The notes under the pieces were generated by a model. It did not search any database. It was not told the origin of the DNA and worked only from the letters and a program-made list of their open reading frames with translations. From Atopobiaceae bacterium (GTDB lineage Bacteria; Actinomycetota; Coriobacteriia; Coriobacteriales; Atopobiaceae), in NCBI GenBank assembly GCA_017513965.1, contig JAFWMI010000070.1, positions 1-64,000 of the forward strand: a stretch of 64,000 bases of DNA, read 5' to 3'. This document shows positions 1 to 64,000 of the stretch, piece after piece. The position numbers and the translations under genes were made by a program. Every line of letters begins with the position of its first letter. Position 1 is the stretch's first letter.

Positions 1-67
1 CATAGAAGTATCCGTTTGTACGCAGGTCCTCGTACCCCTGTGCGCCTATGCTAATGGTACGTGCCAT
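1..67 (-). CDS. AAA-ATPase-like protein, N-terminal fragment (cut by window edge)
   Basis: Only the first 22 codons are visible, read from an ATG at 67 towards position 1. They start MARTISIGAQ and continue through GYEDLRTNGYFY. This resembles the start of the AAA-ATPase-like/PD-(D/E)XK proteins (AAA-ATP_like, DUF1703 type), which open with a short strand, then 'iGxqxFexLRexxYFYVDKT'. A GAGGGGAG ribosome-binding site lies 8 bases upstream of the ATG. Such proteins are common accessory genes of uncertain function in gut anaerobes. The body of the gene is outside the window, so it cannot be said whether it is intact. Confidence 0.55.
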   Translation of the reverse strand, partial: MARTISIGAQGYEDLRTNGYFY

Positions 68-209
68 TTTGCGTGCTCCCCTCTGGTATGCCGCCTCCTA
101 TGGTAGCGCAAAGGGAACGTGCGTAACGTGCTGGGATTGCGAGGGACTCGCGATCCTGCATTGCCAACGAGACGGCTCGGTTGTCGTTATCCGTTTCCTC
201 ATGGGCTAA

Positions 210-488
210 GTACGCGATGAGGTCGAACAGTATCCCTTTGGCGCAAACGGTTCGAAGTGCCACCCTACAGCTTCGTCGGCCAAGCGTGCGGTGGACTTTG
301 TGGTGCAGGCACGGGGAAGTGTGGTCCCCGTGGAGGTCAAGGCTGGCAGAGTGGCGGCGAACTCACTCAAGGTATTGGTGAGAAGCAATGAAGACATCGA
401 GCTTGCCTACAAGGTTGCCGATGCGAACGTGGATGTTGGGGAGGATGGTATCGTTACCATTCCCCACTACATGGCGATGTACATTTAG
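210..488 (+). pseudogene. DUF4143 / ATP-binding protein, C-terminal remnant
   Basis: The open frame runs from just after an in-frame TAA (207-209) to the stop at 486-488. Its end matches the C-terminal nuclease-like part of the ATPase/DUF4143 family. Visible motifs are VDFVVQ, then VVPVEVKAG, then SLKVL, and a terminal 'GIVTIPHYMAMYI' that fits the family ending 'G.I.nlPLYm'. The ATPase part is absent and the only start inside (GTG 291) lacks a convincing ribosome-binding site. It is therefore read as a decayed 3' end. Bases 68-209 show nothing further. Confidence 0.5.
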
Positions 489-573
489 GACGGGACTCGC
501 GACCGTCTATCTACAAGCGCCATGTCGCGTGGGAAAGGTTGTTTGATCCGGCTGATGAAGAGCTTGTTACTAC

Positions 574-2160
574 CTAGAACTGCTGATAGATAAAAGCAGA
601 AGCATTATATCCAGAGCCATAGACGCCAAACACAACCGGAATGGCAATCGCCAAGAGGTATATGGCCCACCTGAGTACGATGCCTTGGCGCGCGATGGTA
701 TCTCTGAACGACACGCCACGTTCGTGCCCATAGTCAACAGCAAAAAGCACAATCAGGGCGATGACAAGGACAAACCAGCTTGCATTACTCAAGCCAAGAT
801 TAATGAGTGAGCCATCTGTAATAAAGGAGAAGTCGTACCACCCAACGAGCGTGTTCTTCATCATGTTGAGCGCCACCGAGAGCGATGCCGCCCTAGAGAA
901 GTATCTGCCTATGGAACAGACGATGAACGTACGAAAAATCTGAAAGCCGAGCCATGCCTTGGAATCCTCGCTTATCCGGAACAGCTTTCTCATCGCGGCG
1001 TACTGATCAACGAGCAGGATTCCCATGGAGATAAAGATGCTGTTCCACAGTCCGTAGGCAACATATTTCCAGCTGGAACCATGCCAAAAGCCTACGAGCA
1101 AATACACGATAAACATTGCCATGAAGGGAGGAATCTTCTTGCCGGCAGATGTGCCAAACGTGGCACGGGTCTTCTTGCCAATGCGCGCAAAGGCCTTCGA
1201 AAGGTTAAGCGGATAAAAGACGTAGTCGCGCATCCACTGGCCAAGCGTTATGTGCCACCTGCGCCAAAAATCCTCGACTGAGTTCGAAAAATAGGGCTGC
1301 TTGAAGTTGTCTGCGAGTTGTATGCCCAGTATTTGGGATATGCCCAAAGAAATGTCCATACCACCCGAGAAGTCAGCATATACCTGAAGGCCATAGCCTA
1401 CGCTCGCGAGAAACAGTATGGGACCGGTGTAGTAACTTGCATTGTCGAATAGTTGGTCTACGGGTATTGCCAAGCGGTTGGCAATAACGAGTTTTTTGAT
1501 GAAGCCCCAGAGGATGAGCTGGGAGCCGTAGCAAAGGCGCTTGTAGTCAAACCTATGCCCCTCATACAGCTGCTTCGCAAGCTGCGAATGACGTGGAATG
1601 GGGCCTTGCAGAATTTGGGGAAAGTACGACATGAAGAGCATGAACTTTGGAAGGCTGTGGTCAGCTTTCGTTTTGTTACGCGTAATGTCAGAGAGATAGG
1701 CAATGGCTTGCAAGGTATAGAAAGAGATGCCTACAGGCAGAACGAGGCCTAGCGCATGGGGTAGTTGAATTCCCGCCTTTGCCAAGAGCGAGTTGCCCAC
1801 GTCAACGAAAAAATTCCAATACTTGAGGTACAGCAGCGTCGCCAGATTGAACACAATGCCAACTGCCATAGCCTTACGTGAATGAGACTTGGTTTGCTTC
1901 TTGAGCGCTCGTGCCTCCTTGCGAGAGAGGCTCTCTGCCTTTTGCGCGCCCGCGGTCATAATGCGTTCTATCCAAAGACCGCATAGGTACGTGACCAACG
2001 TTTGGAACACCAGTACCAAAATAACCCATTCGCTATTTAGGAAGAAAAAAGTATAGCTAGCCAAAAGCAGCACTATCCAACGGCCCTTTTTGGGAACAAG
2101 AAAGTAGGCAACTATGACCGCGGCGACGAACGCCAAAAAAAGCCCAGACACGTAGGACAA
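574..2160 (-). CDS. MBOAT family O-acyltransferase (DltB/AlgI-like)
   Basis: A 528-residue multi-spanning membrane acyltransferase of the DltB/AlgI type, which moves an acyl group from a donor to an extracytoplasmic polymer. The signature region reads EDFWRRWHITLGQWMRDYVF, followed by VGFWHGSSW with the invariant histidine. It is very similar along its length to the second MBOAT gene at 17343-18932. An in-frame ATG at 2223 would add 21 residues, but it overlaps the divergent neighbour and lies upstream of a TATAAT on this strand (2212-2207). The TTG at 2160, preceded by GGA 7 bases away, gives a start that aligns with the paralogue and leaves a short leader, so TTG is preferred. It is divergent from an SGNH-like partner, the usual pairing for MBOAT polymer acylation. 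Confidence 0.85.
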   Translation of the reverse strand: MSYVSGLFLAFVAAVIVAYFLVPKKGRWIVLLLASYTFFFLNSEWVILVLVFQTLVTYLCGLWIERIMTAGAQKAESLSRKEARALKKQTKSHSRKAMAVGIVFNLATLLYLKYWNFFVDVGNSLLAKAGIQLPHALGLVLPVGISFYTLQAIAYLSDITRNKTKADHSLPKFMLFMSYFPQILQGPIPRHSQLAKQLYEGHRFDYKRLCYGSQLILWGFIKKLVIANRLAIPVDQLFDNASYYTGPILFLASVGYGLQVYADFSGGMDISLGISQILGIQLADNFKQPYFSNSVEDFWRRWHITLGQWMRDYVFYPLNLSKAFARIGKKTRATFGTSAGKKIPPFMAMFIVYLLVGFWHGSSWKYVAYGLWNSIFISMGILLVDQYAAMRKLFRISEDSKAWLGFQIFRTFIVCSIGRYFSRAASLSVALNMMKNTLVGWYDFSFITDGSLINLGLSNASWFVLVIALIVLFAVDYGHERGVSFRDTIARQGIVLRWAIYLLAIAIPVVFGVYGSGYNASAFIYQQF

Positions 2161-2321
2161 GTTGGATTCCAATCTATCGAAGGAGCGCAAAACTAACGAA
2201 TAGTATATTATAGCGATTGGCAACTATAAGCGCCTTTAACAAACTGCTTGCTTCTTGTACTGGACGAGATTGGTCGTGTCAATTGTCAAATACTTCCCAT
2301 AATTCAGAGCCTCGAACAAGG

Positions 2322-3884
2322 ATGCGTTGTGTTGGAAGAGTCCTTTTGTTCTGCATCCTTTCTGGTGTAATGCTTTCGTTGCTGTCAACGCTGCTCAAGC
2401 CTTCCTTTGGCGACGAGGGAGAGAGCGTTCGCGGCATGTATCAGCAAGAGAAAAACAGTGCGCAGGTGGTTTGCTTTGGCGCGAGTACGCTGCTGCGATC
2501 ATTCTCGCCAGACTACCTATTTGAGCATGAGGGTATCTATGCCTACAACAACTGTTCGCCCAACCAGCCAACCATGGCATCGTATTACCTCCTCAAGGAT
2601 ACCCTTGAGCTGCATCCCAAGTCGTTGTCGCTCATCATATTGGATATGGCCCCACTGGTTCGTAACGACGGAAAGTTCGACTCGTTTGCATGGTTTGAGC
2701 GAGCTGCAGTAAACATGCGCTTTTCCATCAACAAGCTGGCTTTTATGTGGGACATATCGCGGTCCTATTCAGACTACAACCTTCTTGGGCACGTTTTGCC
2801 CGTGCTGAGCTATCACTCTAGGTGGGACCAGCTCGAAGAGGATGATTTTAAGCAAGTGGTTGATGGAAAGGTCGATACAAGCATGCATGGGCAGTGCTTG
2901 GGAGGCATTTCCTTCATATCTAATCGATCGCAGGGGAACGCTGGCAAATACACGGCCAACAATGTGGAAAGCATTACGAATCGCTTGGACTACTCAGAAG
3001 AGGAGCTGAGAGCCTATCAAAACGAGCTTTGTGCTGAGTATGCATCCAAGATAATAGCGCTTTGCAAAGAATCGGGCGTGCAAGTTCTCTTGCTCAAAAC
3101 CCCATCAAGCGCTTGGACTGACAAGGACCACGACTGCCTGACATCCTTTGCTCAGGAACACGAGGTAGACCTTCTTGATATGAATATTCCTGAAGTATGG
3201 CATCAGCTTGGGCTGTCTTACGATGACGATTATCGCGACTCAAAGCATGTAAACTTCTTGGGTAGCCTTAAGGTTACGGACTATGTTGGCAAATACCTTA
3301 CTGAGCACTTCGCCAGCATCCTCAAGCCCATTGAAACCGCCTCGCCATTTTCGGACGAGGACCTCAATACCTTCCACAATGCCATTGAGTCGGCGTCACT
3401 ACGTCGGTGTACTGATTTGAAGAGCTACCTTGCTATGATTAACCGGCAGCGCCTGACGGTATTCGTATCTACTAAAGGTGACGTGGCTCAATCCATTGAT
3501 TTGGAAACCAAACAGCTCATGGAACAACTTGGCATGAAGAAGCTCGCAAGCATTGGCAGCAACGAGTCGTATGTGGGTGTACTGAACCGTGGCCAGTGCG
3601 TGGGGGAACAAACGAGAAAACCTCATAAGACTGCAACGATTAATGGCACGTACGAGCATGGTGTAGTGCATCTGGGCAACGCTCGCATGCAAAAGGACGC
3701 GGTGTTTAACAACGCCCTTGATATTTCCAGCTCGGCAGAAGAGGCAGTGATTAAAGTCAACGGGAAAAATCGATCGGTCAACATGAATGGCATCAATTTT
3801 GTTGTTTATGACGAGGAGCAGGAAGCAGTGGTCGATACGAGCTGCTTTGACGCTACGAAGGCACCCAATCGCATATCTAATTAG
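2322..3884 (+). CDS. membrane-anchored SGNH/AlgX-like protein, partner of MBOAT
   Basis: A 520-residue protein with an N-terminal membrane anchor (about residues 6-25) and an extracytoplasmic domain. A 'CFGAS' block gives candidate nucleophile Ser55, and a later D-x-x-H-like block reads 'DSKHVNFLGS'. These fit the SGNH-like partners (DltD, AlgX/AlgJ, PatB) that act with MBOAT proteins in O-acylation. Start ATG 2322 is chosen because it gives a short basic stretch before the anchor, as in the paralogue at 15931. An earlier ATG at 2217 would add a non-membrane extension and overlap the MBOAT leader. The ribosome-binding site at 2322 is poor. The C-terminal ~170 residues have no recognised domain. 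It runs convergent to the next gene. Confidence 0.7.
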   Translation: MRCVGRVLLFCILSGVMLSLLSTLLKPSFGDEGESVRGMYQQEKNSAQVVCFGASTLLRSFSPDYLFEHEGIYAYNNCSPNQPTMASYYLLKDTLELHPKSLSLIILDMAPLVRNDGKFDSFAWFERAAVNMRFSINKLAFMWDISRSYSDYNLLGHVLPVLSYHSRWDQLEEDDFKQVVDGKVDTSMHGQCLGGISFISNRSQGNAGKYTANNVESITNRLDYSEEELRAYQNELCAEYASKIIALCKESGVQVLLLKTPSSAWTDKDHDCLTSFAQEHEVDLLDMNIPEVWHQLGLSYDDDYRDSKHVNFLGSLKVTDYVGKYLTEHFASILKPIETASPFSDEDLNTFHNAIESASLRRCTDLKSYLAMINRQRLTVFVSTKGDVAQSIDLETKQLMEQLGMKKLASIGSNESYVGVLNRGQCVGEQTRKPHKTATINGTYEHGVVHLGNARMQKDAVFNNALDISSSAEEAVIKVNGKNRSVNMNGINFVVYDEEQEAVVDTSCFDATKAPNRISN

Positions 3885-3902
3885 CAATATACACGGGTTG
3901 CC

Positions 3903-5006
3903 TTAGTTGTATGTACGTCGTTTGCCCAGTAAGAAGGGGAGGCGACTATTGATGATCTCTACTGCGGCATACTCAAGGAGAACAAGCACAAGCAGCGCCA
4001 TAAAGCACTCGAAGATGTATTCAAAACTCGCGGCGGTTGGAATAGGCACGAGAGAATCCCATCCGGCATAGGCTATATCTCTTAGCCCAAAAACAGTTTG
4101 AGTTGCCATAATAACGAAACTGTTCTTGCCTAGATACTCGAGCCAATGAGTTGCATGCGTGCTGCAAACCGATTTGAGTAAAAGCAAAAGGCCAAAGCTA
4201 CCCACCACGCCAGATATGTAGAATAGCCATGGACGTGAGCCTTCTCTAAGCGAGTTAATGTCTACGGCCCCGTGATTGAGTCGCGACAAACAGATGTTTA
4301 CAATGCTGAGGGCAATTCCAGCCCATAGTTCTTTTGAGGTGTTGTTCCTGTTGTGTGCGGGACAAGCTGTTTGCAAGAGGTACCCGGTGCCCATAAACCA
4401 TGCAGCCATAAGGCCCTTGCCAACTACAGGTATGAGTTTGCCTGCAAGAATGACCAGCCAGTAAACATACGTTCCCGTGAGCATCTCCGATGCTAAGACC
4501 GTCTGGCGGGCAATGGAAACTGCAAAAGGACCAAATATGGCATATGTGAGTTGGATTCCCTTTGGCGCGTGCAGTAGACCGTAAAAAACGAGCGCTCCAA
4601 TAATCATGGTTGGTATAAACCAGAGTGAATTGATCCCCTTGAGCACAAGTGTATTTGCAAGGCAACGCATGAGCATGAGCAGGGCTTCGGTAAGCCCCTC
4701 GTGCCTAAGTAAGACGCAAGCGGCTTTGAAGAGGGAGCCAAACAGGCTAAACCAAAGGTAGGGGATTAAGAGCGTCTCAAACAGTCTTTTGGAAAACTCC
4801 CCGAAGCTGCGTTTGATTGGTGTTTGTGTGTAGCTGTAGAGATATCCAGTTACGACATAGAACAAGCTTATCTTGAATGAGCTCATCCAAGAGTCCACCG
4901 GATTGGAAAGCGAGGTAATGTGGCCAAACATTATCATGAGAATGCCAACGCCTTTGGCTGCGTCGATAAATGACAGTCTTGCACCTCTGTATTTGGTTGC
5001 TTCCAA
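3903..5006 (-). CDS. acyltransferase 3 family membrane protein
   Basis: A 367-residue polytopic protein of the acyltransferase-3 family (OafA/WecH/NeuO-like), which O-acetylates or O-acylates sugars or polymers at the membrane. Family features are the N-terminal 'SFIDAAKGVGILMIMFGH' with catalytic-type His29, about ten hydrophobic segments, and a basic end. The start codon is TTG at 5006, with GAGGAAG 6 bases upstream. It lies among polymer-modification genes, so its substrate is probably a wall or capsular glycan, but the sequence does not identify the acyl donor or acceptor. Its 3' end lies 18 bases from the convergent SGNH gene. Confidence 0.8.
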   Translation of the reverse strand: MEATKYRGARLSFIDAAKGVGILMIMFGHITSLSNPVDSWMSSFKISLFYVVTGYLYSYTQTPIKRSFGEFSKRLFETLLIPYLWFSLFGSLFKAACVLLRHEGLTEALLMLMRCLANTLVLKGINSLWFIPTMIIGALVFYGLLHAPKGIQLTYAIFGPFAVSIARQTVLASEMLTGTYVYWLVILAGKLIPVVGKGLMAAWFMGTGYLLQTACPAHNRNNTSKELWAGIALSIVNICLSRLNHGAVDINSLREGSRPWLFYISGVVGSFGLLLLLKSVCSTHATHWLEYLGKNSFVIMATQTVFGLRDIAYAGWDSLVPIPTAASFEYIFECFMALLVLVLLEYAAVEIINSRLPFLLGKRRTYN

Positions 5007-5180
5007 GAGTTACTTCCTCGAATGATGTGGTTGGTACGACTAGCTTATCAAAGTGAGACGCTCCACTTAAGAAGGACTTCCCCTCAGACCGACCCTTTGG
5101 AAGTATCGCTCAAAAATGAAAAAAGTGAACCTGTGGTAAGCTGAGTGATTGTAGCTAACGTGTAGAGTAAGGGAAGCCTC

Positions 5181-8100
5181 ATGAAGATCATTCCCCTCGT
5201 AAAGAAGACCCGTGACGTCGCAAAGCAGGCCAAGCGTATTGCACAGGCTGCGACTCACACACCTGCCAAGCAGAAATACTACTATGCGGAGTTTTGCAAG
5301 CATTGCCCCGTGGACGAGCGCAGGATGCTCTTTGAGTCCTTCCATGGCAAGAGCATATCGGACTCGTCGTATGCCGTCCTGCAAGAAATGGTTCGTCAGG
5401 GCATTGCCGAAGACTATGAGATTTACTACGCCACGAACGATCTCGCGCGCGATACGCCGTTTGTGGAGCACAATCAGCTACCTATCAAGCTCGTGGATAT
5501 TAATACGCGCAAGTATGCCTACATCGTGGCAACGGCTAAGTACCTGCTTAACAACAGTTCTTTTCCGCTCTGGCTCATTCGTCGTCCCGAGCAAGTATAT
5601 GTACAAACGTGGCATGGTACCCCACTCAAGACCTTGGGCAAAGAGATGCGTTTGGGCATTGAGTCTATGGTTAACGTGCAGCACAATTTTATTCAGGCAT
5701 CGTGGCTCACGTTTCCCAACGACTTTACCCGCGATGTAATCATGCGCGACTACAACTTGGACAAGCTGTTTACCGGCAAAGTTGCTATGGTGGGATATCC
5801 GCGCAATACCGTGTTTATGCGCGGGGCGGACGACTCGCTTCGTAAGAAATATGAACTGGATGGTTTTACCACCTATGCATACATGCCCACGTGGCGAGGC
5901 ACGAGCAACCACACGGTTGAGATTGCCAGTTACGCAGACTCTGTGTCCACGATGCTTCGTGAGCTAGACGCTCGTCTTACGGACAATCAAAAGGTCTTCG
6001 TTAACTTCCATTCTATGGTTGCGGGTGCCATTACGCTTGATGCATATGAGCATATTTTTCCATTTCCCACGGATGTGGGCACCTATGATTTCTTGGCCCA
6101 GATGGATGTGCTCATAACCGATTACTCCAGCGTAATGTTTGACTACGCCCTTACCCGCAAGCCCGTCGTGCTCTTTACGTACGACGAAGAGCAGTATCTA
6201 GCCGATCGTGGTATGTACTTCTCGTTGGAATCTCTACCCTTCGTTCAGGTTAAGACCATTGGCGAACTTGTTAATTGCTTGGATCAAAAAACCTATGCGC
6301 TTTCTGACGAAGACCTCTTATGGCTAAGCGAGCGTTTCTTGCCATACGACACGCCAGAAAATGCCCAGAACGTTCTTGCGCTCCTTTTGGGCCAGGTTCC
6401 TCAGGGGGTGTCGGTAATCGATTACGCCAGCAATGCTCTGCCAGCATGGAACGTCGTGGATGTTCCGGAGCAGAGAACGCGCGCGGACCTCAACGGGATC
6501 TTTCTCTCGTCCGACCCAACGCGGGACTTGGTGTTGCTCAATCGTCTTGGGTTTGGCCAAATAAAGTCAGTGCATCTGTATGACCACTTTCGCGAGTATC
6601 CCTTCTTGTTTGCGCGACGTGATCAGAATCCGCGCACGCCGGGAGAAGAGGTGGGGAGGTTTGTACTTCCTGCCGTGCGCAGACGTTTTGCCGAGCGTGA
6701 ACGCAAGCTGTTGTTTGGCGGGCTCACCGTTTCCACGAAGCCAAGAACGGTTTGTGTGTCGGGTACGGCGGACAGTACCTACAGCCCACAGCTCGAGATA
6801 ACCATGAGCGGCACGCTGAGCAGCGACGGCAATGAGGCGACGGTAACATTTGATGCGGGCAACGCGAGACCCGTGAAGATTATGCTTGCAACAGAGAATA
6901 GAATTCGTTGGTCTCGCGACCTCACGGAGCAGGAAGCTCGCGACAGTGCGGCAGCTATCGACGTGCTGCAACCCTTGTGCAGCTCCGACTTCCAAGCAAA
7001 GGTCAATTCGCGCGTAAAGGTATGTTTGCTCATTGAGGAGGCTGATGGCGCTCGCAAGGTTGCCGTGCTCAGTGCCCCTGCGAAGAAACACTCCACAACC
7101 GAAGGACTGGGTAGGCCGATTCAACCAGGCTTAGACGCCGTTAGGTCACACGTCACGTTTGATCGAGAGGGTAAATGCGGCATCCCCCTCATTGATGGCA
7201 TAAGAGACGACGCAATTGCTGTGGCACCGCTAAGAGGCGAAGGTGGAGTGCTTGAGCTGCTCTTCACGTATAGCCGCAACGTTGCTCAGGCATACCTCAC
7301 GCCCGTGGCAACAACCATAACGACGCCGCAGCAACGCTATTGTTCTATTCGCATCCAAATGCCCAATGGCGAGTACAAAGTCAATGCCGTTGAGCTTCGC
7401 AACCGTATGGGTACCATCAACACAGCGTATGGGATGAGCTTTATTGAGCGCACGAAAAAGTCCATGCGAATACTGGACGTTGTGTACGATCCGCGCGGAA
7501 GGGTGTACGACGGTATCTACTGGGATGTGTTTGTAGTGGTTACCGAGCGGGATGGGTCAACGTACGACCTTAAGTGCGGGACCTCCGATTTGTTGAGACA
7601 TTCGTTTTACTTCCGCAATCTTCAGTGTGACTTGGGGGACGGCAACATCGTCTTCCCCTATGCTACGGCAGGAACCAACCTCGCACTCTGCCACAGGCCA
7701 TTGCACGCGAGCGATTCCTTGGTGACCAAAGCTAAAGAGTGGGCTGCAATGGGGAGCTATCTCCTGCTCCTGCCCTATTGGAGCCACAAACGCATTTGGC
7801 TTGTATACGAAAAATTCTGCTCATTGGCTCAGGACAATGGCGCTGCGTTTTTCTCGTATTGTATGGAAGACGCTCCATCGGAAGCCCGTAAGCACGTGTT
7901 CTACGTTATGGACAAAGCGTCGTCTGAATATGCCAACGTTCAAAAGTATGGTCGCAATGTTATTGACTTTATGAGCTTTAGGCACATGTTGTACGCGCTC
8001 GCGGCCAACATCTATGTGGGCTCCGACTCCAAGTCGCACCTGTACCAATGGCGCCCCAAACCAAGCGTCGTGCGACAATTCATTATGCGCAAGGATGTGT

Positions 8101-8882
8101 TCTTCCTGCAACATGGCGTTACCGCCCTCAAGCGTGTCGACTACCTCTTTGGCAAACAGGGGACCTCGCCCATGACGTACTTCCTTACTACGTCACATGC
8201 CGAACAGGATGTGGTGGTCCAAAACTTTGGTTACGACCAACACCATGCGCCAGCTCTGGGGTTCTCTCGTTGGGACTTGCTGAGGGATACGTCGAACGGT
8301 AAGCAGCCGTCCATCCTCCTTATGCCTACTTGGCGGCAATGGTTGGAAGACGTGGGAAACGAGGCGTTCTTACAGAGTGACTATTTCCGCGCATATTCAG
8401 AACTCATACAAAGTGAGTCACTTAAGAAGTTGCTTGAGCAACATAATGCCAGGCTCAAGTTTTATATTCACCCAAAGCTGAGTGACCAGCTGCATCACTT
8501 TGGTACCAATTTCGAACGTGTTGAACTCGTTGAGATGGGATCCTGTTCGTTGAGCGATTTGATTATGGAATGCAACATGCTCATAACCGACTATTCGAGC
8601 GTGTGCTGGGATATGTTGTATTTGGATAAACCCGTGGTGTTCTATCAGTTTGACCAGGCGCAGTATGCAAGTGAAGTCGGTTCCTATATAGACCTCAACA
8701 ACGAGCTTCCAGGGCCAGTATGCAAGGATTTGGACGTGCTGGTCGATGAGGTAAAAACCGTTGCGGAGAGAGGCTTTGTGCTTGATGAACAGAGTGCGCA
8801 GCGTGCGCATAAGTGGTTTGACTTCAAGGACGATCACAACCGAAAGCGTACGTATGAGTTCTTGATTGAAGAGGGGCTGTAG
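5181..8882 (+). CDS. two-domain CDP-glycerol:poly(glycerophosphate) glycerophosphotransferase-like protein
   Basis: A 1233-residue protein with two Glyphos_transf (TagB/TagF) domains. Domain 1 shows 'TWHGTPLKTLG' (His145) and 'LITDYSSVMFDYA' (Asp314, Ser316). Domain 2 shows 'FLQHGVTALK' (His978) and 'LITDYSSVCWDM' (Asp1137, Ser1139). The family transfers glycerol-3-phosphate (or ribitol phosphate) from the CDP-activated form to a growing teichoic-acid chain on the inner membrane face. The middle, about residues 420-830, has no recognised fold and may hold a beta-rich linker. ATG 5181 follows AGGGAAG. Two complete transferase domains in one chain suggest either a primase plus polymerase or alternating linkages. 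It begins a same-strand series that runs to 14608. Confidence 0.85.
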   Translation: MKIIPLVKKTRDVAKQAKRIAQAATHTPAKQKYYYAEFCKHCPVDERRMLFESFHGKSISDSSYAVLQEMVRQGIAEDYEIYYATNDLARDTPFVEHNQLPIKLVDINTRKYAYIVATAKYLLNNSSFPLWLIRRPEQVYVQTWHGTPLKTLGKEMRLGIESMVNVQHNFIQASWLTFPNDFTRDVIMRDYNLDKLFTGKVAMVGYPRNTVFMRGADDSLRKKYELDGFTTYAYMPTWRGTSNHTVEIASYADSVSTMLRELDARLTDNQKVFVNFHSMVAGAITLDAYEHIFPFPTDVGTYDFLAQMDVLITDYSSVMFDYALTRKPVVLFTYDEEQYLADRGMYFSLESLPFVQVKTIGELVNCLDQKTYALSDEDLLWLSERFLPYDTPENAQNVLALLLGQVPQGVSVIDYASNALPAWNVVDVPEQRTRADLNGIFLSSDPTRDLVLLNRLGFGQIKSVHLYDHFREYPFLFARRDQNPRTPGEEVGRFVLPAVRRRFAERERKLLFGGLTVSTKPRTVCVSGTADSTYSPQLEITMSGTLSSDGNEATVTFDAGNARPVKIMLATENRIRWSRDLTEQEARDSAAAIDVLQPLCSSDFQAKVNSRVKVCLLIEEADGARKVAVLSAPAKKHSTTEGLGRPIQPGLDAVRSHVTFDREGKCGIPLIDGIRDDAIAVAPLRGEGGVLELLFTYSRNVAQAYLTPVATTITTPQQRYCSIRIQMPNGEYKVNAVELRNRMGTINTAYGMSFIERTKKSMRILDVVYDPRGRVYDGIYWDVFVVVTERDGSTYDLKCGTSDLLRHSFYFRNLQCDLGDGNIVFPYATAGTNLALCHRPLHASDSLVTKAKEWAAMGSYLLLLPYWSHKRIWLVYEKFCSLAQDNGAAFFSYCMEDAPSEARKHVFYVMDKASSEYANVQKYGRNVIDFMSFRHMLYALAANIYVGSDSKSHLYQWRPKPSVVRQFIMRKDVFFLQHGVTALKRVDYLFGKQGTSPMTYFLTTSHAEQDVVVQNFGYDQHHAPALGFSRWDLLRDTSNGKQPSILLMPTWRQWLEDVGNEAFLQSDYFRAYSELIQSESLKKLLEQHNARLKFYIHPKLSDQLHHFGTNFERVELVEMGSCSLSDLIMECNMLITDYSSVCWDMLYLDKPVVFYQFDQAQYASEVGSYIDLNNELPGPVCKDLDVLVDEVKTVAERGFVLDEQSAQRAHKWFDFKDDHNRKRTYEFLIEEGL

Positions 8883-8906
8883 TTACATTTAGGCAATGGA
8901 GATATC

Positions 8907-10340
8907 ATGAGTTTTATGGAGTCACTAGGTGACAATAACATTGCTATAGGTGAACCCAAGTCGATGCGCAACGTTAAGGTGATTGTTGGAGGTGTGGGCA
9001 ACGTTGTGTGCTGGGAACCAGGCATTCGGCTTGAAGGGTGTACCATAGAGTTGCTGGGCAACAACTCACTGGTGTACGTGAGCAAAATGTTCCAACCCTT
9101 TCGCGCTCACATAATAATAGGTAATGGCGCTACCCTGTACATTGGGAATGATAGCTTCTTTCACCCAGAACAGCCCATACGCATAAATGTTGACGACAAT
9201 GCCGTGGTATGTTTGGGAAACGATTTGCTTACGTCGATTAACGTTAATGTGGATACCGCTGGTGATGGTAACGAGTTGAATGTGGGGGACCACAGTTGGC
9301 TGTGCCATGGCGCGTCGGTTATGGGGTCGAGCATAATTGCCCCCAACACGATTGTCGCTTCGCGCGCCTTGCTCAGGGATTGTCAAACCGATTCCTATTC
9401 ATGCTGGGGTGGCAAGAACAGATTGCTTCAGACAGACGTTCTGTTTAGCAAAGTGGGCCTTCGGCTTCTTACGCGAAGGCAGCTCAAGCTGCGAGAACAG
9501 CTTCCGACGAGTGAGGCGGATGCCATTCAAAACATTGCAGGTATTGACTTTGCGAGTCTTGTGCCAAGAATAAGAGAATGCAACACGCCGCAAGAACGCT
9601 GTGAGTGCATTGCCACAGAAAAAGAGTCGGTCAGATTCAAACGCATGAGAAATCCCAAGCTGAGTGCGGCGGGTAGGTTGGAAAGCATGCAAAACAAAGT
9701 CGCTGGACTATTCATGAGGAGCGACAACCTCATCCTTGGTGAATTCGAGGATGATAATGGTGACTCGCGCATTATGTTTAGCGGCACGGGTAATGTTATG
9801 ATTGTTGAGCCGGGCGTGCGCCTTTGCGGCTGCCTCATAAAGTTTAGGGGAAATAATGGTTTGCTCTACCTGAGTAGAAGTGACGAGCCGTATCGTTTTG
9901 TAACGACGATCCACAACGATTCTACTGTTTTTTTCGGACACAACAATCAATTTGCCTTACGAGGAAATCGAGTTCAGATTTCCCCTGCAGAAGGAAAGGC
10001 CATCGTCATAGGTAATCGTTGTAGACTTGAGGCGGGTACATGGATACGCACGAGTGACCAACATGCCATTTATTCTAAAAACACCCTCAAGCGTATTAAC
10101 CCCGCAGAGCCGGTGGTTTTTGCGCAAGACGTGGTGGCGGGTGAAGATTGCGTGGTCCAAAAAGGCGTGTGGGCCGATCGCTGTTCAATACTTGCACACA
10201 GTCTGGTTTTGCGGGACAAGAAGGACCATAATGATCCGTATGCAGAGCTTGCTCGCAAGCTTTCAAAAACATCATCCATGCGCTTTCGCAGACATGAGGC
10301 AAAGCGCTTTGCGAACAACAACTCGTATAACTCACGCTAG
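8907..10340 (+). CDS. duplicated left-handed beta-helix (hexapeptide) acetyltransferase-like protein
   Basis: A 477-residue protein made of two related halves. Residues ~20-165 and ~270-430 share the pattern 'VEPGxRLxGCxIxxxGNNxLxYxS' and then hexapeptide-like rungs such as IIIGNG, TLYIGN and AIVIGN. The second half carries 'SDQHAIYSKNTLKRINPAEPV' (His386), as in capsular sugar O-acetyltransferases of the left-handed beta-helix class. The first half lacks the equivalent histidine and may be structural. GGAG lies 5 bases before the ATG. It starts 24 bases after the glycerophosphotransferase gene, so co-transcription is likely. Role inferred: acetylation of a sugar in the same polymer. Confidence 0.6.
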   Translation: MSFMESLGDNNIAIGEPKSMRNVKVIVGGVGNVVCWEPGIRLEGCTIELLGNNSLVYVSKMFQPFRAHIIIGNGATLYIGNDSFFHPEQPIRINVDDNAVVCLGNDLLTSINVNVDTAGDGNELNVGDHSWLCHGASVMGSSIIAPNTIVASRALLRDCQTDSYSCWGGKNRLLQTDVLFSKVGLRLLTRRQLKLREQLPTSEADAIQNIAGIDFASLVPRIRECNTPQERCECIATEKESVRFKRMRNPKLSAAGRLESMQNKVAGLFMRSDNLILGEFEDDNGDSRIMFSGTGNVMIVEPGVRLCGCLIKFRGNNGLLYLSRSDEPYRFVTTIHNDSTVFFGHNNQFALRGNRVQISPAEGKAIVIGNRCRLEAGTWIRTSDQHAIYSKNTLKRINPAEPVVFAQDVVAGEDCVVQKGVWADRCSILAHSLVLRDKKDHNDPYAELARKLSKTSSMRFRRHEAKRFANNNSYNSR

Positions 10341-10538
10341 AATAATGCGAGGCAGCTCCTCTTGCTATGTAACAGGAGCCATGCTTGTCAATCATGCATT
10401 TGCGAATCGCAATCCATCAATGCTGTGTTTATGAGCATGTGCTTTAGCGTGGCAAAAGTGAGTCTGTTAGAATCGTGGGACACTTGTCTCGCATGTACGT
10501 CTACGTTGCCTTCGTCTCTATAGTTCGGAGTCTTGCTT

Positions 10539-13289
10539 ATGGTCGATATACTTTACGACTTGTTTATTAGACCGCTTATCTTCGTCATTGATTTTGTATT
10601 CTCGATATCATTTAAGTTGCTTGATAATCCAGGCCTTTCGATTATTGTGGTGAGCATTGTTGTGAATGCCATTTGCATCCCGCTTTACGCTATGGCCGAT
10701 GCCCGCCAAGAGGAGGAGCGTGCCCGTCAAGCCAAAATGGACCGTTGGGTTACCCACATAAAGAAGACCTTTGTTGGTGACGAGCGATACATGATGCTCA
10801 ATGCGTACTACGAAGAGCAGGGGTACAAGCAATGGTACGCGCTTGGCAGCTCCGTTTCGCTCTTGTTGCAGATACCTATTTTCATGGCTGCGTACAGCTA
10901 TCTTTCGAACTTGGATGCATTGAGTGGCGCGTCGTTTTTGTTCATTGGTGATTTGGGGAAGCCAGATGCGCTGCTCCCAATAGGTGACATGCGCATAAAC
11001 GTACTTCCCGTGGTGATGACCTTGCTCAACTTTGTGTCGTCTGCCATTTACACGAGAGGCCTTCCCATAAAGGACAAAGTGCAGCCCTTTGGACTCGCTG
11101 CACTCTTCTTGGTGCTCTTGTACAACAGCCCGTCGGGCCTTGTGTTTTATTGGACCTGCAACCAAGTGTTTTCCTTGGCGCGCAACGTACTGACCAAGCT
11201 CGTGCATCCCTCTGCCAAGGCCACGACCGTTATGCTGCAAATCGTCGTGCTCGTAGTGGCGGCTCTTCTCATGTGGCTTGGCGTTGCGTCGAGACCAAAG
11301 CGACTCGTTGGACTCGTGTTGTTGGTTGTTGGAGCGGAATTTTTGCTCGTACGGTCTCGTCAGTCTCACGGCGAAGCAAGCGAAGAAGGCGAGTCGCGGA
11401 GCTATGTTAAAGAGTTCGTACTTGCGTCTCTGTTCCTGAGCGTGCTTGTTGGAGCGGTTATTCCTTCGGCGCTCTTTGTCTCGTCGCCGGCCCAGTTTGT
11501 TGCGGCGTGTAGCCCTTCTACGCCAGTGATGTATGTTCTGCACGTGTTTTGCGTTGCAACAGGCTTTTTTATGCTGTGGGGCGGTGTGTTCTTTTGGCTT
11601 TCGTCTGCGCGGGGCAAACGGGGTATGGCCTGCGGATGGTGGGTGCTCAGCGGTGTGTGTCTTGCAGACTATTTTGTTGAATACCATGCCTTGGGGGTTA
11701 TTAACACTACGCTTGTATATGACAATTCGCCAAAGTACAGCACACACGAGCAGCTCTTGGCGGCTGTGGCGGTGTGTGTGGCCATTGCGGGATTGCTGCT
11801 CGTATGGCGTCGCATCCCTCAGGTGGTGAATCCCGCACTTGCCATTATGACCATTGCCATGGTGGCCTTGGTTATGCCTCGCATGCTCGAGATTCATACG
11901 GCGACCGCAGAGGTGCTTGAGGCTTCCAACAGTGAGGGAGAGAGCAGGGCAAACGGCAACCTTTTCAATTCGGAGGGTAATCCACTTCCCATAATTAAGC
12001 TGTCCAAGACGGGCAAGAACGTGGTGATGTTGTATCTCGATCGAGGTATTAGCTGCTATGTGCCGTACATGTTCAATGAGCGTCCCGAGCTGGCACAAAA
12101 ATACGATGGCTTCGTGTACTATCCTAACACCATTTCGTTTGGCGAGTACACCGTGCTGGGTTCTCCCGCCGTATACGGAGGATATGACTACACGGTTACG
12201 GCCATGAATGAGCGGGACGACGAACTGCTCATAGACAAGCATCGCAATGCGCTTTTGCTCATGCCACGTCTCTTTTCTGATGCAGGTTACAAGGTAACGA
12301 TGATAGATGGTCCCGACGTTAACTATCGCTACGTAGGGTCGGACTTTCCGGAGATAGAGACCGTAGAGAACGCAACCTACTACCATGCTGCTGGCGCATA
12401 CAACGAGTACGTGGTTGCCTCCGAGGCAAATAAGACCAAGGAGCGCTTTCAGCGCAATATTGTGTACTATAGCTTGTTCTGCGCTTCGCCTGCGTTTGTA
12501 CGTGGGGCAATCTACGATAAGGGAAGCTACTTGGCGCCCCAAATTGAGGCTGGCTACCCGAGCGACTTCCTCAATCACTATTCGGCCGTAAAGATGCTTC
12601 CCCAGATTACGACTGTAGACGAGGAGTCGTCTGGCAATCTTATACTGTTCGATACCGAGGAGACTCACGAGCCCGCCCAGCTGAACCTGCCCGATTATAC
12701 GCTGGAGCCCACAACAGAAGAGGCAATTGCCGAGGACTACGATCGTTTTACGCTCGATGGTAAGTCGCTGCGTATGGATGGCGATACACGTATACAGCAT
12801 TATCATGTGAACATGGCGGCATTCCTTATGTTGGGCGACTGGCTCGATACGCTGCGCACCCTGGGTGTGTACGACAATACCCGCATTGTAATTGTGTCCG
12901 ACCATGGGCGCGGTATGCATCAATCTTCCGACTTGCTGGTGCCCGGTTTAATTGATGGGGAGACGTTTGACGCGGAATGGGTAAATCCCGTGTTCATGGT
13001 CAAAGATTTTGATGCCCATGGGTTCTCCACGTCAAACGAGTTCATGACAAATGCCGATACGCCCTCAATCATGATGGAGGGCATTGTGAAAGACCCCGTG
13101 AATCCAGATACGGGAAATCCGGTGAACACGGACGAAAAGACTGCGCACGACCAGATTATTAGCACTTCGCATAACTGGAATCTTGGAAAACAAAGAAACC
13201 TCACTGTGTACGATACCTCCGACGGTGAGTGGGTTTCGGTACACGATAGTATCTTTGATGTAACGAATTGGTCCTATCTTGGTAAGTAA
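10539..13289 (+). CDS. YidC/Oxa1-like domain fused to a sulfatase/LtaS-type domain
   Basis: A 916-residue membrane protein. Residues ~10-225 match the YidC/Oxa1/Alb3 insertase core: transmembrane helices, a basic coiled hairpin near 'ADARQEEERARQAKMDRW', and the end signature 'GLVFYWTCNQVFSLARN'. About eight further hydrophobic segments follow (to ~445). Then comes an extracytoplasmic alkaline-phosphatase-superfamily domain with 'NVVMLYLDRG', candidate nucleophile Thr538 in 'GEYTVLGSPAVYGG', and metal-binding 'SDHGRGMH' (Asp788, His789). Sulfatase-type enzymes such as LtaS and the phosphoethanolamine transferases transfer phospho-groups outside the cell. ATG 10539 has GGAG 8 bases upstream; the TTG two codons earlier is less likely. 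The pairing of an insertase-like domain with such an enzyme is unusual. Its role in making or anchoring the polymer is inference. Confidence 0.8.
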   Translation: MVDILYDLFIRPLIFVIDFVFSISFKLLDNPGLSIIVVSIVVNAICIPLYAMADARQEEERARQAKMDRWVTHIKKTFVGDERYMMLNAYYEEQGYKQWYALGSSVSLLLQIPIFMAAYSYLSNLDALSGASFLFIGDLGKPDALLPIGDMRINVLPVVMTLLNFVSSAIYTRGLPIKDKVQPFGLAALFLVLLYNSPSGLVFYWTCNQVFSLARNVLTKLVHPSAKATTVMLQIVVLVVAALLMWLGVASRPKRLVGLVLLVVGAEFLLVRSRQSHGEASEEGESRSYVKEFVLASLFLSVLVGAVIPSALFVSSPAQFVAACSPSTPVMYVLHVFCVATGFFMLWGGVFFWLSSARGKRGMACGWWVLSGVCLADYFVEYHALGVINTTLVYDNSPKYSTHEQLLAAVAVCVAIAGLLLVWRRIPQVVNPALAIMTIAMVALVMPRMLEIHTATAEVLEASNSEGESRANGNLFNSEGNPLPIIKLSKTGKNVVMLYLDRGISCYVPYMFNERPELAQKYDGFVYYPNTISFGEYTVLGSPAVYGGYDYTVTAMNERDDELLIDKHRNALLLMPRLFSDAGYKVTMIDGPDVNYRYVGSDFPEIETVENATYYHAAGAYNEYVVASEANKTKERFQRNIVYYSLFCASPAFVRGAIYDKGSYLAPQIEAGYPSDFLNHYSAVKMLPQITTVDEESSGNLILFDTEETHEPAQLNLPDYTLEPTTEEAIAEDYDRFTLDGKSLRMDGDTRIQHYHVNMAAFLMLGDWLDTLRTLGVYDNTRIVIVSDHGRGMHQSSDLLVPGLIDGETFDAEWVNPVFMVKDFDAHGFSTSNEFMTNADTPSIMMEGIVKDPVNPDTGNPVNTDEKTAHDQIISTSHNWNLGKQRNLTVYDTSDGEWVSVHDSIFDVTNWSYLGK

Positions 13290-13330
13290 ATGACGATGGC
13301 TGCAAGGCGATAGGCCAAGAGGAGTTCAAT

Positions 13331-14608
13331 ATGATGCACGGAATAATGGACAGCGCATTGTGCTATATCGACCCGGGAACGGGCAGCATGTTGTTTACGC
13401 TTCTTATTGGAGCGGTGAGCACTGCCTACTTTATGTTCCGAAAACTCGCGATGCGCGCAAAGTTTCTTGTTGCCGGCGGAAGGTCTGCGAATGCTGACAC
13501 CAGCCGTCATCCCATTGTTATTTTTTCCGATGACAAGCGGTACTGGAATGTGTTCAAGCCAATCTGCGATGAGTTGGAGCTCCGGGGGCAAGCGGCGGTG
13601 TATTGGACGGCTTCCGCTGATGACCCGGCCCTTGACGAATCTTACGAGCACGTGCAGTGCGAATTTATTGGAGAAGGCAACCAGGCATATGCGCGGCTCA
13701 ATGTAATGTCTGCAAGCATCTGCCTGGCGACCACTCCCGGGCTGGGTGTCTATCAGTGGAAGCGCTCGAAAGAAGTGGGCGAGTACGTGCACATATTCCA
13801 TTCTGTGGGTACGGCTGCGGGATACCGCATGTTTGGTTTGGACTTTTACGACAGTGTGCTGATTGCTGGCGATTACCAAGTGCAGGAGATCCGTGCCTTG
13901 GAAGAATTGCGTGGAATTCAACATAAGAATTTAGTACGCGTTGGTTGTACCTACTTGGACGCAATGATGGATCGCGCGCGTGCCCTTCCTACTGCCAAGG
14001 ATCATCCGTTCTGTGTGTTGGTGGCGCCTTCGTGGGGACCAACGTCGCTGTTGTGTGCCTATGGTGATCGTTTGCTCGATGCGCTGCTGGCAACGGGCTA
14101 TAAGGTAGTGGTGCGTCCTCATCCACAGTCGAAGACCGCCGACAAGGAGGTGCTCGATCGCCTGATGCGAGCGTATCCAGATGCAGAAAACTTCAGCTGG
14201 AACTTTGACAACGACAATTTTGAGGTCCTCGCAAATGCAGACGCGATGATTACCGACTTCTCCGGCGTGGTGTTTGACTACGCGCTTGTGTTCGATCGTC
14301 CCATTCTCTACACGGAAGGAAGCTACGTGGACGATCCGTATGACTCAGCTTGGCTGGTCGATCAAGGTCCTCTTTGGAAGTTTAAGACGTATCCAAAGCT
14401 TGGTCGTCCGCTCGACGAGACACAGCTACCCCACCTGCGAGAGGTGCTTCAGGATCTCGTCGCAGATGAGGATTTGTTGGCGGTGCGTCAGCAAGTACGT
14501 GAGGAGGCATGGTGCTGCCAGGGCCAGAGCGTCAAGCTAACCGTAGATTATTTAATCGCGCGATGTGCTGCGTTGGCTGTGGATTCCCAAAACAACGATA
14601 GCGAGTAG
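13331..14608 (+). CDS. CDP-glycerol glycerophosphotransferase family protein
   Basis: A 425-residue protein. Its N-terminus has a short 'YIDPGTGSMLFTLLIGAVSTAYF' membrane segment. The rest resembles the Glyphos_transf fold: 'HIFHSVGTAAGYRMF', then 'VLVAPSWGPTSLL' and 'MITDFSGVVFDYALVFDRP' (Asp309, Ser311). The family moves a glycerophosphate unit onto a lipid-linked or growing polymer. It begins 42 bases after the YidC-sulfatase gene, with AGGAG 7 bases before the ATG, and is probably in the same operon. It is shorter and more divergent than the protein at 5181, and may be the priming enzyme. Confidence 0.7.
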   Translation: MMHGIMDSALCYIDPGTGSMLFTLLIGAVSTAYFMFRKLAMRAKFLVAGGRSANADTSRHPIVIFSDDKRYWNVFKPICDELELRGQAAVYWTASADDPALDESYEHVQCEFIGEGNQAYARLNVMSASICLATTPGLGVYQWKRSKEVGEYVHIFHSVGTAAGYRMFGLDFYDSVLIAGDYQVQEIRALEELRGIQHKNLVRVGCTYLDAMMDRARALPTAKDHPFCVLVAPSWGPTSLLCAYGDRLLDALLATGYKVVVRPHPQSKTADKEVLDRLMRAYPDAENFSWNFDNDNFEVLANADAMITDFSGVVFDYALVFDRPILYTEGSYVDDPYDSAWLVDQGPLWKFKTYPKLGRPLDETQLPHLREVLQDLVADEDLLAVRQQVREEAWCCQGQSVKLTVDYLIARCAALAVDSQNNDSE

Positions 14609-14611
14609 GGT

Positions 14612-15775
14612 TTAGAAGCCTGCTTTTGCGCACAAAATCTCGGGCTGTTTGTTGACGAGCAGGTACGAACGGCCAGTATTGTCGAAGGCAATCCCCTCGT
14701 ATTCGCGTGCGTCAGTAAAGATGGTTGAATGGATATCGCCCTTGGTCAATTTGCCCTTAACGAGTTTTGCGACCGGAACAGACATGACCGTGCTATTCGA
14801 AACAAGGTATAGGCGGTTGCTTTTTGCGTTGTACCCCATGCTCTGTATGTTGTTTGACAAGGAATAGCGAATGCCTTGCATCATGAGCTTCCATTTAATC
14901 TTTTTCTTTGCATTGAGGTTAATGGTTCCTTGATATATTTTAATGGTGCCCTTAGGAGCGTTTGTCCACCCGCCACCACTGTATGAGTGGAAATAACAGT
15001 GTCCTTGTTTGTCGAAGGTAAGGTTGTTGCCCATTGCAACGGTGCCATACATTTTATAGTTAATACAAAGATCGGGTTTGAGGGTGTTCATGTTGATGCG
15101 TTGCAAGTCGGTCTTCTTCTGGCCGGTCTTGGAGCAAAACCATAGGCAACCGTCTTTTGGGTTGTAGGCAAAACATGCGCCGTGACCCATCTTGAAAGTT
15201 GGTCCAAAGGTCATACACCTGATGGCAGCCTGTTCATCCGCAGTAAGCGTTTTTCCGGTATAGCTTTTGTGGGCTGCTCCATGAAGGAGGTTCATCGTCT
15301 CGCCAGGCTTGCTGATATTCAACTTATTGAGTGCAAAAAGGTCATAGCGAACGATGTATCCATAGTTCTTCTTTCCTTGCGCAGGATAGGTTACCCACGC
15401 ATACTGTCCATCGGGGGACACGTTTATGGATTGCGGGTTGCCCATGTCGCCCGGACCCCTATAGCTCTTTGGCAGATATGCCCACGTAGTAAAAGTTACG
15501 GCCTTGTTGCCCTTCGCCTTTTTGAGTACATGTGGCTTTGTTTCGTCACGGGGATACCCATGATAGCTTGAAATGACTTTTTTGCCATAGTTCTTATTCT
15601 TTACCGCCTTAAACTCTGCGGGGGAATAGCGCGCAAGAGCGTAGCCGCTCTGGTTGTAGGTCTTTGCAAGGGCTGCTTGACTTGTTACGACGCCGAATAC
15701 AAACGACGTGATAAAGCTGAGCACGACAACCGCTGCGAGCTGCCTTGCTTTTTGTTCTTGTCGTACGTTGAACAT
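14612..15775 (-). CDS. secreted protein, possible beta-propeller
   Basis: A 387-residue exported protein. A signal peptide spans about residues 8-38 and ends near 'SQAALAK'. The mature part has spaced motifs resembling beta-propeller blades ('SINVSPDGQYAWVTY', 'LTFDKQGHCYFHSY', 'IAFDNTGRSYLLVN'). No catalytic motif is recognised and the family is not identified with confidence. ATG 15775 is preferred over an upstream GTG because AGGGAAG lies 6 bases before it and the signal peptide then starts correctly. It is convergent with the glycerophosphotransferase gene, 3 bases away. It lies in the polymer island, so an extracytoplasmic role is likely, but the substrate is unknown. Confidence 0.6.
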   Translation of the reverse strand: MFNVRQEQKARQLAAVVVLSFITSFVFGVVTSQAALAKTYNQSGYALARYSPAEFKAVKNKNYGKKVISSYHGYPRDETKPHVLKKAKGNKAVTFTTWAYLPKSYRGPGDMGNPQSINVSPDGQYAWVTYPAQGKKNYGYIVRYDLFALNKLNISKPGETMNLLHGAAHKSYTGKTLTADEQAAIRCMTFGPTFKMGHGACFAYNPKDGCLWFCSKTGQKKTDLQRINMNTLKPDLCINYKMYGTVAMGNNLTFDKQGHCYFHSYSGGGWTNAPKGTIKIYQGTINLNAKKKIKWKLMMQGIRYSLSNNIQSMGYNAKSNRLYLVSNSTVMSVPVAKLVKGKLTKGDIHSTIFTDAREYEGIAFDNTGRSYLLVNKQPEILCAKAGF

Positions 15776-15930
15776 CGTTTCTTCCCTAGAACGTAAACCT
15801 ATGCTGTTAACCAATTTACAACATTTTGCGCGCTTGTGTTCTTCTAACGGACCGCGGGTTAGATTTTATGGGTTTACCAAAGCGACAGTAGAATTGTATA
15901 ATCGCTGGTTTAAGAACGGGGCTAATACGT

Positions 15931-17346
15931 ATGCGAAAAAAACTATTACGCTGTAGCGCTTTTTTTATTATTACTATTTGTGTGGTGTACGGAATATCTG
16001 TTCCGTTTAGGTTAACAAGCTACATGAATAAGGAGATGTATCGCTCCCTGTACCAAGAGCCCGATAACAGTTACGATGCGCTCATTGTGGGCGGGAGCAA
16101 TGTATATACTTTTTGGCAAGCGCCATTAGCTTGGAAGGAATATGGAATTGCCGCATTTCCTCTTTCCACCCCAGGCTTGCCATGCGATGCGATTCCGTAT
16201 CTCATCGAAGAGGCGGAGAAGACGCAGAAGCAACCCTTAATTGTGATTACGGTCAATTCCATAAAGGGTACTAAGAACTATATAACTGAGGAGAGGCTTC
16301 ACTGGTTCCTTGATCACATGCGGCTATCTCCCCTAAAACTGCAGGCCGTTAACGAATTAAGCAACAAGGCCCATCTGGGGTTGGCTCGTCTCTCACTCGT
16401 GCTTCCTGTTCTTCGGTTTCATGCAAACTGGAGTCAGCTTGGTTCTGAGGAGTACGAGAGCGTGCCACAAGGTCTAAAGGGCGCGGCAACCTACGAAAAC
16501 TTTTTGTACCGTGTTGTCGACGAAACGCAAAATTACGTAGAGAGTGACAAAAGACGCAGTCTTAACAAAAGCCTAGAAAAAACGCTAACCGCGCTCTTGT
16601 CCTTTCTTGAGCCCAGACGCTCTAGGGTGTTGTTCGTAAGGCTGCCTCAGGCGGTTGGTTCAGAGTCGCGTGTTGCCGAACTGAATTCGATTGGCGACAC
16701 CATACAAGCGCGGGGGTTCGATTATCTGGACTTGGGCAATGCCAAAGATGAGATTGGTTTGGATCTTACGGAAGACTTCGACAACAAAGTTCACGCAAAT
16801 GCCCGTGGTGCCATTAAGTTCACCCACTATTTTGGCAAGTACTTGAGTGACCGATACGGATTTGCTGACAAGCGTGGAAGCGACGAATACAAGCTGTGGG
16901 ACGAGGCGGCGGAGTCCTATGACGAGTTACTGCTTACCAGTGTCCTTCCATTCGAGTTGAACCGAGAGGCCAGGAACAACAGCATAGTCTCTCCAGCTAT
17001 TATGGCGGCTGCCACGGGTGATGGCGTGCATCTTTCGTGGACGGCGAGCGAGCATGCCGATGGGTACCTTGTATACCGTCGAATGAAGGCTCCTAGCTTC
17101 GTAGATTGTATAGCGCAAAACGAGAACCTGTCCACGTACGCATGGTCACACGTTGCGTCCTTACCAAATAACGTGCTTTCTTTTACGGATGATAATCCAA
17201 ACTCAAAAACGACATACTACTACACCGTGGTCCCCTATGTTGTGGATGGCGATCAACGGGTTTATGGCAGATTTAACATCAATGGTGCTGAGGTAACCAC
17301 GCAAGAGCTCAAAACGAAAACAAAGGTGGGCGGTGGTGTCCAGTGA
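15931..17346 (+). CDS. membrane-anchored SGNH/AlgX-like protein with C-terminal FnIII-like domain
   Basis: A 471-residue protein with an N-terminal anchor (about residues 7-25). A 'LIVGGSNVYTFW' block gives candidate Ser56, and 'NKVHANARGAIKFTHYFG' supplies the late histidine of SGNH/AlgX/DltD-like partners. Residues ~355-455 look like a fibronectin-III-type domain ('VHLSWTASEHADGYLVYRR'). The last 4 bases overlap the start of the MBOAT gene (GTG 17343), so translation is probably coupled and the two proteins act together. It resembles the protein at 2322 in plan but is not a recent copy: the motif spacing agrees, the C-terminus does not. Confidence 0.72.
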   Translation: MRKKLLRCSAFFIITICVVYGISVPFRLTSYMNKEMYRSLYQEPDNSYDALIVGGSNVYTFWQAPLAWKEYGIAAFPLSTPGLPCDAIPYLIEEAEKTQKQPLIVITVNSIKGTKNYITEERLHWFLDHMRLSPLKLQAVNELSNKAHLGLARLSLVLPVLRFHANWSQLGSEEYESVPQGLKGAATYENFLYRVVDETQNYVESDKRRSLNKSLEKTLTALLSFLEPRRSRVLFVRLPQAVGSESRVAELNSIGDTIQARGFDYLDLGNAKDEIGLDLTEDFDNKVHANARGAIKFTHYFGKYLSDRYGFADKRGSDEYKLWDEAAESYDELLLTSVLPFELNREARNNSIVSPAIMAAATGDGVHLSWTASEHADGYLVYRRMKAPSFVDCIAQNENLSTYAWSHVASLPNNVLSFTDDNPNSKTTYYYTVVPYVVDGDQRVYGRFNINGAEVTTQELKTKTKVGGGVQ

Positions 17347-18932
17347 CCTTCGTTTCTCCTAAGTTCTTGCTATTCATCGCACTAGTGCTGTGTGCTTATT
17401 TTGTTGCTCCAAAGAAGGTGCGCTGGATTGTTCTTTTGGTTGCGAGCTATGCATTCTATTACTTGAGTAGCGGCAAGTTATTGCTCATACATATGATAAC
17501 AACGGTAGTTACGTTTGTTGTCGCGCGCTGGATCTATGCCATCAATGAGCAAGGCAAGCGGGAGTTGGCTCGAAGCAAATTGCCCCGTAAGGAAAAGAAA
17601 GCTCTGCGCGCGCAGATTAAGCGTAAGGCGCGGCCTGTACTGGTTCTTGGCATATGTGTGGTTCTTAGCTTGTTGCTCGTGCTCAAGTATTACAACTTCT
17701 TCGCCGACAACATCAATAGTCTGGTTGGTGCTTCGCGGGGAGGACTGCCGTATTTGAGCCTGCTCTTGCCAATTGGTATTTCGTTTTATACGCTGCAGGC
17801 GATTGCATACATGGTAGACGTCTATAGGGGCAAGTGTCTGCCAGATTCAAATATCTTTAAATTTGCGCTCTTTATGTCGTTCTTTCCCCAAATCGTGCAA
17901 GGACCAATTCCACGCTATAAGCAGCTTGCAAATCAGCTGTATGAGCCACACGATTTTGATTACGTGCGCGTATGCCATGGTGCCCAGCTTGTGCTGTGGG
18001 GATGGATTCAAAAAATGATTATTGCCGACCGTCTGGCGATTCCCGTTAATGAGGTGTTCGAACACTACGAGAACTACCACGGCCTTTTGGTGTTTTTGGC
18101 AGCAGCGGGATATGGCCTACAGGTTTATACCGATTTTTCTGGTGGTATGGACATTGCGCGCGGTGTGTCGCAAATGCTTGGCATCGAGCTTGAACTCAAC
18201 TTTAAACAGCCATACTTTTCTACCAGTATAGAAGACTTTTGGCGTCGTTGGCACATTACCCTTGGCTCATGGATGAAGAATTATGTGTTCTATCCACTAT
18301 CTCTATCTAGGAGCTTTGCAACGCTAAGCCGCAGGTCGCGCAAGTTTCTTGGTGACTTTGTGGGGAAGCGGCTTCCGCCCATTTTGGCTATGTTCATCGT
18401 GTATTTCCTTGTTGGGTTTTGGCACGGTGCGGACTGGAAATACATCGCATACGGTGTATGGAATGGCATATTCTTGGTTTTGGGCATCCTGCTGCCCGAG
18501 CAGTATGCGCGTTGGGCTGATGCATGTCATATTGACCGCGAATCCTTTTCGTGGCGGGCGTTCCAAATCACGCGTACCTTTTGCATTTGTTCCTTGGGGC
18601 GGTTGTTCTCACGCGGCGTAAGTTTTACTGCTGCGATTAGCATGTTCTCGTCTATTGGTTACCGCTGGAGGGACCTGTCGTTTTTGTATGACGGTACCTT
18701 TACTGCCTTGGGCTTGGCGACGCCCGAATGGTTCGTACTCATTGCGTTTGTGGCCATACTGCTTCTTGTGGATAGATACCACGAGCGGGGTGGCCACATC
18801 CGCGAGAGCATTGATCGGCAAAACCTCGTTTTTAGGTGGGCCGTATATATTGGAGCCATCGTAGCCATTTTGATTTTTGGATCCTACGGATCAGGTTTTG
18901 AAGCTGTTAGCTTTATCTACGGTGGGTTCTAA
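17343..18932 (+). CDS. MBOAT family O-acyltransferase (DltB/AlgI-like), second copy
   Basis: A 529-residue MBOAT protein that starts with GTG overlapping the upstream stop by 4 bases. It shows 'EDFWRRWHITLGSWMKNYVF' (His304) and 'VGFWHGADW' (His361), a conserved 'GISFYTLQAIAYMVDV', and hydrophobic spans throughout. It is a close paralogue of the protein at 574-2160. The family transfers acyl groups through the membrane onto polymers with an SGNH-like partner, here the preceding gene. A hairpin at 18962-19000 ends the unit. With an acyl carrier protein and a DltA-like ligase next door, an aminoacyl or acyl substrate is plausible. Confidence 0.87.
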   Translation: MTFVSPKFLLFIALVLCAYFVAPKKVRWIVLLVASYAFYYLSSGKLLLIHMITTVVTFVVARWIYAINEQGKRELARSKLPRKEKKALRAQIKRKARPVLVLGICVVLSLLLVLKYYNFFADNINSLVGASRGGLPYLSLLLPIGISFYTLQAIAYMVDVYRGKCLPDSNIFKFALFMSFFPQIVQGPIPRYKQLANQLYEPHDFDYVRVCHGAQLVLWGWIQKMIIADRLAIPVNEVFEHYENYHGLLVFLAAAGYGLQVYTDFSGGMDIARGVSQMLGIELELNFKQPYFSTSIEDFWRRWHITLGSWMKNYVFYPLSLSRSFATLSRRSRKFLGDFVGKRLPPILAMFIVYFLVGFWHGADWKYIAYGVWNGIFLVLGILLPEQYARWADACHIDRESFSWRAFQITRTFCICSLGRLFSRGVSFTAAISMFSSIGYRWRDLSFLYDGTFTALGLATPEWFVLIAFVAILLLVDRYHERGGHIRESIDRQNLVFRWAVYIGAIVAILIFGSYGSGFEAVSFIYGGF

Positions 18933-18961
18933 TCGCTGTTTAGCGATTTAGGCTAAAGCAA

Positions 18962-19000
18962 GACCCCTCACCCAGAGGAACTAACCTTAGGTGAGGGGTT
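18962..19000. terminator. bidirectional hairpin between MBOAT and acyl carrier protein genes
   Basis: The arms GACCCCTCACC (18962-18972) and GGTGAGGGGTT (18990-19000) pair over 10 bases around a 17-base loop. It lies between convergent genes. T tracts are short on both sides, so it may be a weak terminator for both. Confidence 0.6.
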
Positions 19001-19032
19001 TAGCCATGCATTGTTAAAATGCGAAGTTGATG

Positions 19033-19260
19033 CTACTCGTCCTGAAGTCGCGTGATAAGCTCTTGCATTGCTGCAACCGTGTTGAAATTCTCGGGCTCAA
19101 GATCCTCAACGTCTATGTCGATGTCGAATTCTTCGTTAAACTCACCGACGATGGTAATAATATCGAAGGAATCGAGAATGTTGTCATCAATGAGACGCTC
19201 TGCGCTGGGGAAGTCGATGTCGGGACGTACCTCATTAAGAATCGCCAGAATATCTTCCAT
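19033..19260 (-). CDS. acyl carrier protein (DltC-like)
   Basis: A 75-residue acidic carrier protein. It has the phosphopantetheine attachment motif 'NILDSFDIITI', with Ser31 as the modified residue, and an acidic helix 'EEFDIDIDVEDLEPENF'. Such proteins carry an acyl or aminoacyl group as a thioester. The DltA-like ligase that starts at 19572 on the other strand is the obvious loading enzyme, and the MBOAT proteins are possible receivers. A typical AGGAGG-like ribosome-binding site precedes the ATG. It could be a fatty-acid ACP, but the neighbours favour a dedicated carrier. Confidence 0.85.
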   Translation of the reverse strand: MEDILAILNEVRPDIDFPSAERLIDDNILDSFDIITIVGEFNEEFDIDIDVEDLEPENFNTVAAMQELITRLQDE

Positions 19261-19269
19261 AACTACCTC

Positions 19270-19476
19270 CTAATGTGAAACAAACTGTTGGACCACTTCG
19301 GCGCCGAGGACGTACCCTACACTTTTGTGGAGCGCTATTGAAGCGTCGTTGGCGTCGCTAATCCAAGTGCTTACCTTGAGCTTACCAGTTTGCCACGCGT
19401 CTGTGGAGCACAACGTTAGAAGGGCACGAGCAATCCCGCGTCTGGTATGGCTTTGCGGGAATGACGCAAAGGACAA
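19270..19476 (-). pseudogene. GNAT acetyltransferase, C-terminal remnant
   Basis: The 68-codon frame matches the C-terminal half of GNAT N-acetyltransferases: 'HTRRGIARALLTLC' is the acetyl-CoA-binding 'RxxGxA' motif, and 'NDASIALHKSVGYVLGAE' is the typical end. The N-terminal half is missing and a TAG stop sits three codons before the TTG that opens the frame. It ends 9 bases before the acyl carrier protein start and supplies its ribosome-binding site. It may formerly have been in one operon with that gene. Confidence 0.6.
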
Positions 19477-19571
19477 ATACTGCTAGTATGATAATACCGT
19501 AGCTTTGATAGGGTTATCCTGCTTCGGGGGATGCATCTCCAACACTGGGATAACAAGACATGGGGGTTTCT

Positions 19572-20987
19572 ATGGAACCGCTCTTTGAGCTTTCTCGTTT
19601 TGGCAATGAAGTGGCCCTGATTGAGGGGGATCGTCACGTTACATATACAGAGCTCCACGGGCTTTCATCGCAAATTGCACAGCTGTGTGTGGGGCGTAGT
19701 ATTGTGTTTGTGCTGTGCAGCAATTGCGTGTCGTCCATTGCGGGCTATGTGGGGTTCGTTAATCGTGGTGTTGTGCCTCTGCTACTGGACAATGCCATAG
19801 ATTCCGATTTGCTTTCGCACCTGGTAGACGCATATTGTCCTGGTTACCTATGGTTGCCGCAGGAGCGTTCGAGTGCGTTTGAAGGCGCGAAGATTATTTA
19901 TGAGCTCGATGGTTACGTAATGCTGCGCATGGAAGACTCGGATTCTCCTCGGATCTACGACGGTCTTGGCCTGCTCATGTCAACGTCTGGATCGACGGGA
20001 AGTCCAAAACTAGTGCGGCAGAGCTATACCAACCTTCGTGCAAACACCGAGTCTATTGTTGAGTACCTGGGTATTACGGGGAGTGATCGGGCAATAACAA
20101 GCCTTCCGATGAACTATGTGTATGGCCTTTCGGTTATCAACACACACTTGTGGGCGGGTGCGACGCTCGTTCTTACCGACTTAGCGTGTTATGGCAAAGC
20201 TTTTTGGGAATTGGTTCGCAGCGAGGGGGTAACGTCTTTTGCTGGTGTGCCCTTTATGTACGAGATGCTGGAGAAGCTACGTTTTACCAAGAAGATGGAG
20301 CTGCCAAGCCTGCGCACCATGACACAGGCGGGGGGTAAGCTCGCGCCCGATTTGCAGGACCGGTTTGCCCATTATGCAGCGAATCACGGAATATCGTTTG
20401 TGGTTATGTATGGTGCCTCGGAGGCAACCGCGCGCATGGGTTACCTTCCCGCGGAACATGCAATCGACAAACGGGGAAGCATGGGTGTGGCTATTCCCGG
20501 GGGACGGTTTGAGCTCGTGGACGAGGATGGCGTCGTAATCGACGGGTCCGACGTTGCGGGTGAGCTCGTTTACTACGGGAACAATGTGGCGCTTGGATAC
20601 GCGCTTTGCGCCAACGACTTGGCAAAGGGCGACGAGTGGCATGGACGCCTTGTTACCGGTGACGTCGCCAAGCGTGATTCCGATGGGTATTACTATGTGG
20701 TTGGGCGACTTAAACGATTTGTGAAGATAGTGGGCAGAAGAACAAACCTCGACGAGATGGAACGTCTTCTCATACGCCGCTTTGGCACGCTTGATATTGC
20801 ATGTGGTGGTCGAGACGATCTGCTTGCTGTGTTCATAGTAGACGGCTCGCTTGCGGATGAAGTGATTGAGTACGTGTACGAGACTACCGAGATAAACCGA
20901 CGGATGATAGCGGTTCGCGTGGTTGATGAGATACCAAAGAATCCATCGGGAAAGACGCTGTATGGCGAGCTCAATGCATTGCTGTAA
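19572..20987 (+). CDS. AMP-forming acyl/aminoacyl-carrier-protein ligase (DltA-like)
   Basis: A 471-residue ANL-family adenylating enzyme. It has the P-loop-type 'LMSTSGSTGSPK' (about 135-146), 'MYGASEATARMGYLP' (A5), 'TGDVAKRDSDGYYYVVGR' (A7/A8), and the terminal 'PKNPSGKTLYGELNALL' with catalytic Lys461. The family activates a carboxylic acid as an adenylate and loads it onto a carrier protein, as DltA does with D-alanine. The ATG at 19572 has GGGGG 6 bases upstream, better than the ATG at 19560. It is divergent from the carrier-protein gene. The substrate is not set by the motifs: D-alanine, another amino acid, or a short acid are all possible. Confidence 0.75.
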   Translation: MEPLFELSRFGNEVALIEGDRHVTYTELHGLSSQIAQLCVGRSIVFVLCSNCVSSIAGYVGFVNRGVVPLLLDNAIDSDLLSHLVDAYCPGYLWLPQERSSAFEGAKIIYELDGYVMLRMEDSDSPRIYDGLGLLMSTSGSTGSPKLVRQSYTNLRANTESIVEYLGITGSDRAITSLPMNYVYGLSVINTHLWAGATLVLTDLACYGKAFWELVRSEGVTSFAGVPFMYEMLEKLRFTKKMELPSLRTMTQAGGKLAPDLQDRFAHYAANHGISFVVMYGASEATARMGYLPAEHAIDKRGSMGVAIPGGRFELVDEDGVVIDGSDVAGELVYYGNNVALGYALCANDLAKGDEWHGRLVTGDVAKRDSDGYYYVVGRLKRFVKIVGRRTNLDEMERLLIRRFGTLDIACGGRDDLLAVFIVDGSLADEVIEYVYETTEINRRMIAVRVVDEIPKNPSGKTLYGELNALL

Positions 20988-21024
20988 TACACACGGTGAT
21001 TGCAGGCAAGAGAGGTGATTCAAG

Positions 21025-21725
21025 ATGCTGACGCTACGCAAGGGTAGTGCCGCTGCACATATAGATCCCAGCGCAATGGTAAAGCAAAGCGAGCTTGGGC
21101 AGGGAGTGTGATTGGGCGTGACTGCGTGGTGCTCAGCAGCTCGGTGGGTGCCAATTGCGACATAGAGAGTCGCAATCTACTCAATAATGCGGTGATTGGC
21201 AACATGACGTACACCGGCGCCGACGTGAGCATCACGTGGGCTCAGGTTGGTAAGTACTGCTGCATTGCGCGCCTCGTCGATATTGGGGGAAACGAGCACA
21301 ACTATCGCGCAGCCTCTATGATGCCTTCCTATCGCCTCATGAATCGTCTGGCGGGCAAGTTGCAACGTCACCATGACGAAGAACATATTCTGGTGGGCAA
21401 TGACGTATGGATTGGCTCGGGTGCCACCATTGCGCGTAAGGATGGCCTTATGGTGGGTGACGGTGCCGTAATCGGTGCAGGTGCGGTGGTCACCAAGAGT
21501 GTGCCGCCCTATGCCGTCGTTGCTGGGGTACCAGCTCGCGTTATTAAGTATCGCTTTGACGACGACGTAATTGCCCGCTTACTCAAGCTCGCGTGGTGGA
21601 ACTGGCCAGACGATCAGGTGCTTGCGGCTTGGCCGCTTCTCTCGCAGGACTTGACGATGGACGTGCTTGATCAGTTGGACACAATGACCCTGGAATACGG
21701 GGGCGTGGATAACGAGTGCCAGTGA
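21025..21725 (+). pseudogene. hexapeptide O-acetyltransferase with an N-terminal frameshift
   Basis: An ATG at 21025 with GAGAGGTG before it opens a frame that stops after 28 codons at a TGA (21109-21111). The remaining 205 codons continue one base out of frame from GTG 21108. Read through, the protein runs from '..KQSELGQGV' into '[11 protein letters not shown]', the natural start of a left-handed beta-helix acetyltransferase. The long part has typical hexapeptide rungs and ends with '[17 protein letters not shown]', '[32 protein letters not shown]'-type sequence. Restoring one G at the GTGTG site would repair it. It is read as a damaged gene, though a start at GTG 21108 could still yield a shortened protein. 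Confidence 0.75.
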
Positions 21726-22345
21726 GGTACGGAACAAGGAGAAATTGGTTAAGCTCTTTTAGACCAGAATTGACATCGCCTCCGGTCCCCAAAGGTCGTC
21801 CTCCGTTACCTCCGGCATCCTGCCCTCCCAGTACTCCCAGAACGGCTACGGCTCGTCGGTGAGCATCCCGCGCGTCACCCGGTAGGTGCCGTTGGCGACG
21901 TGGGCGCGCAACGCCTCGACCGACGAGGAGTCGGACCTCCTCACCTGCTCGGACCAGCAGAACCACCACTTATAGAAACGTTTCTATAAGTGGTGGTACG
22001 TCTACCTGTTTCGCGTCAAGCAGGCGGACGAGAGGTGGCCCAAAACTGCAATGCTGCTCTGCCATTTGATGCTCACCGACGCACGTTATCGCAGCTCAAG
22101 GAAGCGCTAGCATCCGCACACTGGTTGACTATTCAAAAGAGCTTAAAAATAAACGAACAGGAAAGAATAAAGATTTATGTGAGTAATCATATCAAAGCTC
22201 AACTCTGGCGTTCTAACGGCCTTCGATTACGAGAGGTATTCGACTGTTTGTTTCCGCCTACAGAAATCTTTCAGGTATTGGTTTGCTGAAGTGGCATCAT
22301 TGTCGGTGTCCTGTCGGCGGTAAGCTGAAGAAAGAAGGGTTTGGT
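21726..22345. other. gene-poor scar region with degenerate open frames
   Basis: No intact gene is seen. Bases ~21775-21970 read on the minus strand give a coding-like stretch (…SSVEALRAHVANGTYRVTRG… then a TAG, then …FWEYWEGRMPE…) with one in-frame stop. The plus strand after the palindrome reads KRFYKWWYVYLFRVKQADERW and stops near 22110. Neither is identified. The middle is GC-richer than the flanks. A possible promoter for the next gene is TTGACT (22125-22130), a 17-base spacer, then AATAAA (22148-22153). A remnant of a mobile or deleted gene is likely. Confidence 0.5.
21962..21997. repeat. 36-bp perfect palindrome
   Basis: The sequence is fully self-complementary from 21962 to 21997, centred on CG at 21979-21980, with no mismatches. 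Each half encodes part of KRFYKWW in one frame, once on each strand. There is no T tract and it lies in the scar between genes, so a simple terminator is not the best reading. Confidence 0.9.
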
Positions 22346-25300
22346 ATGTACGATGGCGAATGCGCGGCTGTTCGCGGACAAAGGGTGAGAGGGAGGTTTT
22401 TCTGGGCGACTTTAGCAAGTCTGGTGCTCATCTGTGGGCTGATAGCATTGCCTCGGCATGCCTATGCGGAGGATCTGCAGGCTGCAAACGGCGAACAAGT
22501 TGAGGAGCTGCAAAGCACGGGTGAGTCTTTGCCGGTGGGCGAAGAAGAACCCAAGGACGAGAATGAAGTCGGCCAAGCTTCTACTACGGACAATGCTGGT
22601 ACCGGGGGCGAAACGAACGGGAACGAACCCATCGGTGAATCTGACGAGAATACGCAGGGTGAAGAGAATCTCGTTGACGTAGGCGTCGACAGTGGCAGCT
22701 CGGCAGACGACGCCGAAGGTATCGGTACTGCCGAGCTCAATGGTGGCGATATTGCAAACGACGAGATTGTGAAGGATGGTGGTCAGGAAGCCGTAAAGAC
22801 GGTTGGAGAGTCCATCACAACAACCGAATTACCGAAGAGCTCAGAGCCCATTGCTTTGGCCTCCAACATCACGGAAGCGAGTCGAGCGGCAGAGGCAAGG
22901 AGAGTGCCCGCTGCAACGGCGGCTACGCCCAAGTCTGCCCAGCCCGTTTTGCAAACCCAGGCCTCCAGGAAAACCTACAAGGTGACGTTCTACGATGCCT
23001 TTGGCAATGTTGCCAAGGTGGTCAAGGTCAAGGCGGGTGGCAAGGCAAAAGCTCCCAAGCTTGCCAAGGCACTCAATCGAAAGTTTCTTGGTTGGGATAT
23101 CAAGTTCAACAAGGTCACCAAGAACTTGCACGTACATCCCAAGTACAGGGATGCTAAGAAATCGTACGTTTTTAGCTGGAACGTATCTGGTTCCGTTATT
23201 AACTGGTTCCGTGCCAAGAAGGGCGTGAAGGTCTCTCTTGAAGAGTATTGGCGTGGCAATTATGGCTACATGAACGTAAAAAACATCAAGAGCTGGAATA
23301 CCAAACCCGATGGCAGCGGTACGTCCTATGCGCCCGACGCAGTAATCAAGACTCCAGCGCGTGACGTAGCGCTCTATGCGATGCTCAGCAAGAAGCAAAA
23401 GATGGTAAAGGTGACGCTCAAGCCAAATCGTGGCACTGGGTATAACACCACGCTCTATGTGCCAGCCGGAGAGAAGACATCGGTTCTTAATGGGGGCAGC
23501 CCAACCACTGATGATGGATATGCACTCGTGGGTTACGCCACAAAGAAGAATGCCAAGAAGCCCACGTATGCGGTCAACAGCACCATTAAGCCAAAGAGAA
23601 ACATGACGCTGTATGGTGTGTGGAAGAAGGCCAAGAGTCCGCTTCGGTTTAAGGCCAACTATGCTGGTGGAACTGACACCACTACCTATCTTGCAGGCGG
23701 ATATACGTATTCGTTGGAAGATGGCGAAATATACCGTGACGGATATACGCTCGTGGGTTGGAACACCAAGAAGAACGGCAAGGGGACAAAATACAACCTC
23801 TATGCGGACAAGGGGCTTACCGAGTATACCGGTGCCTTTACCAAGTTGCCGAGCAAGGGCCTTACGCTCTACGCACGATGGAAGAAGCTTCCCTCGCGCA
23901 AGCTCACATATAACTACAACATGGGTGCCAAGTCGTATACCTACTCCGATACCTACCATCCGGGGACTAAGCTGCTTACAAGCTCATACGCTAATGGGCG
24001 CGACGGGTACGCGCTCGTGGGCTGGAACACCAAGAAAAACGGCAAGGGGACCACATATGCGACCCGTGAGTTGTTTACGATGCCCAAAAAGAAGCTCACG
24101 CTCTACGCTCAGTGGAAGAAGGCAAACTCTGTCGTAACGTACGACTATAACTATAAGGGTGCCACAAAGAATGTGTATAAAAAGGCCGAGGGCTCTGTGG
24201 CGCACTACAGCTCCTACGGCTATCGCGAGGGATACTCCTTGGTGGGCTGGAACACCAAGAAGAACGGCAAAGGAATGCGTTTCGACATCAACGCATCCTG
24301 CTTTGTGCCCAAGGGCAGAACGACGCTTTACGCTCAATGGAAGAAGCTCCCTTGCGTCACCTTTAAGGCAAACTACGTTGGTGCGGGAGATGCCGATAGC
24401 AAGCAATACGGTACGGCGGGTGACGAGCGTACGATAAGCACCGATCACTACCGTGAAGGCTATTCGTTGCTTGGCTATACGACCAAGAGCAACGGCAAGG
24501 GCAAGATGTATAGGATTGGCGCAACATACAAGTTCCCCAAAAAGAACCTTGCGCTCTATGCCAAGTGGGGCAAAAACAACGTGAACGTGAATTTGGTTGG
24601 CAATTACAAGGGTGCGAAGACGTCTACGACCAAGGCTGCTGCCGGCGCCAAGCTTACTTCTACAAACGTTGATTACTACGATTACCCGTATCGCGACGAT
24701 TATAGCTTTGCTGGCTGGAACACAAAGGCCAACGGAAAGGGCACACACTATACCAGCGATGATTTCAACGACGTGACCGTTCCCAAGAAGGGCCTCACGC
24801 TCTATGCGGAGTGGGTAAAGAATCCTGTCGTCACGTTCGTGGCCAACAACGGCACCAAGGATATGACGTCTGTTACCGACCGCTATGTGTATATGGGAAC
24901 GAGATACTACGCCAAGGCAGGCAAGGCAATGGCGAACTGGAATACCAAGGCTAACGGCAAAGGAACATCGTTTTCTATTGGCGAGAATGTAAACAACCTC
25001 CCCTCGAATCTCAAAGTGTTTGCGCAGTGGAAAAAGCCTACGGCAAAGATTGTGCTCAAGGGCAACCACGCAGGCGTTAAGGACCAGACCGTGGGCGTCA
25101 TTGGCAATGCACGCAATGGGTATGATTTGCCAGATATGAGCGATACCGCTCGTGATTACTTCTATGAGTGGAATACCAAGGCCAATGGCAAGGGCGAGCA
25201 CTATTCGTCTTATTCTCAGAATACCTATATTCCCAAGAAGGGCCTCACGCTTTATGCGATATGGAAGCCCAAGAAGGTACTCACGCTCAATCCGAATGGT

Positions 25301-25510
25301 GGCAGCGGTGGGAACGTAATTACGTACGAGCGTCCAGACTCCTATGTGTGGCTGGGCGACTACGATGGCAAGATGACGCGTCCAGGGTATACGCAGGTGG
25401 GCTGGAGTACGAATCCGAGCGCTACGTACGCAGAATATGGCGTATACGGCTCTTTCTATCTTGAGGACACCAATGCCACGCTCTATGCGGTGTGGGAGCA
25501 AAACGCATAG
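22346..25510 (+). CDS. large secreted protein with InlB/Flg_new-type repeats
   Basis: A 1054-residue exported protein. A signal peptide (about 1-37) ends near 'PRHAYAED', then a Glu/Asp/Gly-rich linker follows to about residue 200. The rest is about 11 units of 70-80 residues, each ending in a variant of 'LTLYAQWKK' and containing 'GYxLVGWNTKKNGKGTxY'. This is the InlB B-repeat/Listeria-Bacteroides (Flg_new) repeat, a small beta fold found in surface proteins of Gram-positive bacteria. The chain stops directly after the last unit ('LYAVWEQNA'), with no LPxTG motif or hydrophobic tail, so anchoring is unclear. ATG 22346 follows AGAAGGG. Very high Lys content in the repeats suggests a basic surface. 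A strong terminator follows. Confidence 0.85.
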   Translation: MYDGECAAVRGQRVRGRFFWATLASLVLICGLIALPRHAYAEDLQAANGEQVEELQSTGESLPVGEEEPKDENEVGQASTTDNAGTGGETNGNEPIGESDENTQGEENLVDVGVDSGSSADDAEGIGTAELNGGDIANDEIVKDGGQEAVKTVGESITTTELPKSSEPIALASNITEASRAAEARRVPAATAATPKSAQPVLQTQASRKTYKVTFYDAFGNVAKVVKVKAGGKAKAPKLAKALNRKFLGWDIKFNKVTKNLHVHPKYRDAKKSYVFSWNVSGSVINWFRAKKGVKVSLEEYWRGNYGYMNVKNIKSWNTKPDGSGTSYAPDAVIKTPARDVALYAMLSKKQKMVKVTLKPNRGTGYNTTLYVPAGEKTSVLNGGSPTTDDGYALVGYATKKNAKKPTYAVNSTIKPKRNMTLYGVWKKAKSPLRFKANYAGGTDTTTYLAGGYTYSLEDGEIYRDGYTLVGWNTKKNGKGTKYNLYADKGLTEYTGAFTKLPSKGLTLYARWKKLPSRKLTYNYNMGAKSYTYSDTYHPGTKLLTSSYANGRDGYALVGWNTKKNGKGTTYATRELFTMPKKKLTLYAQWKKANSVVTYDYNYKGATKNVYKKAEGSVAHYSSYGYREGYSLVGWNTKKNGKGMRFDINASCFVPKGRTTLYAQWKKLPCVTFKANYVGAGDADSKQYGTAGDERTISTDHYREGYSLLGYTTKSNGKGKMYRIGATYKFPKKNLALYAKWGKNNVNVNLVGNYKGAKTSTTKAAAGAKLTSTNVDYYDYPYRDDYSFAGWNTKANGKGTHYTSDDFNDVTVPKKGLTLYAEWVKNPVVTFVANNGTKDMTSVTDRYVYMGTRYYAKAGKAMANWNTKANGKGTSFSIGENVNNLPSNLKVFAQWKKPTAKIVLKGNHAGVKDQTVGVIGNARNGYDLPDMSDTARDYFYEWNTKANGKGEHYSSYSQNTYIPKKGLTLYAIWKPKKVLTLNPNGGSGGNVITYERPDSYVWLGDYDGKMTRPGYTQVGWSTNPSATYAEYGVYGSFYLEDTNATLYAVWEQNA

Positions 25511-25531
25511 CCAACGGGTTGGATACAATAG

Positions 25532-25572
25532 GGGCTGTCTCTCTTCACGGCAAGGGGGATAGCCCTTTTTTT
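25532..25572 (+). terminator. rho-independent terminator after the repeat protein gene
   Basis: The arms GGGCTGTCTC (25532-25541) and GGGATAGCCC (25556-25565) pair with G-U wobbles and are followed directly by seven T residues. Confidence 0.85.
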
Positions 25573-25588
25573 GGCCGGAGATGGTAAC

Positions 25589-26638
25589 GTGGAGAAACGA
25601 CGGCTCGAATACATAGACGTGGCAAAAGGCGTGGGGATTATCGCCATCATGCTCGGCCATATGGGTTTTGCGGATGCCGGTGGTGCCAACGTGATACGCC
25701 CGCTCGTCAATCAGTTTCATGTACCGATTTTCTATGTGATTGCGGGCATGTTCCTCAGTACGCGAAAACCGTTGGGCGTGTTTATTGGCGAGAAGGCTCG
25801 TCGGCTCCTAGTGCCCTATGTGGTCACCTGTGCGGTTATGGGTGTGTTCGTAGTTGCGTGCCAGGCCATAGGCGGAGCCACTAAGCCACCGACCATCTGG
25901 GAAAGCGCAAACGCTTTTTTGGGCGCCGTGCTATGGGGCGCGGGTATTCCACATGGTACGCTGCCACAGGGAGTGGGCTACGTCGGTGCCATTTGGTTTT
26001 TGGAGGCACTCTTTGTTGCGCTGCTCGAGACAAGGCTGCTCGTGAGCGCTCGGCTTAACGATGGCGTGCGCTTGGGCATCTCCGTTGCTTTGGCGCTGGT
26101 TGCGCTTGGCACACAGCGCCTGCTCCTTTTGCCGTTCAACGTGCAGCCAGGGTTGTTTGGCGGTTTGTATGTGATGATCGGCTACCTGTATCGCACATAC
26201 GTGGGACTCGACTGGCGTCCATGCTGGTGGCTGCTGGCAGCGCTTTGCGTGTGCTGCGGCGTCTCGTATGCCTATGGGTTGGTTGTCTCGTGCGTGACGC
26301 CGAGCGTTGCGCACGGGCTACTCGGCTTTGGGGCGAGTCTCTGCGCGTGCCTGCTCGTGTTGGGCTTTTCGCAGTTGGTGGCGGAGCGGTTGGCTCCACT
26401 GGCGCACGTGCTCTCGTTCTTTGGCCAGCACTCTCTTACAGTGCTCTGCGTGCATTTGTGCTGCTTAAATTTGGGCATGCGGCTGGTTGCGTTAAGTGTG
26501 TCTTTGCAACTCTTCGTTTCGCCAACGGCAAACCTTGTTCGTGCGGTTGATTTGGTGCTGCAGCTGAGTTTGTGTGCCCTGGTGGCAAAGGGACATGCAC
26601 TCATGGTGGCTCGCACGGACTCTGGGCGCAAAAGCTGA
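25589..26638 (+). CDS. acyltransferase 3 family membrane protein
   Basis: A 349-residue polytopic protein starting 'MEKRRLEYIDVAKGVGIIAIMLGH' (His24), the hallmark N-terminus of acyltransferase-3 proteins that acylate glycans. About ten hydrophobic segments follow. The start is GTG at 25589, with GGAG 9 bases upstream; the possible TTG at 25571 lies inside the terminator T tract and is rejected. It is convergent with another acyltransferase-3 gene. Acceptor and donor are unknown. Confidence 0.8.
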   Translation: MEKRRLEYIDVAKGVGIIAIMLGHMGFADAGGANVIRPLVNQFHVPIFYVIAGMFLSTRKPLGVFIGEKARRLLVPYVVTCAVMGVFVVACQAIGGATKPPTIWESANAFLGAVLWGAGIPHGTLPQGVGYVGAIWFLEALFVALLETRLLVSARLNDGVRLGISVALALVALGTQRLLLLPFNVQPGLFGGLYVMIGYLYRTYVGLDWRPCWWLLAALCVCCGVSYAYGLVVSCVTPSVAHGLLGFGASLCACLLVLGFSQLVAERLAPLAHVLSFFGQHSLTVLCVHLCCLNLGMRLVALSVSLQLFVSPTANLVRAVDLVLQLSLCALVAKGHALMVARTDSGRKS

Positions 26639-26665
26639 CAACGCATCAAGTCTGAAAGCGCAGCC

Positions 26666-27685
26666 CTAGTGCTTTTGTCTGCGTGACCAAAGAGCCATGA
26701 GTCCCTCAGAGAGCGCAAGCGAAGCGGCGGTGGCCAAAAGGAGCTTCGTGTTGTAACAGAGGCTGGGCACAGCGAGTTGCACAAGCCGTTCCACGGGATG
26801 GTGCAGGCAAAAGAGGGGCATGGACAGCGTGCCAAGGTGCATGGACACACGATAAAGCGCGTCGTTGTTCAGGTAGTTTTGGTCGTTGGCCAGCAACAGC
26901 AATGTGGCAAGGAAAGCGAGGCAAAGAAAGCCCACGGAATGGTCGAGCATGCCGGTGGGAGAGCAGATGGCCAACCAGCTCAGAACGCCGAACAACACGA
27001 TGCCAAGAGCCTTCGTTGCGTGGAGTGCGATTGTGCGCGGACGAGCATGGCAAAAGAGCCGCGTTAGGTAGAAGATGCCGGTGCCGAGCATAAGGTCGGC
27101 AGCACCACGCATGAGTCTGGAGGGGCAACTCTCCCATACGGCGACTCGACCAATAACTATAACATTATAGATGATAAATAGAGCTGGGATAAGCCAACAG
27201 AGCAGGTGTCGATATGCGCGCGGGAGCTTCGTCATAAGGATAATGACGGGGGGAAGGAATAGGATGATCATGGTGACGAACCAGAGCGGTGAGTCGTAGT
27301 TGGGAAGGTCTATGGGGAGTGTGCTTCCGGCCAAGAAGAGCATGTTGTAGGGGAGTGCGAGCAAGTCGCGAGGGCTAAGCCCATTTTTTATGAGGTTCGC
27401 GAGCAGTCCGAGCAAGATACCTGCCCACGCGAAGGGGACGAGCCGACGGACCTTTTGGTACACATAGCCCATGGCCGTGGATGCGCTGATGGACAGGTCC
27501 CCGTGCGCCGTCTTCTCAAAGTGCTTTGCGGTATAGAAGCCGGTGATCATAAAGAAGAACTCAACGAAGATCCATCCGCTCACAAAGAGCTCTCGTCTTC
27601 CCAAAAGATACGAATGATGGCCCAAAATGATGAGTGCGCCAATGATTCTGCAAAGCTCGACGCTTTGGTTCTTTCTACGCTCCAT
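26666..27685 (-). CDS. acyltransferase 3 family membrane protein
   Basis: A 339-residue polytopic protein. The N-terminus 'SVELCRIIGALIILGHHSYL' (His23-His24) and 'FVEFFFMITGFYTAKH' are typical of the acyltransferase-3 family. The ATG at 27685 overlaps the end of the upstream DUF6541 gene by 11 bases, so the two are probably co-transcribed and coupled; the TTG four codons earlier is possible but less likely. It is a different branch from the proteins at 3903 and 25589, to judge by its N-terminal 'ELCRIIGAL' instead of 'DVAKGVGI'. Confidence 0.8.
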   Translation of the reverse strand: MERRKNQSVELCRIIGALIILGHHSYLLGRRELFVSGWIFVEFFFMITGFYTAKHFEKTAHGDLSISASTAMGYVYQKVRRLVPFAWAGILLGLLANLIKNGLSPRDLLALPYNMLFLAGSTLPIDLPNYDSPLWFVTMIILFLPPVIILMTKLPRAYRHLLCWLIPALFIIYNVIVIGRVAVWESCPSRLMRGAADLMLGTGIFYLTRLFCHARPRTIALHATKALGIVLFGVLSWLAICSPTGMLDHSVGFLCLAFLATLLLLANDQNYLNNDALYRVSMHLGTLSMPLFCLHHPVERLVQLAVPSLCYNTKLLLATAASLALSEGLMALWSRRQKH

Positions 27686-29717
27686 CAAGTTGCTCAATCT
27701 TGTACAGGCGCATTGATCTGCCTTGCGACAGCACTGTGGTAAATCCAGGCGTGTCGTCTCTTATGGCGTCGATCCCCTTCCAATACTCCAGCTGATTCTC
27801 GGCGTATTGCCAAAGCCAAAAGCCAAACTGGTACGGCACTCCCTTGTCGAGCAAAAGGACGTACGAGGCGTTTACTTCGTGCACGGCTTGTTGAACAACG
27901 CGACTACGCGCGTATTCGTTGAGGTGCTTGCGAATGATGGTCGCATTGGACGTTTGCGGCTTAATGTGAATGTCGCGGTAGAACGTATTGAGGTCATTGA
28001 CCCCATAGGCCCACATGCTGCCATCTCCGGGGGAGTTGATAACAAGGGAATTTGGGGGTATGAGTTCCATGGCGCGGTTTACAAAGTCGACTTCCTCGGG
28101 AGAATAGATGCGCTCGCGATAGCGTTCGCGCATGAGCAAGGCCGCCGTATTAAGTGGAGAGCTCATCGTTGTCCGTGTAATTGGATTGGGAATAATCGGC
28201 ACGTAGATGAGGACGAGCAATGCTGCACAGGCACCTATGCGTGCGCCCATGGTACGAGGCGTTGCCATTTTGGACGCATTCGACTGTGTGCTGGGTAGCA
28301 GGGCGTCAAGGCTAAGCGCGACGATGGGCATAAGGTACAAGACCATGTTTATGGCCATACGCCTGCGGTCCGTGTACCAGAGCGCCGCGACCCAGTGCTT
28401 TATGGTCCACCAGTCGGCTCGGGAGGCTACATAGCCCAGGGCAAAGAAGGCCACGGGGCAGAGCAGCCAACGTCGCTCTGGTTGCTTGACCACAACAAGT
28501 ATGCCCAGGATGGCAAGAGCCGAGATGCCCACTTGTGGGTTGGTGAACACGAATTGCATGGCAAGCAGGTCTTGTGCCGCCTCCAGGGGAGGTATCTGCT
28601 CTATTTCCACATATCCAATCACGCTGTGGAGCATGGGCAATTGGTAGCAGAATATCCAAACCCCTACCACAGCGAGCGCGTAAGCGGAAAGGACGGCAAC
28701 GAGGCGCCAGCTGCGGCCGAGGAGGCCGCATATTCTGTGGGCGCCGTAAAAGGCCATGAACACATAGACGGAAAAGATGGTGGTGGGGTGAGCGAGCGCA
28801 AGCGCAACAAAGGATACGATGCCACAGGTGATGAGTTGTGGCACGACGCTTCGTGGACTTTTGTGCTCGGCGAAGAGCAGGATCAATGCCAGCGCCGAGA
28901 ACTGCAGGGAGATGCCAAACTGATTGGGATACAGAGGTCCCGTATAGAGGTAATGCCAAGGCCAGTTGGCAAAGCCTGTTATGGCGACGACGCCAAGCAC
29001 GATCGCTCGACGATGGTGGGGAAGGAGCGTACGCAAAAAAGCGTACATGCCCAGCGAAAACATGACGCTGCACGAGAGCGCAACTACGGCGTTTAAGGCG
29101 AGCATGAGGTCGACGTGGCCCAACAGGCAGGTAAGCACCACTACGCAGTTCCACGCACACGGATAAAAGCCACCTTCCCCTGCTACCGAGCGCTCGTTTT
29201 GCGGTGAGGTGAGGAAGGTGTTGGTGTGCAGAGACGACCACTTGCCAGAGTCCAAGAAGGCACGGGTGAGGTTGAGATGCGTGATGTTGTCGGCACGTGG
29301 TGCGAAGGAGTTGGCCTGGGGGAGTGCAAGGACAAACACGAAGACGCAAACGGTCATGGCGACAAGAACATAGAGCGACGCAATGGTGAGGTCGAAGGGG
29401 ATTCCACGACCTTTCAATGAGATGGGGTCCATGGCACTCAACGCAAGGCGATGTTCACGCAGGCGACCTCGAGACAATGCAAGGAGGTAGCATCCAAGTC
29501 CTACCAGGAGCGCGGGACCGGCAACCGAGAGAACGCCGCATGGTATGCCGAGCTCGTAATAGAGAATGGGCAGGCTGCCATAGATGCAAACGCTGAACAG
29601 CGGTGCGCAGCAGCATGCGAGCGTTTTAGAGAACCGTAAGCCCCTGAAAAACAGATAGCCGGGTCCATAAAGAAGCAGGGTAGCCAACGCTGTGGCGAAT
29701 AAGAACTCAAACCACAT
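27675..29717 (-). CDS. DUF6541-type multi-spanning membrane protein
   Basis: A 680-residue protein with about 12 hydrophobic helices in the first ~450 residues and a soluble C-terminal part that includes 'PEEVDFVNRAMELIPPNSLVIN' and 'DGSMWAYGVNDLNTFYRD'. The plan matches the DUF6541 actinobacterial membrane proteins, which resemble GT-C-fold glycosyltransferases. The ATG at 29717 has AAAGGAG 5 bases upstream and begins directly at the first helix; a longer frame upstream lacks these features. It may add or flip sugars of a surface glycan, but catalytic residues are not identified. It shares an operon with the acyltransferase that follows. Confidence 0.7.
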   Translation of the reverse strand: MWFEFLFATALATLLLYGPGYLFFRGLRFSKTLACCCAPLFSVCIYGSLPILYYELGIPCGVLSVAGPALLVGLGCYLLALSRGRLREHRLALSAMDPISLKGRGIPFDLTIASLYVLVAMTVCVFVFVLALPQANSFAPRADNITHLNLTRAFLDSGKWSSLHTNTFLTSPQNERSVAGEGGFYPCAWNCVVVLTCLLGHVDLMLALNAVVALSCSVMFSLGMYAFLRTLLPHHRRAIVLGVVAITGFANWPWHYLYTGPLYPNQFGISLQFSALALILLFAEHKSPRSVVPQLITCGIVSFVALALAHPTTIFSVYVFMAFYGAHRICGLLGRSWRLVAVLSAYALAVVGVWIFCYQLPMLHSVIGYVEIEQIPPLEAAQDLLAMQFVFTNPQVGISALAILGILVVVKQPERRWLLCPVAFFALGYVASRADWWTIKHWVAALWYTDRRRMAINMVLYLMPIVALSLDALLPSTQSNASKMATPRTMGARIGACAALLVLIYVPIIPNPITRTTMSSPLNTAALLMRERYRERIYSPEEVDFVNRAMELIPPNSLVINSPGDGSMWAYGVNDLNTFYRDIHIKPQTSNATIIRKHLNEYARSRVVQQAVHEVNASYVLLLDKGVPYQFGFWLWQYAENQLEYWKGIDAIRDDTPGFTTVLSQGRSMRLYKIEQLDGA

Positions 29718-29923
29718 GCTGCTCCTTTGCTTGGCCATTGATTCCGAGTGCGTCTCAAGTGTACCAGATGGTTCGTCGTTGCCTGTCAGTGGGCGCATTC
29801 CTCCCAAAAAGCCTCCCCTCACGAGGGACAAATCTGCGAGGAGACGGATATGGCTTACGTGCTGTGTTTGATACGCGTGTGGTTGGTATACTCTATCCCT
29901 ACGATGAACAAGGGAGGCAGGCT

Positions 29924-31849
29924 GTGCGCAAAGCAAATCGTCATACTCGGCTTATGTTGGTTGCGCTTGTGTGCTCGGTCGTTGCTGCGGTTGTGTCTTG
30001 GTTTCTTGCGCCGCCCATGTTCTGCCTCAACGACGACTCAAAGATGCAGCTCATTCTGTCTGGTGGTGGCACAGGCAGCCCTTCCGGTCATGCGGTGTTC
30101 ATTAACATCGTACTTGGCGAGCTTATTGCGGGGCTCTTTAGGGTGGTTCCCTCCATACCGTGGTGGTTCGTGTGGCAAGAGGCCTGTGTGTTGGCTTCGG
30201 TTTATTTGTGGTGCCTATCCTGGGGTTATGCGTTCTGCGGAAATAACGAGCCGCTTTCGGTACGTCGAGTCGCCCTTGTTGGATTAATGGCCACACTCTC
30301 GAGCGTGGGCGCGTTCCTATATGCCTTCTCGCTCACCTCGTTTACGCTTACGGCTGGAACGCTTGCGGCGAGTGCCGTTTTGCTGCAGTGCATGCGTGGA
30401 CGCGCAGAAGAACTACGGAGGCGCAGACGCTACGGTGTCTATCTTGTTTTGATGATCGTCGCAGCCTACTGCACCCGTCCTTCGGCGGCCAAGGCGGCGT
30501 TGCCGTTTGCGGTGCTACTGTTTGTGCCTGGCGTGGTTGCCGCATTGCGCAACGACGACCGCAAGGCACATCTTTTGGTTTTGGCGCATTCGGCTGCCCC
30601 CTTTGCGCTGGGCGTGTTGTTGGCGCTTGCGTGCAACGTTGCCAATAACGTGGCGTACGGCACTCCCGAATGGCAGCAGTTCCTCGCTACGAACGCGGCG
30701 CGCCACAAGTACATGGATGCCCCGCACGACTCTTTTGAGGAGAATCCCGAGCTGTATAGAAGTCAGGGATGGTCCCAAGAGCTGGAGACGTTGGTAAATG
30801 ACGAATGGCTCTTCATGGACGAGCGGGTTACGCCCGATTCGTTTGTTGCATTGAGCCGTGAGGGCGCGAAACGGGAGCAACTCGGCGTGCGCCACATCGT
30901 GGACAGCTGGCGCTATGGCGAGGGCATGTTCGACAGCCGAACCGTCACCGGCCTGCTCGTGTTGTTCCTGCTATGCGCCGTGTTGGTTCTGGCGCTTTGC
31001 TCAGACGCGCAAACGTGGCTCATGATTCTGGCGGGGCTTGTGGCATGCGGTGCCGAGATCTACTTCCTGGAGATGCAGGGGCGCCTTGTTACACGGGTGG
31101 CGCTGGTGGCGTTATGGCCAGCCGTGGCATTTGTGCTGGGCATGCTCATCACCTGCGGCCGTGATGCCGCAGAGGAACGTTCCGCCAAGGAGGCGGATGC
31201 GCGCCCACATGCCGCGTTGAATGCGGTGCGTGTTGTTGCGGCCGTGCTCCTTGTGCTGCTTGCAGCGCGGTTTGCGCTCGCGGCATGGCGTACGGACGCA
31301 CTGTGGAAACTGGCATACTCCCTGCTGTGGCTTGAGTTTGCCGCTCTGCTCGTGTTGTGGGGAAGGAGCAACCGCGCGTGGCTTCGAGGCGTGGTGGTGG
31401 GCGCACTGTTGCCTGTGCTTGTCGCATGCTGCCCGCTCACCTCACGTGATGTTCGTGGCACCTTGGTTACCCTCCACGAATACGAGCGAGCGGCAGACCT
31501 GGGCATCTCGTATGTTGAAGGGCATCCAAACGACCAGTACTTTACGGCGGTGAGCCTGTTCTCGTCATACGATCCCTGGCGCACGACGTTGCCGGGGAAC
31601 ATGATGTACGTGGGAGGCTGGGAGTACTATGTGCCAACAAACTTGGCGCGCATGGATAAGCTGCGTGGCGACGACGCGCACAACTACGACGTGATGCTAC
31701 GCGACGGCGTTAAGGTGTTGCTGCTTACCGACGAACAGGCTGACTTGCTCTGCTCCTGTATTGAGCAGGTTACGGGCAAAGACGTCAACTGGATGCGTGC
31801 CGGCAACCCTGGATACGGCGTGTTGGTACAATACCGGGAGGTTGCATAG
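29924..31849 (+). CDS. large membrane protein, GT-C glycosyltransferase-like
   Basis: A 641-residue polytopic protein. After the first helix comes 'NDDSKMQLILSGGGTGSPSGH', whose paired acidic residues near the first extracytoplasmic loop recall GT-C polyprenyl-phosphate-sugar transferases. About 12 further hydrophobic segments follow and a soluble C-terminus. The start is GTG 29924, with AGGGAGG 7 bases upstream; the in-frame region before it has no ribosome-binding site and no membrane pattern. It is followed 46 bases later by a GT2 gene of the kind that makes polyprenyl-phosphate sugars, so the pair could form a donor-and-transferase unit. No specific family name is claimed. Confidence 0.6.
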   Translation: MRKANRHTRLMLVALVCSVVAAVVSWFLAPPMFCLNDDSKMQLILSGGGTGSPSGHAVFINIVLGELIAGLFRVVPSIPWWFVWQEACVLASVYLWCLSWGYAFCGNNEPLSVRRVALVGLMATLSSVGAFLYAFSLTSFTLTAGTLAASAVLLQCMRGRAEELRRRRRYGVYLVLMIVAAYCTRPSAAKAALPFAVLLFVPGVVAALRNDDRKAHLLVLAHSAAPFALGVLLALACNVANNVAYGTPEWQQFLATNAARHKYMDAPHDSFEENPELYRSQGWSQELETLVNDEWLFMDERVTPDSFVALSREGAKREQLGVRHIVDSWRYGEGMFDSRTVTGLLVLFLLCAVLVLALCSDAQTWLMILAGLVACGAEIYFLEMQGRLVTRVALVALWPAVAFVLGMLITCGRDAAEERSAKEADARPHAALNAVRVVAAVLLVLLAARFALAAWRTDALWKLAYSLLWLEFAALLVLWGRSNRAWLRGVVVGALLPVLVACCPLTSRDVRGTLVTLHEYERAADLGISYVEGHPNDQYFTAVSLFSSYDPWRTTLPGNMMYVGGWEYYVPTNLARMDKLRGDDAHNYDVMLRDGVKVLLLTDEQADLLCSCIEQVTGKDVNWMRAGNPGYGVLVQYREVA

Positions 31850-31895
31850 GGTACCGTGTCCGTTTATGGCGCATGGGTGTTTGAGGAACGTGCAG

Positions 31896-32864
31896 ATGTG
31901 TGAACAAGCAACGCAGCTCATAAGCTTCGTGATTCCCTGCTACTGCAGCGAGGGCTCAGTTGGTTTGGTGATCGACGAGATACGCGAGGTGGTGTCGCAG
32001 CGCGATGGCTACGACTACGAAGTGGTGGCAGTCAATGACTGTTCTCCCGATGGGACGCTTGAGGCATTGCGTGCGGTAACCAAGAAGGATACGCGCGTAA
32101 CCGCTATCGACCTCGCGCGCAATGGTGGTCGCCACAGTGCGCTCATGTGTGGGTGCCACTATGTTAGCGGGGACTACGTGGTGTTCGTGGACGACGACCA
32201 GCAGTGTCCGTTGGACAGGTTGTGGGACCTGTTGGAACCGCTCATGGACGGCTCGGCAGACGTTGCCATCGCACGCTATCCGCAAAAGAAGCAGTCATGG
32301 TTCAAGAACCTTGGGTCGCGGGTTAATGACGTGGGTGCCACATGGTTATTGGGCAAGAGCAGCGACCTCAAGTTCTCCAACTTCTCGGCCATGCGTCGCT
32401 TCGTGCGCGACGAGGTGATCAAATACACGAATCCGTACCCGTATCTATCCGGGCTCATGTTCCGCTCAACGAGTCGAGTGGTCAACGTGGACATGGAGGA
32501 GCGCGAACGGACCATTGGGGAGGGTCACTACACGTTTAGGAAGTCGCTCTCGCTCTTGGTGAACAGCTTTACGTCCTTCTCGGTAAAGCCCTTGCGCCTT
32601 GCCACGTTCTTGGGCATTCTGTTTGCCGTGTTGGGTTTCCTGTTTGGCCTCTTCGTGGTGGTGCGCAAGCTCCTACACCCACAGATTGCCATGGGCTGGA
32701 GCTCTACTATGGCCGCAATCATGCTCATTGGCGGCATGATCATGCTCATGTTGGGCATCATTGGCGAGTACTTGGGGCGCATCTACATCTCGCTCAACAA
32801 CTCTCCGCAGTTTGTGGTGCGAGAGGTGTTTGGTCCTGCGAGAGACAGCGAATCCGAGCGTTAG
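31896..32864 (+). CDS. GT2 polyprenyl-phosphate glycosyltransferase (DPM1/GtrB-like)
   Basis: A 322-residue family-2 glycosyltransferase with an N-terminal GT-A domain: 'SFVIPCYCSEGSVGLV', 'VAVNDCSPDGTLEAL', and the DxD-type 'VVFVDDDQQCP' (Asp99-Asp101). Two C-terminal transmembrane helices span about 230-290, as in GtrB, ArnC and DPM1-like enzymes. These load a sugar from a nucleotide onto undecaprenyl phosphate at the inner face. The ATG at 31896 is 46 bases after the preceding membrane-protein gene. Its stop overlaps the convergent ATP-grasp stop by 4 bases. The sugar cannot be read from the sequence. Confidence 0.85.
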   Translation: MCEQATQLISFVIPCYCSEGSVGLVIDEIREVVSQRDGYDYEVVAVNDCSPDGTLEALRAVTKKDTRVTAIDLARNGGRHSALMCGCHYVSGDYVVFVDDDQQCPLDRLWDLLEPLMDGSADVAIARYPQKKQSWFKNLGSRVNDVGATWLLGKSSDLKFSNFSAMRRFVRDEVIKYTNPYPYLSGLMFRSTSRVVNVDMEERERTIGEGHYTFRKSLSLLVNSFTSFSVKPLRLATFLGILFAVLGFLFGLFVVVRKLLHPQIAMGWSSTMAAIMLIGGMIMLMLGIIGEYLGRIYISLNNSPQFVVREVFGPARDSESER

Positions 32865-34081
32865 ACGCGCTTGGGTTCGAGCCAGTCGAGAAGCGCGCCG
32901 TCTTCCATGGTGATGCGAATGTCGTCCTGCGCGGCATGGAGGGCCTGCTCCGCGGAGTCCAGCGTGTCGCCCACGGTGAGAATCTGGCCAATGCGGTCTG
33001 GACCCACATGGAACCGACGAATCTCGTCACCGGCTGCCACGTCGAGCGAAGCAATCTGCAGCGTGTCGTTTGTGGTGGGCATATGATCCACCGAGGAGAT
33101 AACGCCCTTGCGATTGGGGCAAAGCACCATGGCGGCCGAGCAGGTGCTCGTCTCGCTCGGCACCACGACCTCGTTGCCTAGGGCGCAGTTGACAATGGCC
33201 TCGTAGTAGTCGAATCCGTAGCGGGCACCAACCAGTTCGGGAAGCAGGGTGGCTCCGGCACGTGCGCCAATCTCGATGATGTAGACCTCACCGTCGCAGA
33301 GCATGGCGTCGACGTTGACCGCCCCCTCGTTGATGCCGACGGCGTGCGCGGCCTTGGTGGCCTCGGACACACCGTCCGCTATGAGCTGGTCGTCGCCATA
33401 GGGAACGTAGTGACCCATGGGAACCGAGGTAGCGCCAGGAGAGACGTAGTCTCCGTGGGTCATGGCGAGCTTGAGCTCACCATGCTGCATGAAGAGCTGC
33501 AGGCCAAACTCGATGCCGACCAAATACTTCTCTATGATGAAGTGGTCGTTTGAGGTAACGCCACGTACCTCATCAATGGCTGCCGCAATCTCGTCTGGAG
33601 AAGTGACGCACACGCAACCGCGGCTTCCCGAGGAGTCGACCGCCTTAAAGATCACGGGATACCCAATGCCCTCCGCAACCGAACGAAGCACGTCGTCCGA
33701 GGCGCCGATCGCAACGATTTCGAAGACGGCGGTGCGTACGCCGGCATCCATAAACGCGCGCTTCATGTCGATCTTGGTGGTGGACAAGACACCGGTTTGG
33801 GCGTCGATGCCCGGCAGGCCAAGCTTCTCGCACAAATAGCCAACGGAGGGGATGGCAACATCGGTACCGGCCGTGAGCACGGCCTTTACCTCATGCTCGT
33901 GGGCCACCTCGAGCAAGCGGTCCTTGTCGCGTGTGTCCACATAGGCAATGCTGTCGGCAAGCGCGAACCCTGGGTAGTTGCCAGGGATGCTGGCAACGAT
34001 CGCACGATGACCCATGCGGTGGATGCATTCGATGAGGGGAACCTGATAGACGCCTGCGCCAAGTACCAGTATGTTTGCCAT
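32861..34081 (-). CDS. ATP-grasp carboxylate-amine ligase-like protein
   Basis: A 406-residue ATP-grasp protein. The N-terminal Rossmann-like 'MANILVLGAGVYQVPLIE' is followed by a central fold with 'PVIFKAVDSSGSRGC' (ATP-binding loop), 'FIIEKYLVGIEFGLQ' and the metal-binding 'VYIIEIGARAGATLLPEL'. The family joins a carboxylate to an amine or other nucleophile using ATP. It is the last gene of a minus-strand set after a PaaK-like ligase and a WecE aminotransferase. A role in acylating the 4-amino sugar made by that enzyme is inference. AAGGAGAGAGAC precedes the ATG. Confidence 0.75.
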   Translation of the reverse strand: MANILVLGAGVYQVPLIECIHRMGHRAIVASIPGNYPGFALADSIAYVDTRDKDRLLEVAHEHEVKAVLTAGTDVAIPSVGYLCEKLGLPGIDAQTGVLSTTKIDMKRAFMDAGVRTAVFEIVAIGASDDVLRSVAEGIGYPVIFKAVDSSGSRGCVCVTSPDEIAAAIDEVRGVTSNDHFIIEKYLVGIEFGLQLFMQHGELKLAMTHGDYVSPGATSVPMGHYVPYGDDQLIADGVSEATKAAHAVGINEGAVNVDAMLCDGEVYIIEIGARAGATLLPELVGARYGFDYYEAIVNCALGNEVVVPSETSTCSAAMVLCPNRKGVISSVDHMPTTNDTLQIASLDVAAGDEIRRFHVGPDRIGQILTVGDTLDSAEQALHAAQDDIRITMEDGALLDWLEPKRV

Positions 34082-34113
34082 GTCTCTCTCCTTAGTCGCC
34101 GCTGGGCGAAGGC

Positions 34114-35427
34114 TTAGAAATTACGAATAAAGCAGCGCATCTTACCGTTCTCGTCTGGCGGGATCTCGTCCATCCAGGCAAACGTAAGTGCGAACTCCGG
34201 CTTGCCATAGAGCTCCTCGACCTTCTTCGAGAAGAACGACTCGATTTGGTCTTTGGTGGAGGTGCCGGGACGTGGGTCTTTTACCAACATGATGGTCATG
34301 GCGCTCGTTGAGTCCTGCACGTACCTAAACTGGGAGATGCCGTCAATGCCGTTGGGAATCTTCATGAGCTCGGTGGCCGAGGTCTCGGTTCCGTCTTCGT
34401 GAAGGACGAGGTCGTTGGAACGGCCCAGAATGGACGTAATGTAGCGCAGGCCGTCACGCATCTCCGAGGTGGCACGGTCGCCCACTTCATAGTTGATGAT
34501 GGGATAGTCGAACTTGTAGAGCGTGGTGCCGATGATGCGGCCCTCGTCGGACAGATTGCCCTCGTCATCGACTATGTTGAGCACGTGGGTGTCGCTGTAT
34601 ACGTAGAAGGCGTCCATGCCGGGAAGGCGCACGGCGCAGCTGGCCGTCTCGTTGGTGCCATAGGCATCCATGAGGCCTGGGCCAAAGGTCTCTACAAGGA
34701 GCTTCTTGGTAATGTCGTCCACCATCTCGCTCACGGGTGTGTAGATGCGTGGCTTGTGGATGGTGAGGTTGTTTCGCCGTGCATACGTGGCGAGGCGAAC
34801 CAGCACATTCTTGCGGAAGCATATGAGTTGTGGCTTGTAGTCGTTGATGAGTGCTATGAGGTCGCGCATGCCTTCGCCCACGTACAGATGCTCGGGTACG
34901 ATTTTGCGCCTGAGGATGCCGAGCTTCTGGACAAACGAGTCACCCTTTTCGGGATCTACCTCTGAGTGGGTGGTGAGGAACGTGAGCATCTTCTCGGTTA
35001 CCGGCTTATACCCGGCAAACATGAGCACGCGGATCCAGTTGGCGTTTACGCAAGCGGCCTCGCGACGCGACACGACGAAGACGAGTGGAATGCCGGTGGA
35101 TCCGCTCGTCTTGAACACTTCCCAGGAGTCCTCGCGCTCGGGATGCGAGGCCATCTCGTCCTGCATCCATTCGCGCAGGTCGGCACGCGTGGTTATGGGG
35201 AACTTGGCCAAGTCCTCTGCACAATGGAAGTCGCTGGGCGTAAGGCCGCGGTCGTCGAACCGGGCGCGATAGAACGGAATCTTGTAGGCGCGCTTCATGA
35301 CCTTGTGCACGCGCTTGTTTTGCTTGCGCACCGCTCGCTTGGCGTTGGTGGGGATCTTTTTGTCAAGTTTGAGGAGGTAGTACAACGTCATTACGTTCTT
35401 GAACTCGTTTTTGAGGAAGGATGCCAT
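34114..35427 (-). CDS. PaaK/CapK-like adenylate-forming ligase
   Basis: A 437-residue protein of the phenylacetate-CoA-ligase-like ANL branch (CapK). It has the P-loop-type 'FKTSGSTGIPLVFVV', 'DAYGTNETASCAVR' and 'LYKFDYPIINYEVGDRAT'. CapK-type proteins sit in capsule and polysaccharide clusters, where they are thought to activate acyl groups. It is 17 bases downstream of the WecE gene, with an ATP-grasp gene 32 bases after it. The ATG is preceded by GGAGAG. Acid specificity is not visible, and whether a CoA, a carrier, or a sugar accepts the group is open. Confidence 0.75.
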   Translation of the reverse strand: MASFLKNEFKNVMTLYYLLKLDKKIPTNAKRAVRKQNKRVHKVMKRAYKIPFYRARFDDRGLTPSDFHCAEDLAKFPITTRADLREWMQDEMASHPEREDSWEVFKTSGSTGIPLVFVVSRREAACVNANWIRVLMFAGYKPVTEKMLTFLTTHSEVDPEKGDSFVQKLGILRRKIVPEHLYVGEGMRDLIALINDYKPQLICFRKNVLVRLATYARRNNLTIHKPRIYTPVSEMVDDITKKLLVETFGPGLMDAYGTNETASCAVRLPGMDAFYVYSDTHVLNIVDDEGNLSDEGRIIGTTLYKFDYPIINYEVGDRATSEMRDGLRYITSILGRSNDLVLHEDGTETSATELMKIPNGIDGISQFRYVQDSTSAMTIMLVKDPRPGTSTKDQIESFFSKKVEELYGKPEFALTFAWMDEIPPDENGKMRCFIRNF

Positions 35428-35444
35428 GGGACTCTCCGTGCTCG

Positions 35445-36572
35445 TTACCTATAAAACTGCGCAATGGCGGTGCAAACCGTATCTACCTGCTCTTGGGAGA
35501 TGCCGTACCACATGGGGAGGCGAAGCAGACGCTCGCTCTCGCGCGTGGTGTAACGGTCCTCACCACAGAAGCGACCCATTGCCCTGCCTGCGGGTGAGCT
35601 GTGTAGAGGAATGTAGTGGAACACGGTGCTTATGCCCTCTGCCTTGAGGGTTGCCATGAGCTTCGTACGCTCTGCAAGGTCGCGTGTTTTGATGTAGAAC
35701 ATGTGAGCGTTGTGCGTGCATCCTTCCGGCACGAAGGGGAGCTCTATGCGACCCTTTTCTGCTAGCGGTGCGAGCTGCTCGTAGTAGCGATTCCATGCTG
35801 CCATGCGTGAGGCTTGGATTTTGTCTGCCTGCTCCAGCTGAGCAAGCAGATAGGCGGCATTGAGCTCACTGGGAAGGTATGAGGAGCCTTCGTCTACCCA
35901 AGTGTACTTGTCAATCTCTCCTCGGAAGAACTTGGAGCGATTGGTGCCCTTCTCGCGGATGATCTCGGCGCGTTCTGCCATTGCAGGGTCGCGTACGAGC
36001 AGGGCGCCGCCTTCCCCCATGCTTATGTTTTTGGTTTCGTGGAAGCTCAGGCAGCCAAAGTCGCCTATGGTGCCCAAGGGACGGCCATGATACGTGCTCG
36101 TTATGGCCTGCGCTGCGTCTTCCACCACCATAAGATTGTGGCGCGAGGCAATGTCCATGACGGCGTCCATCTCGCACGAAACGCCTGCGTAGTGGACCGG
36201 GGCAATAACACGCGTGCGTTCGGTAATTGCCGCTTCTATGAGCCGTTCGTCTATGTTCATCGTGCTCGGGTGAATGTCCACGAATACGACGGTTGCCCCA
36301 CGGAGCACAAATGCGTTGGCGGTGGAGACAAACGTGTAAGAGGGCAGAATGACCTCATCACCCGGTTTAATGTCGCACAGCAGCGCCGCCATCTCGAGTG
36401 CATGCGTGCAGGAGGTGGTGAGCAACGCCTTGGACGTGCCCGTGTTCTGCTCCAACCACGCATTGCAGCGTTTGGTAAAGTCGCCGTCACCGCAGAGCTT
36501 GCGCTGTTCAATCGCCTGCGCAATGTACTCCTTCTCGCCTCCCACGTAGGGGGGAATGTTGAAGTTGATCAT
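35445..36572 (-). CDS. wecE: dTDP-4-amino-4,6-dideoxygalactose transaminase
   Basis: A 375-residue PLP aminotransferase of the DegT/DnrJ/EryC1/StrS family. It closely follows the WecE/RffA pattern: 'KLCGDGDFTKRCNAWLEQ', 'ILPSYTFVSTANAFVLRGA', 'VEDAAQAITSTYHGRPLGT' and 'LSFHETKNISMGEGGA', with PLP lysine Lys181. The C-terminal 'FHYIPLHSSPAGR' and 'GEDRYTTRESERLLRLP' agree too. The enzyme converts dTDP-4-keto-6-deoxyglucose to dTDP-4-amino-4,6-dideoxygalactose (Fuc4N). Start ATG 36572 matches the family N-terminus. It heads a three-gene set with two ligases. No dTDP-sugar synthesis genes (rmlA/rmlB) are in the window. Confidence 0.88.
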   Translation of the reverse strand: MINFNIPPYVGGEKEYIAQAIEQRKLCGDGDFTKRCNAWLEQNTGTSKALLTTSCTHALEMAALLCDIKPGDEVILPSYTFVSTANAFVLRGATVVFVDIHPSTMNIDERLIEAAITERTRVIAPVHYAGVSCEMDAVMDIASRHNLMVVEDAAQAITSTYHGRPLGTIGDFGCLSFHETKNISMGEGGALLVRDPAMAERAEIIREKGTNRSKFFRGEIDKYTWVDEGSSYLPSELNAAYLLAQLEQADKIQASRMAAWNRYYEQLAPLAEKGRIELPFVPEGCTHNAHMFYIKTRDLAERTKLMATLKAEGISTVFHYIPLHSSPAGRAMGRFCGEDRYTTRESERLLRLPMWYGISQEQVDTVCTAIAQFYR

Positions 36573-36642
36573 GGTGTTATCCAAATCCCGTAGTCGCATT
36601 GGTGCAATCAGTATAGCCCAAGTCGCTGGTACGAAAGTTGGC

Positions 36643-38019
36643 CTAAGCCCGTATGCTTCCCTTTGTCATATGCTTTCCGTAGCAACTTCCCTGTTTCTGC
36701 GGTGCCATGTGGGTACCAAAGCGGTCTGCCAAAACGTAGAAGAGGCAGAGTAGGGAGCCCAGCTGTGCCCGGTAGGTAAACCAGCAATGATCAAATGAGT
36801 GACTTGGAGCAAACAGGTACCACGCATAGGGGAGAAGGGCCACCGCAAGCGCGGGAAGCATCCAGCACCAGCTTGCCGCTTGGCGCGGCAAGCTGGGAGA
36901 GAGGAAGCGTCGGACGGGCGGAATCACGGCGATCGCCATTGCCGCAATCAGCAGGACTGCACTCCAAAATGGGAAGGCCAGACGGAGGTTTGCGAGAGGA
37001 GCGTCCAACGGCCCAATGGTTGCGGAATCGTTCGCAAGCGTCGATTCGTGACCTGTCCGTACCTGTGCATCGCGAAGCGCATTGCGTATAACATCTTGGT
37101 GCGTTATGAGGGAAGAAAGAACCCATTTTGAGGCCCAGATTGAGGCATAGCCAAGGCCCCAGCACAGACACATGGAGCATACGAATGCGAACATGCCCAA
37201 GAGATTGTCCGTGCGGATGCATGCGCGACGCAAGAAGAGGAATAAGCCAAGTGGTATGCAAAGCGTGACTATGGGGATGGTAAGAAAGTCCAAATACGAG
37301 GTGAGGGCTCCCCACGCGAAGAATGGCACGCACCATTCCAAACACAGGAATCTTGCGTTTGCGTCTGAGCTCGTATCTGCCTTCGCGAGAACCATGATAG
37401 AGGCCCCCACGGCTATGAACAGACAGAACACGAACGAGAGTGAGAACGTAGCGACAATGTAGTTAAATGCCACGAACGAGGTGCCAAAGAGCACCGCTAC
37501 GACCGTTCCTTCACGCTTACTCAACATGATGGCCGCAACAAGAATCATTCCCGAGAGAATCATAAGAAACGCCATGCGAATTTGTGTGAGGTTCAATAGG
37601 CACAGCAGGGGTTTGAGCACGACCGCGTAGCCGTGCCAATAGCGCATGTATGAGGTTCTGCCCTCTCCATCATCTGGCTGTCCGAGCCCGGTCTCGAGTC
37701 TTTGGATGGGATCGTAGCCGTTTTCGCTGGTTCCCACCAATGGGCTCCAAAACGTATTGTGTAGAGGGTCGCTGTCGCCGTGGCAGGCGACGTTGAGCAT
37801 GATCGCAACGGTAAAGTTGTCCAGACGCCAGTTTTCGCCACCATCAATCATGTGGTAGATGCTTCCCTCATTTTTGAGGCTAAGAATCGACTCCTCTACA
37901 TTGGAGCGCATGAGTGATGTGGGGGTGCAGTAGGCGGCCGTAAGCAATCCCGTGCAAATGGCGAGGCATACGAAGTACGCTATGCCGATTCGCAGTGCGA
38001 TTTGTCCCAATGTCTTCAC
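36643..38019 (-). CDS. multi-spanning membrane protein, function unknown
   Basis: A protein of about 458 residues with a first helix near residues 8-28, an extracytoplasmic segment (to ~110) with 'VACHGDSDPLHNTFW', and about ten more helices. No family is recognised. It may be a glycan-related membrane enzyme, given its place 71 bases before wecE on the same strand. The GTG at 38019 has AAAGG 7 bases upstream, while the ATG at 38034 has no ribosome-binding site, so GTG is preferred. Confidence 0.6.
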   Translation of the reverse strand: MKTLGQIALRIGIAYFVCLAICTGLLTAAYCTPTSLMRSNVEESILSLKNEGSIYHMIDGGENWRLDNFTVAIMLNVACHGDSDPLHNTFWSPLVGTSENGYDPIQRLETGLGQPDDGEGRTSYMRYWHGYAVVLKPLLCLLNLTQIRMAFLMILSGMILVAAIMLSKREGTVVAVLFGTSFVAFNYIVATFSLSFVFCLFIAVGASIMVLAKADTSSDANARFLCLEWCVPFFAWGALTSYLDFLTIPIVTLCIPLGLFLFLRRACIRTDNLLGMFAFVCSMCLCWGLGYASIWASKWVLSSLITHQDVIRNALRDAQVRTGHESTLANDSATIGPLDAPLANLRLAFPFWSAVLLIAAMAIAVIPPVRRFLSPSLPRQAASWCWMLPALAVALLPYAWYLFAPSHSFDHCWFTYRAQLGSLLCLFYVLADRFGTHMAPQKQGSCYGKHMTKGSIRA

Positions 38020-38088
38020 AGGGCGACCTTTCATTAATGGTTTGATACCAAGAATGAAAGTATAGAGAACATGCCACGTTTAAGAAAG

Positions 38089-38124
38089 GGCGACCCGCCC
38101 GTCTTGATTGACGAGCGGGTCGCC
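38089..38124 (-). terminator. terminator of serC
   Basis: GGCGACCCGC and GCGGGTCGCC form a long stem (one mismatch inside) about 38 bases beyond the serC stop. On the minus strand it is followed by CTTTCTT. Confidence 0.75.
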
Positions 38125-38161
38125 TGGAGGATTCAGAGCGTTGGGATGCGCGTGCGCATGA

Positions 38162-39253
38162 CTAATGACGTGCCTCGAAGTCCTTCATAAAGTCCACAAG
38201 CTTCTGCACGCCCTCGATGGGCATGGCGTTATAGATGCTGGCGCGCATGCCGCCAACCGAACGGTGACCCTTGAGGTTCTCGAGCCCGGCAGCCTTCGAC
38301 TCGCGTACGAACTCAGCGTCGAGGTCTGCATCGCCGGTTACGAACGGGACGTTCATGAGCGAGCGGTCCTCGCGACGTACGGTGCCCTTGAAGAGCGACG
38401 ACTCGTCGAGGAAGTCGTAGAGCAGCTTGGCCTTGACGATGTTCTTCTCGCGCATGGCCTCAAGGCCGCCCTGCGCCTGCAGCCACTTAAAGACCTTGCC
38501 GCATACGTAGATAGCCCAGCAGTTGGGGGTGTTGTACATGGAGCCGGCGTCGGCTTGCGTGCGCCAGTTGAGCATGGTGGGGCACCCGTCGACCAGTCCC
38601 TCGGGAATGAGGTCCTCACGAATGACGCTGATGACCAGACCCGCGGGACCAACGTTCTTTTGCACGCCGCCATAGATGACGCCGTAGCGCTCCACCTCGT
38701 GAGGCTGGCTCAGGAACATGGAGCTCACATCCGAGACGAGCAGCTTGCCCTTGGTGTTGGGAAGCTCGTGGTACACGGTGCCATAGATGGTGTTGTTCTC
38801 GCAGATGTAGACGTAGTCGGCATCTTCGCGAATGGGAAGATCGGAGCAGTCGGGAATGTACGAGAACGTCTTATCGGCGCTGCTGGCCACAGCCTGTGCG
38901 TCGATGAAACGCTGTGCCTCCTGGAAGGCCTTCTTTGCCCACATGCCCGTGAGGATATAGTCACCCTTGCCCGAGGCACCCGGGAGTGCGCACAGGTTGA
39001 GGGGAACTGCGGTGAATTGCTGGCTGGCGCCGCCTTGCAGGAAGAGCACCCGGTAGTTGCTGGGAATGCCCATGAGGGAGCGCAGATCTGCTTCGGCCTC
39101 GTCGATGATTTGTTGGTACATAGCCGAGCGATGGCTCATCTCCATAACGCTCATGCCGCAGCCGCGGTAGTCGAGCATCTCCTCAGCACACTCCTTGAGG
39201 ACCTCCTCGGGAAGCACTGCTGGGCCGGCCGAAAAATTAAAAACTCTGCTCAT
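38162..39253 (-). CDS. serC: phosphoserine aminotransferase
   Basis: A 363-residue PLP aminotransferase beginning 'MSRVFNFSAGPAVLPEEVLKE', the fixed SerC start. It contains 'GGASQQFTAVPLNL', the PLP lysine region 'YGGVQKNVGPAGL', and 'GHRSVGGMRASIYNAMP' with the substrate-binding arginine. It makes 3-phosphoserine from 3-phosphohydroxypyruvate and glutamate in serine synthesis. The start at 39253 is set by this N-terminus; a longer frame upstream is not needed. Transcribed alone, with a terminator at 38089-38124; serA is not in the window. Confidence 0.95.
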   Translation of the reverse strand: MSRVFNFSAGPAVLPEEVLKECAEEMLDYRGCGMSVMEMSHRSAMYQQIIDEAEADLRSLMGIPSNYRVLFLQGGASQQFTAVPLNLCALPGASGKGDYILTGMWAKKAFQEAQRFIDAQAVASSADKTFSYIPDCSDLPIREDADYVYICENNTIYGTVYHELPNTKGKLLVSDVSSMFLSQPHEVERYGVIYGGVQKNVGPAGLVISVIREDLIPEGLVDGCPTMLNWRTQADAGSMYNTPNCWAIYVCGKVFKWLQAQGGLEAMREKNIVKAKLLYDFLDESSLFKGTVRREDRSLMNVPFVTGDADLDAEFVRESKAAGLENLKGHRSVGGMRASIYNAMPIEGVQKLVDFMKDFEARH

Positions 39254-39474
39254 GTGGTACTTGCCTTTCTCGTGATGGTCACGACCGATACAGGATAGCC
39301 GAGAAGCACAAAGGAGGTGCCGCTTGTTGCCGAGTAGAAACGTTTGCACTCAAAATCGATATGGAAGCGTGCTGTATGTCTTAACAATTTGTAGGTTTAC
39401 CTTCTGAGTGTTTGTGCTAAGCTCCCTCATCGCGCCGCACTCGTCTACAATAGTTCCCAACGGCGCAGAAGGGG

Positions 39475-40983
39475 GTGGGCAACTTGGCAGGAGCAATGCT
39501 TAACGGCACCATGCTTCAGGGGTTCTCGTGGAACCTTCCGCCCGATGGCCAACATTGGCGTCGCTTGGCTCGCCTGGCTCCGCGTTTGGCGGAGGAAGGT
39601 TTTACCTCAATTTGGATGCCGCCCGCGTATAAGGGCACCCAGGGCATGAAGGATGTGGGCTACGGTGCCTACGACCTGTGGGACTTGGGCGAGTTTGACC
39701 AACGCGGGTCGGTCGCAACAAAATACGGTACGCGTGAGGAGTACCAAGCGGCGGTCGACGCCATGCAGAAGGCTGGCCTGTACGTACTGGCAGACATGGT
39801 GCTCAACCATCGGTTGGGTGCCGATGCAACACAACGTGTGCTGGCAACCGAGGTCGCGGCAGACAATCGTAACTACGCAATGGACATTCCACGGCCCATA
39901 ACGGCTTGGACGCGCTATACCTTCCCCGGACGTAACGGTACCTACGATGACTTTACGTGGGACTATCACTGCTTTAAGGCGGTGGACTACGACGTGTTCC
40001 ATGAACGGTCCGGTGTGTTCTTGCTCGACGGGGAGCACTGGGACGAAGACGTAGACCACGAGAATGGCAACTTTGACTATTTGATGGGTGCCGACGTCAA
40101 GTTGCACGACCCGCGCGTGTATGAGCAGCTCGTCAAATGGGGGGCGTGGTACCTCAACGAGACGCATGTGGACGGGGTGCGCTTGGATGCCATCAAGCAC
40201 ATGAGTCGCTCGTTCTACCTGCGATGGCTTGCCGACATGCGCAATGCGACGGGGCGCGAGCTGTTCTGCGTGGGGGAGTACTGGTCTGCCGATACGGGTC
40301 TACTTCAGTCGTATTTGGGCGACGAGAAGACCATGAGCCTGTTCGACGTACCGCTGCACTTCAAGTTCTTCCATGCGTCGCACGACGGCCAGCGCATTGA
40401 CTTTAAGCATATTCTGCAGGGTACGCTGTTGGAGGCGGATCCTATTCATACGGTTACCTTTGTGGACAATCACGACACGCAGCCTAACCAGGCGCTGGAG
40501 TCCACGGTGGAGGCATGGTTCAAGCCGGTCGCCTATGCACTCATCCTGCTGCGCGAGCAGGGGTATCCGTGCGTGTTCTTTGCCGATTTGTATGGTTTGC
40601 CAAACGATCGCATTCAGGCGGTTGCCGAGCTGCCGTTGCTGCTCGAGATCCGCAGGCGATTCGCCTTTGGTGCGCAACACGATTACTTCGACGAACACGA
40701 CTTGGTGGCGTGGGTACGCGACGGGGACGCCGACCATGAGATGAGTGGCTGCGTGGTGGTGCTCTCGAGTCGCGACGGTAGCGAGGAGCCCGTGGAGAAG
40801 ACGCTTGACCTGGGTCCGGCACACGCGGGAGAGCAGTGGTGTTGCGTGCTGGGAGAGAACCAGGACTTGATCGACGTGTCCGACGAGGGGCGTGCCACGT
40901 TTACCGTGGGGAAGGCGATGGTCTCTGTGTACCTTAAGGTTGAGGCAGCGCGGTCGCTCGATAACATCCCCATCAACATATAA
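39475..40983 (+). CDS. intracellular alpha-amylase (GH13)
   Basis: A ~502-residue GH13 enzyme without a signal peptide, hence probably cytoplasmic. It follows the cytoplasmic AmyS/AmyA (GH13_5) plan: 'NGTMLQGFSWNLPPDG', 'SIWMPPAYKG', and four conserved regions. Catalytic residues are Asp238 ('GVRLDAIKH'), Glu268 ('FCVGEYW') and Asp334 ('FVDNHDTQ'). It hydrolyses alpha-1,4 glucans, possibly stored glycogen or imported maltodextrins. The start is uncertain: GTG 39475, TTG 39484 and ATG 39496 are in frame, and GGGGGTGGG fits the TTG best. It stands alone between serC and pyrE. Confidence 0.9.
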   Translation: MGNLAGAMLNGTMLQGFSWNLPPDGQHWRRLARLAPRLAEEGFTSIWMPPAYKGTQGMKDVGYGAYDLWDLGEFDQRGSVATKYGTREEYQAAVDAMQKAGLYVLADMVLNHRLGADATQRVLATEVAADNRNYAMDIPRPITAWTRYTFPGRNGTYDDFTWDYHCFKAVDYDVFHERSGVFLLDGEHWDEDVDHENGNFDYLMGADVKLHDPRVYEQLVKWGAWYLNETHVDGVRLDAIKHMSRSFYLRWLADMRNATGRELFCVGEYWSADTGLLQSYLGDEKTMSLFDVPLHFKFFHASHDGQRIDFKHILQGTLLEADPIHTVTFVDNHDTQPNQALESTVEAWFKPVAYALILLREQGYPCVFFADLYGLPNDRIQAVAELPLLLEIRRRFAFGAQHDYFDEHDLVAWVRDGDADHEMSGCVVVLSSRDGSEEPVEKTLDLGPAHAGEQWCCVLGENQDLIDVSDEGRATFTVGKAMVSVYLKVEAARSLDNIPINI

Positions 40984-41060
40984 GCTATACGTTCGCTTTG
41001 GATATTCTTGGCGATATGCGTGACGCGATGGTCGAGTCACGAGGCGACGAGGGAGGAAGC

Positions 41061-41696
41061 ATGGCAAGCAAGACCGACATAGCGAAGGCGCTGCTCTCGA
41101 TCCAGGCAGTGTTCTTGCGACCCGACGATCCGTTCACCTGGGCGAGTGGCATCAAGAGTCCCATCTACTGTGACAACCGCCTTACGCTGAGCTATCCAGA
41201 GGTTCGGACGCTCATTGACGAGGCGCTCGCGGAGAAGGCAAAGGAGCTGTATCCGGACGTTGAGATGCTCATGGGCACTTCTACCGCGGGCATTGCCCAT
41301 GCCGCGATTGCCGCGGATAGGCTGGGAATACCCATGGGCTACGTGCGTGGCTCTGCCAAGGACCACGGGCGTCAGAACCAAATTGAGGGACGGTGCGAGC
41401 CGGGCACCAAGGTCGTGGTAATCGAGGACCTCATCTCCACGGGTGGCTCGGTGCTTGAGTGCGTGGACCCGCTGCGCGAGATTGGCGCGAACGTTTTGGG
41501 TGTGGTGAGCATCTTCACCTATGGCATGCAGCGCGGTCTTGATCGTTTGGCTGCCGACGACGTTACCAACACCAGCCTGTGCGACTTGGACACGTTGGTG
41601 GATGTGGCGGTGGAGGAGGGCTACATTAAGCCCGAGGACAAGGACCGCCTGCTCAAGTTTAGGGACAACCCCTCGGACGAGAGCTGGATGGCATAG
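41061..41696 (+). CDS. pyrE: orotate phosphoribosyltransferase
   Basis: A 211-residue type-I phosphoribosyltransferase. The PRPP-binding loop reads 'VVVIEDLISTGGSVLE', and 'GTSTAGIAHAAIAADRLGIPMGYVR' and 'DHGRQNQIEGR' fit PyrE, where the flexible loop closes over orotate. It makes orotidine 5'-phosphate in pyrimidine synthesis. GGGAGG precedes the ATG. The SixA-like gene begins 30 bases later on the same strand, so they may form an operon. Confidence 0.9.
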   Translation: MASKTDIAKALLSIQAVFLRPDDPFTWASGIKSPIYCDNRLTLSYPEVRTLIDEALAEKAKELYPDVEMLMGTSTAGIAHAAIAADRLGIPMGYVRGSAKDHGRQNQIEGRCEPGTKVVVIEDLISTGGSVLECVDPLREIGANVLGVVSIFTYGMQRGLDRLAADDVTNTSLCDLDTLVDVAVEEGYIKPEDKDRLLKFRDNPSDESWMA

Positions 41697-41726
41697 CGCT
41701 CGGGGAGCGAGATTGGAGACAGGGGC

Positions 41727-42218
41727 ATGGCACTGACTATTGTGCTTATCCGCCATGGCGAGGCAAAGCTCAAGGAGCTTGGACAGACTGACTTTGAACG
41801 CGAGCTTACCGACGCTGGTGCCAAGGCCTTGCGCGAGGCATTCCCGCGAACGTTGTCGTTGGTGGACGTAACGAGCGCGACTGAGCTCTGGATGAGTCCG
41901 GCCACCCGCGCGCGTGCTACGGCTGCCATTGCGAACGAGACGCTCGGCATAGAGACATGCCGAGAGGTGCGCTCCATGTATGCCCAGGATCAAGGAGAGT
42001 TCCTGCGCGAGTTGTCTCAGACGAATGCCGACGTGATAGTTGCGGTGGGCCACATTCCCTTTATGGAGGACATGTGTGCACGGCTGTGCGGACAGTACTT
42101 GGGATTTTCGACAGGGGCCGCCGCTGCAGTGGAGATTGACGACCGTGCTGTGCGCGGACTGGGTAGCGGCTTGGGACGCGGACGGCTCAAGTGGTTTGTG
42201 CAGGGTCCTGAGGTGTAG
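41727..42218 (+). CDS. SixA-like histidine phosphatase
   Basis: A 163-residue member of the histidine-phosphatase superfamily. It starts 'MALTIVLIRHGEAK' (Arg9, catalytic His10) and has a second histidine in 'IVAVGHIPFMEDM'. SixA removes phosphate from a phosphohistidine of a phosphotransfer protein; the small size and the first-strand motif fit that subgroup, but a small-molecule phosphatase is also possible. GGAGACAGGGGC precedes the ATG. Confidence 0.75.
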   Translation: MALTIVLIRHGEAKLKELGQTDFERELTDAGAKALREAFPRTLSLVDVTSATELWMSPATRARATAAIANETLGIETCREVRSMYAQDQGEFLRELSQTNADVIVAVGHIPFMEDMCARLCGQYLGFSTGAAAAVEIDDRAVRGLGSGLGRGRLKWFVQGPEV

Positions 42219-42239
42219 TTGTGAGGAAATAACGAACGC

Positions 42240-42268
42240 TTGCATAGAGCGCACGATTCCTCTATGAT
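42240..42268 (+). promoter_or_regulatory. promoter of tRNA-Thr
   Basis: TTGCAT (42240-42245), a 17-base spacer and TATGAT (42263-42268) end 12 bases before the tRNA. Confidence 0.7.
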
Positions 42269-42280
42269 TGTCTCTTGCAA

Positions 42281-42356
42281 GCCAGCTTAGCTCAGTCGGT
42301 AGAGCACCGCTCTCGTAAAGCGGGGGTCATCAGTTCGAGTCTGATAGCTGGCTCCA
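42281..42356 (+). tRNA. tRNA-Thr (anticodon CGT)
   Basis: A complete cloverleaf can be drawn. The acceptor stem is GCCAGCT with AGCTGGC, then discriminator T and an encoded CCA (42354-42356). The anticodon stem CCGCT/AGCGG encloses loop CTCGTAA, so the anticodon is CGT, reading ACG (Thr). The T-arm has GTTCGAGTC. A sharp promoter lies upstream and a strong terminator downstream, so it is a single-gene unit. Confidence 0.95.
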
Positions 42357-42368
42357 GTGCGAAATAAG

Positions 42369-42403
42369 GGTGGAAGGGTATGAATCCTTCCACCTTTTGT
42401 TTT
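42369..42403 (+). terminator. terminator after tRNA-Thr
   Basis: GGTGGAAGG (42369-42377) and CCTTCCACC (42386-42394) form a perfect 9-bp stem with an 8-base loop, followed by TTTTGTTTT. Confidence 0.92.
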
Positions 42404-42500
42404 GCCAATACACGGGCGGGATATGACGGAGGGCGGGGGACACACCTCTATGAGGAGTGTCCCCTGCCCTCACCAACCACAGTCGTGAAAATGACTCACC

Positions 42501-43490
42501 CTACGATGCGGAGCTCGCATGATAATGACCGAGCGCCCCAACGTAGGTCTTCCCGCCTTTGGGACGAAGCATTCGCACGCGCGCATAGTATTTCTTGCCG
42601 GGTTTTAGATCTTTGAATGTGGTGGACGTCTTGCCGGCAGCAACCGTCTTGGAGGCGATTACCTTGCCGCTCCTCTTGCTGTAGAGCAACGCCCTGTAGC
42701 CGGCACTGGCAAACTTGTTCTCCCGCCAGGTTACCCGTATGCTGCCTGTGTCCCTACCCGCTTTTGGTCGGAGGCGTGGGCGTCCTTGGTCGTGCCATCC
42801 AAGGCAACGAGGCCATCCATGACCGCGTCGGTCTGGGAGCCCCAGCTGTTCTTGACGATCCAAGCGCCGTTGTCGGGAGGGGTGTCCTTAAAGTTGGACG
42901 CGCCGTAGTCGTCGTCCCATCCCACAATGCAGACCACGTGCGAGGCACCTGCCGAGAACGCGGGATCATATGCCGCCCAGGTGTTGGTGTTAAGGGTCTC
43001 GTCGCTGATGGTTACGCCCACCGAAACACCGTGGCCCTCGCAAAGCTCCGTTTATCTGGTCGATGTTATCCTGCCAGAGGGCATAGTTGCCGCTCTTGCA
43101 TAGGGGCTGCTTGTGGAAATGTTCCTCGGCATCAAGCTCAACGCCACGGTCGCGCAGGTCAAACTTGGAGGGTAGGCCTGCGTCGGACTGCAGGAACACC
43201 GAGGGTGCAGGTGCGGCGGGTGAGGTCTGGTCGGACGGCGTTTCGTCGGTGGTCCCAACCTCCTCGTCGATGCTCTCTTCCTGAGCTTCGACGACTACAT
43301 TGTTGTCGACTGACTCTTCCTCATCCGCGTCGGTCGCTATGGTGATGACCTCTTCCTCGTCGACAGGACTCATTTGGTCCTCTGCCAGCGCCATGCGCGG
43401 AATGGGGCATAAGCTCATCGTGAGCGCAAGCGTGAGAAATACCGTCAGGGCTGTTCTCATCGCCCTCTTCTTTGGTTTGACCTTCGCCAT
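42501..43490 (-). pseudogene. secreted papain-like (C1) protease, broken
   Basis: Three frames together spell a C1A-type protease of the secreted bacterial kind. The first (from ATG 43490, or ATG 43460 which has a better-spaced AAGAGGG) has a signal peptide, an acidic linker and 'LPSKFDLRDRG', the mature N-terminus. The second has 'ASHVVCIVGWDDDYG' (catalytic His region) and 'GAWIVKNSWGS' (Asn). The third has an FnIII-like tail ('GYRALLYSKRSGKVIASKT'). A frameshift occurs near 43047 and another near 42765. The active-site segment 'QGxxGtCW' is missing between the first two parts, so a deletion as well as indels has occurred. A functional enzyme is not possible. Confidence 0.75.
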
Positions 43491-43640
43491 CCTCCACTGT
43501 TCCAGTTGTGTTGCTTGTGACCTCAATATAACAAAAACGCGCACTGACCATGGAAGGACTGCCCCTCAACGGCTTGTGCCATGGGTGTGGTTTGGCCTAC
43601 AAAGAGGGATATGTGTGAACTGAGATATTGGTGCTTGGCG

Positions 43641-43670
43641 TTGTGACCCAAATGGTATTTGGAGTATTAT
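43641..43670 (+). promoter_or_regulatory. candidate promoter of the SurA-like gene
   Basis: TTGTGA (43641-43646), an 18-base spacer and TATTAT (43665-43670), located 66 bases before the ATG of the next gene. Confidence 0.55.
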
Positions 43671-43736
43671 TTGCATTTACGGCTCTGGCAAGCTTAATGC
43701 GGAGCATTGAAGCGAAGTCTTTGGAAAGGTAAGAGA

Positions 43737-44681
43737 ATGGCGGAAGAGATTACCAACGAGGAACCCAAGAAGGGTTTTGACATCAAGAACCTCGGCATGG
43801 GTGCGTGGATTGGCATCGCCATCGCGGCGTTGGTCGTGGGCGTGCTTATTGGGCACTTTGCCATGGGCGGTGCCGGTGGTGCTGCACTCGGCAAGACCAC
43901 GCTTACCGAGGCGGAGCTCGATACCGTGCTGGGTACCTACACGTACGACGGGGCATCGCAATCCGTGACAGCCCGCGAGGTAATTGAGCAGGGCTCGTCG
44001 CTTGAGTCTGCAAAGAACGAGGAGGGGAACTATGCCGTGCCTTCCGCGGACTCAGTGGTCTCCCTGGTGCGCAACAAGATCATTGCCAAGGCAGCCGAGA
44101 AGGAGGGCGTGACCGTTTCTGATGAGGACCTTTCGGCTTATGCGGAAGAGAATCTGGGTTCGAGCGACCTTGCCTCCATCGCGAGCTCCTATGGCATGGA
44201 CGAGGCGAAGGTGAAGGATCTTCTGCGACAGACGGCACAGATGACCGCTCTCCGCGACAAGGTGGTTACCGCCGATGCGGGCGAGGCTCCTGAGGCTCCC
44301 GAGGCTCCTGAGTACAAGACCACGGACGACGAGGGCAACGAGCTGAGCGACGAGGACAAGCAGGCGGCTGAGGACGAGGCCAACAAGGCCATGGACAAGA
44401 AGTATGCCAAGTACATCATCAAGCTTGCTGGCGACGAGTGGGACGCCAAGGCCAACAAGTGGAAGAGCGAAGACGGCGCGTATGCCACCGCGCTCTCGGC
44501 CGACGACATCAAGGACCAGTTCAACAAGGATGAGGCTTCGTATAACGCCGCACAGGCTGCCTACTACGTTGCCTACCAGAACTACTCCACCGCACAGTCC
44601 CAGATCACCACTCAGTGGACGGACTATGTGAACGGGCTGCTGAGCAACGCGAGCATCAACCTGTCCTCGCTGATTGCGTAG
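43737..44681 (+). CDS. membrane-anchored SurA-N-like protein
   Basis: A 314-residue protein. A short cytoplasmic start and one transmembrane helix (about 23-44, 'WIGIAIAALVVGVLIGHF') are followed by an extracytoplasmic helical part. This resembles the N-terminal domain of SurA/PpiC-type chaperones ('NKIIAKAAEKEGVTVSDEDLSAYAEENL'). No parvulin (PpiC) domain is visible. A region rich in Pro, Ala and Glu ('EAPEAPEAPE') is followed by a helical tail. ATG 43737 follows GGAAAGG. A periplasm-like chaperone role at the outer membrane face is the best guess. Confidence 0.6.
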   Translation: MAEEITNEEPKKGFDIKNLGMGAWIGIAIAALVVGVLIGHFAMGGAGGAALGKTTLTEAELDTVLGTYTYDGASQSVTAREVIEQGSSLESAKNEEGNYAVPSADSVVSLVRNKIIAKAAEKEGVTVSDEDLSAYAEENLGSSDLASIASSYGMDEAKVKDLLRQTAQMTALRDKVVTADAGEAPEAPEAPEYKTTDDEGNELSDEDKQAAEDEANKAMDKKYAKYIIKLAGDEWDAKANKWKSEDGAYATALSADDIKDQFNKDEASYNAAQAAYYVAYQNYSTAQSQITTQWTDYVNGLLSNASINLSSLIA

Positions 44682-44703
44682 TTCTTCATCGCATAGCGTG
44701 ATT

Positions 44704-44740
44704 CGTCGCCCCTTTTCGCTGTTTGCGAGGAGGGGCGACG
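44704..44740 (+). terminator. terminator after the SurA-like gene
   Basis: CGTCGCCCCT (44704-44713) pairs with AGGGGCGACG (44731-44740), followed by TTGTTT. Confidence 0.8.
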
Positions 44741-44902
44741 TTGTTTATGCCCCTTGGGGACCCGTTTTTGACCAGTGGATTGGTCAATTGGACTAACGGG
44801 AGCGTTCCGCTTTTGTTTCCCCTTGTAATCGTTTCGGTTGCTTTTGCGTTCGCGGACTATACTGTCTCCATCTGAACGGCAATGGGTATAAGGAGTGATC
44901 CT

Positions 44903-45937
44903 ATGGAGAAGAAGGACCTTGACTGGGGTAGCTTGACCTTTAGCTACACGCCCACCGATTACAGCTATGTTTGCAACTACAAGGACGGCGAGTGGGGAGA
45001 GGACATCCTCACGCCGGACCATACCCTCCAGCTCAGCGAGTGCGCGGGCATCTTCCATTACTGCCAGGAAGTCTTTGAGGGGCTGAAGGCATACACCACC
45101 GAAGATGGCGACATCGTGTGCTTCCGTCCCGACATGAACGCCCAACGCATGGCAGACTCCGCCAAGCGCATCTGCATGCCGCCCTTCCCAGAGGATCGCT
45201 TTGTGGAGGCCGTGAAGCAGGTTGTGAAGGCGAACCTCGCCTGGGTGCCGCCCTTTGGCTCGGGTGCCACGCTCTACATCCGCCCGTTCATGATTGCCAC
45301 AGGCGACGTGATTGGCGTGAAGCCCGCCACCGAGTATCAGTTCCGTATTCTGGTGACGCCCGTGGGACCCTACTACAAGGGTGGCGTGCAGCCCGTGGCG
45401 CTCAAGGTGCCCGAGTACGACCGCGCCGCGCCGCATGGTACCGGCAACATCAAGGCCGGCCTCAACTATGCCATGAGCCTGTATCCCAGCGTGCTGGCGC
45501 ATGCCGAGGGGTTTGCGGACAACATGTTCCTCGATCCCCAAACGCACACGTTCGTCGAGGAGTCCGGCGGTGCCAACTTCCTGCTCGTTAAGGAAGACGG
45601 CTCGCTGGTGGTGCCTCAGTCCGCAACCGACTCCATTCTGCCGTCCATCACGCGCCGCTCGCTGGTGCAGGTGGCCGAGGAGATGCTGGGCATGAAGGTT
45701 GAGCAGCGTCAGGTGCGCTTTGACGAGATCGACCAGTTTGTGGAGTGCGGCATGTGTGGCACGGCTGCCGTTATTAGCCCGGTGGGCAAGGTCGTTGACC
45801 TCGAGGGTAACGAGCACGTGTTTGGTGCTGGCATGGAGCACGTGGGTCCCGTGCTTGCCAAGCTGCGCGAGACGCTCACGGGCATCCAGTCCGGAGCGAT
45901 CGAGGACAAGTTTGGCTGGGTGGTAAAGGTCGCCTAG
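44903..45937 (+). CDS. ilvE: branched-chain amino acid aminotransferase
   Basis: A 344-residue fold-type IV PLP aminotransferase. It has 'EVFEGLKAY', 'ATLYIRPFMIATG', and 'GTGNIKAGLNYA', with PLP lysine Lys184. The C-terminal 'QVRFDEIDQFVECGMCGTAAVISPVG' has the CxxC-like redox motif seen in BCATs. It moves amino groups between glutamate and the 2-oxo acids of Val, Leu and Ile. ATG 44903 has AGGAG 8 bases upstream and is preferred over the ATG at 44882. A -10-like TATACT lies near 44860 without a clear -35. A hairpin follows at 45960-46020. Confidence 0.93.
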   Translation: MEKKDLDWGSLTFSYTPTDYSYVCNYKDGEWGEDILTPDHTLQLSECAGIFHYCQEVFEGLKAYTTEDGDIVCFRPDMNAQRMADSAKRICMPPFPEDRFVEAVKQVVKANLAWVPPFGSGATLYIRPFMIATGDVIGVKPATEYQFRILVTPVGPYYKGGVQPVALKVPEYDRAAPHGTGNIKAGLNYAMSLYPSVLAHAEGFADNMFLDPQTHTFVEESGGANFLLVKEDGSLVVPQSATDSILPSITRRSLVQVAEEMLGMKVEQRQVRFDEIDQFVECGMCGTAAVISPVGKVVDLEGNEHVFGAGMEHVGPVLAKLRETLTGIQSGAIEDKFGWVVKVA

Positions 45938-45959
45938 CGGAAAGTCTGCGAATCCGTGT

Positions 45960-46020
45960 GCCACCGGTAACGGCTATGCTGTGCGGCTCCGTGCTGCCGC
46001 ACGTAACCGTTGCCGGTGGC
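45960..46020 (+). terminator. nested hairpin after ilvE
   Basis: Outer arms GCCACCGGTAACGG and CCGTTGCCGGTGGC (one wobble/mismatch) surround an inner perfect stem GTGCGGC/GCCGCAC. TTGTTCT follows. It is a large structure for a terminator and lies before the hisS promoter. Confidence 0.7.
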
Positions 46021-46038
46021 TTGTTCTGCCACGTGTAA

Positions 46039-46068
46039 TTGTTACTGGTGGCAGGCGTGCGTTATACT
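46039..46068 (+). promoter_or_regulatory. candidate promoter of hisS
   Basis: TTGTTA (46039-46044), 18-base spacer, TATACT (46063-46068), 34 bases before the ATG. No T-box-like leader is visible. Confidence 0.55.
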
Positions 46069-46102
46069 AGGCGAGTTGCAAAGCGAGTAAGAGAGGCACA
46101 TC

Positions 46103-47413
46103 ATGGCACAGCGAGTTCAGGGAACCGAGGATCTGTTTGGCAGCTACATGCGTGCCTGGCAGCGTATGCAGGACGTGGCGCGCGAGGTATTTGGCACGTA
46201 TGGGTTCGACATGATCGAGACCCCGGCGATTGAACAGGTGGCCACCTTCGTGCATGGCATTGGCGAGTCGACCGATGTGGTGCGCAAGGAGATGTTTCGT
46301 GTCTTCTCGGGCGCCCTTGTGGAGAGCCTGCTTGCCAAAGGCAGCGAGTCTGGTCTAAAGGCCAAGCAGCGGTTGGCCCTGCGTCCCGAGGGAACTGCGG
46401 GCGTCGTGCGCGCAGCCGTCCAGAACAACTTGGTGCCACAGGGGAGTGCTCCGGCAAAGCTCTGGTATGCAGGGCCCATGTTCCGTGGCGAGCGTCCGCA
46501 AAAGGGTCGCTTGCGCCAGTTCCACCAAGTGGGCGTTGAGTGGCTTGGGGCGCCTGATCCAGCAGCCGATGCCGAATGCATCGTAATGCTTATGCAGTTC
46601 TTCGAGCGCTTGGGATTCCCTTCGCAGAGCCTGCGCCTCTCCATCAACTCAATGGGTGACGGAGCATGTCGTCCCGCCTACCGCGAGAAGGTCCGGGCGT
46701 TCATTCTGGATCACGCAGACCAGATGTGCGCCGATTGCTTGGAACGCGCCGAGCTCAATCCCCTGCGTGCCTTCGACTGCAAAAACGACCATTGCCATGC
46801 GGTGATGGCAGGCGCGCCTCTGGCTCCCAATAACCTGTGCGAGGATTGCGCCGAGCACTACGAGCAGGTCAAGCGCTACTTGGACGAGGCGGGCGTGTGT
46901 TACGAGGAAGACCCCACGCTTGTGCGTGGCCTCGACTACTACACGCGGACGGTGTTCGAGGTCGAGGTGGTGGGATCAGGCGTTGGCGCCATTGGTGGCG
47001 GCGGCCGATATGACGGTCTTATGGAGCTCGAGGGGGGCAAGCCTACGCCCGGCCTCGGCTTTGCGGTAGGATTTGAGCGCATCGTGCTTGCGCTCGAGTC
47101 GCAGGGCGTACTTTTGGGCGAGGATTCGCAGGAATGCGTGTATGTGGCCTGTACGCCCGACGTGCGCTCGTCGGTGTTTGGCACCGTACTTGCGCTGCGT
47201 AACGCGGGCATTCGCACCGAGGCGGATTATCAGGGCCGCTCGCTCAAGAGTCAGTTCAAGCAGGCAGACAAGCTCGGGGCAACCATTTGTGTGGTGCTGG
47301 GGACCGATGAGGTTGAGCGGGGAGCCGCGACGCTCCGCAACATGCGTACGCACGAGCAGGTCGAGGTGTCTTTGAGCGATCTTGCCAAACGGGTTGCCGA
47401 GCAGCTGGCGTAG
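46103..47413 (+). CDS. hisS: histidyl-tRNA synthetase
   Basis: A 436-residue class II synthetase. Motif 2 is 'YAGPMFRGERPQKGRLRQFHQVGVE'-like, and the histidine-binding HisA motif reads 'LVRGLDYYTRTVFEVE'. Motif 3 is near 'PGLGFAVGFERIVLAL'. The C-terminal anticodon-binding domain follows ('EADYQGRSLKSQFKQADKLGA'). It charges tRNA-His. thpR begins 4 bases after the stop, so the two are cotranscribed. Confidence 0.95.
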   Translation: MAQRVQGTEDLFGSYMRAWQRMQDVAREVFGTYGFDMIETPAIEQVATFVHGIGESTDVVRKEMFRVFSGALVESLLAKGSESGLKAKQRLALRPEGTAGVVRAAVQNNLVPQGSAPAKLWYAGPMFRGERPQKGRLRQFHQVGVEWLGAPDPAADAECIVMLMQFFERLGFPSQSLRLSINSMGDGACRPAYREKVRAFILDHADQMCADCLERAELNPLRAFDCKNDHCHAVMAGAPLAPNNLCEDCAEHYEQVKRYLDEAGVCYEEDPTLVRGLDYYTRTVFEVEVVGSGVGAIGGGGRYDGLMELEGGKPTPGLGFAVGFERIVLALESQGVLLGEDSQECVYVACTPDVRSSVFGTVLALRNAGIRTEADYQGRSLKSQFKQADKLGATICVVLGTDEVERGAATLRNMRTHEQVEVSLSDLAKRVAEQLA

Positions 47414-47416
47414 CGC

Positions 47417-47947
47417 ATGCGCGTGTTCATAGCAGCCGAGCTGCCGTTCGAACTAACCAACGCGCTGTCGCACACGTCTGCTCTGCTGCGCGACACGGTT
47501 AAAGGCCGCTATGTGGGCCCCGATCTGTTTCACGTGACGTTGGCCTTCTTGGGCGAGGTGCCGGGAGCGCTGGTAGACGATGCCGTAACATCGGTACGGC
47601 GCGCATGCGCGTCGCTCTCGCCGTTTGATACGACGCTGGGGTCGTTGGGTACCTTTGGGAGGAGCTCTTCTGCCGTGCTTTGGCAGGGCTTTGCCAGTGG
47701 TCGCGACGACTGGGCAAGGCTCGCCGACTCCGTTCGTGCGGAATTGCGCGAGTCCGGCCTTGCATTCGATGACAAGGGGTTCATCCCTCACGTAACGCTT
47801 ATGCGTCGGGCAAACGTGCAGCGGGGGCTCTTGCCCATGCCTGCGATTGAGCGTGGCACGATCGATACCGTTGCGGTGTTTTCGTCGGATCTCACGGGTG
47901 CTCGACCGCGCTACGAGGCGATCGAGCGCGTGTGGTTGGGCTCCTAG
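47417..47947 (+). CDS. thpR: RNA 2',3'-cyclic phosphodiesterase
   Basis: A 176-residue member of the 2H phosphoesterase family (LigT/ThpR). It contains the two signature motifs HxTx: His39-Thr41 in 'FHVTLAFLG' and His125-Thr127 in 'FIPHVTLMR'. The family opens 2',3'-cyclic phosphates at RNA ends, and was first described as a tRNA ligase-like activity. It starts 3 bases after the hisS stop, with no strong ribosome-binding site of its own, so translation is probably coupled. Confidence 0.9.
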   Translation: MRVFIAAELPFELTNALSHTSALLRDTVKGRYVGPDLFHVTLAFLGEVPGALVDDAVTSVRRACASLSPFDTTLGSLGTFGRSSSAVLWQGFASGRDDWARLADSVRAELRESGLAFDDKGFIPHVTLMRRANVQRGLLPMPAIERGTIDTVAVFSSDLTGARPRYEAIERVWLGS

Positions 47948-48081
47948 TGCCTCCTGTGCTGGTTGCTGGGTACCGATTGCCAAGCTCTGCTCGTCCTCCA
48001 CGCAAGATTAGTCCATACTGAATACATGCGAGCGAACGGGCTGGCCAGGAGAGGGCCGGCATCGATTGAAGGAGGGGTTCA

Positions 48082-49656
48082 ATGGCCGATACCATGCGTG
48101 GCGTATACACCAATTTATCCGACATTCGTCGTCGTGTTTTTGCCGAGGTGGCAAAGATAGTCTATGAGACTGCTCAGAACCCCAACTGGACAGACGCCGA
48201 CTTTGACGCCCGCTTTGAGGAGCTTCCGTACGAGATTGTGCCGGGTGAGGTGGCGACGTATCGCGAGAGCGTCTTCTTGGAGCGCGCAATCGTGGAGGAG
48301 CGCATTCGTTTGGCCATGGGCCTGGATCAAAAGGGCGTCGACCGTCCCATTCGCGTGAGCGCCGGCCTTGAGGACGCCACGGTTGCCGATCCGTACTACA
48401 ACCCGCCGCTCATTAACGTGATCAAGTTTGCCTGCAATGCCTGCAAGGACAACGTGTACGTGGTAACCGACTCATGCCAGGGGTGCCTTGCGCATCCCTG
48501 TCGCGAAATTTGCCGCAAGCAGGCAATCGGCTTCCACAACAAGCGCGCGGTTATTGACCAAGAGAAGTGCATCAAGTGTGGCATGTGCGCACGCACCTGC
48601 CCCTATTCGGCCATCCATCACCATGTGCGGCCGTGCGCCGAGGCATGCGGCATGAAGGCCATTGGCTCCGACGAGCACGGTCGCGCCGACATTGACTACG
48701 AGAAGTGCGTCTCGTGCGGGCAGTGCCTCATCAACTGCCCGTTCGGTGCCATCGCCGACAAGAGCCAGATTGCGCAGGTTATCTTCTCCATAGTGGGCGG
48801 CGACGAGGTCATAGCCATCGTGGCGCCGGCGTTTGTAGGCCAGTTTGGCGGCAAGGGCAACGTGGGCAAGCTGCGCAATGCTTTCGCCCAGCTTGGCTTT
48901 GCGGGCGTTGAGGAGGTGGCCATCGGGGCCGACCTGTGCGCCATCGAGGAAGCGGACATGTTCTTGGAGGAAGTGCCCGAGAAGATGCCCTTTATGGGCA
49001 CCTCGTGCTGCCCGGCGTGGTCTTCCATGGCCAAGATGGAGTTCCCTGACCACAAGGAATGCATCTCCATGGCCCTGACGCCCATGGTGCTCACGGCACG
49101 CATGGTACGCAAAAACCGTCCCAACGCGAAGATCATGTTCGTGGGACCCTGCTCGGCCAAGAAGCTCGAGGCCATGCGCGAGTCCGTGCGCTCCGAGGTT
49201 GACTTCGTCCTCACGTTTGAGGAGATGGCCGGCATGATGAGTGCCAAGGACATCGATTACCTCAAGCTAAAGGACGATAGCAACTCCGACTTTGAGATTG
49301 CCTCGGAGGACGGCCGAAACTTCGCGGTGGCAGGTGGCGTTGCCAACGCAGTCGTAAACGTGATTCAGGAGCGTTATCCCGACCGCGAGGTACAAGTGGC
49401 CAACGCCGAGGGCCTCGACAATTGTCGCAAGATGCTCCGCGATGCCATCAAGCACAAGTATGACGGCTACCTGCTTGAGGGAATGGCATGCCCGGGCGGC
49501 TGCATTGCGGGTCCAGGAACCCTGCAGGCCATTAACAAGTCTGCTGCGGCAGTAAAGCGCTATGCGAAGAAGTCTCCGCACAAGCATGCGGTGGACAATG
49601 CCTTCCGCTCCCTCATTCATTCGCTTGAGCGTGAGGACGATGGCATAAAGTCCTAA
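48082..49656 (+). CDS. monomeric [FeFe] hydrogenase
   Basis: A 524-residue protein with an N-terminal ferredoxin-like region and a C-terminal H-cluster domain. 4Fe-4S motifs are C163xxC166xxC169xxxC173 and C209xxC212xxC215xxxC219, with an additional Cys-rich block near 115-145. The H-cluster motifs are 'TSCCPAW' (Cys309, Cys310), 'VGPCSAKKLEA' (Cys357) and 'EGMACPGGC' (Cys470, Cys474). This is the short group-B-like form in anaerobes. It evolves or oxidises H2 with a ferredoxin-type partner. GGAGGGG precedes the ATG. No maturases (HydE/F/G) are in the window. It could be bifurcating or sensory instead; the sequence alone does not decide. Confidence 0.9.
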   Translation: MADTMRGVYTNLSDIRRRVFAEVAKIVYETAQNPNWTDADFDARFEELPYEIVPGEVATYRESVFLERAIVEERIRLAMGLDQKGVDRPIRVSAGLEDATVADPYYNPPLINVIKFACNACKDNVYVVTDSCQGCLAHPCREICRKQAIGFHNKRAVIDQEKCIKCGMCARTCPYSAIHHHVRPCAEACGMKAIGSDEHGRADIDYEKCVSCGQCLINCPFGAIADKSQIAQVIFSIVGGDEVIAIVAPAFVGQFGGKGNVGKLRNAFAQLGFAGVEEVAIGADLCAIEEADMFLEEVPEKMPFMGTSCCPAWSSMAKMEFPDHKECISMALTPMVLTARMVRKNRPNAKIMFVGPCSAKKLEAMRESVRSEVDFVLTFEEMAGMMSAKDIDYLKLKDDSNSDFEIASEDGRNFAVAGGVANAVVNVIQERYPDREVQVANAEGLDNCRKMLRDAIKHKYDGYLLEGMACPGGCIAGPGTLQAINKSAAAVKRYAKKSPHKHAVDNAFRSLIHSLEREDDGIKS

Positions 49657-49692
49657 CGATCGACCGACGCGTACGGTTTGGCACTACGCGGA

Positions 49693-49722
49693 AGAGGCCG
49701 TTCTCAAACGAGAACGGCCTCT
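49693..49722. terminator. hairpin between hydrogenase and hypothetical gene
   Basis: AGAGGCCGTTCTC and GAGAACGGCCTCT form a perfect 13-bp stem around a 4-base loop. There is no long T tract. It lies between convergent genes and probably serves both. Confidence 0.75.
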
Positions 49723-49753
49723 CTCATACCGAATGACGATTGGGGATGGGAGT

Positions 49754-50059
49754 CTACTCCTTATCGCCCTTTACGGAAGCATAGAAGGTTGCCTGGTCAA
49801 AAATCTCCTCGATGGTGTGGCCGTTCACAAATCTGAGCGAGAGGAACTCGCCCACCGTGGGGACGAGATCGCTGCAATCGACGAAATGATTCTTATGGTT
49901 GCGTATGGATGTGTCCTGCGCACGCCAGTAATTCTCGTTGGCATCGGTGATGTAGTAGACCTTTGAACCGACTCGCATGTAAACGGAGTGGTTAATGTGC
50001 AGGTACTCATCCAGCTCTGGATAGCTTATCTTGAGCACCTCTGCTGCTTTCTTGCCCAT
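49754..50059 (-). CDS. conserved-looking small protein, function unknown
   Basis: A 101-residue soluble protein with no recognised domain. It has 'KISYPELDEYLHINHSVYMRVG', then 'YYITDANENYWRAQDT' and 'DCSDLVPTVGEFLSLRFVNG'. The composition is regular, and AAGGGAGC precedes the ATG, so it is probably a real gene. It is near a HAD phosphatase on the same strand with a 97-base gap. No function is proposed. Confidence 0.6.
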   Translation of the reverse strand: MGKKAAEVLKISYPELDEYLHINHSVYMRVGSKVYYITDANENYWRAQDTSIRNHKNHFVDCSDLVPTVGEFLSLRFVNGHTIEEIFDQATFYASVKGDKE

Positions 50060-50156
50060 GGCTGCTCCCTTCTTTCAAGGAAAAACCTTCATGTCCCATC
50101 TTAGCGCATACGAGCGCCAATGTTAGCCAAGTCCATATTTGTTAGGCAAGCGTCCC

Positions 50157-50813
50157 TTATTCTAGGATTGCCGTGTAGAGTTCTTGAGCGGTGTCCACGA
50201 CAACGCGGGCACCCTGCTTCCTCAGCTCGTGGGCGTCTCGAAAGCCCCAAGAAACAATGATGCAGGGCATGCCTGCGTTTTTTGCCGTGAGCAGGTCCAC
50301 CTCGGAATCGCCCACATACACGCTGTTGTGAGGGGTCGCGCCTACGGCATCCAGGCAGGTCAGTACGGTGTCGGGCCATGGCTTGCGTCGGATGCCGTCG
50401 CGTTCCCGCTCGCCACAAGCCCGGTCAAACGCGCCGGGAAAGAAGTGCTCCACGAGGGGTCGCACGGCATAGTCGCCCTTGTTCGAAACCACACAACAGC
50501 GGATGCCTGCTTTGTGAAGGCGGCTGAGGAGCTGGGGTATGCCAGGATAGGGTCCCGTTTGCACCATGCTATGCGAGGCGTAATGTCGGTCAAACGTGGC
50601 ATGGACCTCCTCAACGAGCTCTTCGCTCGATCCCTCGGGCACGGCACGTCGAATGAGGTTGCGGATGCCGTTTCCCACGAATTGCCTCACCTCATCGGTG
50701 GTGCGCAAGGGAAGCCCATGGGCTGCCAACGCATAGTTGGTGGACGAGGCCAAATCGTCGAGTGTGTTGAGGAGCGTTCCGTCCAAATCGAACACCACAC
50801 ATGAATAACGCAT
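50157..50813 (-). CDS. gph: HAD-family phosphatase (phosphoglycolate phosphatase-like)
   Basis: A 218-residue HAD protein. Motif I is 'VVFDLDGTLLNT' (Asp9 nucleophile, Asp11), motif II 'CCVVSNKGD', and motif III/IV 'KPWPDTVL' and 'VYVGDSEVDLLTAKNAG'. The helical cap and the 'DTLDDLASSTNYAL'-like start are typical of Gph and related phosphatases that clean up 2-phosphoglycolate. Substrate is not proved; other small phosphates are possible. The upstream gap to the divergent CapA gene is AT-rich with a TATAAT near 50837. Confidence 0.8.
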   Translation of the reverse strand: MRYSCVVFDLDGTLLNTLDDLASSTNYALAAHGLPLRTTDEVRQFVGNGIRNLIRRAVPEGSSEELVEEVHATFDRHYASHSMVQTGPYPGIPQLLSRLHKAGIRCCVVSNKGDYAVRPLVEHFFPGAFDRACGERERDGIRRKPWPDTVLTCLDAVGATPHNSVYVGDSEVDLLTAKNAGMPCIIVSWGFRDAHELRKQGARVVVDTAQELYTAILE

Positions 50814-50909
50814 GAGCTAACCTCCGCTTGTTTGCTTTATAATCGCATTATGTGTCGTTTCATCGTATTATGATACAGATATGCAAAGGATGCGCGGGAA
50901 GGGAAGCGC

Positions 50910-52241
50910 ATGAGCGAAAACCGCGACAACTCATATTCCGCAGAAGGGCAACGGCGTGTTTTTGCGAGTCAGTACTCGCGCTCACGGGGCATTTCTGCGT
51001 ATCGCAAACGTAGGCGGATGAGCTTGGCCACAAGAATCGTAGTGGCCCTGTTCCTCTTGCTCATCGTTGGTGGGGCAGCCGTATTGTTCGGTCGACAGTT
51101 CTTCTATTACCTCCCTTTTGGCTATCGGCCGCCCACGCAGGGTGAGGCGGCCGCTAAACCAGACGACGAAGAACCCATTCCCACCGTTCAGCCCGCCCAG
51201 GTGTCTGTGCTCTGTGCGGGGGATGTGGTGGCCCATGGCTCGGTAGTGGACAGTGGCCGTAAGGAGGGAACCGAGGCCTACAACTTCGTTCACCTCTTTG
51301 CGCCCCTTAGGGGAGAGGTTGAGTCCTTCGACGTGCGTACCCTGAGCCAAGAGACGGCCCTTGCGGGCAAGAACTACGGGTTTGGGTCGTTCGATCGCCT
51401 GAACGCACCGCAGGATTTGGGTAGGGCTGAGATAGCCGATGGCTTTAACGTTATTATGCGTGCGACCGACCACACGCTTGACCTGGGTCGCGATGCCTTG
51501 CATAACGAGCTGTCGTGGTGGCATCAAGAGCAGTCAAGCATCCCCGTACTCGGCGTGGCGGAGCCAGATCCCGAGGCAAACCCCGGTATCCCCGACTACG
51601 TGAGCGATGTGTATCTGTACGAGAAGGACGGCTTTAAGGTCGCGCTTCTCAATCATTCGTGGGGGATTGCAGAAGACGACTACTCGGTGGTGGCTGCGCT
51701 CTATGAGGACAAGGTCTCGAGCGACGTCTCGCGCGCGCGGGAGTTGGGTGCCGACGTAATAGTCGCCTTCCCTCACTGGGGAGCAGAGAACAGCACCGAG
51801 CTTTCGGAGGAAGAGACCAACTTTGCTCGCCTATACAGCGACTTGGGCGTGGATGTTGTGGTGGGCACGAATCCCCGCGTGCTTCAGCAGGTGGAGGTAC
51901 TGGAGAATGGCGAGGGCCACAAGACGCTCTGCTTCTATTCGCTGGGGTGCCTTACCTCGTCCCTGCAAGGAGACAACCTGCTTGGTGGCCTTGCTGAGTT
52001 CTCTCTGGTGCGCGATGACAAGGGCGTTTGCAGCGTAGCCGACGCAACGCTCAAGCCCGTGGTAACCCATAGGGCAACGGGCGATGCGTACAGCACGTAT
52101 TTGTTGCGGGAATACTCAGACGAGCTTGCGCAAAGCAGCTGGGAGCCTGGCCAAACGCGCGAGTACTACAACGAGCGGTGCGCGGAGATTCTGGGAGACG
52201 GGTACGACCGCGATGCATGCGAGTTGCGCATAGAGGTGTAG
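50910..52241 (+). CDS. membrane-anchored CapA family protein
   Basis: A 443-residue protein. A basic cytoplasmic tail (about 1-39), one transmembrane helix (40-62), then an extracytoplasmic CapA/metallophosphatase-like domain beginning 'VSVLCAGDVVAHGS' (Asp104). It has 'NVIMRATDHTLDLG' and 'VIVAFPHWGAEN'. CapA/PgsA proteins take part in poly-gamma-glutamate or capsule production, but their exact reaction is unsettled. A second protein of the same plan is at 57527. GGGAAGGGAAGCGC precedes the ATG. Confidence 0.8.
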   Translation: MSENRDNSYSAEGQRRVFASQYSRSRGISAYRKRRRMSLATRIVVALFLLLIVGGAAVLFGRQFFYYLPFGYRPPTQGEAAAKPDDEEPIPTVQPAQVSVLCAGDVVAHGSVVDSGRKEGTEAYNFVHLFAPLRGEVESFDVRTLSQETALAGKNYGFGSFDRLNAPQDLGRAEIADGFNVIMRATDHTLDLGRDALHNELSWWHQEQSSIPVLGVAEPDPEANPGIPDYVSDVYLYEKDGFKVALLNHSWGIAEDDYSVVAALYEDKVSSDVSRARELGADVIVAFPHWGAENSTELSEEETNFARLYSDLGVDVVVGTNPRVLQQVEVLENGEGHKTLCFYSLGCLTSSLQGDNLLGGLAEFSLVRDDKGVCSVADATLKPVVTHRATGDAYSTYLLREYSDELAQSSWEPGQTREYYNERCAEILGDGYDRDACELRIEV

Positions 52242-52268
52242 CGGTTAGGCCAGACGCAAATTGCCTGG

Positions 52269-52298
52269 GGCCACGGACTTGTTTATTTGTCCGTGGCC
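52269..52298. terminator. bidirectional terminator overlapping the adaptor gene end
   Basis: GGCCACGGAC (52269-52278) and GTCCGTGGCC (52289-52298) form a perfect 10-bp stem, followed by TTGTTCTTT on the plus strand. It overlaps the last codons of the minus-strand gene. Confidence 0.8.
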
Positions 52299-53944
52299 TT
52301 GTTCTTTATGCCTACGATGACGGTGTTGTCGGCTTGGATGTTGTCCGCCTCGACGGCGGCCTCGTCGCTGCTCTGCGCGATTACCTTAACCGGCACCTTG
52401 GTAACAATGCCGCGGCTTGGGTCAAGCAACACATTGAGGTACGACGAGCTCTCTTCGTCGCTCTGTACCGCCTCAACGGGAACGATGAGGGAGTCGGGCA
52501 CGCTGCGCAGAATGAGCGAGGCGTGTGCCGTCATTTCGGTGGTAATGCGCTCATCGGGGTCTTCCAGGGCGATAATCGCCATCTTGATGCCGTCACGATC
52601 CTCCACGCTTGCCACCGACGATGTTATGGAGAGATCTGGAATGGACGGGAAGGTGATTCTTGCCTCAAGACCCTCGCGCACGCGCTTTTGGTTCTTCTCC
52701 GGAATCTCTATCTCCAAACGCAGGCTAGAGGTGTCCTCGATGCTGCAGAGTTGTGTGGAGCGGCTCACGGCTGCGGATTCCTTGGCCTTGTCCTCATTCA
52801 CGTGCGTCACGACGCCCGAGATGGGCGCGTGGATTACGAGGCTGTCCTGTTGCTCAACTGCCAGGTCGTATGTTTGCTGTATGGCTGCCAAGACGTCCTG
52901 GGCGTCTCTGAGCTGCGCTTCGGCTTTCTCAACCTCGATTTTTGCGCGGTCGATGCTGGCGTGAAGTTCCGTTTCGTCCACCTCTTCGGTAACGTCCACC
53001 TCGACGTCGTCCTCGTTGGTCCCTTCGCCCTCAGTTGAGGTTTGGCGCTTTCGCTTGTTGAGCTCCTCGCGACGCTTCGTGGCTTCGTCCAACTTCTTTT
53101 GCGCATCGTTGAGCACGTCGTTTGCCAGGCCAAGCGTCTGCTCTCGTGCGTCCACGTCGGCCTGCGCGCTCTCGAGTGCCTCCTGTGCTTTTTGCACGGC
53201 ATCACGGATTGTGGGGCTTTCGAGCGTGAAGATCACGTAGCCCCGCTCCACCTCGCTGCCTTCCTCCACGTTGGCCGACGCGATTGTGCCCGATATGTTT
53301 GGGGATACGCTCTGTTCGTCTATGGGGCGAATGAGCGCGGTGGCTTCCAGCGTGTCGAGGAACTCGCCATGCGTAATGGTTGCCGTAACGTATTCGGGCT
53401 CATCCTGTGGAGCCTCACTTTTGTTCTTGTGCGTAAAGGCCCAAACTCCCGCTCCCACCGCAACGAGTAAGAGCACGAGGATGATGACGACCCTCGTCCT
53501 GGTTCGCCGGCGCTTGGTAACTCGAATGTCCTCCTCGGCCTGCTTAGACGAAAGGTAGGGCGTGGCCACATCGCTCACGTAGTAGGAACGGTCCTCGCTC
53601 ACTGCCGCGACTTCGTTGCGCGACAGCGGCTCCTCTGAGTCGTCGTAATCCAACTGAGGATCGGGAATGCTCTCGGGATAGAGCTCTGAGGGCTGCGAAG
53701 GCTCGTCCTGCTCTTCTTCCTCGTCCTGCTCGTATGAATCCAGAGGTATGGGAGCCATGTGCTTTGCACGCACGGAGGAGAGCTGCTCCTGTTGCTCGCT
53801 TAGCATGTCCTTGCGCTCCATGCCGTACCCCAAGGCGGGCGAGGCTATGGTGTCGTCGCTAGAGAATGACGGCAAGTCGCTTATGGAGAGCTTGCGTGTG
53901 GCGTCGGCGTCGTCGTTTGTGTGCTCGTTTGGCGTGTTTGTCAT
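52283..53944 (-). CDS. HlyD/MacA-type efflux adaptor protein
   Basis: A 553-residue protein. An unusually long acidic cytoplasmic tail (1-140), a transmembrane helix (about 150-170) and a membrane-fusion-protein domain follow. The lipoyl-like half reads 'SVSPNISGTIASANVEEGSEVERG', then a coiled coil of about 120 residues and the second half 'LVIHAPISGVVTHVNEDKA'. The family links an ABC or RND pump to the cell exterior. There is no ABC permease or ATPase next to it, so it appears orphaned. ATG 53944 follows AGGAACAGCT. Confidence 0.8.
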   Translation of the reverse strand: MTNTPNEHTNDDADATRKLSISDLPSFSSDDTIASPALGYGMERKDMLSEQQEQLSSVRAKHMAPIPLDSYEQDEEEEQDEPSQPSELYPESIPDPQLDYDDSEEPLSRNEVAAVSEDRSYYVSDVATPYLSSKQAEEDIRVTKRRRTRTRVVIILVLLLVAVGAGVWAFTHKNKSEAPQDEPEYVTATITHGEFLDTLEATALIRPIDEQSVSPNISGTIASANVEEGSEVERGYVIFTLESPTIRDAVQKAQEALESAQADVDAREQTLGLANDVLNDAQKKLDEATKRREELNKRKRQTSTEGEGTNEDDVEVDVTEEVDETELHASIDRAKIEVEKAEAQLRDAQDVLAAIQQTYDLAVEQQDSLVIHAPISGVVTHVNEDKAKESAAVSRSTQLCSIEDTSSLRLEIEIPEKNQKRVREGLEARITFPSIPDLSITSSVASVEDRDGIKMAIIALEDPDERITTEMTAHASLILRSVPDSLIVPVEAVQSDEESSSYLNVLLDPSRGIVTKVPVKVIAQSSDEAAVEADNIQADNTVIVGIKNKATDK

Positions 53945-54164
53945 AGCTGTTCCTGCAACGTTGGTGGCTTCATAGCTCGGGTAGAGAAAGGATACCGCAA
54001 AAGGTGTGCTAGGCACACAGAAGATGGCAGTGTTTGTCGACAGTCCTCATCTCTCCACGTAGTACAATCTTAATCTTGCGTAGCTCGGTGCCGTCTACAC
54101 TGCGCTGCCGTCTGCAAAAGGATCGCCCGTACCGGCACGGGGCGAGAAGACGAAAGGAACCCCT

Positions 54165-55934
54165 ATGGCAAGTTTTTCCATGCACACGCACACATGCAAC
54201 GAGCTGCGTGCGGGTGACATCGACACCCAGGTTGTGCTCACCGGCTGGGTATGGCATCGCCGGGATCACGGTGGCCTGATCTTCATTGATCTTCGTGATC
54301 GCGAGGGGTTGACTCAGGTATCGTTTGACCCGGACCTTTGCAGCGCCGAGGTATTCCACACGGCAGAGACCGTACGTACCGAATGGCCCATCAAGGTGAC
54401 TGGTGTCGTGCGTCCCCGCCCTGAGGGTATGGCGAATCCGAGGCTGGCCACGGGCGAGATTGAGGTGCTCGCCTCGCAAATCGAGGTGCTCAACACGAGC
54501 CGTACGCCTGCGTTCCAAATTGAGGACGAGCTGGACTTGGCGGAGGACATTCGCCTGCGCTATCGCTATCTCGACTTGCGCCGGCCGTCCATGATGAGCA
54601 ATCTGCGCCTGCGTTCCGACTTTACCTTTGCCATACGCGACGCACTGCATCGCCGCGCCTTCATGGAGGTGGAGACGCCAGCGCTGTTTAAGTCCACGCC
54701 TGAGGGTGCGCGCGACTTCGTCGTCCCCAGTCGTCTGCAGTCCGGCAAGTTCTACGCGCTTCCGCAGAGTCCACAGCTCCTCAAGCAGTTGCTCATGGTG
54801 GGTGGCGTCGAGCGATACTATCAGGTGGCAAAGTGCTTCCGCGACGAAGACCTGCGTGCCGACCGCCAGCCTGAGTTCACGCAGGTGGACATTGAGATGA
54901 GCTTCGTTGAGCAAGACGATGTGATGGGTGCGCTCGAGGAGGCGCTCGCAGACGCCTTCGCCGCGGTGGGGGTGGAGATGTCCACGCCGCTCAGGCGCCT
55001 TACGTATCGTGAGGCCATGGACACATACGGAACCGACAAGCCCGACACGCGCTACGACATGCGCCTGCACGACGTGACGGACCTCTTCCATGAGTCCAAG
55101 TTCAAGATTTTTGCCACGGCGGCCAACACCGACGGCCAAGTTATAAAGTGCATCAAGGTAAACGAGGCGGGGAAGTGGGCCCGCAGCCGTATTGACAAGC
55201 TCTCCAAGGTAGCGGCCACGTTTGGCGCAAAGGGCCTGGCATGGATCGCCTTCCGTGAAGACGGTTCGGTGAACAGCCCCATCGTCAAGTTCTTCTCGGA
55301 CGAGGAGATGGAAGGCCTGCGCGCGGCATGCGACGTGGAGCCTGGCGACCTGGTGCTGTTTGCTGCAGGACCATGGCAGTCTACCTGTGAGATTCTCGGT
55401 GGCATGCGCGTTCACATGGCAAAGGCCATGGAACTGCCGCTCGAGGGTCACGACTTCCTGTGGGTCGTCGATTTCCCGCTGGTGCACTGGGACGAGGAGG
55501 CGCAGCGATACGCGGCCGAGCACCAACCCTTTACGCAGCCCGAAGAGGCGGATATTGAGCGGCTCGAGACAGACCCCCTCTCGGTGGGGTCGCACACGTA
55601 CGACTTTGTGATGGACGGGTACGAGGCCGGTGGCGGCGGCATGCGCGTGCACAATGCCGAGCTGCAGATGCGCATCCTCAAGCTGCTGGGCTTTACCGAG
55701 GAGCGTGCGCGTGAGCAGTTTGGGTTCTTGCTTGAGGCGCTTGAGTACGGCGCTCCTCCCATGGGTGGCTTTGCCCTTGGACTGGACCGTGTATGCATGC
55801 TGTTGGCGGGCTGTGACTCGATTCGCGAAGTGATGGCGTTCCCCAAAACGACCAACGGCAATGACCTTATGAGTGACGCACCCTCCGCCGTGTCCGACCG
55901 ACAGCTCAAGGATGTGGGCCTACGTCTGCTCTAG
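54165..55934 (+). CDS. aspS: aspartyl-tRNA synthetase
   Basis: A 589-residue class IIb synthetase. An N-terminal OB-fold anticodon-binding domain reads 'GWVWHRRDHGGLIFIDLRDREG'. Motif 2 is 'FRDEDLRADRQPEFTQVDIEMSF', a GAD insertion sits around 290-410, and motif 3 is 'GGFALGLDRVCMLLAG'. His35 in the 'RRDHG' block is the residue usually found in non-discriminating enzymes that also charge tRNA-Asn; the discriminating E. coli type has Leu there. AAAGGAACCCC precedes the ATG. Confidence 0.95.
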   Translation: MASFSMHTHTCNELRAGDIDTQVVLTGWVWHRRDHGGLIFIDLRDREGLTQVSFDPDLCSAEVFHTAETVRTEWPIKVTGVVRPRPEGMANPRLATGEIEVLASQIEVLNTSRTPAFQIEDELDLAEDIRLRYRYLDLRRPSMMSNLRLRSDFTFAIRDALHRRAFMEVETPALFKSTPEGARDFVVPSRLQSGKFYALPQSPQLLKQLLMVGGVERYYQVAKCFRDEDLRADRQPEFTQVDIEMSFVEQDDVMGALEEALADAFAAVGVEMSTPLRRLTYREAMDTYGTDKPDTRYDMRLHDVTDLFHESKFKIFATAANTDGQVIKCIKVNEAGKWARSRIDKLSKVAATFGAKGLAWIAFREDGSVNSPIVKFFSDEEMEGLRAACDVEPGDLVLFAAGPWQSTCEILGGMRVHMAKAMELPLEGHDFLWVVDFPLVHWDEEAQRYAAEHQPFTQPEEADIERLETDPLSVGSHTYDFVMDGYEAGGGGMRVHNAELQMRILKLLGFTEERAREQFGFLLEALEYGAPPMGGFALGLDRVCMLLAGCDSIREVMAFPKTTNGNDLMSDAPSAVSDRQLKDVGLRLL

Positions 55935-55960
55935 CCGTAGCGATTCCGCAGGTGATGGGA

Positions 55961-56000
55961 GCCACGCGAGGGTCTTTGAGAGCGAGAGCCTTCGCGTGGC
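55961..56000 (+). other. strong hairpin between aspS and the flippase gene
   Basis: GCCACGCGAGGG and CCTTCGCGTGGC form a 12-bp stem with one G-U pair. No T tract follows and the next ribosome-binding site lies 7 bases downstream, so it could attenuate or stabilise the mRNA. Confidence 0.55.
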
Positions 56001-56015
56001 CTATATGGAGGGACC

Positions 56016-57380
56016 ATGAGGCGTAACCGATATAGCCAACAGTTCGAGCCGCCCGCACAGCCGCCGAGGATAGTCCGTGCGGCAAATCGCTGGTGGGATC
56101 GACTGCTCGACGTAGCTGACAAGCGGTCGTTCTCTCGAGGCGCCTCTGAGTATGCCGCCAATCAAACGATGCGCGATTACGTGCTCAACACCCTGGGACT
56201 TGGTGCCTGGGGTGCGCTCTTTCCGCTGCTTTCCATCGTGGCGACACAACTGGCAGGTCCCGAGCAGGCCGGTATGTTCTCCATGGCGTTTACCACTGCC
56301 ACGCTGCTGCTCTATGTGGGCAACTATGGCGTACGGACCTTCCAGGTCTCAGACATCGAGGAGACCGAATCGTTCGCCTCGTATCAGGTACAGCGCTTCG
56401 TCACCTGCGCGGTTATGCTCTTGGTGGGATGGCTTTGGTGTTCGATACGCGGTTATGATGCGACCATGAGCCTCATTACGTGGGGGGCATTTGGATTCCG
56501 GGCGGTGGACGCATTGGCCGACGCCTATGAGGGCCGCCTGCAACAGATGGGAAAGCTCTATTTGTCCGGCGTTTCTCAGGCGGCGCGCTCGTTGCTGGGC
56601 ATTGCCGTCTTCACGATCCTGCTCTTTGTGACCCGCTCGCTTGTGATAGCGAGCATTGGAATGGCAATCTCGGCAGTTGCCTCGTTTGTCCTGCTCACCC
56701 TTCCGCTCGCGTTGCTCGAGACGCCCAAGTCGCGCGGGATCGAGCTCATAGAGATACAAGAGCTCTTTGTGGAGTGCTTTCCCTCCTTTGCGGCGCAGTT
56801 CCTCTTTGCCCTGATCGAGACCATGCCAAAGTTCGCGATGGAAGGCGTGCTGCCATACGAGAGCCAAGTGTTCTTTAACGCCATCTACTTCCCCGCTCAG
56901 TCAATCCTCATGATTGTGGGGTTTGTGTACAAGCCACAGCTCGTGCGCATTGCCAACGCATGGGCGGACCGTATGCGCAGGGCTCGGTTCGACCTGATTG
57001 TTTTTGCCATGCTCGGCGTGAGCGTTTTGGTGACGGTCGTGATGTTCGTCGCGTTTGCCGTGGTGGGCGTCTGGCTCAATGGCTTGCTCTATGGCACCGA
57101 CTTTGAGCCGTATCGCATGGCCCAGTACCTCATGATAATTGCTGGGGGACTGTCGGCGGCCATCGACTTCCTGTATCAGATCATCACGGTGCTTCGTCAG
57201 CAGGCTGCGGCCACGATCATGTACCTCATTGCCTTTGTGGTGGTCGCCGTGGCCTCCATCATCTTGGTTCGCGTGGTGGGCTTTATGGGCGCCGTGTACG
57301 CGTATCTCATTGTGATGGCGGTATTGTTTGTGATGCTGGCCGTGCAATACACGCTTGTTCGCATCTCGTCCGCTCGATAG
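56016..57380 (+). CDS. polysaccharide flippase-like membrane protein (Wzx/MATE-like)
   Basis: A 454-residue polytopic protein with 12 or more hydrophobic helices in the polysaccharide-biosynthesis/MOP pattern: 'LLSIVATQLAGPEQAGMFSMAF', 'YVGNYGVRTFQVSDIEE' and 'FSPAQSILMIVGF'-like segments. The family flips lipid-linked sugars from inside to outside. GGAGGGACC precedes the ATG. It is followed by a CapA-family gene after 147 bases and may belong to one capsule-export set. Confidence 0.8.
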   Translation: MRRNRYSQQFEPPAQPPRIVRAANRWWDRLLDVADKRSFSRGASEYAANQTMRDYVLNTLGLGAWGALFPLLSIVATQLAGPEQAGMFSMAFTTATLLLYVGNYGVRTFQVSDIEETESFASYQVQRFVTCAVMLLVGWLWCSIRGYDATMSLITWGAFGFRAVDALADAYEGRLQQMGKLYLSGVSQAARSLLGIAVFTILLFVTRSLVIASIGMAISAVASFVLLTLPLALLETPKSRGIELIEIQELFVECFPSFAAQFLFALIETMPKFAMEGVLPYESQVFFNAIYFPAQSILMIVGFVYKPQLVRIANAWADRMRRARFDLIVFAMLGVSVLVTVVMFVAFAVVGVWLNGLLYGTDFEPYRMAQYLMIIAGGLSAAIDFLYQIITVLRQQAAATIMYLIAFVVVAVASIILVRVVGFMGAVYAYLIVMAVLFVMLAVQYTLVRISSAR

Positions 57381-57526
57381 GTTTGGCCTTGCCGGCAGAG
57401 CCGTTGTTGGTTGAGCCGGCGCAGAGGATGAGATTGCGTCCGCAGGTCCTAGGGAATACTTCCATTCTGCAGATGCATGGCAGCCAAATCGCGTATCATC
57501 GGAAGAACGCAATATGAGGAGGAACC

Positions 57527-59149
57527 ATGGCAAATCACGCAAGGCGCATGTCGCCTGATGAAGATGCCCGCAGAGCACACGCTCGTCAGCCACAACAACG
57601 GCGCGCCTCGACGCAGAGAAGGAGCACGGCGCGTCACGCCGCCCCTCGCCACCAGGCGCCACAGGCGCAGCGTCAGAGGTCGGCGCCACCCCGCGACAGC
57701 CGTAGGCTGCGTCCGGCTCGTCCGCCAAAGCGCAGCAGCATCGTGCTTCCGCTCGTGGCGGTGCTGGTAGGTGTGGCAGTACTGGGACTGGGCGGCTTTT
57801 TGGTGGTTCGGTCGTGCTCAAACGGCGCTCAGAGCGGCAATACTGCCCAGGATGCGCAGGGCATTGAAGCCGTTGAGCAGGGAGGCAATGCGGGAACGGC
57901 TTCCGCCAGCAGTCCGGGATCGGTTGACATCAACCTGCTTATGGTGGGCGACATGCTCTTCCACTATCAGGTGCGCATGAGCGGCCTGCAGTCGGACGGG
58001 AGTCGCAACTACGACCATCTCTTCACGAATGTGCTCAACGAGCTTGCCAACAAGGACATCAAGGTGATCAACCAGGAGACGCCGCTCGGTGGGCCCATCT
58101 TTGAGGGAAGTGCGCCAGACGGCTTTGACGGGTACCCCGAGTTCAATGGTCCGCAGGAGGTGGGAGACGCCGAGGTTAAGGCGGGGTTCAACGTGATCCT
58201 CAAGGCCACGAACCATGCCATGGACCACAGTGCCAGCTTTGAGGATCCTTATACGCTGGTAAAGAGCGAGCAAGAGTTCTGGGCAACCAAGCATCCCGAG
58301 GTTGCCGTGATTGGTGAGGTAAACCCAGCCGACGAGAATGCGTCCGTGGACGACGTGTACGTGTACGAGAAGGATGGGTTCAAGGTCGCCCTGCTCAACT
58401 ACACGCAGGACCTCAATGGCAACGAACCACACGACACGCAGGGCGCCATCTCGATGCTCGAGGAGGAGCACGTGAAGGCCACCATGGCCAAGGCGCGTGA
58501 GCTGGCCGACATGATCGTGGTCTTCCCGCACTGGGGCGAGGAATACAACCTCGAGCCGGTCGACATGCAGTATGAGTGGGCACAGCTGTTTGTGGATGAG
58601 GGCGCCGACGTTATTATCGGCAACCATCCGCATGTGTTTGAGCCCGTTACCACGTATGAGGGCAAGGACGGCAAGATCGTGCCCTGCTATTGGTCCACGG
58701 GCAACTTCGTGAGCACATCCCCCAGCAACGAGAGCCTCGTGGGCGGCATTGCGGAGGTAACGCTGCGCAAGGAGGCAGACGGCACCTGCAAGGTTGCTGC
58801 CGCGTCGTTTGTGCCCATTGTGACGCATCTGGGGCTTTCCAACGACATGACGACGTACTTGCTGAGCGACTGGACCAACGACTTGGCCGCAACCAACGAG
58901 CTTCACACCGACATCAACGACGCGGACAACACGGGACTTACCGTGGAATGGGCCAATGACTTCTGTCGCGAGGTGCTGGGCTCCAAGTTTGACGTCGAAC
59001 GCTCCGTGCTCGAGCTGGACGTCACAACGGCCGAGCACACCTCGGGCGGCTCGAGCTCGTCCAACGAAACCGCTTCCTCGGGCACCGATGACTCAGCGGG
59101 CGAAGAGAAGGCTGAGGTTGTTGAGGTGGAGGTAGACGAGGCGGCGTAG
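57527..59149 (+). CDS. membrane-anchored CapA family protein, second copy
   Basis: A 540-residue protein. A long Arg/Gln-rich cytoplasmic tail (1-70), a transmembrane helix (about 72-94) and a CapA domain beginning 'INLLMVGDMLFHY' (Asp142) follow. It has 'ILKATNHAMDHSA', 'VVFPHWGEEYN' and 'IIGNHPHVFEPV', the metal-binding-type histidines of the family. The end is a Ser/Glu-rich tail. It shares the block 'VYVYEKDGFKVALLN' with the protein at 50910, so both came from one ancestor. AGGAGGAACC precedes the ATG. Confidence 0.83.
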   Translation: MANHARRMSPDEDARRAHARQPQQRRASTQRRSTARHAAPRHQAPQAQRQRSAPPRDSRRLRPARPPKRSSIVLPLVAVLVGVAVLGLGGFLVVRSCSNGAQSGNTAQDAQGIEAVEQGGNAGTASASSPGSVDINLLMVGDMLFHYQVRMSGLQSDGSRNYDHLFTNVLNELANKDIKVINQETPLGGPIFEGSAPDGFDGYPEFNGPQEVGDAEVKAGFNVILKATNHAMDHSASFEDPYTLVKSEQEFWATKHPEVAVIGEVNPADENASVDDVYVYEKDGFKVALLNYTQDLNGNEPHDTQGAISMLEEEHVKATMAKARELADMIVVFPHWGEEYNLEPVDMQYEWAQLFVDEGADVIIGNHPHVFEPVTTYEGKDGKIVPCYWSTGNFVSTSPSNESLVGGIAEVTLRKEADGTCKVAAASFVPIVTHLGLSNDMTTYLLSDWTNDLAATNELHTDINDADNTGLTVEWANDFCREVLGSKFDVERSVLELDVTTAEHTSGGSSSSNETASSGTDDSAGEEKAEVVEVEVDEAA

Positions 59150-59186
59150 TCCACTTTGGCATATGGGATAGGGTGCTCCCTCGCAT

Positions 59187-60269
59187 CTAGACGCAATCGT
59201 ACAAGGATTGCAGGATGCGGGGGAGCATCTCTTGTATTTGGCGCAGCGTGGGACGTCCTTGGATGTGGGCCAGTTCGTTGTGAAGGGTGCTGGAGAGCTC
59301 GGGCACGAGTTGGATGGCGATCGAGATGGCCCAGATGAATCCCTGCGTTTGCACGCCAAGGCGTGTGAGCGGCAGTACGAGCCACGCGATGGACGGAGCG
59401 GGGTCGTTGGTGGGGACTATCTGCATGAATGCCGTACTCGCGGCGGCGATGGCAGCAAGACGCAACACTGCGCGAAGGGCTTCCTGGGGTGCGGTTTGCG
59501 GCGAGATTACGTATTGCATGGCGAATGTGAGCACGAGGATGGCCGTGAGGGGTCGGATTGCTCCGAGCAGCCTGCGTGGGGGGACTCGTGTCGCTGTGCA
59601 ACACACGAGCATTGCTGCGGTGCAGGCAAAGAGCGTGACGGGGTCGCTCAGATGCAGGATGACCACGGTAAAGACAACGAGGGCAAGGGAAGCCACGATT
59701 GTGCGCGTGCGAGGCTTACGGGCGACGACGGGTTCGACGTTGTCCGCTGCTGCGTTTGCGTGCTCAGGCAATGACGTGGCAAGGTTTGTGGCCAGCAATC
59801 CACACAGGACTCCGGTGACGCATGCCGCCGTTAGGAGGAGGGGGGATGCGTACCACACCACAGAGCTGCCCAAAAGCAACGACGCCACCATGAGCTGTCC
59901 GGCCACGTGCAGTAGGGCACCCACCACCGAGACCATCCACAGGCGCATGGTCCTGAGCCTGGAGAGCGGTACCATGCCTGCCAGTGCAAGCACTGTGCCC
60001 GCTCCGGCGTACAGCATGGTAATGGGGGAGCCGAACAGGAGACCAGAGGCGAGGACCTTGATGGCGGCAATGCAGCAGGCGCCCGAAACGTCGTGGCGGG
60101 CAAGGCACACGAGAACGGGAATGTTTGCCAGCCCGAGCTTGATTCCGGGAATGGGGATGGGCACAAAGGTCTCTGCATAGCCAAGGAGCAGGGCAAGTGC
60201 GGCAAGCACGCCGATATTGGTCCAGCGAAGCTGCTCTGCAGGGGTAAGAGGCCGTGTCTCTGCGCTCAC
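59187..60269 (-). CDS. Gx-transporter/HepI-like domain fused to an EcfT-like domain
   Basis: A 360-residue membrane protein. Residues ~15-190 match the Gx transporter family (once called heptaprenyl diphosphate synthase component I): 'FVPIPIPGIKLGLANIPVLVCL'. Residues ~200-360 resemble the EcfT/CbiQ transmembrane component of ECF transporters, with 'LLGAIRPLTAILVLTFAMQYV' and a coupling-helix-like 'LHNELAHIQGRP'. The GTG at 60269 lies one base after the stop of the NusG-II gene, so the two are coupled. No ECF ATPases are nearby. The family often occurs near NusG-II and ApbE in flavin-based extracytoplasmic electron transfer sets. Confidence 0.7.
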   Translation of the reverse strand: MSAETRPLTPAEQLRWTNIGVLAALALLLGYAETFVPIPIPGIKLGLANIPVLVCLARHDVSGACCIAAIKVLASGLLFGSPITMLYAGAGTVLALAGMVPLSRLRTMRLWMVSVVGALLHVAGQLMVASLLLGSSVVWYASPLLLTAACVTGVLCGLLATNLATSLPEHANAAADNVEPVVARKPRTRTIVASLALVVFTVVILHLSDPVTLFACTAAMLVCCTATRVPPRRLLGAIRPLTAILVLTFAMQYVISPQTAPQEALRAVLRLAAIAAASTAFMQIVPTNDPAPSIAWLVLPLTRLGVQTQGFIWAISIAIQLVPELSSTLHNELAHIQGRPTLRQIQEMLPRILQSLYDCV

Positions 60270-60270
60270 G

Positions 60271-60708
60271 TTATCGTGCCACCAAATCAACGTTCGCGCT
60301 GGAGCCGTTGCCCCAGTCCACGGCGTCTTCGTTGAGCTCGGTCGATTCGCCACCTTCTGCCACGACCTCAACCCATAGTTTGTGTGGAAGGCATATGATC
60401 TGTTCGCCCGCATGCGAAATGGGCTGCTGCTTAAGACAGCTGCCCTTTGGGCAGTCCGCCTCCTCCATGCGCAGGCTGCCATTCTCTATGACGAGCGTGT
60501 TCTTCCCCAAATCCGTGACGACGGTCAGCCTGGCGTCTTGGGATAGGGGGAGCGTTCTTTGCTCACCGTCTCCGTCGTGCACGATGGCGTTGAGTTGGGT
60601 TGTCGTCTTGTTGTGCCAAGGGCCAAAAAGGACGCATGCACCCACGAGGACGGCAGCTACGAAAACGCCGACGACGATGGTCGCAAGGTTGTCTTTGATG
60701 GTCTGCAT
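60271..60708 (-). CDS. NusG domain II-containing membrane-anchored protein
   Basis: A 145-residue protein with an N-terminal transmembrane anchor (about 9-28) and an extracytoplasmic NusG-II domain. It has 'LVIENGSLRMEEADCPKGSCLKQQPISHAGEQIICLPHKL', in which the pattern CPxxxC...G....CLPH is characteristic. These proteins go with Gx transporters and ApbE and have an unproven role in redox or flavin processes. AAGGAGG lies 9 bases before the ATG. It is divergent from apbE. Confidence 0.8.
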   Translation of the reverse strand: MQTIKDNLATIVVGVFVAAVLVGACVLFGPWHNKTTTQLNAIVHDGDGEQRTLPLSQDARLTVVTDLGKNTLVIENGSLRMEEADCPKGSCLKQQPISHAGEQIICLPHKLWVEVVAEGGESTELNEDAVDWGNGSSANVDLVAR

Positions 60709-60766
60709 GTTTGTTGGCCTCCTTCGCATGGCCCAGTGTATCATGGTGCAGATTGGAGGACATCTG

Positions 60767-61747
60767 GTGAACCTTACTCGCAAACAACTTCTTCGTGCGC
60801 TACTTCCAGCACTCGCCCTTCCCTTAGGAGGGTGTGCACGTCCGGAAGAGGTTCAAACCACCGTGTTCCATTTTGACACGGTGTGCACGATGGGCGGCCT
60901 AATGGACCAAGGCGTGCTCGATGAGGCAAAGCGCATGTGCGAGCGGTTTGAGCAGCTCTTTTCGCGCACCATACCCACGAGTGACGTGGCGAGGGTGAAT
61001 GCGGCGCAGGGAGTGCCCGTGCGTGTGGATTATCGCACGGTCGACCTCGTAAGAAAGGCCCTGGAGTATTGCGAGGCATCCGACGGCCTCTTTGACATCA
61101 CCATTGGTGCCGTCTCGGAGTTGTGGGACTTTACCAAGGGCGTCGTACCTGCCAAGGAACAGGTTGAGCGTGCGCTACCCCATGTGGGGTGGGAACGCGT
61201 TCGGGTGGACGACGAGACCATTACGCTCGAAGACCCGCTGGCGCGACTGGACTTGGGTGGCATCGCCAAGGGCTATATTGCCGATCAGCTTATCGAGCGC
61301 TTCGAGAGGCGAGGGGTAACGAGCGCATTTGTAAACCTGGGCGGCAACGTTAAGGTGCTCGGTGCCAAGGCGGATGGCACGCCCTGGCACGTGGGGGTGC
61401 GCGATCCCGAGGACGAAGCAGGGGTGAACGTCGTGGCACGTGTGGCTACGACGGGGGGCTCGTTGGTGACAAGTGGGCTCTATGAGCGGTGCTTTGAGCA
61501 CGACGGAAAACGATACTGGCACATTCTCGATCCCCGCACGGGATACCCTGTGCAAACCGACATCGTTTCGGCGTCAATCTTTAGTCAAGAGTCGATTGAT
61601 GGCGATGGCTACACCAAACCGCTTTTTATGTTGGGTGAGCGCGACGCGCTGGACTTCTTGGCGGCCCATCCGGGACTTCAGGCACTGCTGGTGAGGCAGG
61701 ATGGGACGATTGTGACGACCGAATCGTCCGAGTTCGAGCTTGTATAA
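60767..61747 (+). CDS. apbE: FAD:protein FMN transferase lipoprotein
   Basis: A 326-residue ApbE protein with a lipoprotein signal ('LALPLGGC', Cys23). It has 'LDLGGIAKGYIADQLI', 'GGSLVTSGLYERCFEHDGKRYWHILDPRTGYP' in part, and the metal-binding end 'SIDGDGYTKPLFMLG'. The family moves FMN from FAD onto Thr of a target protein outside the cell. The GTG at 60767 has GGAGG 7 bases before it and starts the signal peptide correctly. Divergent from the NusG-II gene with a 58-base gap, so regulated from the same short region. Confidence 0.9.
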   Translation: MNLTRKQLLRALLPALALPLGGCARPEEVQTTVFHFDTVCTMGGLMDQGVLDEAKRMCERFEQLFSRTIPTSDVARVNAAQGVPVRVDYRTVDLVRKALEYCEASDGLFDITIGAVSELWDFTKGVVPAKEQVERALPHVGWERVRVDDETITLEDPLARLDLGGIAKGYIADQLIERFERRGVTSAFVNLGGNVKVLGAKADGTPWHVGVRDPEDEAGVNVVARVATTGGSLVTSGLYERCFEHDGKRYWHILDPRTGYPVQTDIVSASIFSQESIDGDGYTKPLFMLGERDALDFLAAHPGLQALLVRQDGTIVTTESSEFELV

Positions 61748-61752
61748 ACCTG

Positions 61753-61913
61753 AAAGTGTACGTACGATTGTTCAGCTAACACAAAATGCCTGTTGGCATT
61801 TGCGTAATTTGCATCGCGCGTACACTCTATAAAATACAGAGTGTACGCGCGAGACGAAAGCGACAAACGCCAACTGGGATTTTCAGTAATCCGAATAATC
61901 GCGCGTACACTTT
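61753..61913. repeat. nested inverted repeat array upstream of FTR1
   Basis: Four copies of a 14-base element occur: AAAGTGTACGTACG (61753-61766), CGCGCGTACACTCT (61815-61828), AGAGTGTACGCGCG (61838-61851) and CGCGCGTACACTTT (61900-61913). The inner two form a perfect inverted pair with a 9-base loop. The outer two are an inverted pair matching at 12 of 14. A short hairpin AAATGCC-TGTT-GGCATTT (61784-61801) between them may end apbE. Possible operator set; not a known iron box. Confidence 0.75.
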
Positions 61914-61942
61914 GCCTAAAATTACCAAAGTTTGTCGAAGAT

Positions 61943-61962
61943 AACTCTTCACCTCAAGAGTT
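61943..61962. promoter_or_regulatory. inverted repeat beside the FTR1 promoter
   Basis: AACTCTT (61943-61949) and AAGAGTT (61956-61962) form a 7-bp inverted repeat. It abuts TTGACG (61962-61967), a possible -35 box. This position is suitable for a regulator, perhaps iron-responsive; no -10 is clear. Confidence 0.4.
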
Positions 61963-62016
61963 TGACGTAGTAAACTAATCGAGTTAACCGCGTATAACTC
62001 ATTGAGGTGCATACAC

Positions 62017-63372
62017 ATGAATCTTCGACGCAGGCTGATGACGGCTTTCGCAGTAACCGTTGCCATGCTTTCCGTTCTGTGTCTTCCGTCCGTGGCGTTT
62101 GCAGACGAGACTGTTTATGAATCGTGGGCCGACTTCAAGAAGTCGAGCTACTACAGCGATGACTTGGGCGGCAAGCCCACGTGGAACGACATCGTGGCCG
62201 AGATGGACAAGCTGCTTGAGGCAGGCAAGCAGGCGTTTGCCAATGGTGACATGGATGCTGCCTACGACTACGTGAATGATGCTTACTACGGCTGGTACGA
62301 GACAACCGGCTTTGAGCGTACGGCCATGGGCTACATCGGCAACGGCCGCAAGAGCGAGGTCGAGCTGGCCTTTGCCGCGCCGAAGGCCGTGGCCAAGAAG
62401 AGCGGAAGCCAGGCGGAGTACGATGCCGAGGTAGACGAGCTTTCTGCCATGCTGCATGAGGATGCTGACAAGCTGGATGGTACAACGGGCGGGGATTCCA
62501 ACGAGGGCGAAGTCGGCGGCGGCATGGGTGCCATGGCGACGTTCCTCGCGAGCTTCTCCATCCTCGTGCGCGAGGGACTCGAAGCCATCTTGGTTGTGGG
62601 CGCCATCATTGCGTACCTGGTGAAGTCGGGCAACAAGGGCTCGCTCAAAGCCGTCTACATTGGTGCCGTGCTGGGCATCGTGTGCTCGTTCGTCAGCGCC
62701 TGGCTGCTCAACTTGCTCAAGTTTGCCAACGCCGCTCCGCAAGAGATCATCGAAGGCGTCACGGCGCTCATAGCCGTGGTGGTGTTGTACTACGTATCCA
62801 ACTGGATGCTCTCCAAGTCCGAGACCGAGGCGTGGAATGCCTACATCCAGGGACAAGTGGACAGCTCCGTGGAAACGGGCAGCAGCTTTGCGCTGGCATT
62901 CACGGCGTGGCTCTCGGTATTTCGCGAGGGCGCCGAGGTAATCCTGTTCTACCAGCCGCTGCTTGCGGAGGAGCACATGCCCATGGTGTGGGCGGGCATG
63001 GGCGTGGCCACGCTCGTACTAGTGGCGGTATACATCGCGGTGCGTTACTTCTCCGTACGTCTGCCGCTCAAGCCGTTCTTCCGGATTACGTCCGTCTTCA
63101 TGTTCTGCATGTCCATCAGCTTCTTGGGCAATGGCATCAAGGAGCTTATCGAGGGCAACGTGCTTACGTCCACGCCCATGCTGGAGAACCTCATCCCATA
63201 CAATGACGCGCTTGCCATCCTGGGCATTTACCCCATCGCAGAGACGCTCATCCCGCAGCTTATACTCGTCGCCATAACCATTGCGGTGTATGCGTGGCAG
63301 GTGCGCAAGGCGGCTCGCCTGGTGGAGCAGTCCAAGGCGAAGGCGCAAACGGAGGGAACTGCGACCGAGTAG
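62017..63372 (+). CDS. FTR1-family iron permease with signal peptide and extracytoplasmic head
   Basis: A 451-residue protein. A signal peptide (about 1-30, ending 'AFADE') and an extracytoplasmic helical segment (to ~170) precede seven transmembrane helices. The two iron-binding motifs of the family are REGLE (Arg185-Glu189) and REGAE (Arg303-Glu307). FTR1/EfeU proteins import Fe3+ or Fe2+ with a partner that binds iron outside. The ATG at 62017 has GAGGTG 8 bases upstream. It is followed 51 bases later by a P19-like protein, its usual partner. Confidence 0.93.
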   Translation: MNLRRRLMTAFAVTVAMLSVLCLPSVAFADETVYESWADFKKSSYYSDDLGGKPTWNDIVAEMDKLLEAGKQAFANGDMDAAYDYVNDAYYGWYETTGFERTAMGYIGNGRKSEVELAFAAPKAVAKKSGSQAEYDAEVDELSAMLHEDADKLDGTTGGDSNEGEVGGGMGAMATFLASFSILVREGLEAILVVGAIIAYLVKSGNKGSLKAVYIGAVLGIVCSFVSAWLLNLLKFANAAPQEIIEGVTALIAVVVLYYVSNWMLSKSETEAWNAYIQGQVDSSVETGSSFALAFTAWLSVFREGAEVILFYQPLLAEEHMPMVWAGMGVATLVLVAVYIAVRYFSVRLPLKPFFRITSVFMFCMSISFLGNGIKELIEGNVLTSTPMLENLIPYNDALAILGIYPIAETLIPQLILVAITIAVYAWQVRKAARLVEQSKAKAQTEGTATE

Positions 63373-63423
63373 GCAGTGGTCGTTTCCATAGGTTGGTACA
63401 GACTCACGAGAAAGGAATTCCAC

Positions 63424-64000
63424 ATGAAGAGGAGTCTGAAGGACATGGTAGGCGCCGCGTTGGCCTCTACCGCACTGGTAGCCAGCATGGGTCTTGTGGC
63501 CTGTGGCGGCAACAACGCCTCAACCGAGGCCACCAAGAGCGAGGCGCCGGCAGCCGAGGAGGCCGCGACCAACGCGACCGCAGACGCCGCAGCGGCCGCT
63601 GCCCCTGGCGAGGACGCCGGCTTTACCGAGATCCCCATCTTCGAAGATGAGAAGGTCGACTTCCTCAACGTCTCGGCCGTGTACTTCCAGGCCGTGCCCA
63701 TGGAGCCCGGCCAGACCAGCGTCGAGGACTTCGACATTCACCTGGAGGCGGACGTGTCGGCCTTGGAGAACGACCTTGGCTACGAGGTTGGCACCTGGGT
63801 ACCTTACATGACCGTTGACTATGCCGTACAGGACAAGGATGGCAAGGACGTCGTCTCCGGCACCTTTATGGAAATGAACGCCTCCGACGGCACGCACTAT
63901 GGCGCCAACATCAAGATGCCCAAGGCCGGCGACTACAAGGTGAAGTTCACCTTCCACAGCCCTGCCGACAACGGCTACCTCATCCACACCGGCGAGACCG
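63424..64000 (+). CDS. P19-like iron-transport lipoprotein (cut by window edge)
   Basis: About 192 codons are visible. A lipoprotein signal ends at 'LVACGG' (Cys27), then a Ala/Glu-rich linker to ~65, then a P19/Tp34-type domain. It has 'FLNVSAVYFQAVPMEP', 'FDIHLEADVSALENDLGYEVGTWVPYMTVDYAVQD' in part, and 'DGTHYGANIKMP', with Met and His residues that bind copper or iron in the family. These proteins deliver iron to FTR1. AGAAAGGAATTCC precedes the ATG. The 3' end is outside the window. Confidence 0.85.
   Translation, partial: MKRSLKDMVGAALASTALVASMGLVACGGNNASTEATKSEAPAAEEAATNATADAAAAAAPGEDAGFTEIPIFEDEKVDFLNVSAVYFQAVPMEPGQTSVEDFDIHLEADVSALENDLGYEVGTWVPYMTVDYAVQDKDGKDVVSGTFMEMNASDGTHYGANIKMPKAGDYKVKFTFHSPADNGYLIHTGET

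Follow-up and report, generated by a model that had tools for sequence, protein, structure and literature searches.

A widespread family of fused YidC-like and sulfatase-type membrane proteins with a putative role in decorating cell-surface glycans

Described systems offer relatives for each part of the protein reported here. The YidC/Oxa1 family (PF02096) comprises insertases such as B. halodurans YidC2 and E. coli YidC, and YidC is able to insert proteins with short N-tails. LtaS, LtaP, EptA, EptC, MCR-1 and PbgA carry an outward-facing domain, with a candidate threonine nucleophile and an Asp-His motif, on about five transmembrane (TM) helices; in LtaS the first metal ligand is a glutamate. 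Sulfatases use a formylglycine made from cysteine or serine. In the GtrA/GtrB/GtrC systems for glycan modification, a lipid-linked donor is made inside the cell, flipped and then used for transfer outside. The Lic (LicABCD) and Pnt (PntC) pathways include the activation of choline as CDP-choline and of phosphonates as CMP-phosphonates, with LicD as the expected cytoplasmic transferase. In the sections of the PntC study drawn on here, CMP-2-aminoethylphosphonate (CMP-AEP) is presumed to be captured by carbohydrate or lipid nucleophiles, LicD-like enzymes are mentioned, and no transferase using CMP-AEP is assigned by experiment (PMC6697681). Lipids are scrambled by E. coli YidC and by further insertases of the Oxa1 family, as observed only in vitro and in simulations (PMC10491306).

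The stretch of DNA analysed, hereafter the window, comprises 64,000 nucleotides from an Atopobiaceae bacterium, and all coordinates given below are on its plus strand. The coding sequence at 10539..13286 (stop codon 13287-13289) encodes a 916-residue protein composed of a YidC-like domain, seven further TM helices and an extracytoplasmic alkaline-phosphatase-superfamily domain. Two in-frame starts are possible, TTG at 10533 and ATG at 10539; a GGAG lies about 8 bases 5' of the ATG, and the alignment of relatives agrees with this codon as the start. The YidC/Oxa1-like domain (residues 1-222; 10539..11204) matches the Pfam family PF02096 (60KD_IMP, YidC) over residues 32-219 with an E-value of 7.5e-20 (72 bits, curated cut-off 35) and closes with the stretch GLVFYWTCNQVFSLARN, which the first-pass annotation had already named as its end. 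The alkaline-phosphatase-superfamily (sulfatase/LtaS-like) domain (residues 491-916; 12009..13286) matches PF00884 (Sulfatase) over residues 515-797 with an E-value of 2e-7 (31.1 bits, curated cut-off 25). The NCBIfam model for YidC (TIGR03592) gives the fusion 74.6 bits, under its curated cut-off of 84.3, while a profile built from 67 relatives retrieved solved YidC structures as top matches (E-value 1.4e-12), followed by sulfatases and phosphonate monoester hydrolases. These results confirm the earlier claim that a YidC/Oxa1-like N-terminus and a sulfatase/LtaS-type domain are joined in one real chain.

The AlphaFold2 model of the whole fusion has a mean pLDDT of 87.8 and a pTM of 0.74. Because the sulfatase domain fills the match list of a whole-chain fold search and hides the YidC part, residues 1-478 were also modelled separately (mean pLDDT 89.2, pTM 0.84). 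The predicted fold of residues 1-222 aligns with B. halodurans YidC2 (3wo7_B) at a Z-score of 18.0 and an rmsd of 3.0 over 208 residues, and with E. coli YidC (6al2) at a Z-score of 17.2, sharing the fold and core helices of the family; the YidC identity thus stands by profile and by predicted fold alike. For residues 491-916 the Z-scores were 20.7 for choline sulfatase, 20.2 for LtaP, 20.1 for phosphonate monoester hydrolase, 19.0 for EptC, 18.6 for MCR-1 and 18.5 for LtaS, several of these superfamily scores being tied and LtaS standing level with many sulfatases. Twelve TM helices are predicted in the fusion, against about five in the LtaS/LtaP, EptA/EptC, MCR-1 and PbgA group (fold Z-scores 18-20). 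The first five make up the YidC domain and are followed by seven more (from 226-246 to 427-469, within residues 223-470; 11205..11948), where about eight had been counted at first; in slight testing, no known fold surfaced for these seven. Across 67 sequences, the charged loops obey the positive-inside rule when both the N-terminus and the enzyme at the C-terminus are placed outside, so the enzyme domain faces outward, as it does in that group.

The candidate active-site residues are invariant in all 67 aligned sequences. They are the candidate metal ligands Asp501 (12039..12041) and Asp788-His789 (12900..12905), the candidate active-site histidine His710 (12666..12668), and Thr538 (12150..12152), the candidate nucleophile already singled out in the first pass; the equivalence of these residues to those of LtaS is drawn by motif rather than by residue-level structural alignment. 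The proposed metal-binding motif SDHGRGMH is present, but strong conservation is limited to its DHG. In the YidC-like domain, an alignment of YidC domains places Asn43 (10665..10667) at the position of the groove arginine (R366 in E. coli). The 17 canonical YidCs from related genomes all have arginine here, the 38 YidC-sulfatase fusions of the tree set have asparagine (33), serine (3) or glutamine (2), and 33 of 33 proteins of a second type, described below, in which YidC is fused to a GT-B domain, have lysine. The canonical, YidC-sulfatase and YidC-GT-B domains form three separate clades on long stems, a tree that is compatible with either one origin or two for the fused kinds of YidC domain. 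A separate canonical YidC is encoded on another contig of the window genome, and separate matches of canonical size occur in the fusion-bearing genomes G004, G006, G015, G045 and G053. With a canonical YidC elsewhere in the genome and the groove arginine lost, we rejected the identification of the fusion as the housekeeping insertase.

Directly downstream of the fusion lies the gene of a partner protein (13331..14605) that combines an N-terminal YIDPGTGSMLFTLLIG membrane anchor with a GT-B domain of the CDP-glycerol glycerophosphotransferase clan (PF04464, 43.6 bits, Pfam cut-off 22.1; an NCBIfam search with the partner gave zero matches). His157, Arg262-x-His264-Pro and Asp309-x-Ser311 are conserved in 98-100% of 74 members of the partner family, which shares its clan and the conserved His and DxS motifs with TagF and TagB. 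Unlike these, it is short and either membrane anchored or fused to YidC, and it may or may not use CDP-glycerol. In 62 of the 75 testable loci, namely those with a gene on each side, a GT-B of this family lies no more than two genes away from the fusion. The idea that the fusion might always sit beside TagF-like genes has to be modified: its constant partner is an anchored GT-B of the TagF clan, but a small one and not TagF itself. Other neighbours in the window are a 1233-aa protein with two TagF-like (Glyphos_transf) domains (5181..8879; PF04464, E-value 2e-98, two stretches), a hexapeptide-repeat protein just upstream of the fusion (8907..10337; PF00132), and acyltransferases.

The family extends well beyond this genome. 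One scan of GTDB contigs confirmed at least 568 stretches as relatives of the fusion. The 79 best loci align with it over practically the whole length (36-45% identity) and span Coriobacteriales, Lachnospiraceae, Oscillospiraceae, Negativicutes and others. Isolates are among the carriers of the full-length protein (for example Schwartzia succinivorans DSM 10502 and Butyrivibrio sp. MB2005). Two or more copies of the fusion occur in fifteen loci, and at one locus (L089) a single gene for the GT-B partner is surrounded by seven fusion genes or pieces in tandem.

The same three domains are also found in other arrangements. At a locus in a genome of the window genome's family the layout is reversed (L046 of G043): a 648-aa protein joins YidC to GT-B, and two sulfatases of 701-703 aa, without YidC, carry a YVDPSVMTY anchor. 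Among 299 genomes of the window's order, 78 have matches to the YidC-GT-B type (some of them partial or to GT-B alone), and the gene of this type directly adjoins that of a YVDPSVMTY-anchored sulfatase in nearly every locus looked at. At four loci (L161, L172, L185 and L188) all three domains lie in a single chain of 1357-1391 aa. Pfam searches with three of these proteins gave YidC at an E-value of 1e-24 or better together with Sulfatase, PF04464 falling slightly below its cut-off, and in L161 and L172 the partner profile recognised the GT-B part with E-values of 1e-75 to 1e-82. Across the types, the YIDPGTGS-type anchor is carried by whichever partner is without YidC. That the YidC, GT-B and sulfatase domains have been fused repeatedly and in varying order strongly indicates that they act together.

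Genes for CTP-dependent activation lie in the same operon-like run as the fusion in 27 of 84 YidC-sulfatase (type-1) loci; in most type-1 loci no activation gene was recognised within the run. Such genes also accompany the YidC-GT-B and single-chain types at many of their loci. Runs of the order LicC-LicA-LicB/EamA-GT-B-fusion occur, for example, at L063 and L081, and lic genes follow the fusion at L077 and L103. Five loci have the order PntC-GT-B-fusion (L098, L102, L106, L111 and L125), Butyrivibrio sp. MB2005 has a PntC-GT-B-fusion-LicD run, and at two other loci (L078 and L094) a PEP mutase/PntC-ADH-phosphonopyruvate decarboxylase set adjoins the pair of GT-B and fusion. PEP mutase, phosphonopyruvate decarboxylase and AEP aminotransferase exceed NCBIfam equivalog cut-offs, and the labels LicC, LicA and LicB are softer, being based on Pfam domains (NTP_transferase, Choline_kinase and EamA) and similarity. 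Of the 55 genomes that encode a YidC-GT-B or triple fusion, 51 have LicC-LicA, compared with 90 of the remaining 244 (Fisher p 4e-15, a value that ignores phylogeny), and in 15 of the former the distance is within 10 kb. At L185 the triple fusion adjoins an NTP-transferase/ADH protein and PEP mutase, an enzyme found in only nine of the 299 genomes of the window's order, six of which carry the module (p 0.019, likewise ignoring phylogeny); for Clostridia, the statistics use a PEP mutase base rate that we take to be 5%.

Where such activation genes are present, the module resembles the Lic and Pnt pathways in its operon-like linkage to CDP-choline and CMP-phosphonate activation; it differs from them in that, at many loci, GT-B and the YidC-sulfatase fusion take the place expected for LicD, the cytoplasmic transferase. 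A phosphonate genome with LicD in its cluster and without the three-part module (G039) indicates that the module is one of several solutions. The commonest recognised neighbours, which activate choline and phosphonates, point to the addition of phospho-substituents rather than to the polymerisation of glycerol phosphate, and the first-pass suggestion of a new polymer synthase has to be modified. In the window genome, searches for LicC-LicA, PEP mutase and CDP-glycerol synthetase found none of the three, and other cytidylyltransferase-like genes are present; glycerol phosphate as the head group at the window is a guess from the TagF-like neighbour.

We propose, with close to even confidence, that the fusion forms the exporting and transferring half of a three-part machine of the envelope, which would load a head group, move it and transfer it to a surface glycan. 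In this scheme, whose lipid carrier, flipping role, direction, acceptor and substrate at the window we infer, the cytoplasmic GT-B partner would load a membrane lipid carrier with a phospho-head group taken from a donor activated with CDP or CMP. In many relatives this donor would be CDP-choline or CMP-2-aminoethylphosphonate; at the window it might be CDP-glycerol or a different compound. The YidC-like domain, its groove lacking the arginine, would provide a polar, membrane-thinning path for the head group to the outer leaflet, and the extracytoplasmic alkaline-phosphatase-superfamily domain would pick up the group on Thr538 and hand it to a surface glycan. One GT-B loader with several tandem transferases would suit different acceptor sites. 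Set against the scheme are the lack of LicC-LicA, PEP mutase and CDP-glycerol synthetase matches in the window genome, the majority of type-1 runs that show no activation gene, the LicD-bearing phosphonate genome G039 and the existence of a relative that has no YidC domain. The proposed logic (make, flip, transfer) would be shared with GtrA/GtrB/GtrC, although here a phosphate-linked group would be moved, by a proposed flippase related to YidC; we know of no homology between any part of the module and these proteins. The crossing step through the YidC groove is physically plausible, since insertases scramble lipids in vitro (PMC10491306), and this activity, the replaced groove arginine and the permuted and fused domains lend indirect support to the earlier idea that a lipid or chain is delivered to the enzyme. 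We are more tentative, at somewhat less than an even chance, about the recruitment of a YidC/Oxa1-fold domain as a translocase dedicated to lipid head groups, in a machine that adds phosphocholine, aminoethylphosphonate or similar groups to surface glycans from outside.

Other readings of the module account for part of these observations. The sulfatase domain could work in the manner of LtaS or GacH, moving the glycerol phosphate of outer-leaflet phosphatidylglycerol to a wall polymer, with the GT-B protein independent and cytoplasmic and the YidC domain a scaffold. The presence of LtaP (Z-score 20.2) and LtaS (18.5) among the fold matches and of the double TagF-like protein in the window cluster fits such a role, which we nevertheless consider unlikely: it leaves unexplained both the three permuted fusions with GT-B and the repeated linkage to genes for CTP activation of choline and phosphonates, its LtaS match is tied with many sulfatases, and the conserved first ligand is an aspartate where LtaS has a glutamate. 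That tie and the differing gene context also led us to reject an identification as a polymer synthase by identity with LtaS; compared with this enzyme and its relatives, the fusion is paired with GT-B and keeps other gene company.

Rather less probable is that the YidC-like domain serves as a dedicated insertase or chaperone for membrane proteins of the module, for instance to translocate the short YIDPGTGS N-tail of the partner. YidC does insert proteins of this kind, and the anchor is found on whichever partner is without YidC. However, the groove arginine is replaced by Asn, Ser or Gln in 38 of 38 type-1 proteins while a housekeeping YidC is present, the single-chain type has no separate partner that needs insertion, and every member of a tandem array would bring its own insertase. 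We think it improbable that the fusion is a hydrolase (a phosphodiesterase, phosphonate monoesterase or sulfatase) that strips groups from surface glycans. Choline sulfatase and phosphonate monoester hydrolases equal LtaS in fold score, and sulfatases and phosphonate monoester hydrolases are among the sequence-profile matches, but the clusters contain genes for synthesis and activation, no catabolic set was seen in them, and the residue at the position of the sulfatase formylglycine, which derives from Cys or Ser, is always Thr in the fusion. Finally, chance or an error of assembly or annotation that merged two genes, a concern raised at the outset and in keeping with a draft genome of 323 contigs, is refuted by full-length fusions of the same length in many species and independent genomes, isolates included.

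Our search of open-licence papers found none on YidC-sulfatase or YidC-glycerophosphotransferase fusions, and this widespread family of gut-bacterial membrane proteins has apparently been undescribed so far. The novelty is in the combination of domains, every part being from a known superfamily; relative to the YidC/Oxa1 family, the fusion has an attached enzyme, Asn, Ser or Gln for the groove arginine and a clade of its own, and coexists with a normal YidC. Widespread in Lachnospiraceae, Oscillospiraceae and Coriobacteriia, such proteins are likely to be automatically annotated as YidC or as sulfatase and thus hidden. If the proposed export and transfer of head groups is correct, an insertase fold would serve in an enzyme that decorates the cell surface, a dedicated physiological use of YidC lipid scrambling. 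The fusions would then be candidates for the enzymes with which gut anaerobes transfer CMP-activated phosphonates and CDP-choline to glycans; they would supply the transferase that many Lic and Pnt clusters lack and make the module a phospho-analogue of GtrA/B/C. A further variant is seen in two genomes (G021 and G051), which encode a relative of the window protein minus the YidC domain (L044/L045) and, elsewhere, a YidC-GT-B protein.

Additional copies and variants of the YidC-sulfatase fusion were observed at several loci. At L089 (1-17817), a single gene for the GT-B partner, the membrane-anchored TagF-like protein, lies amid a tandem array of seven YidC-sulfatase genes or gene pieces, and comparable pairs and triples of the fusion are present at L120, L074, L095, L107, L112, L113 and other loci. 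Two loci (L044:7494-9683 and L045:8679-10868) encode a 730-residue relative of the window protein in which the YidC domain is lost beyond roughly the first 40 residues and the transmembrane and sulfatase parts are retained; both genomes additionally encode, elsewhere, a YidC-GT-B protein, the permuted type. The GT-B partner also varies: at L078 (12708-14870) it spans 721 residues and has an additional C-terminal part of about 290 residues that includes a transmembrane helix and a domain whose location is probably extracytoplasmic.

Within the window, a single 1233-residue protein (5181-8879) contains two TagF-like stretches, with an unrelated linking segment several hundred residues long between them. 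Two MBOAT acyltransferases are encoded at 577-2223 and within 15931-18929, the second preceded by a protein without a Pfam match (15931-17343), an arrangement resembling a wall O-acylation pair. A 555-residue protein (2217-3881) matches a single Pfam family, the interleukin-like EMT inducer domain ILEI (34.6 bits versus a cut-off of 27), which is unusual for a bacterium. A 1075-residue protein (22283-25507) carries three Listeria-Bacteroides repeat (Flg_new) stretches. Two proteins with no Pfam match (34117-35427 and 36646-38034) adjoin an ATP-grasp ligase and an aminotransferase of the DegT type, and these genes possibly form a separate surface-sugar or peptide cluster.

Elsewhere in the order, L160:4804-6591 encodes a LicC-LicA type fusion (helix-turn-helix, NTP transferase and choline kinase). 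Of the 299 genomes, 141 contain a match to it, many of them in two or three copies. Genome G181, from which the module of YidC-like, GT-B and sulfatase parts is absent, possesses a phosphonate locus where a weakly related, 442-residue Glyphos-like protein (L193:10464-11789) adjoins PEP mutase and is a candidate alternative phosphonate transferase.
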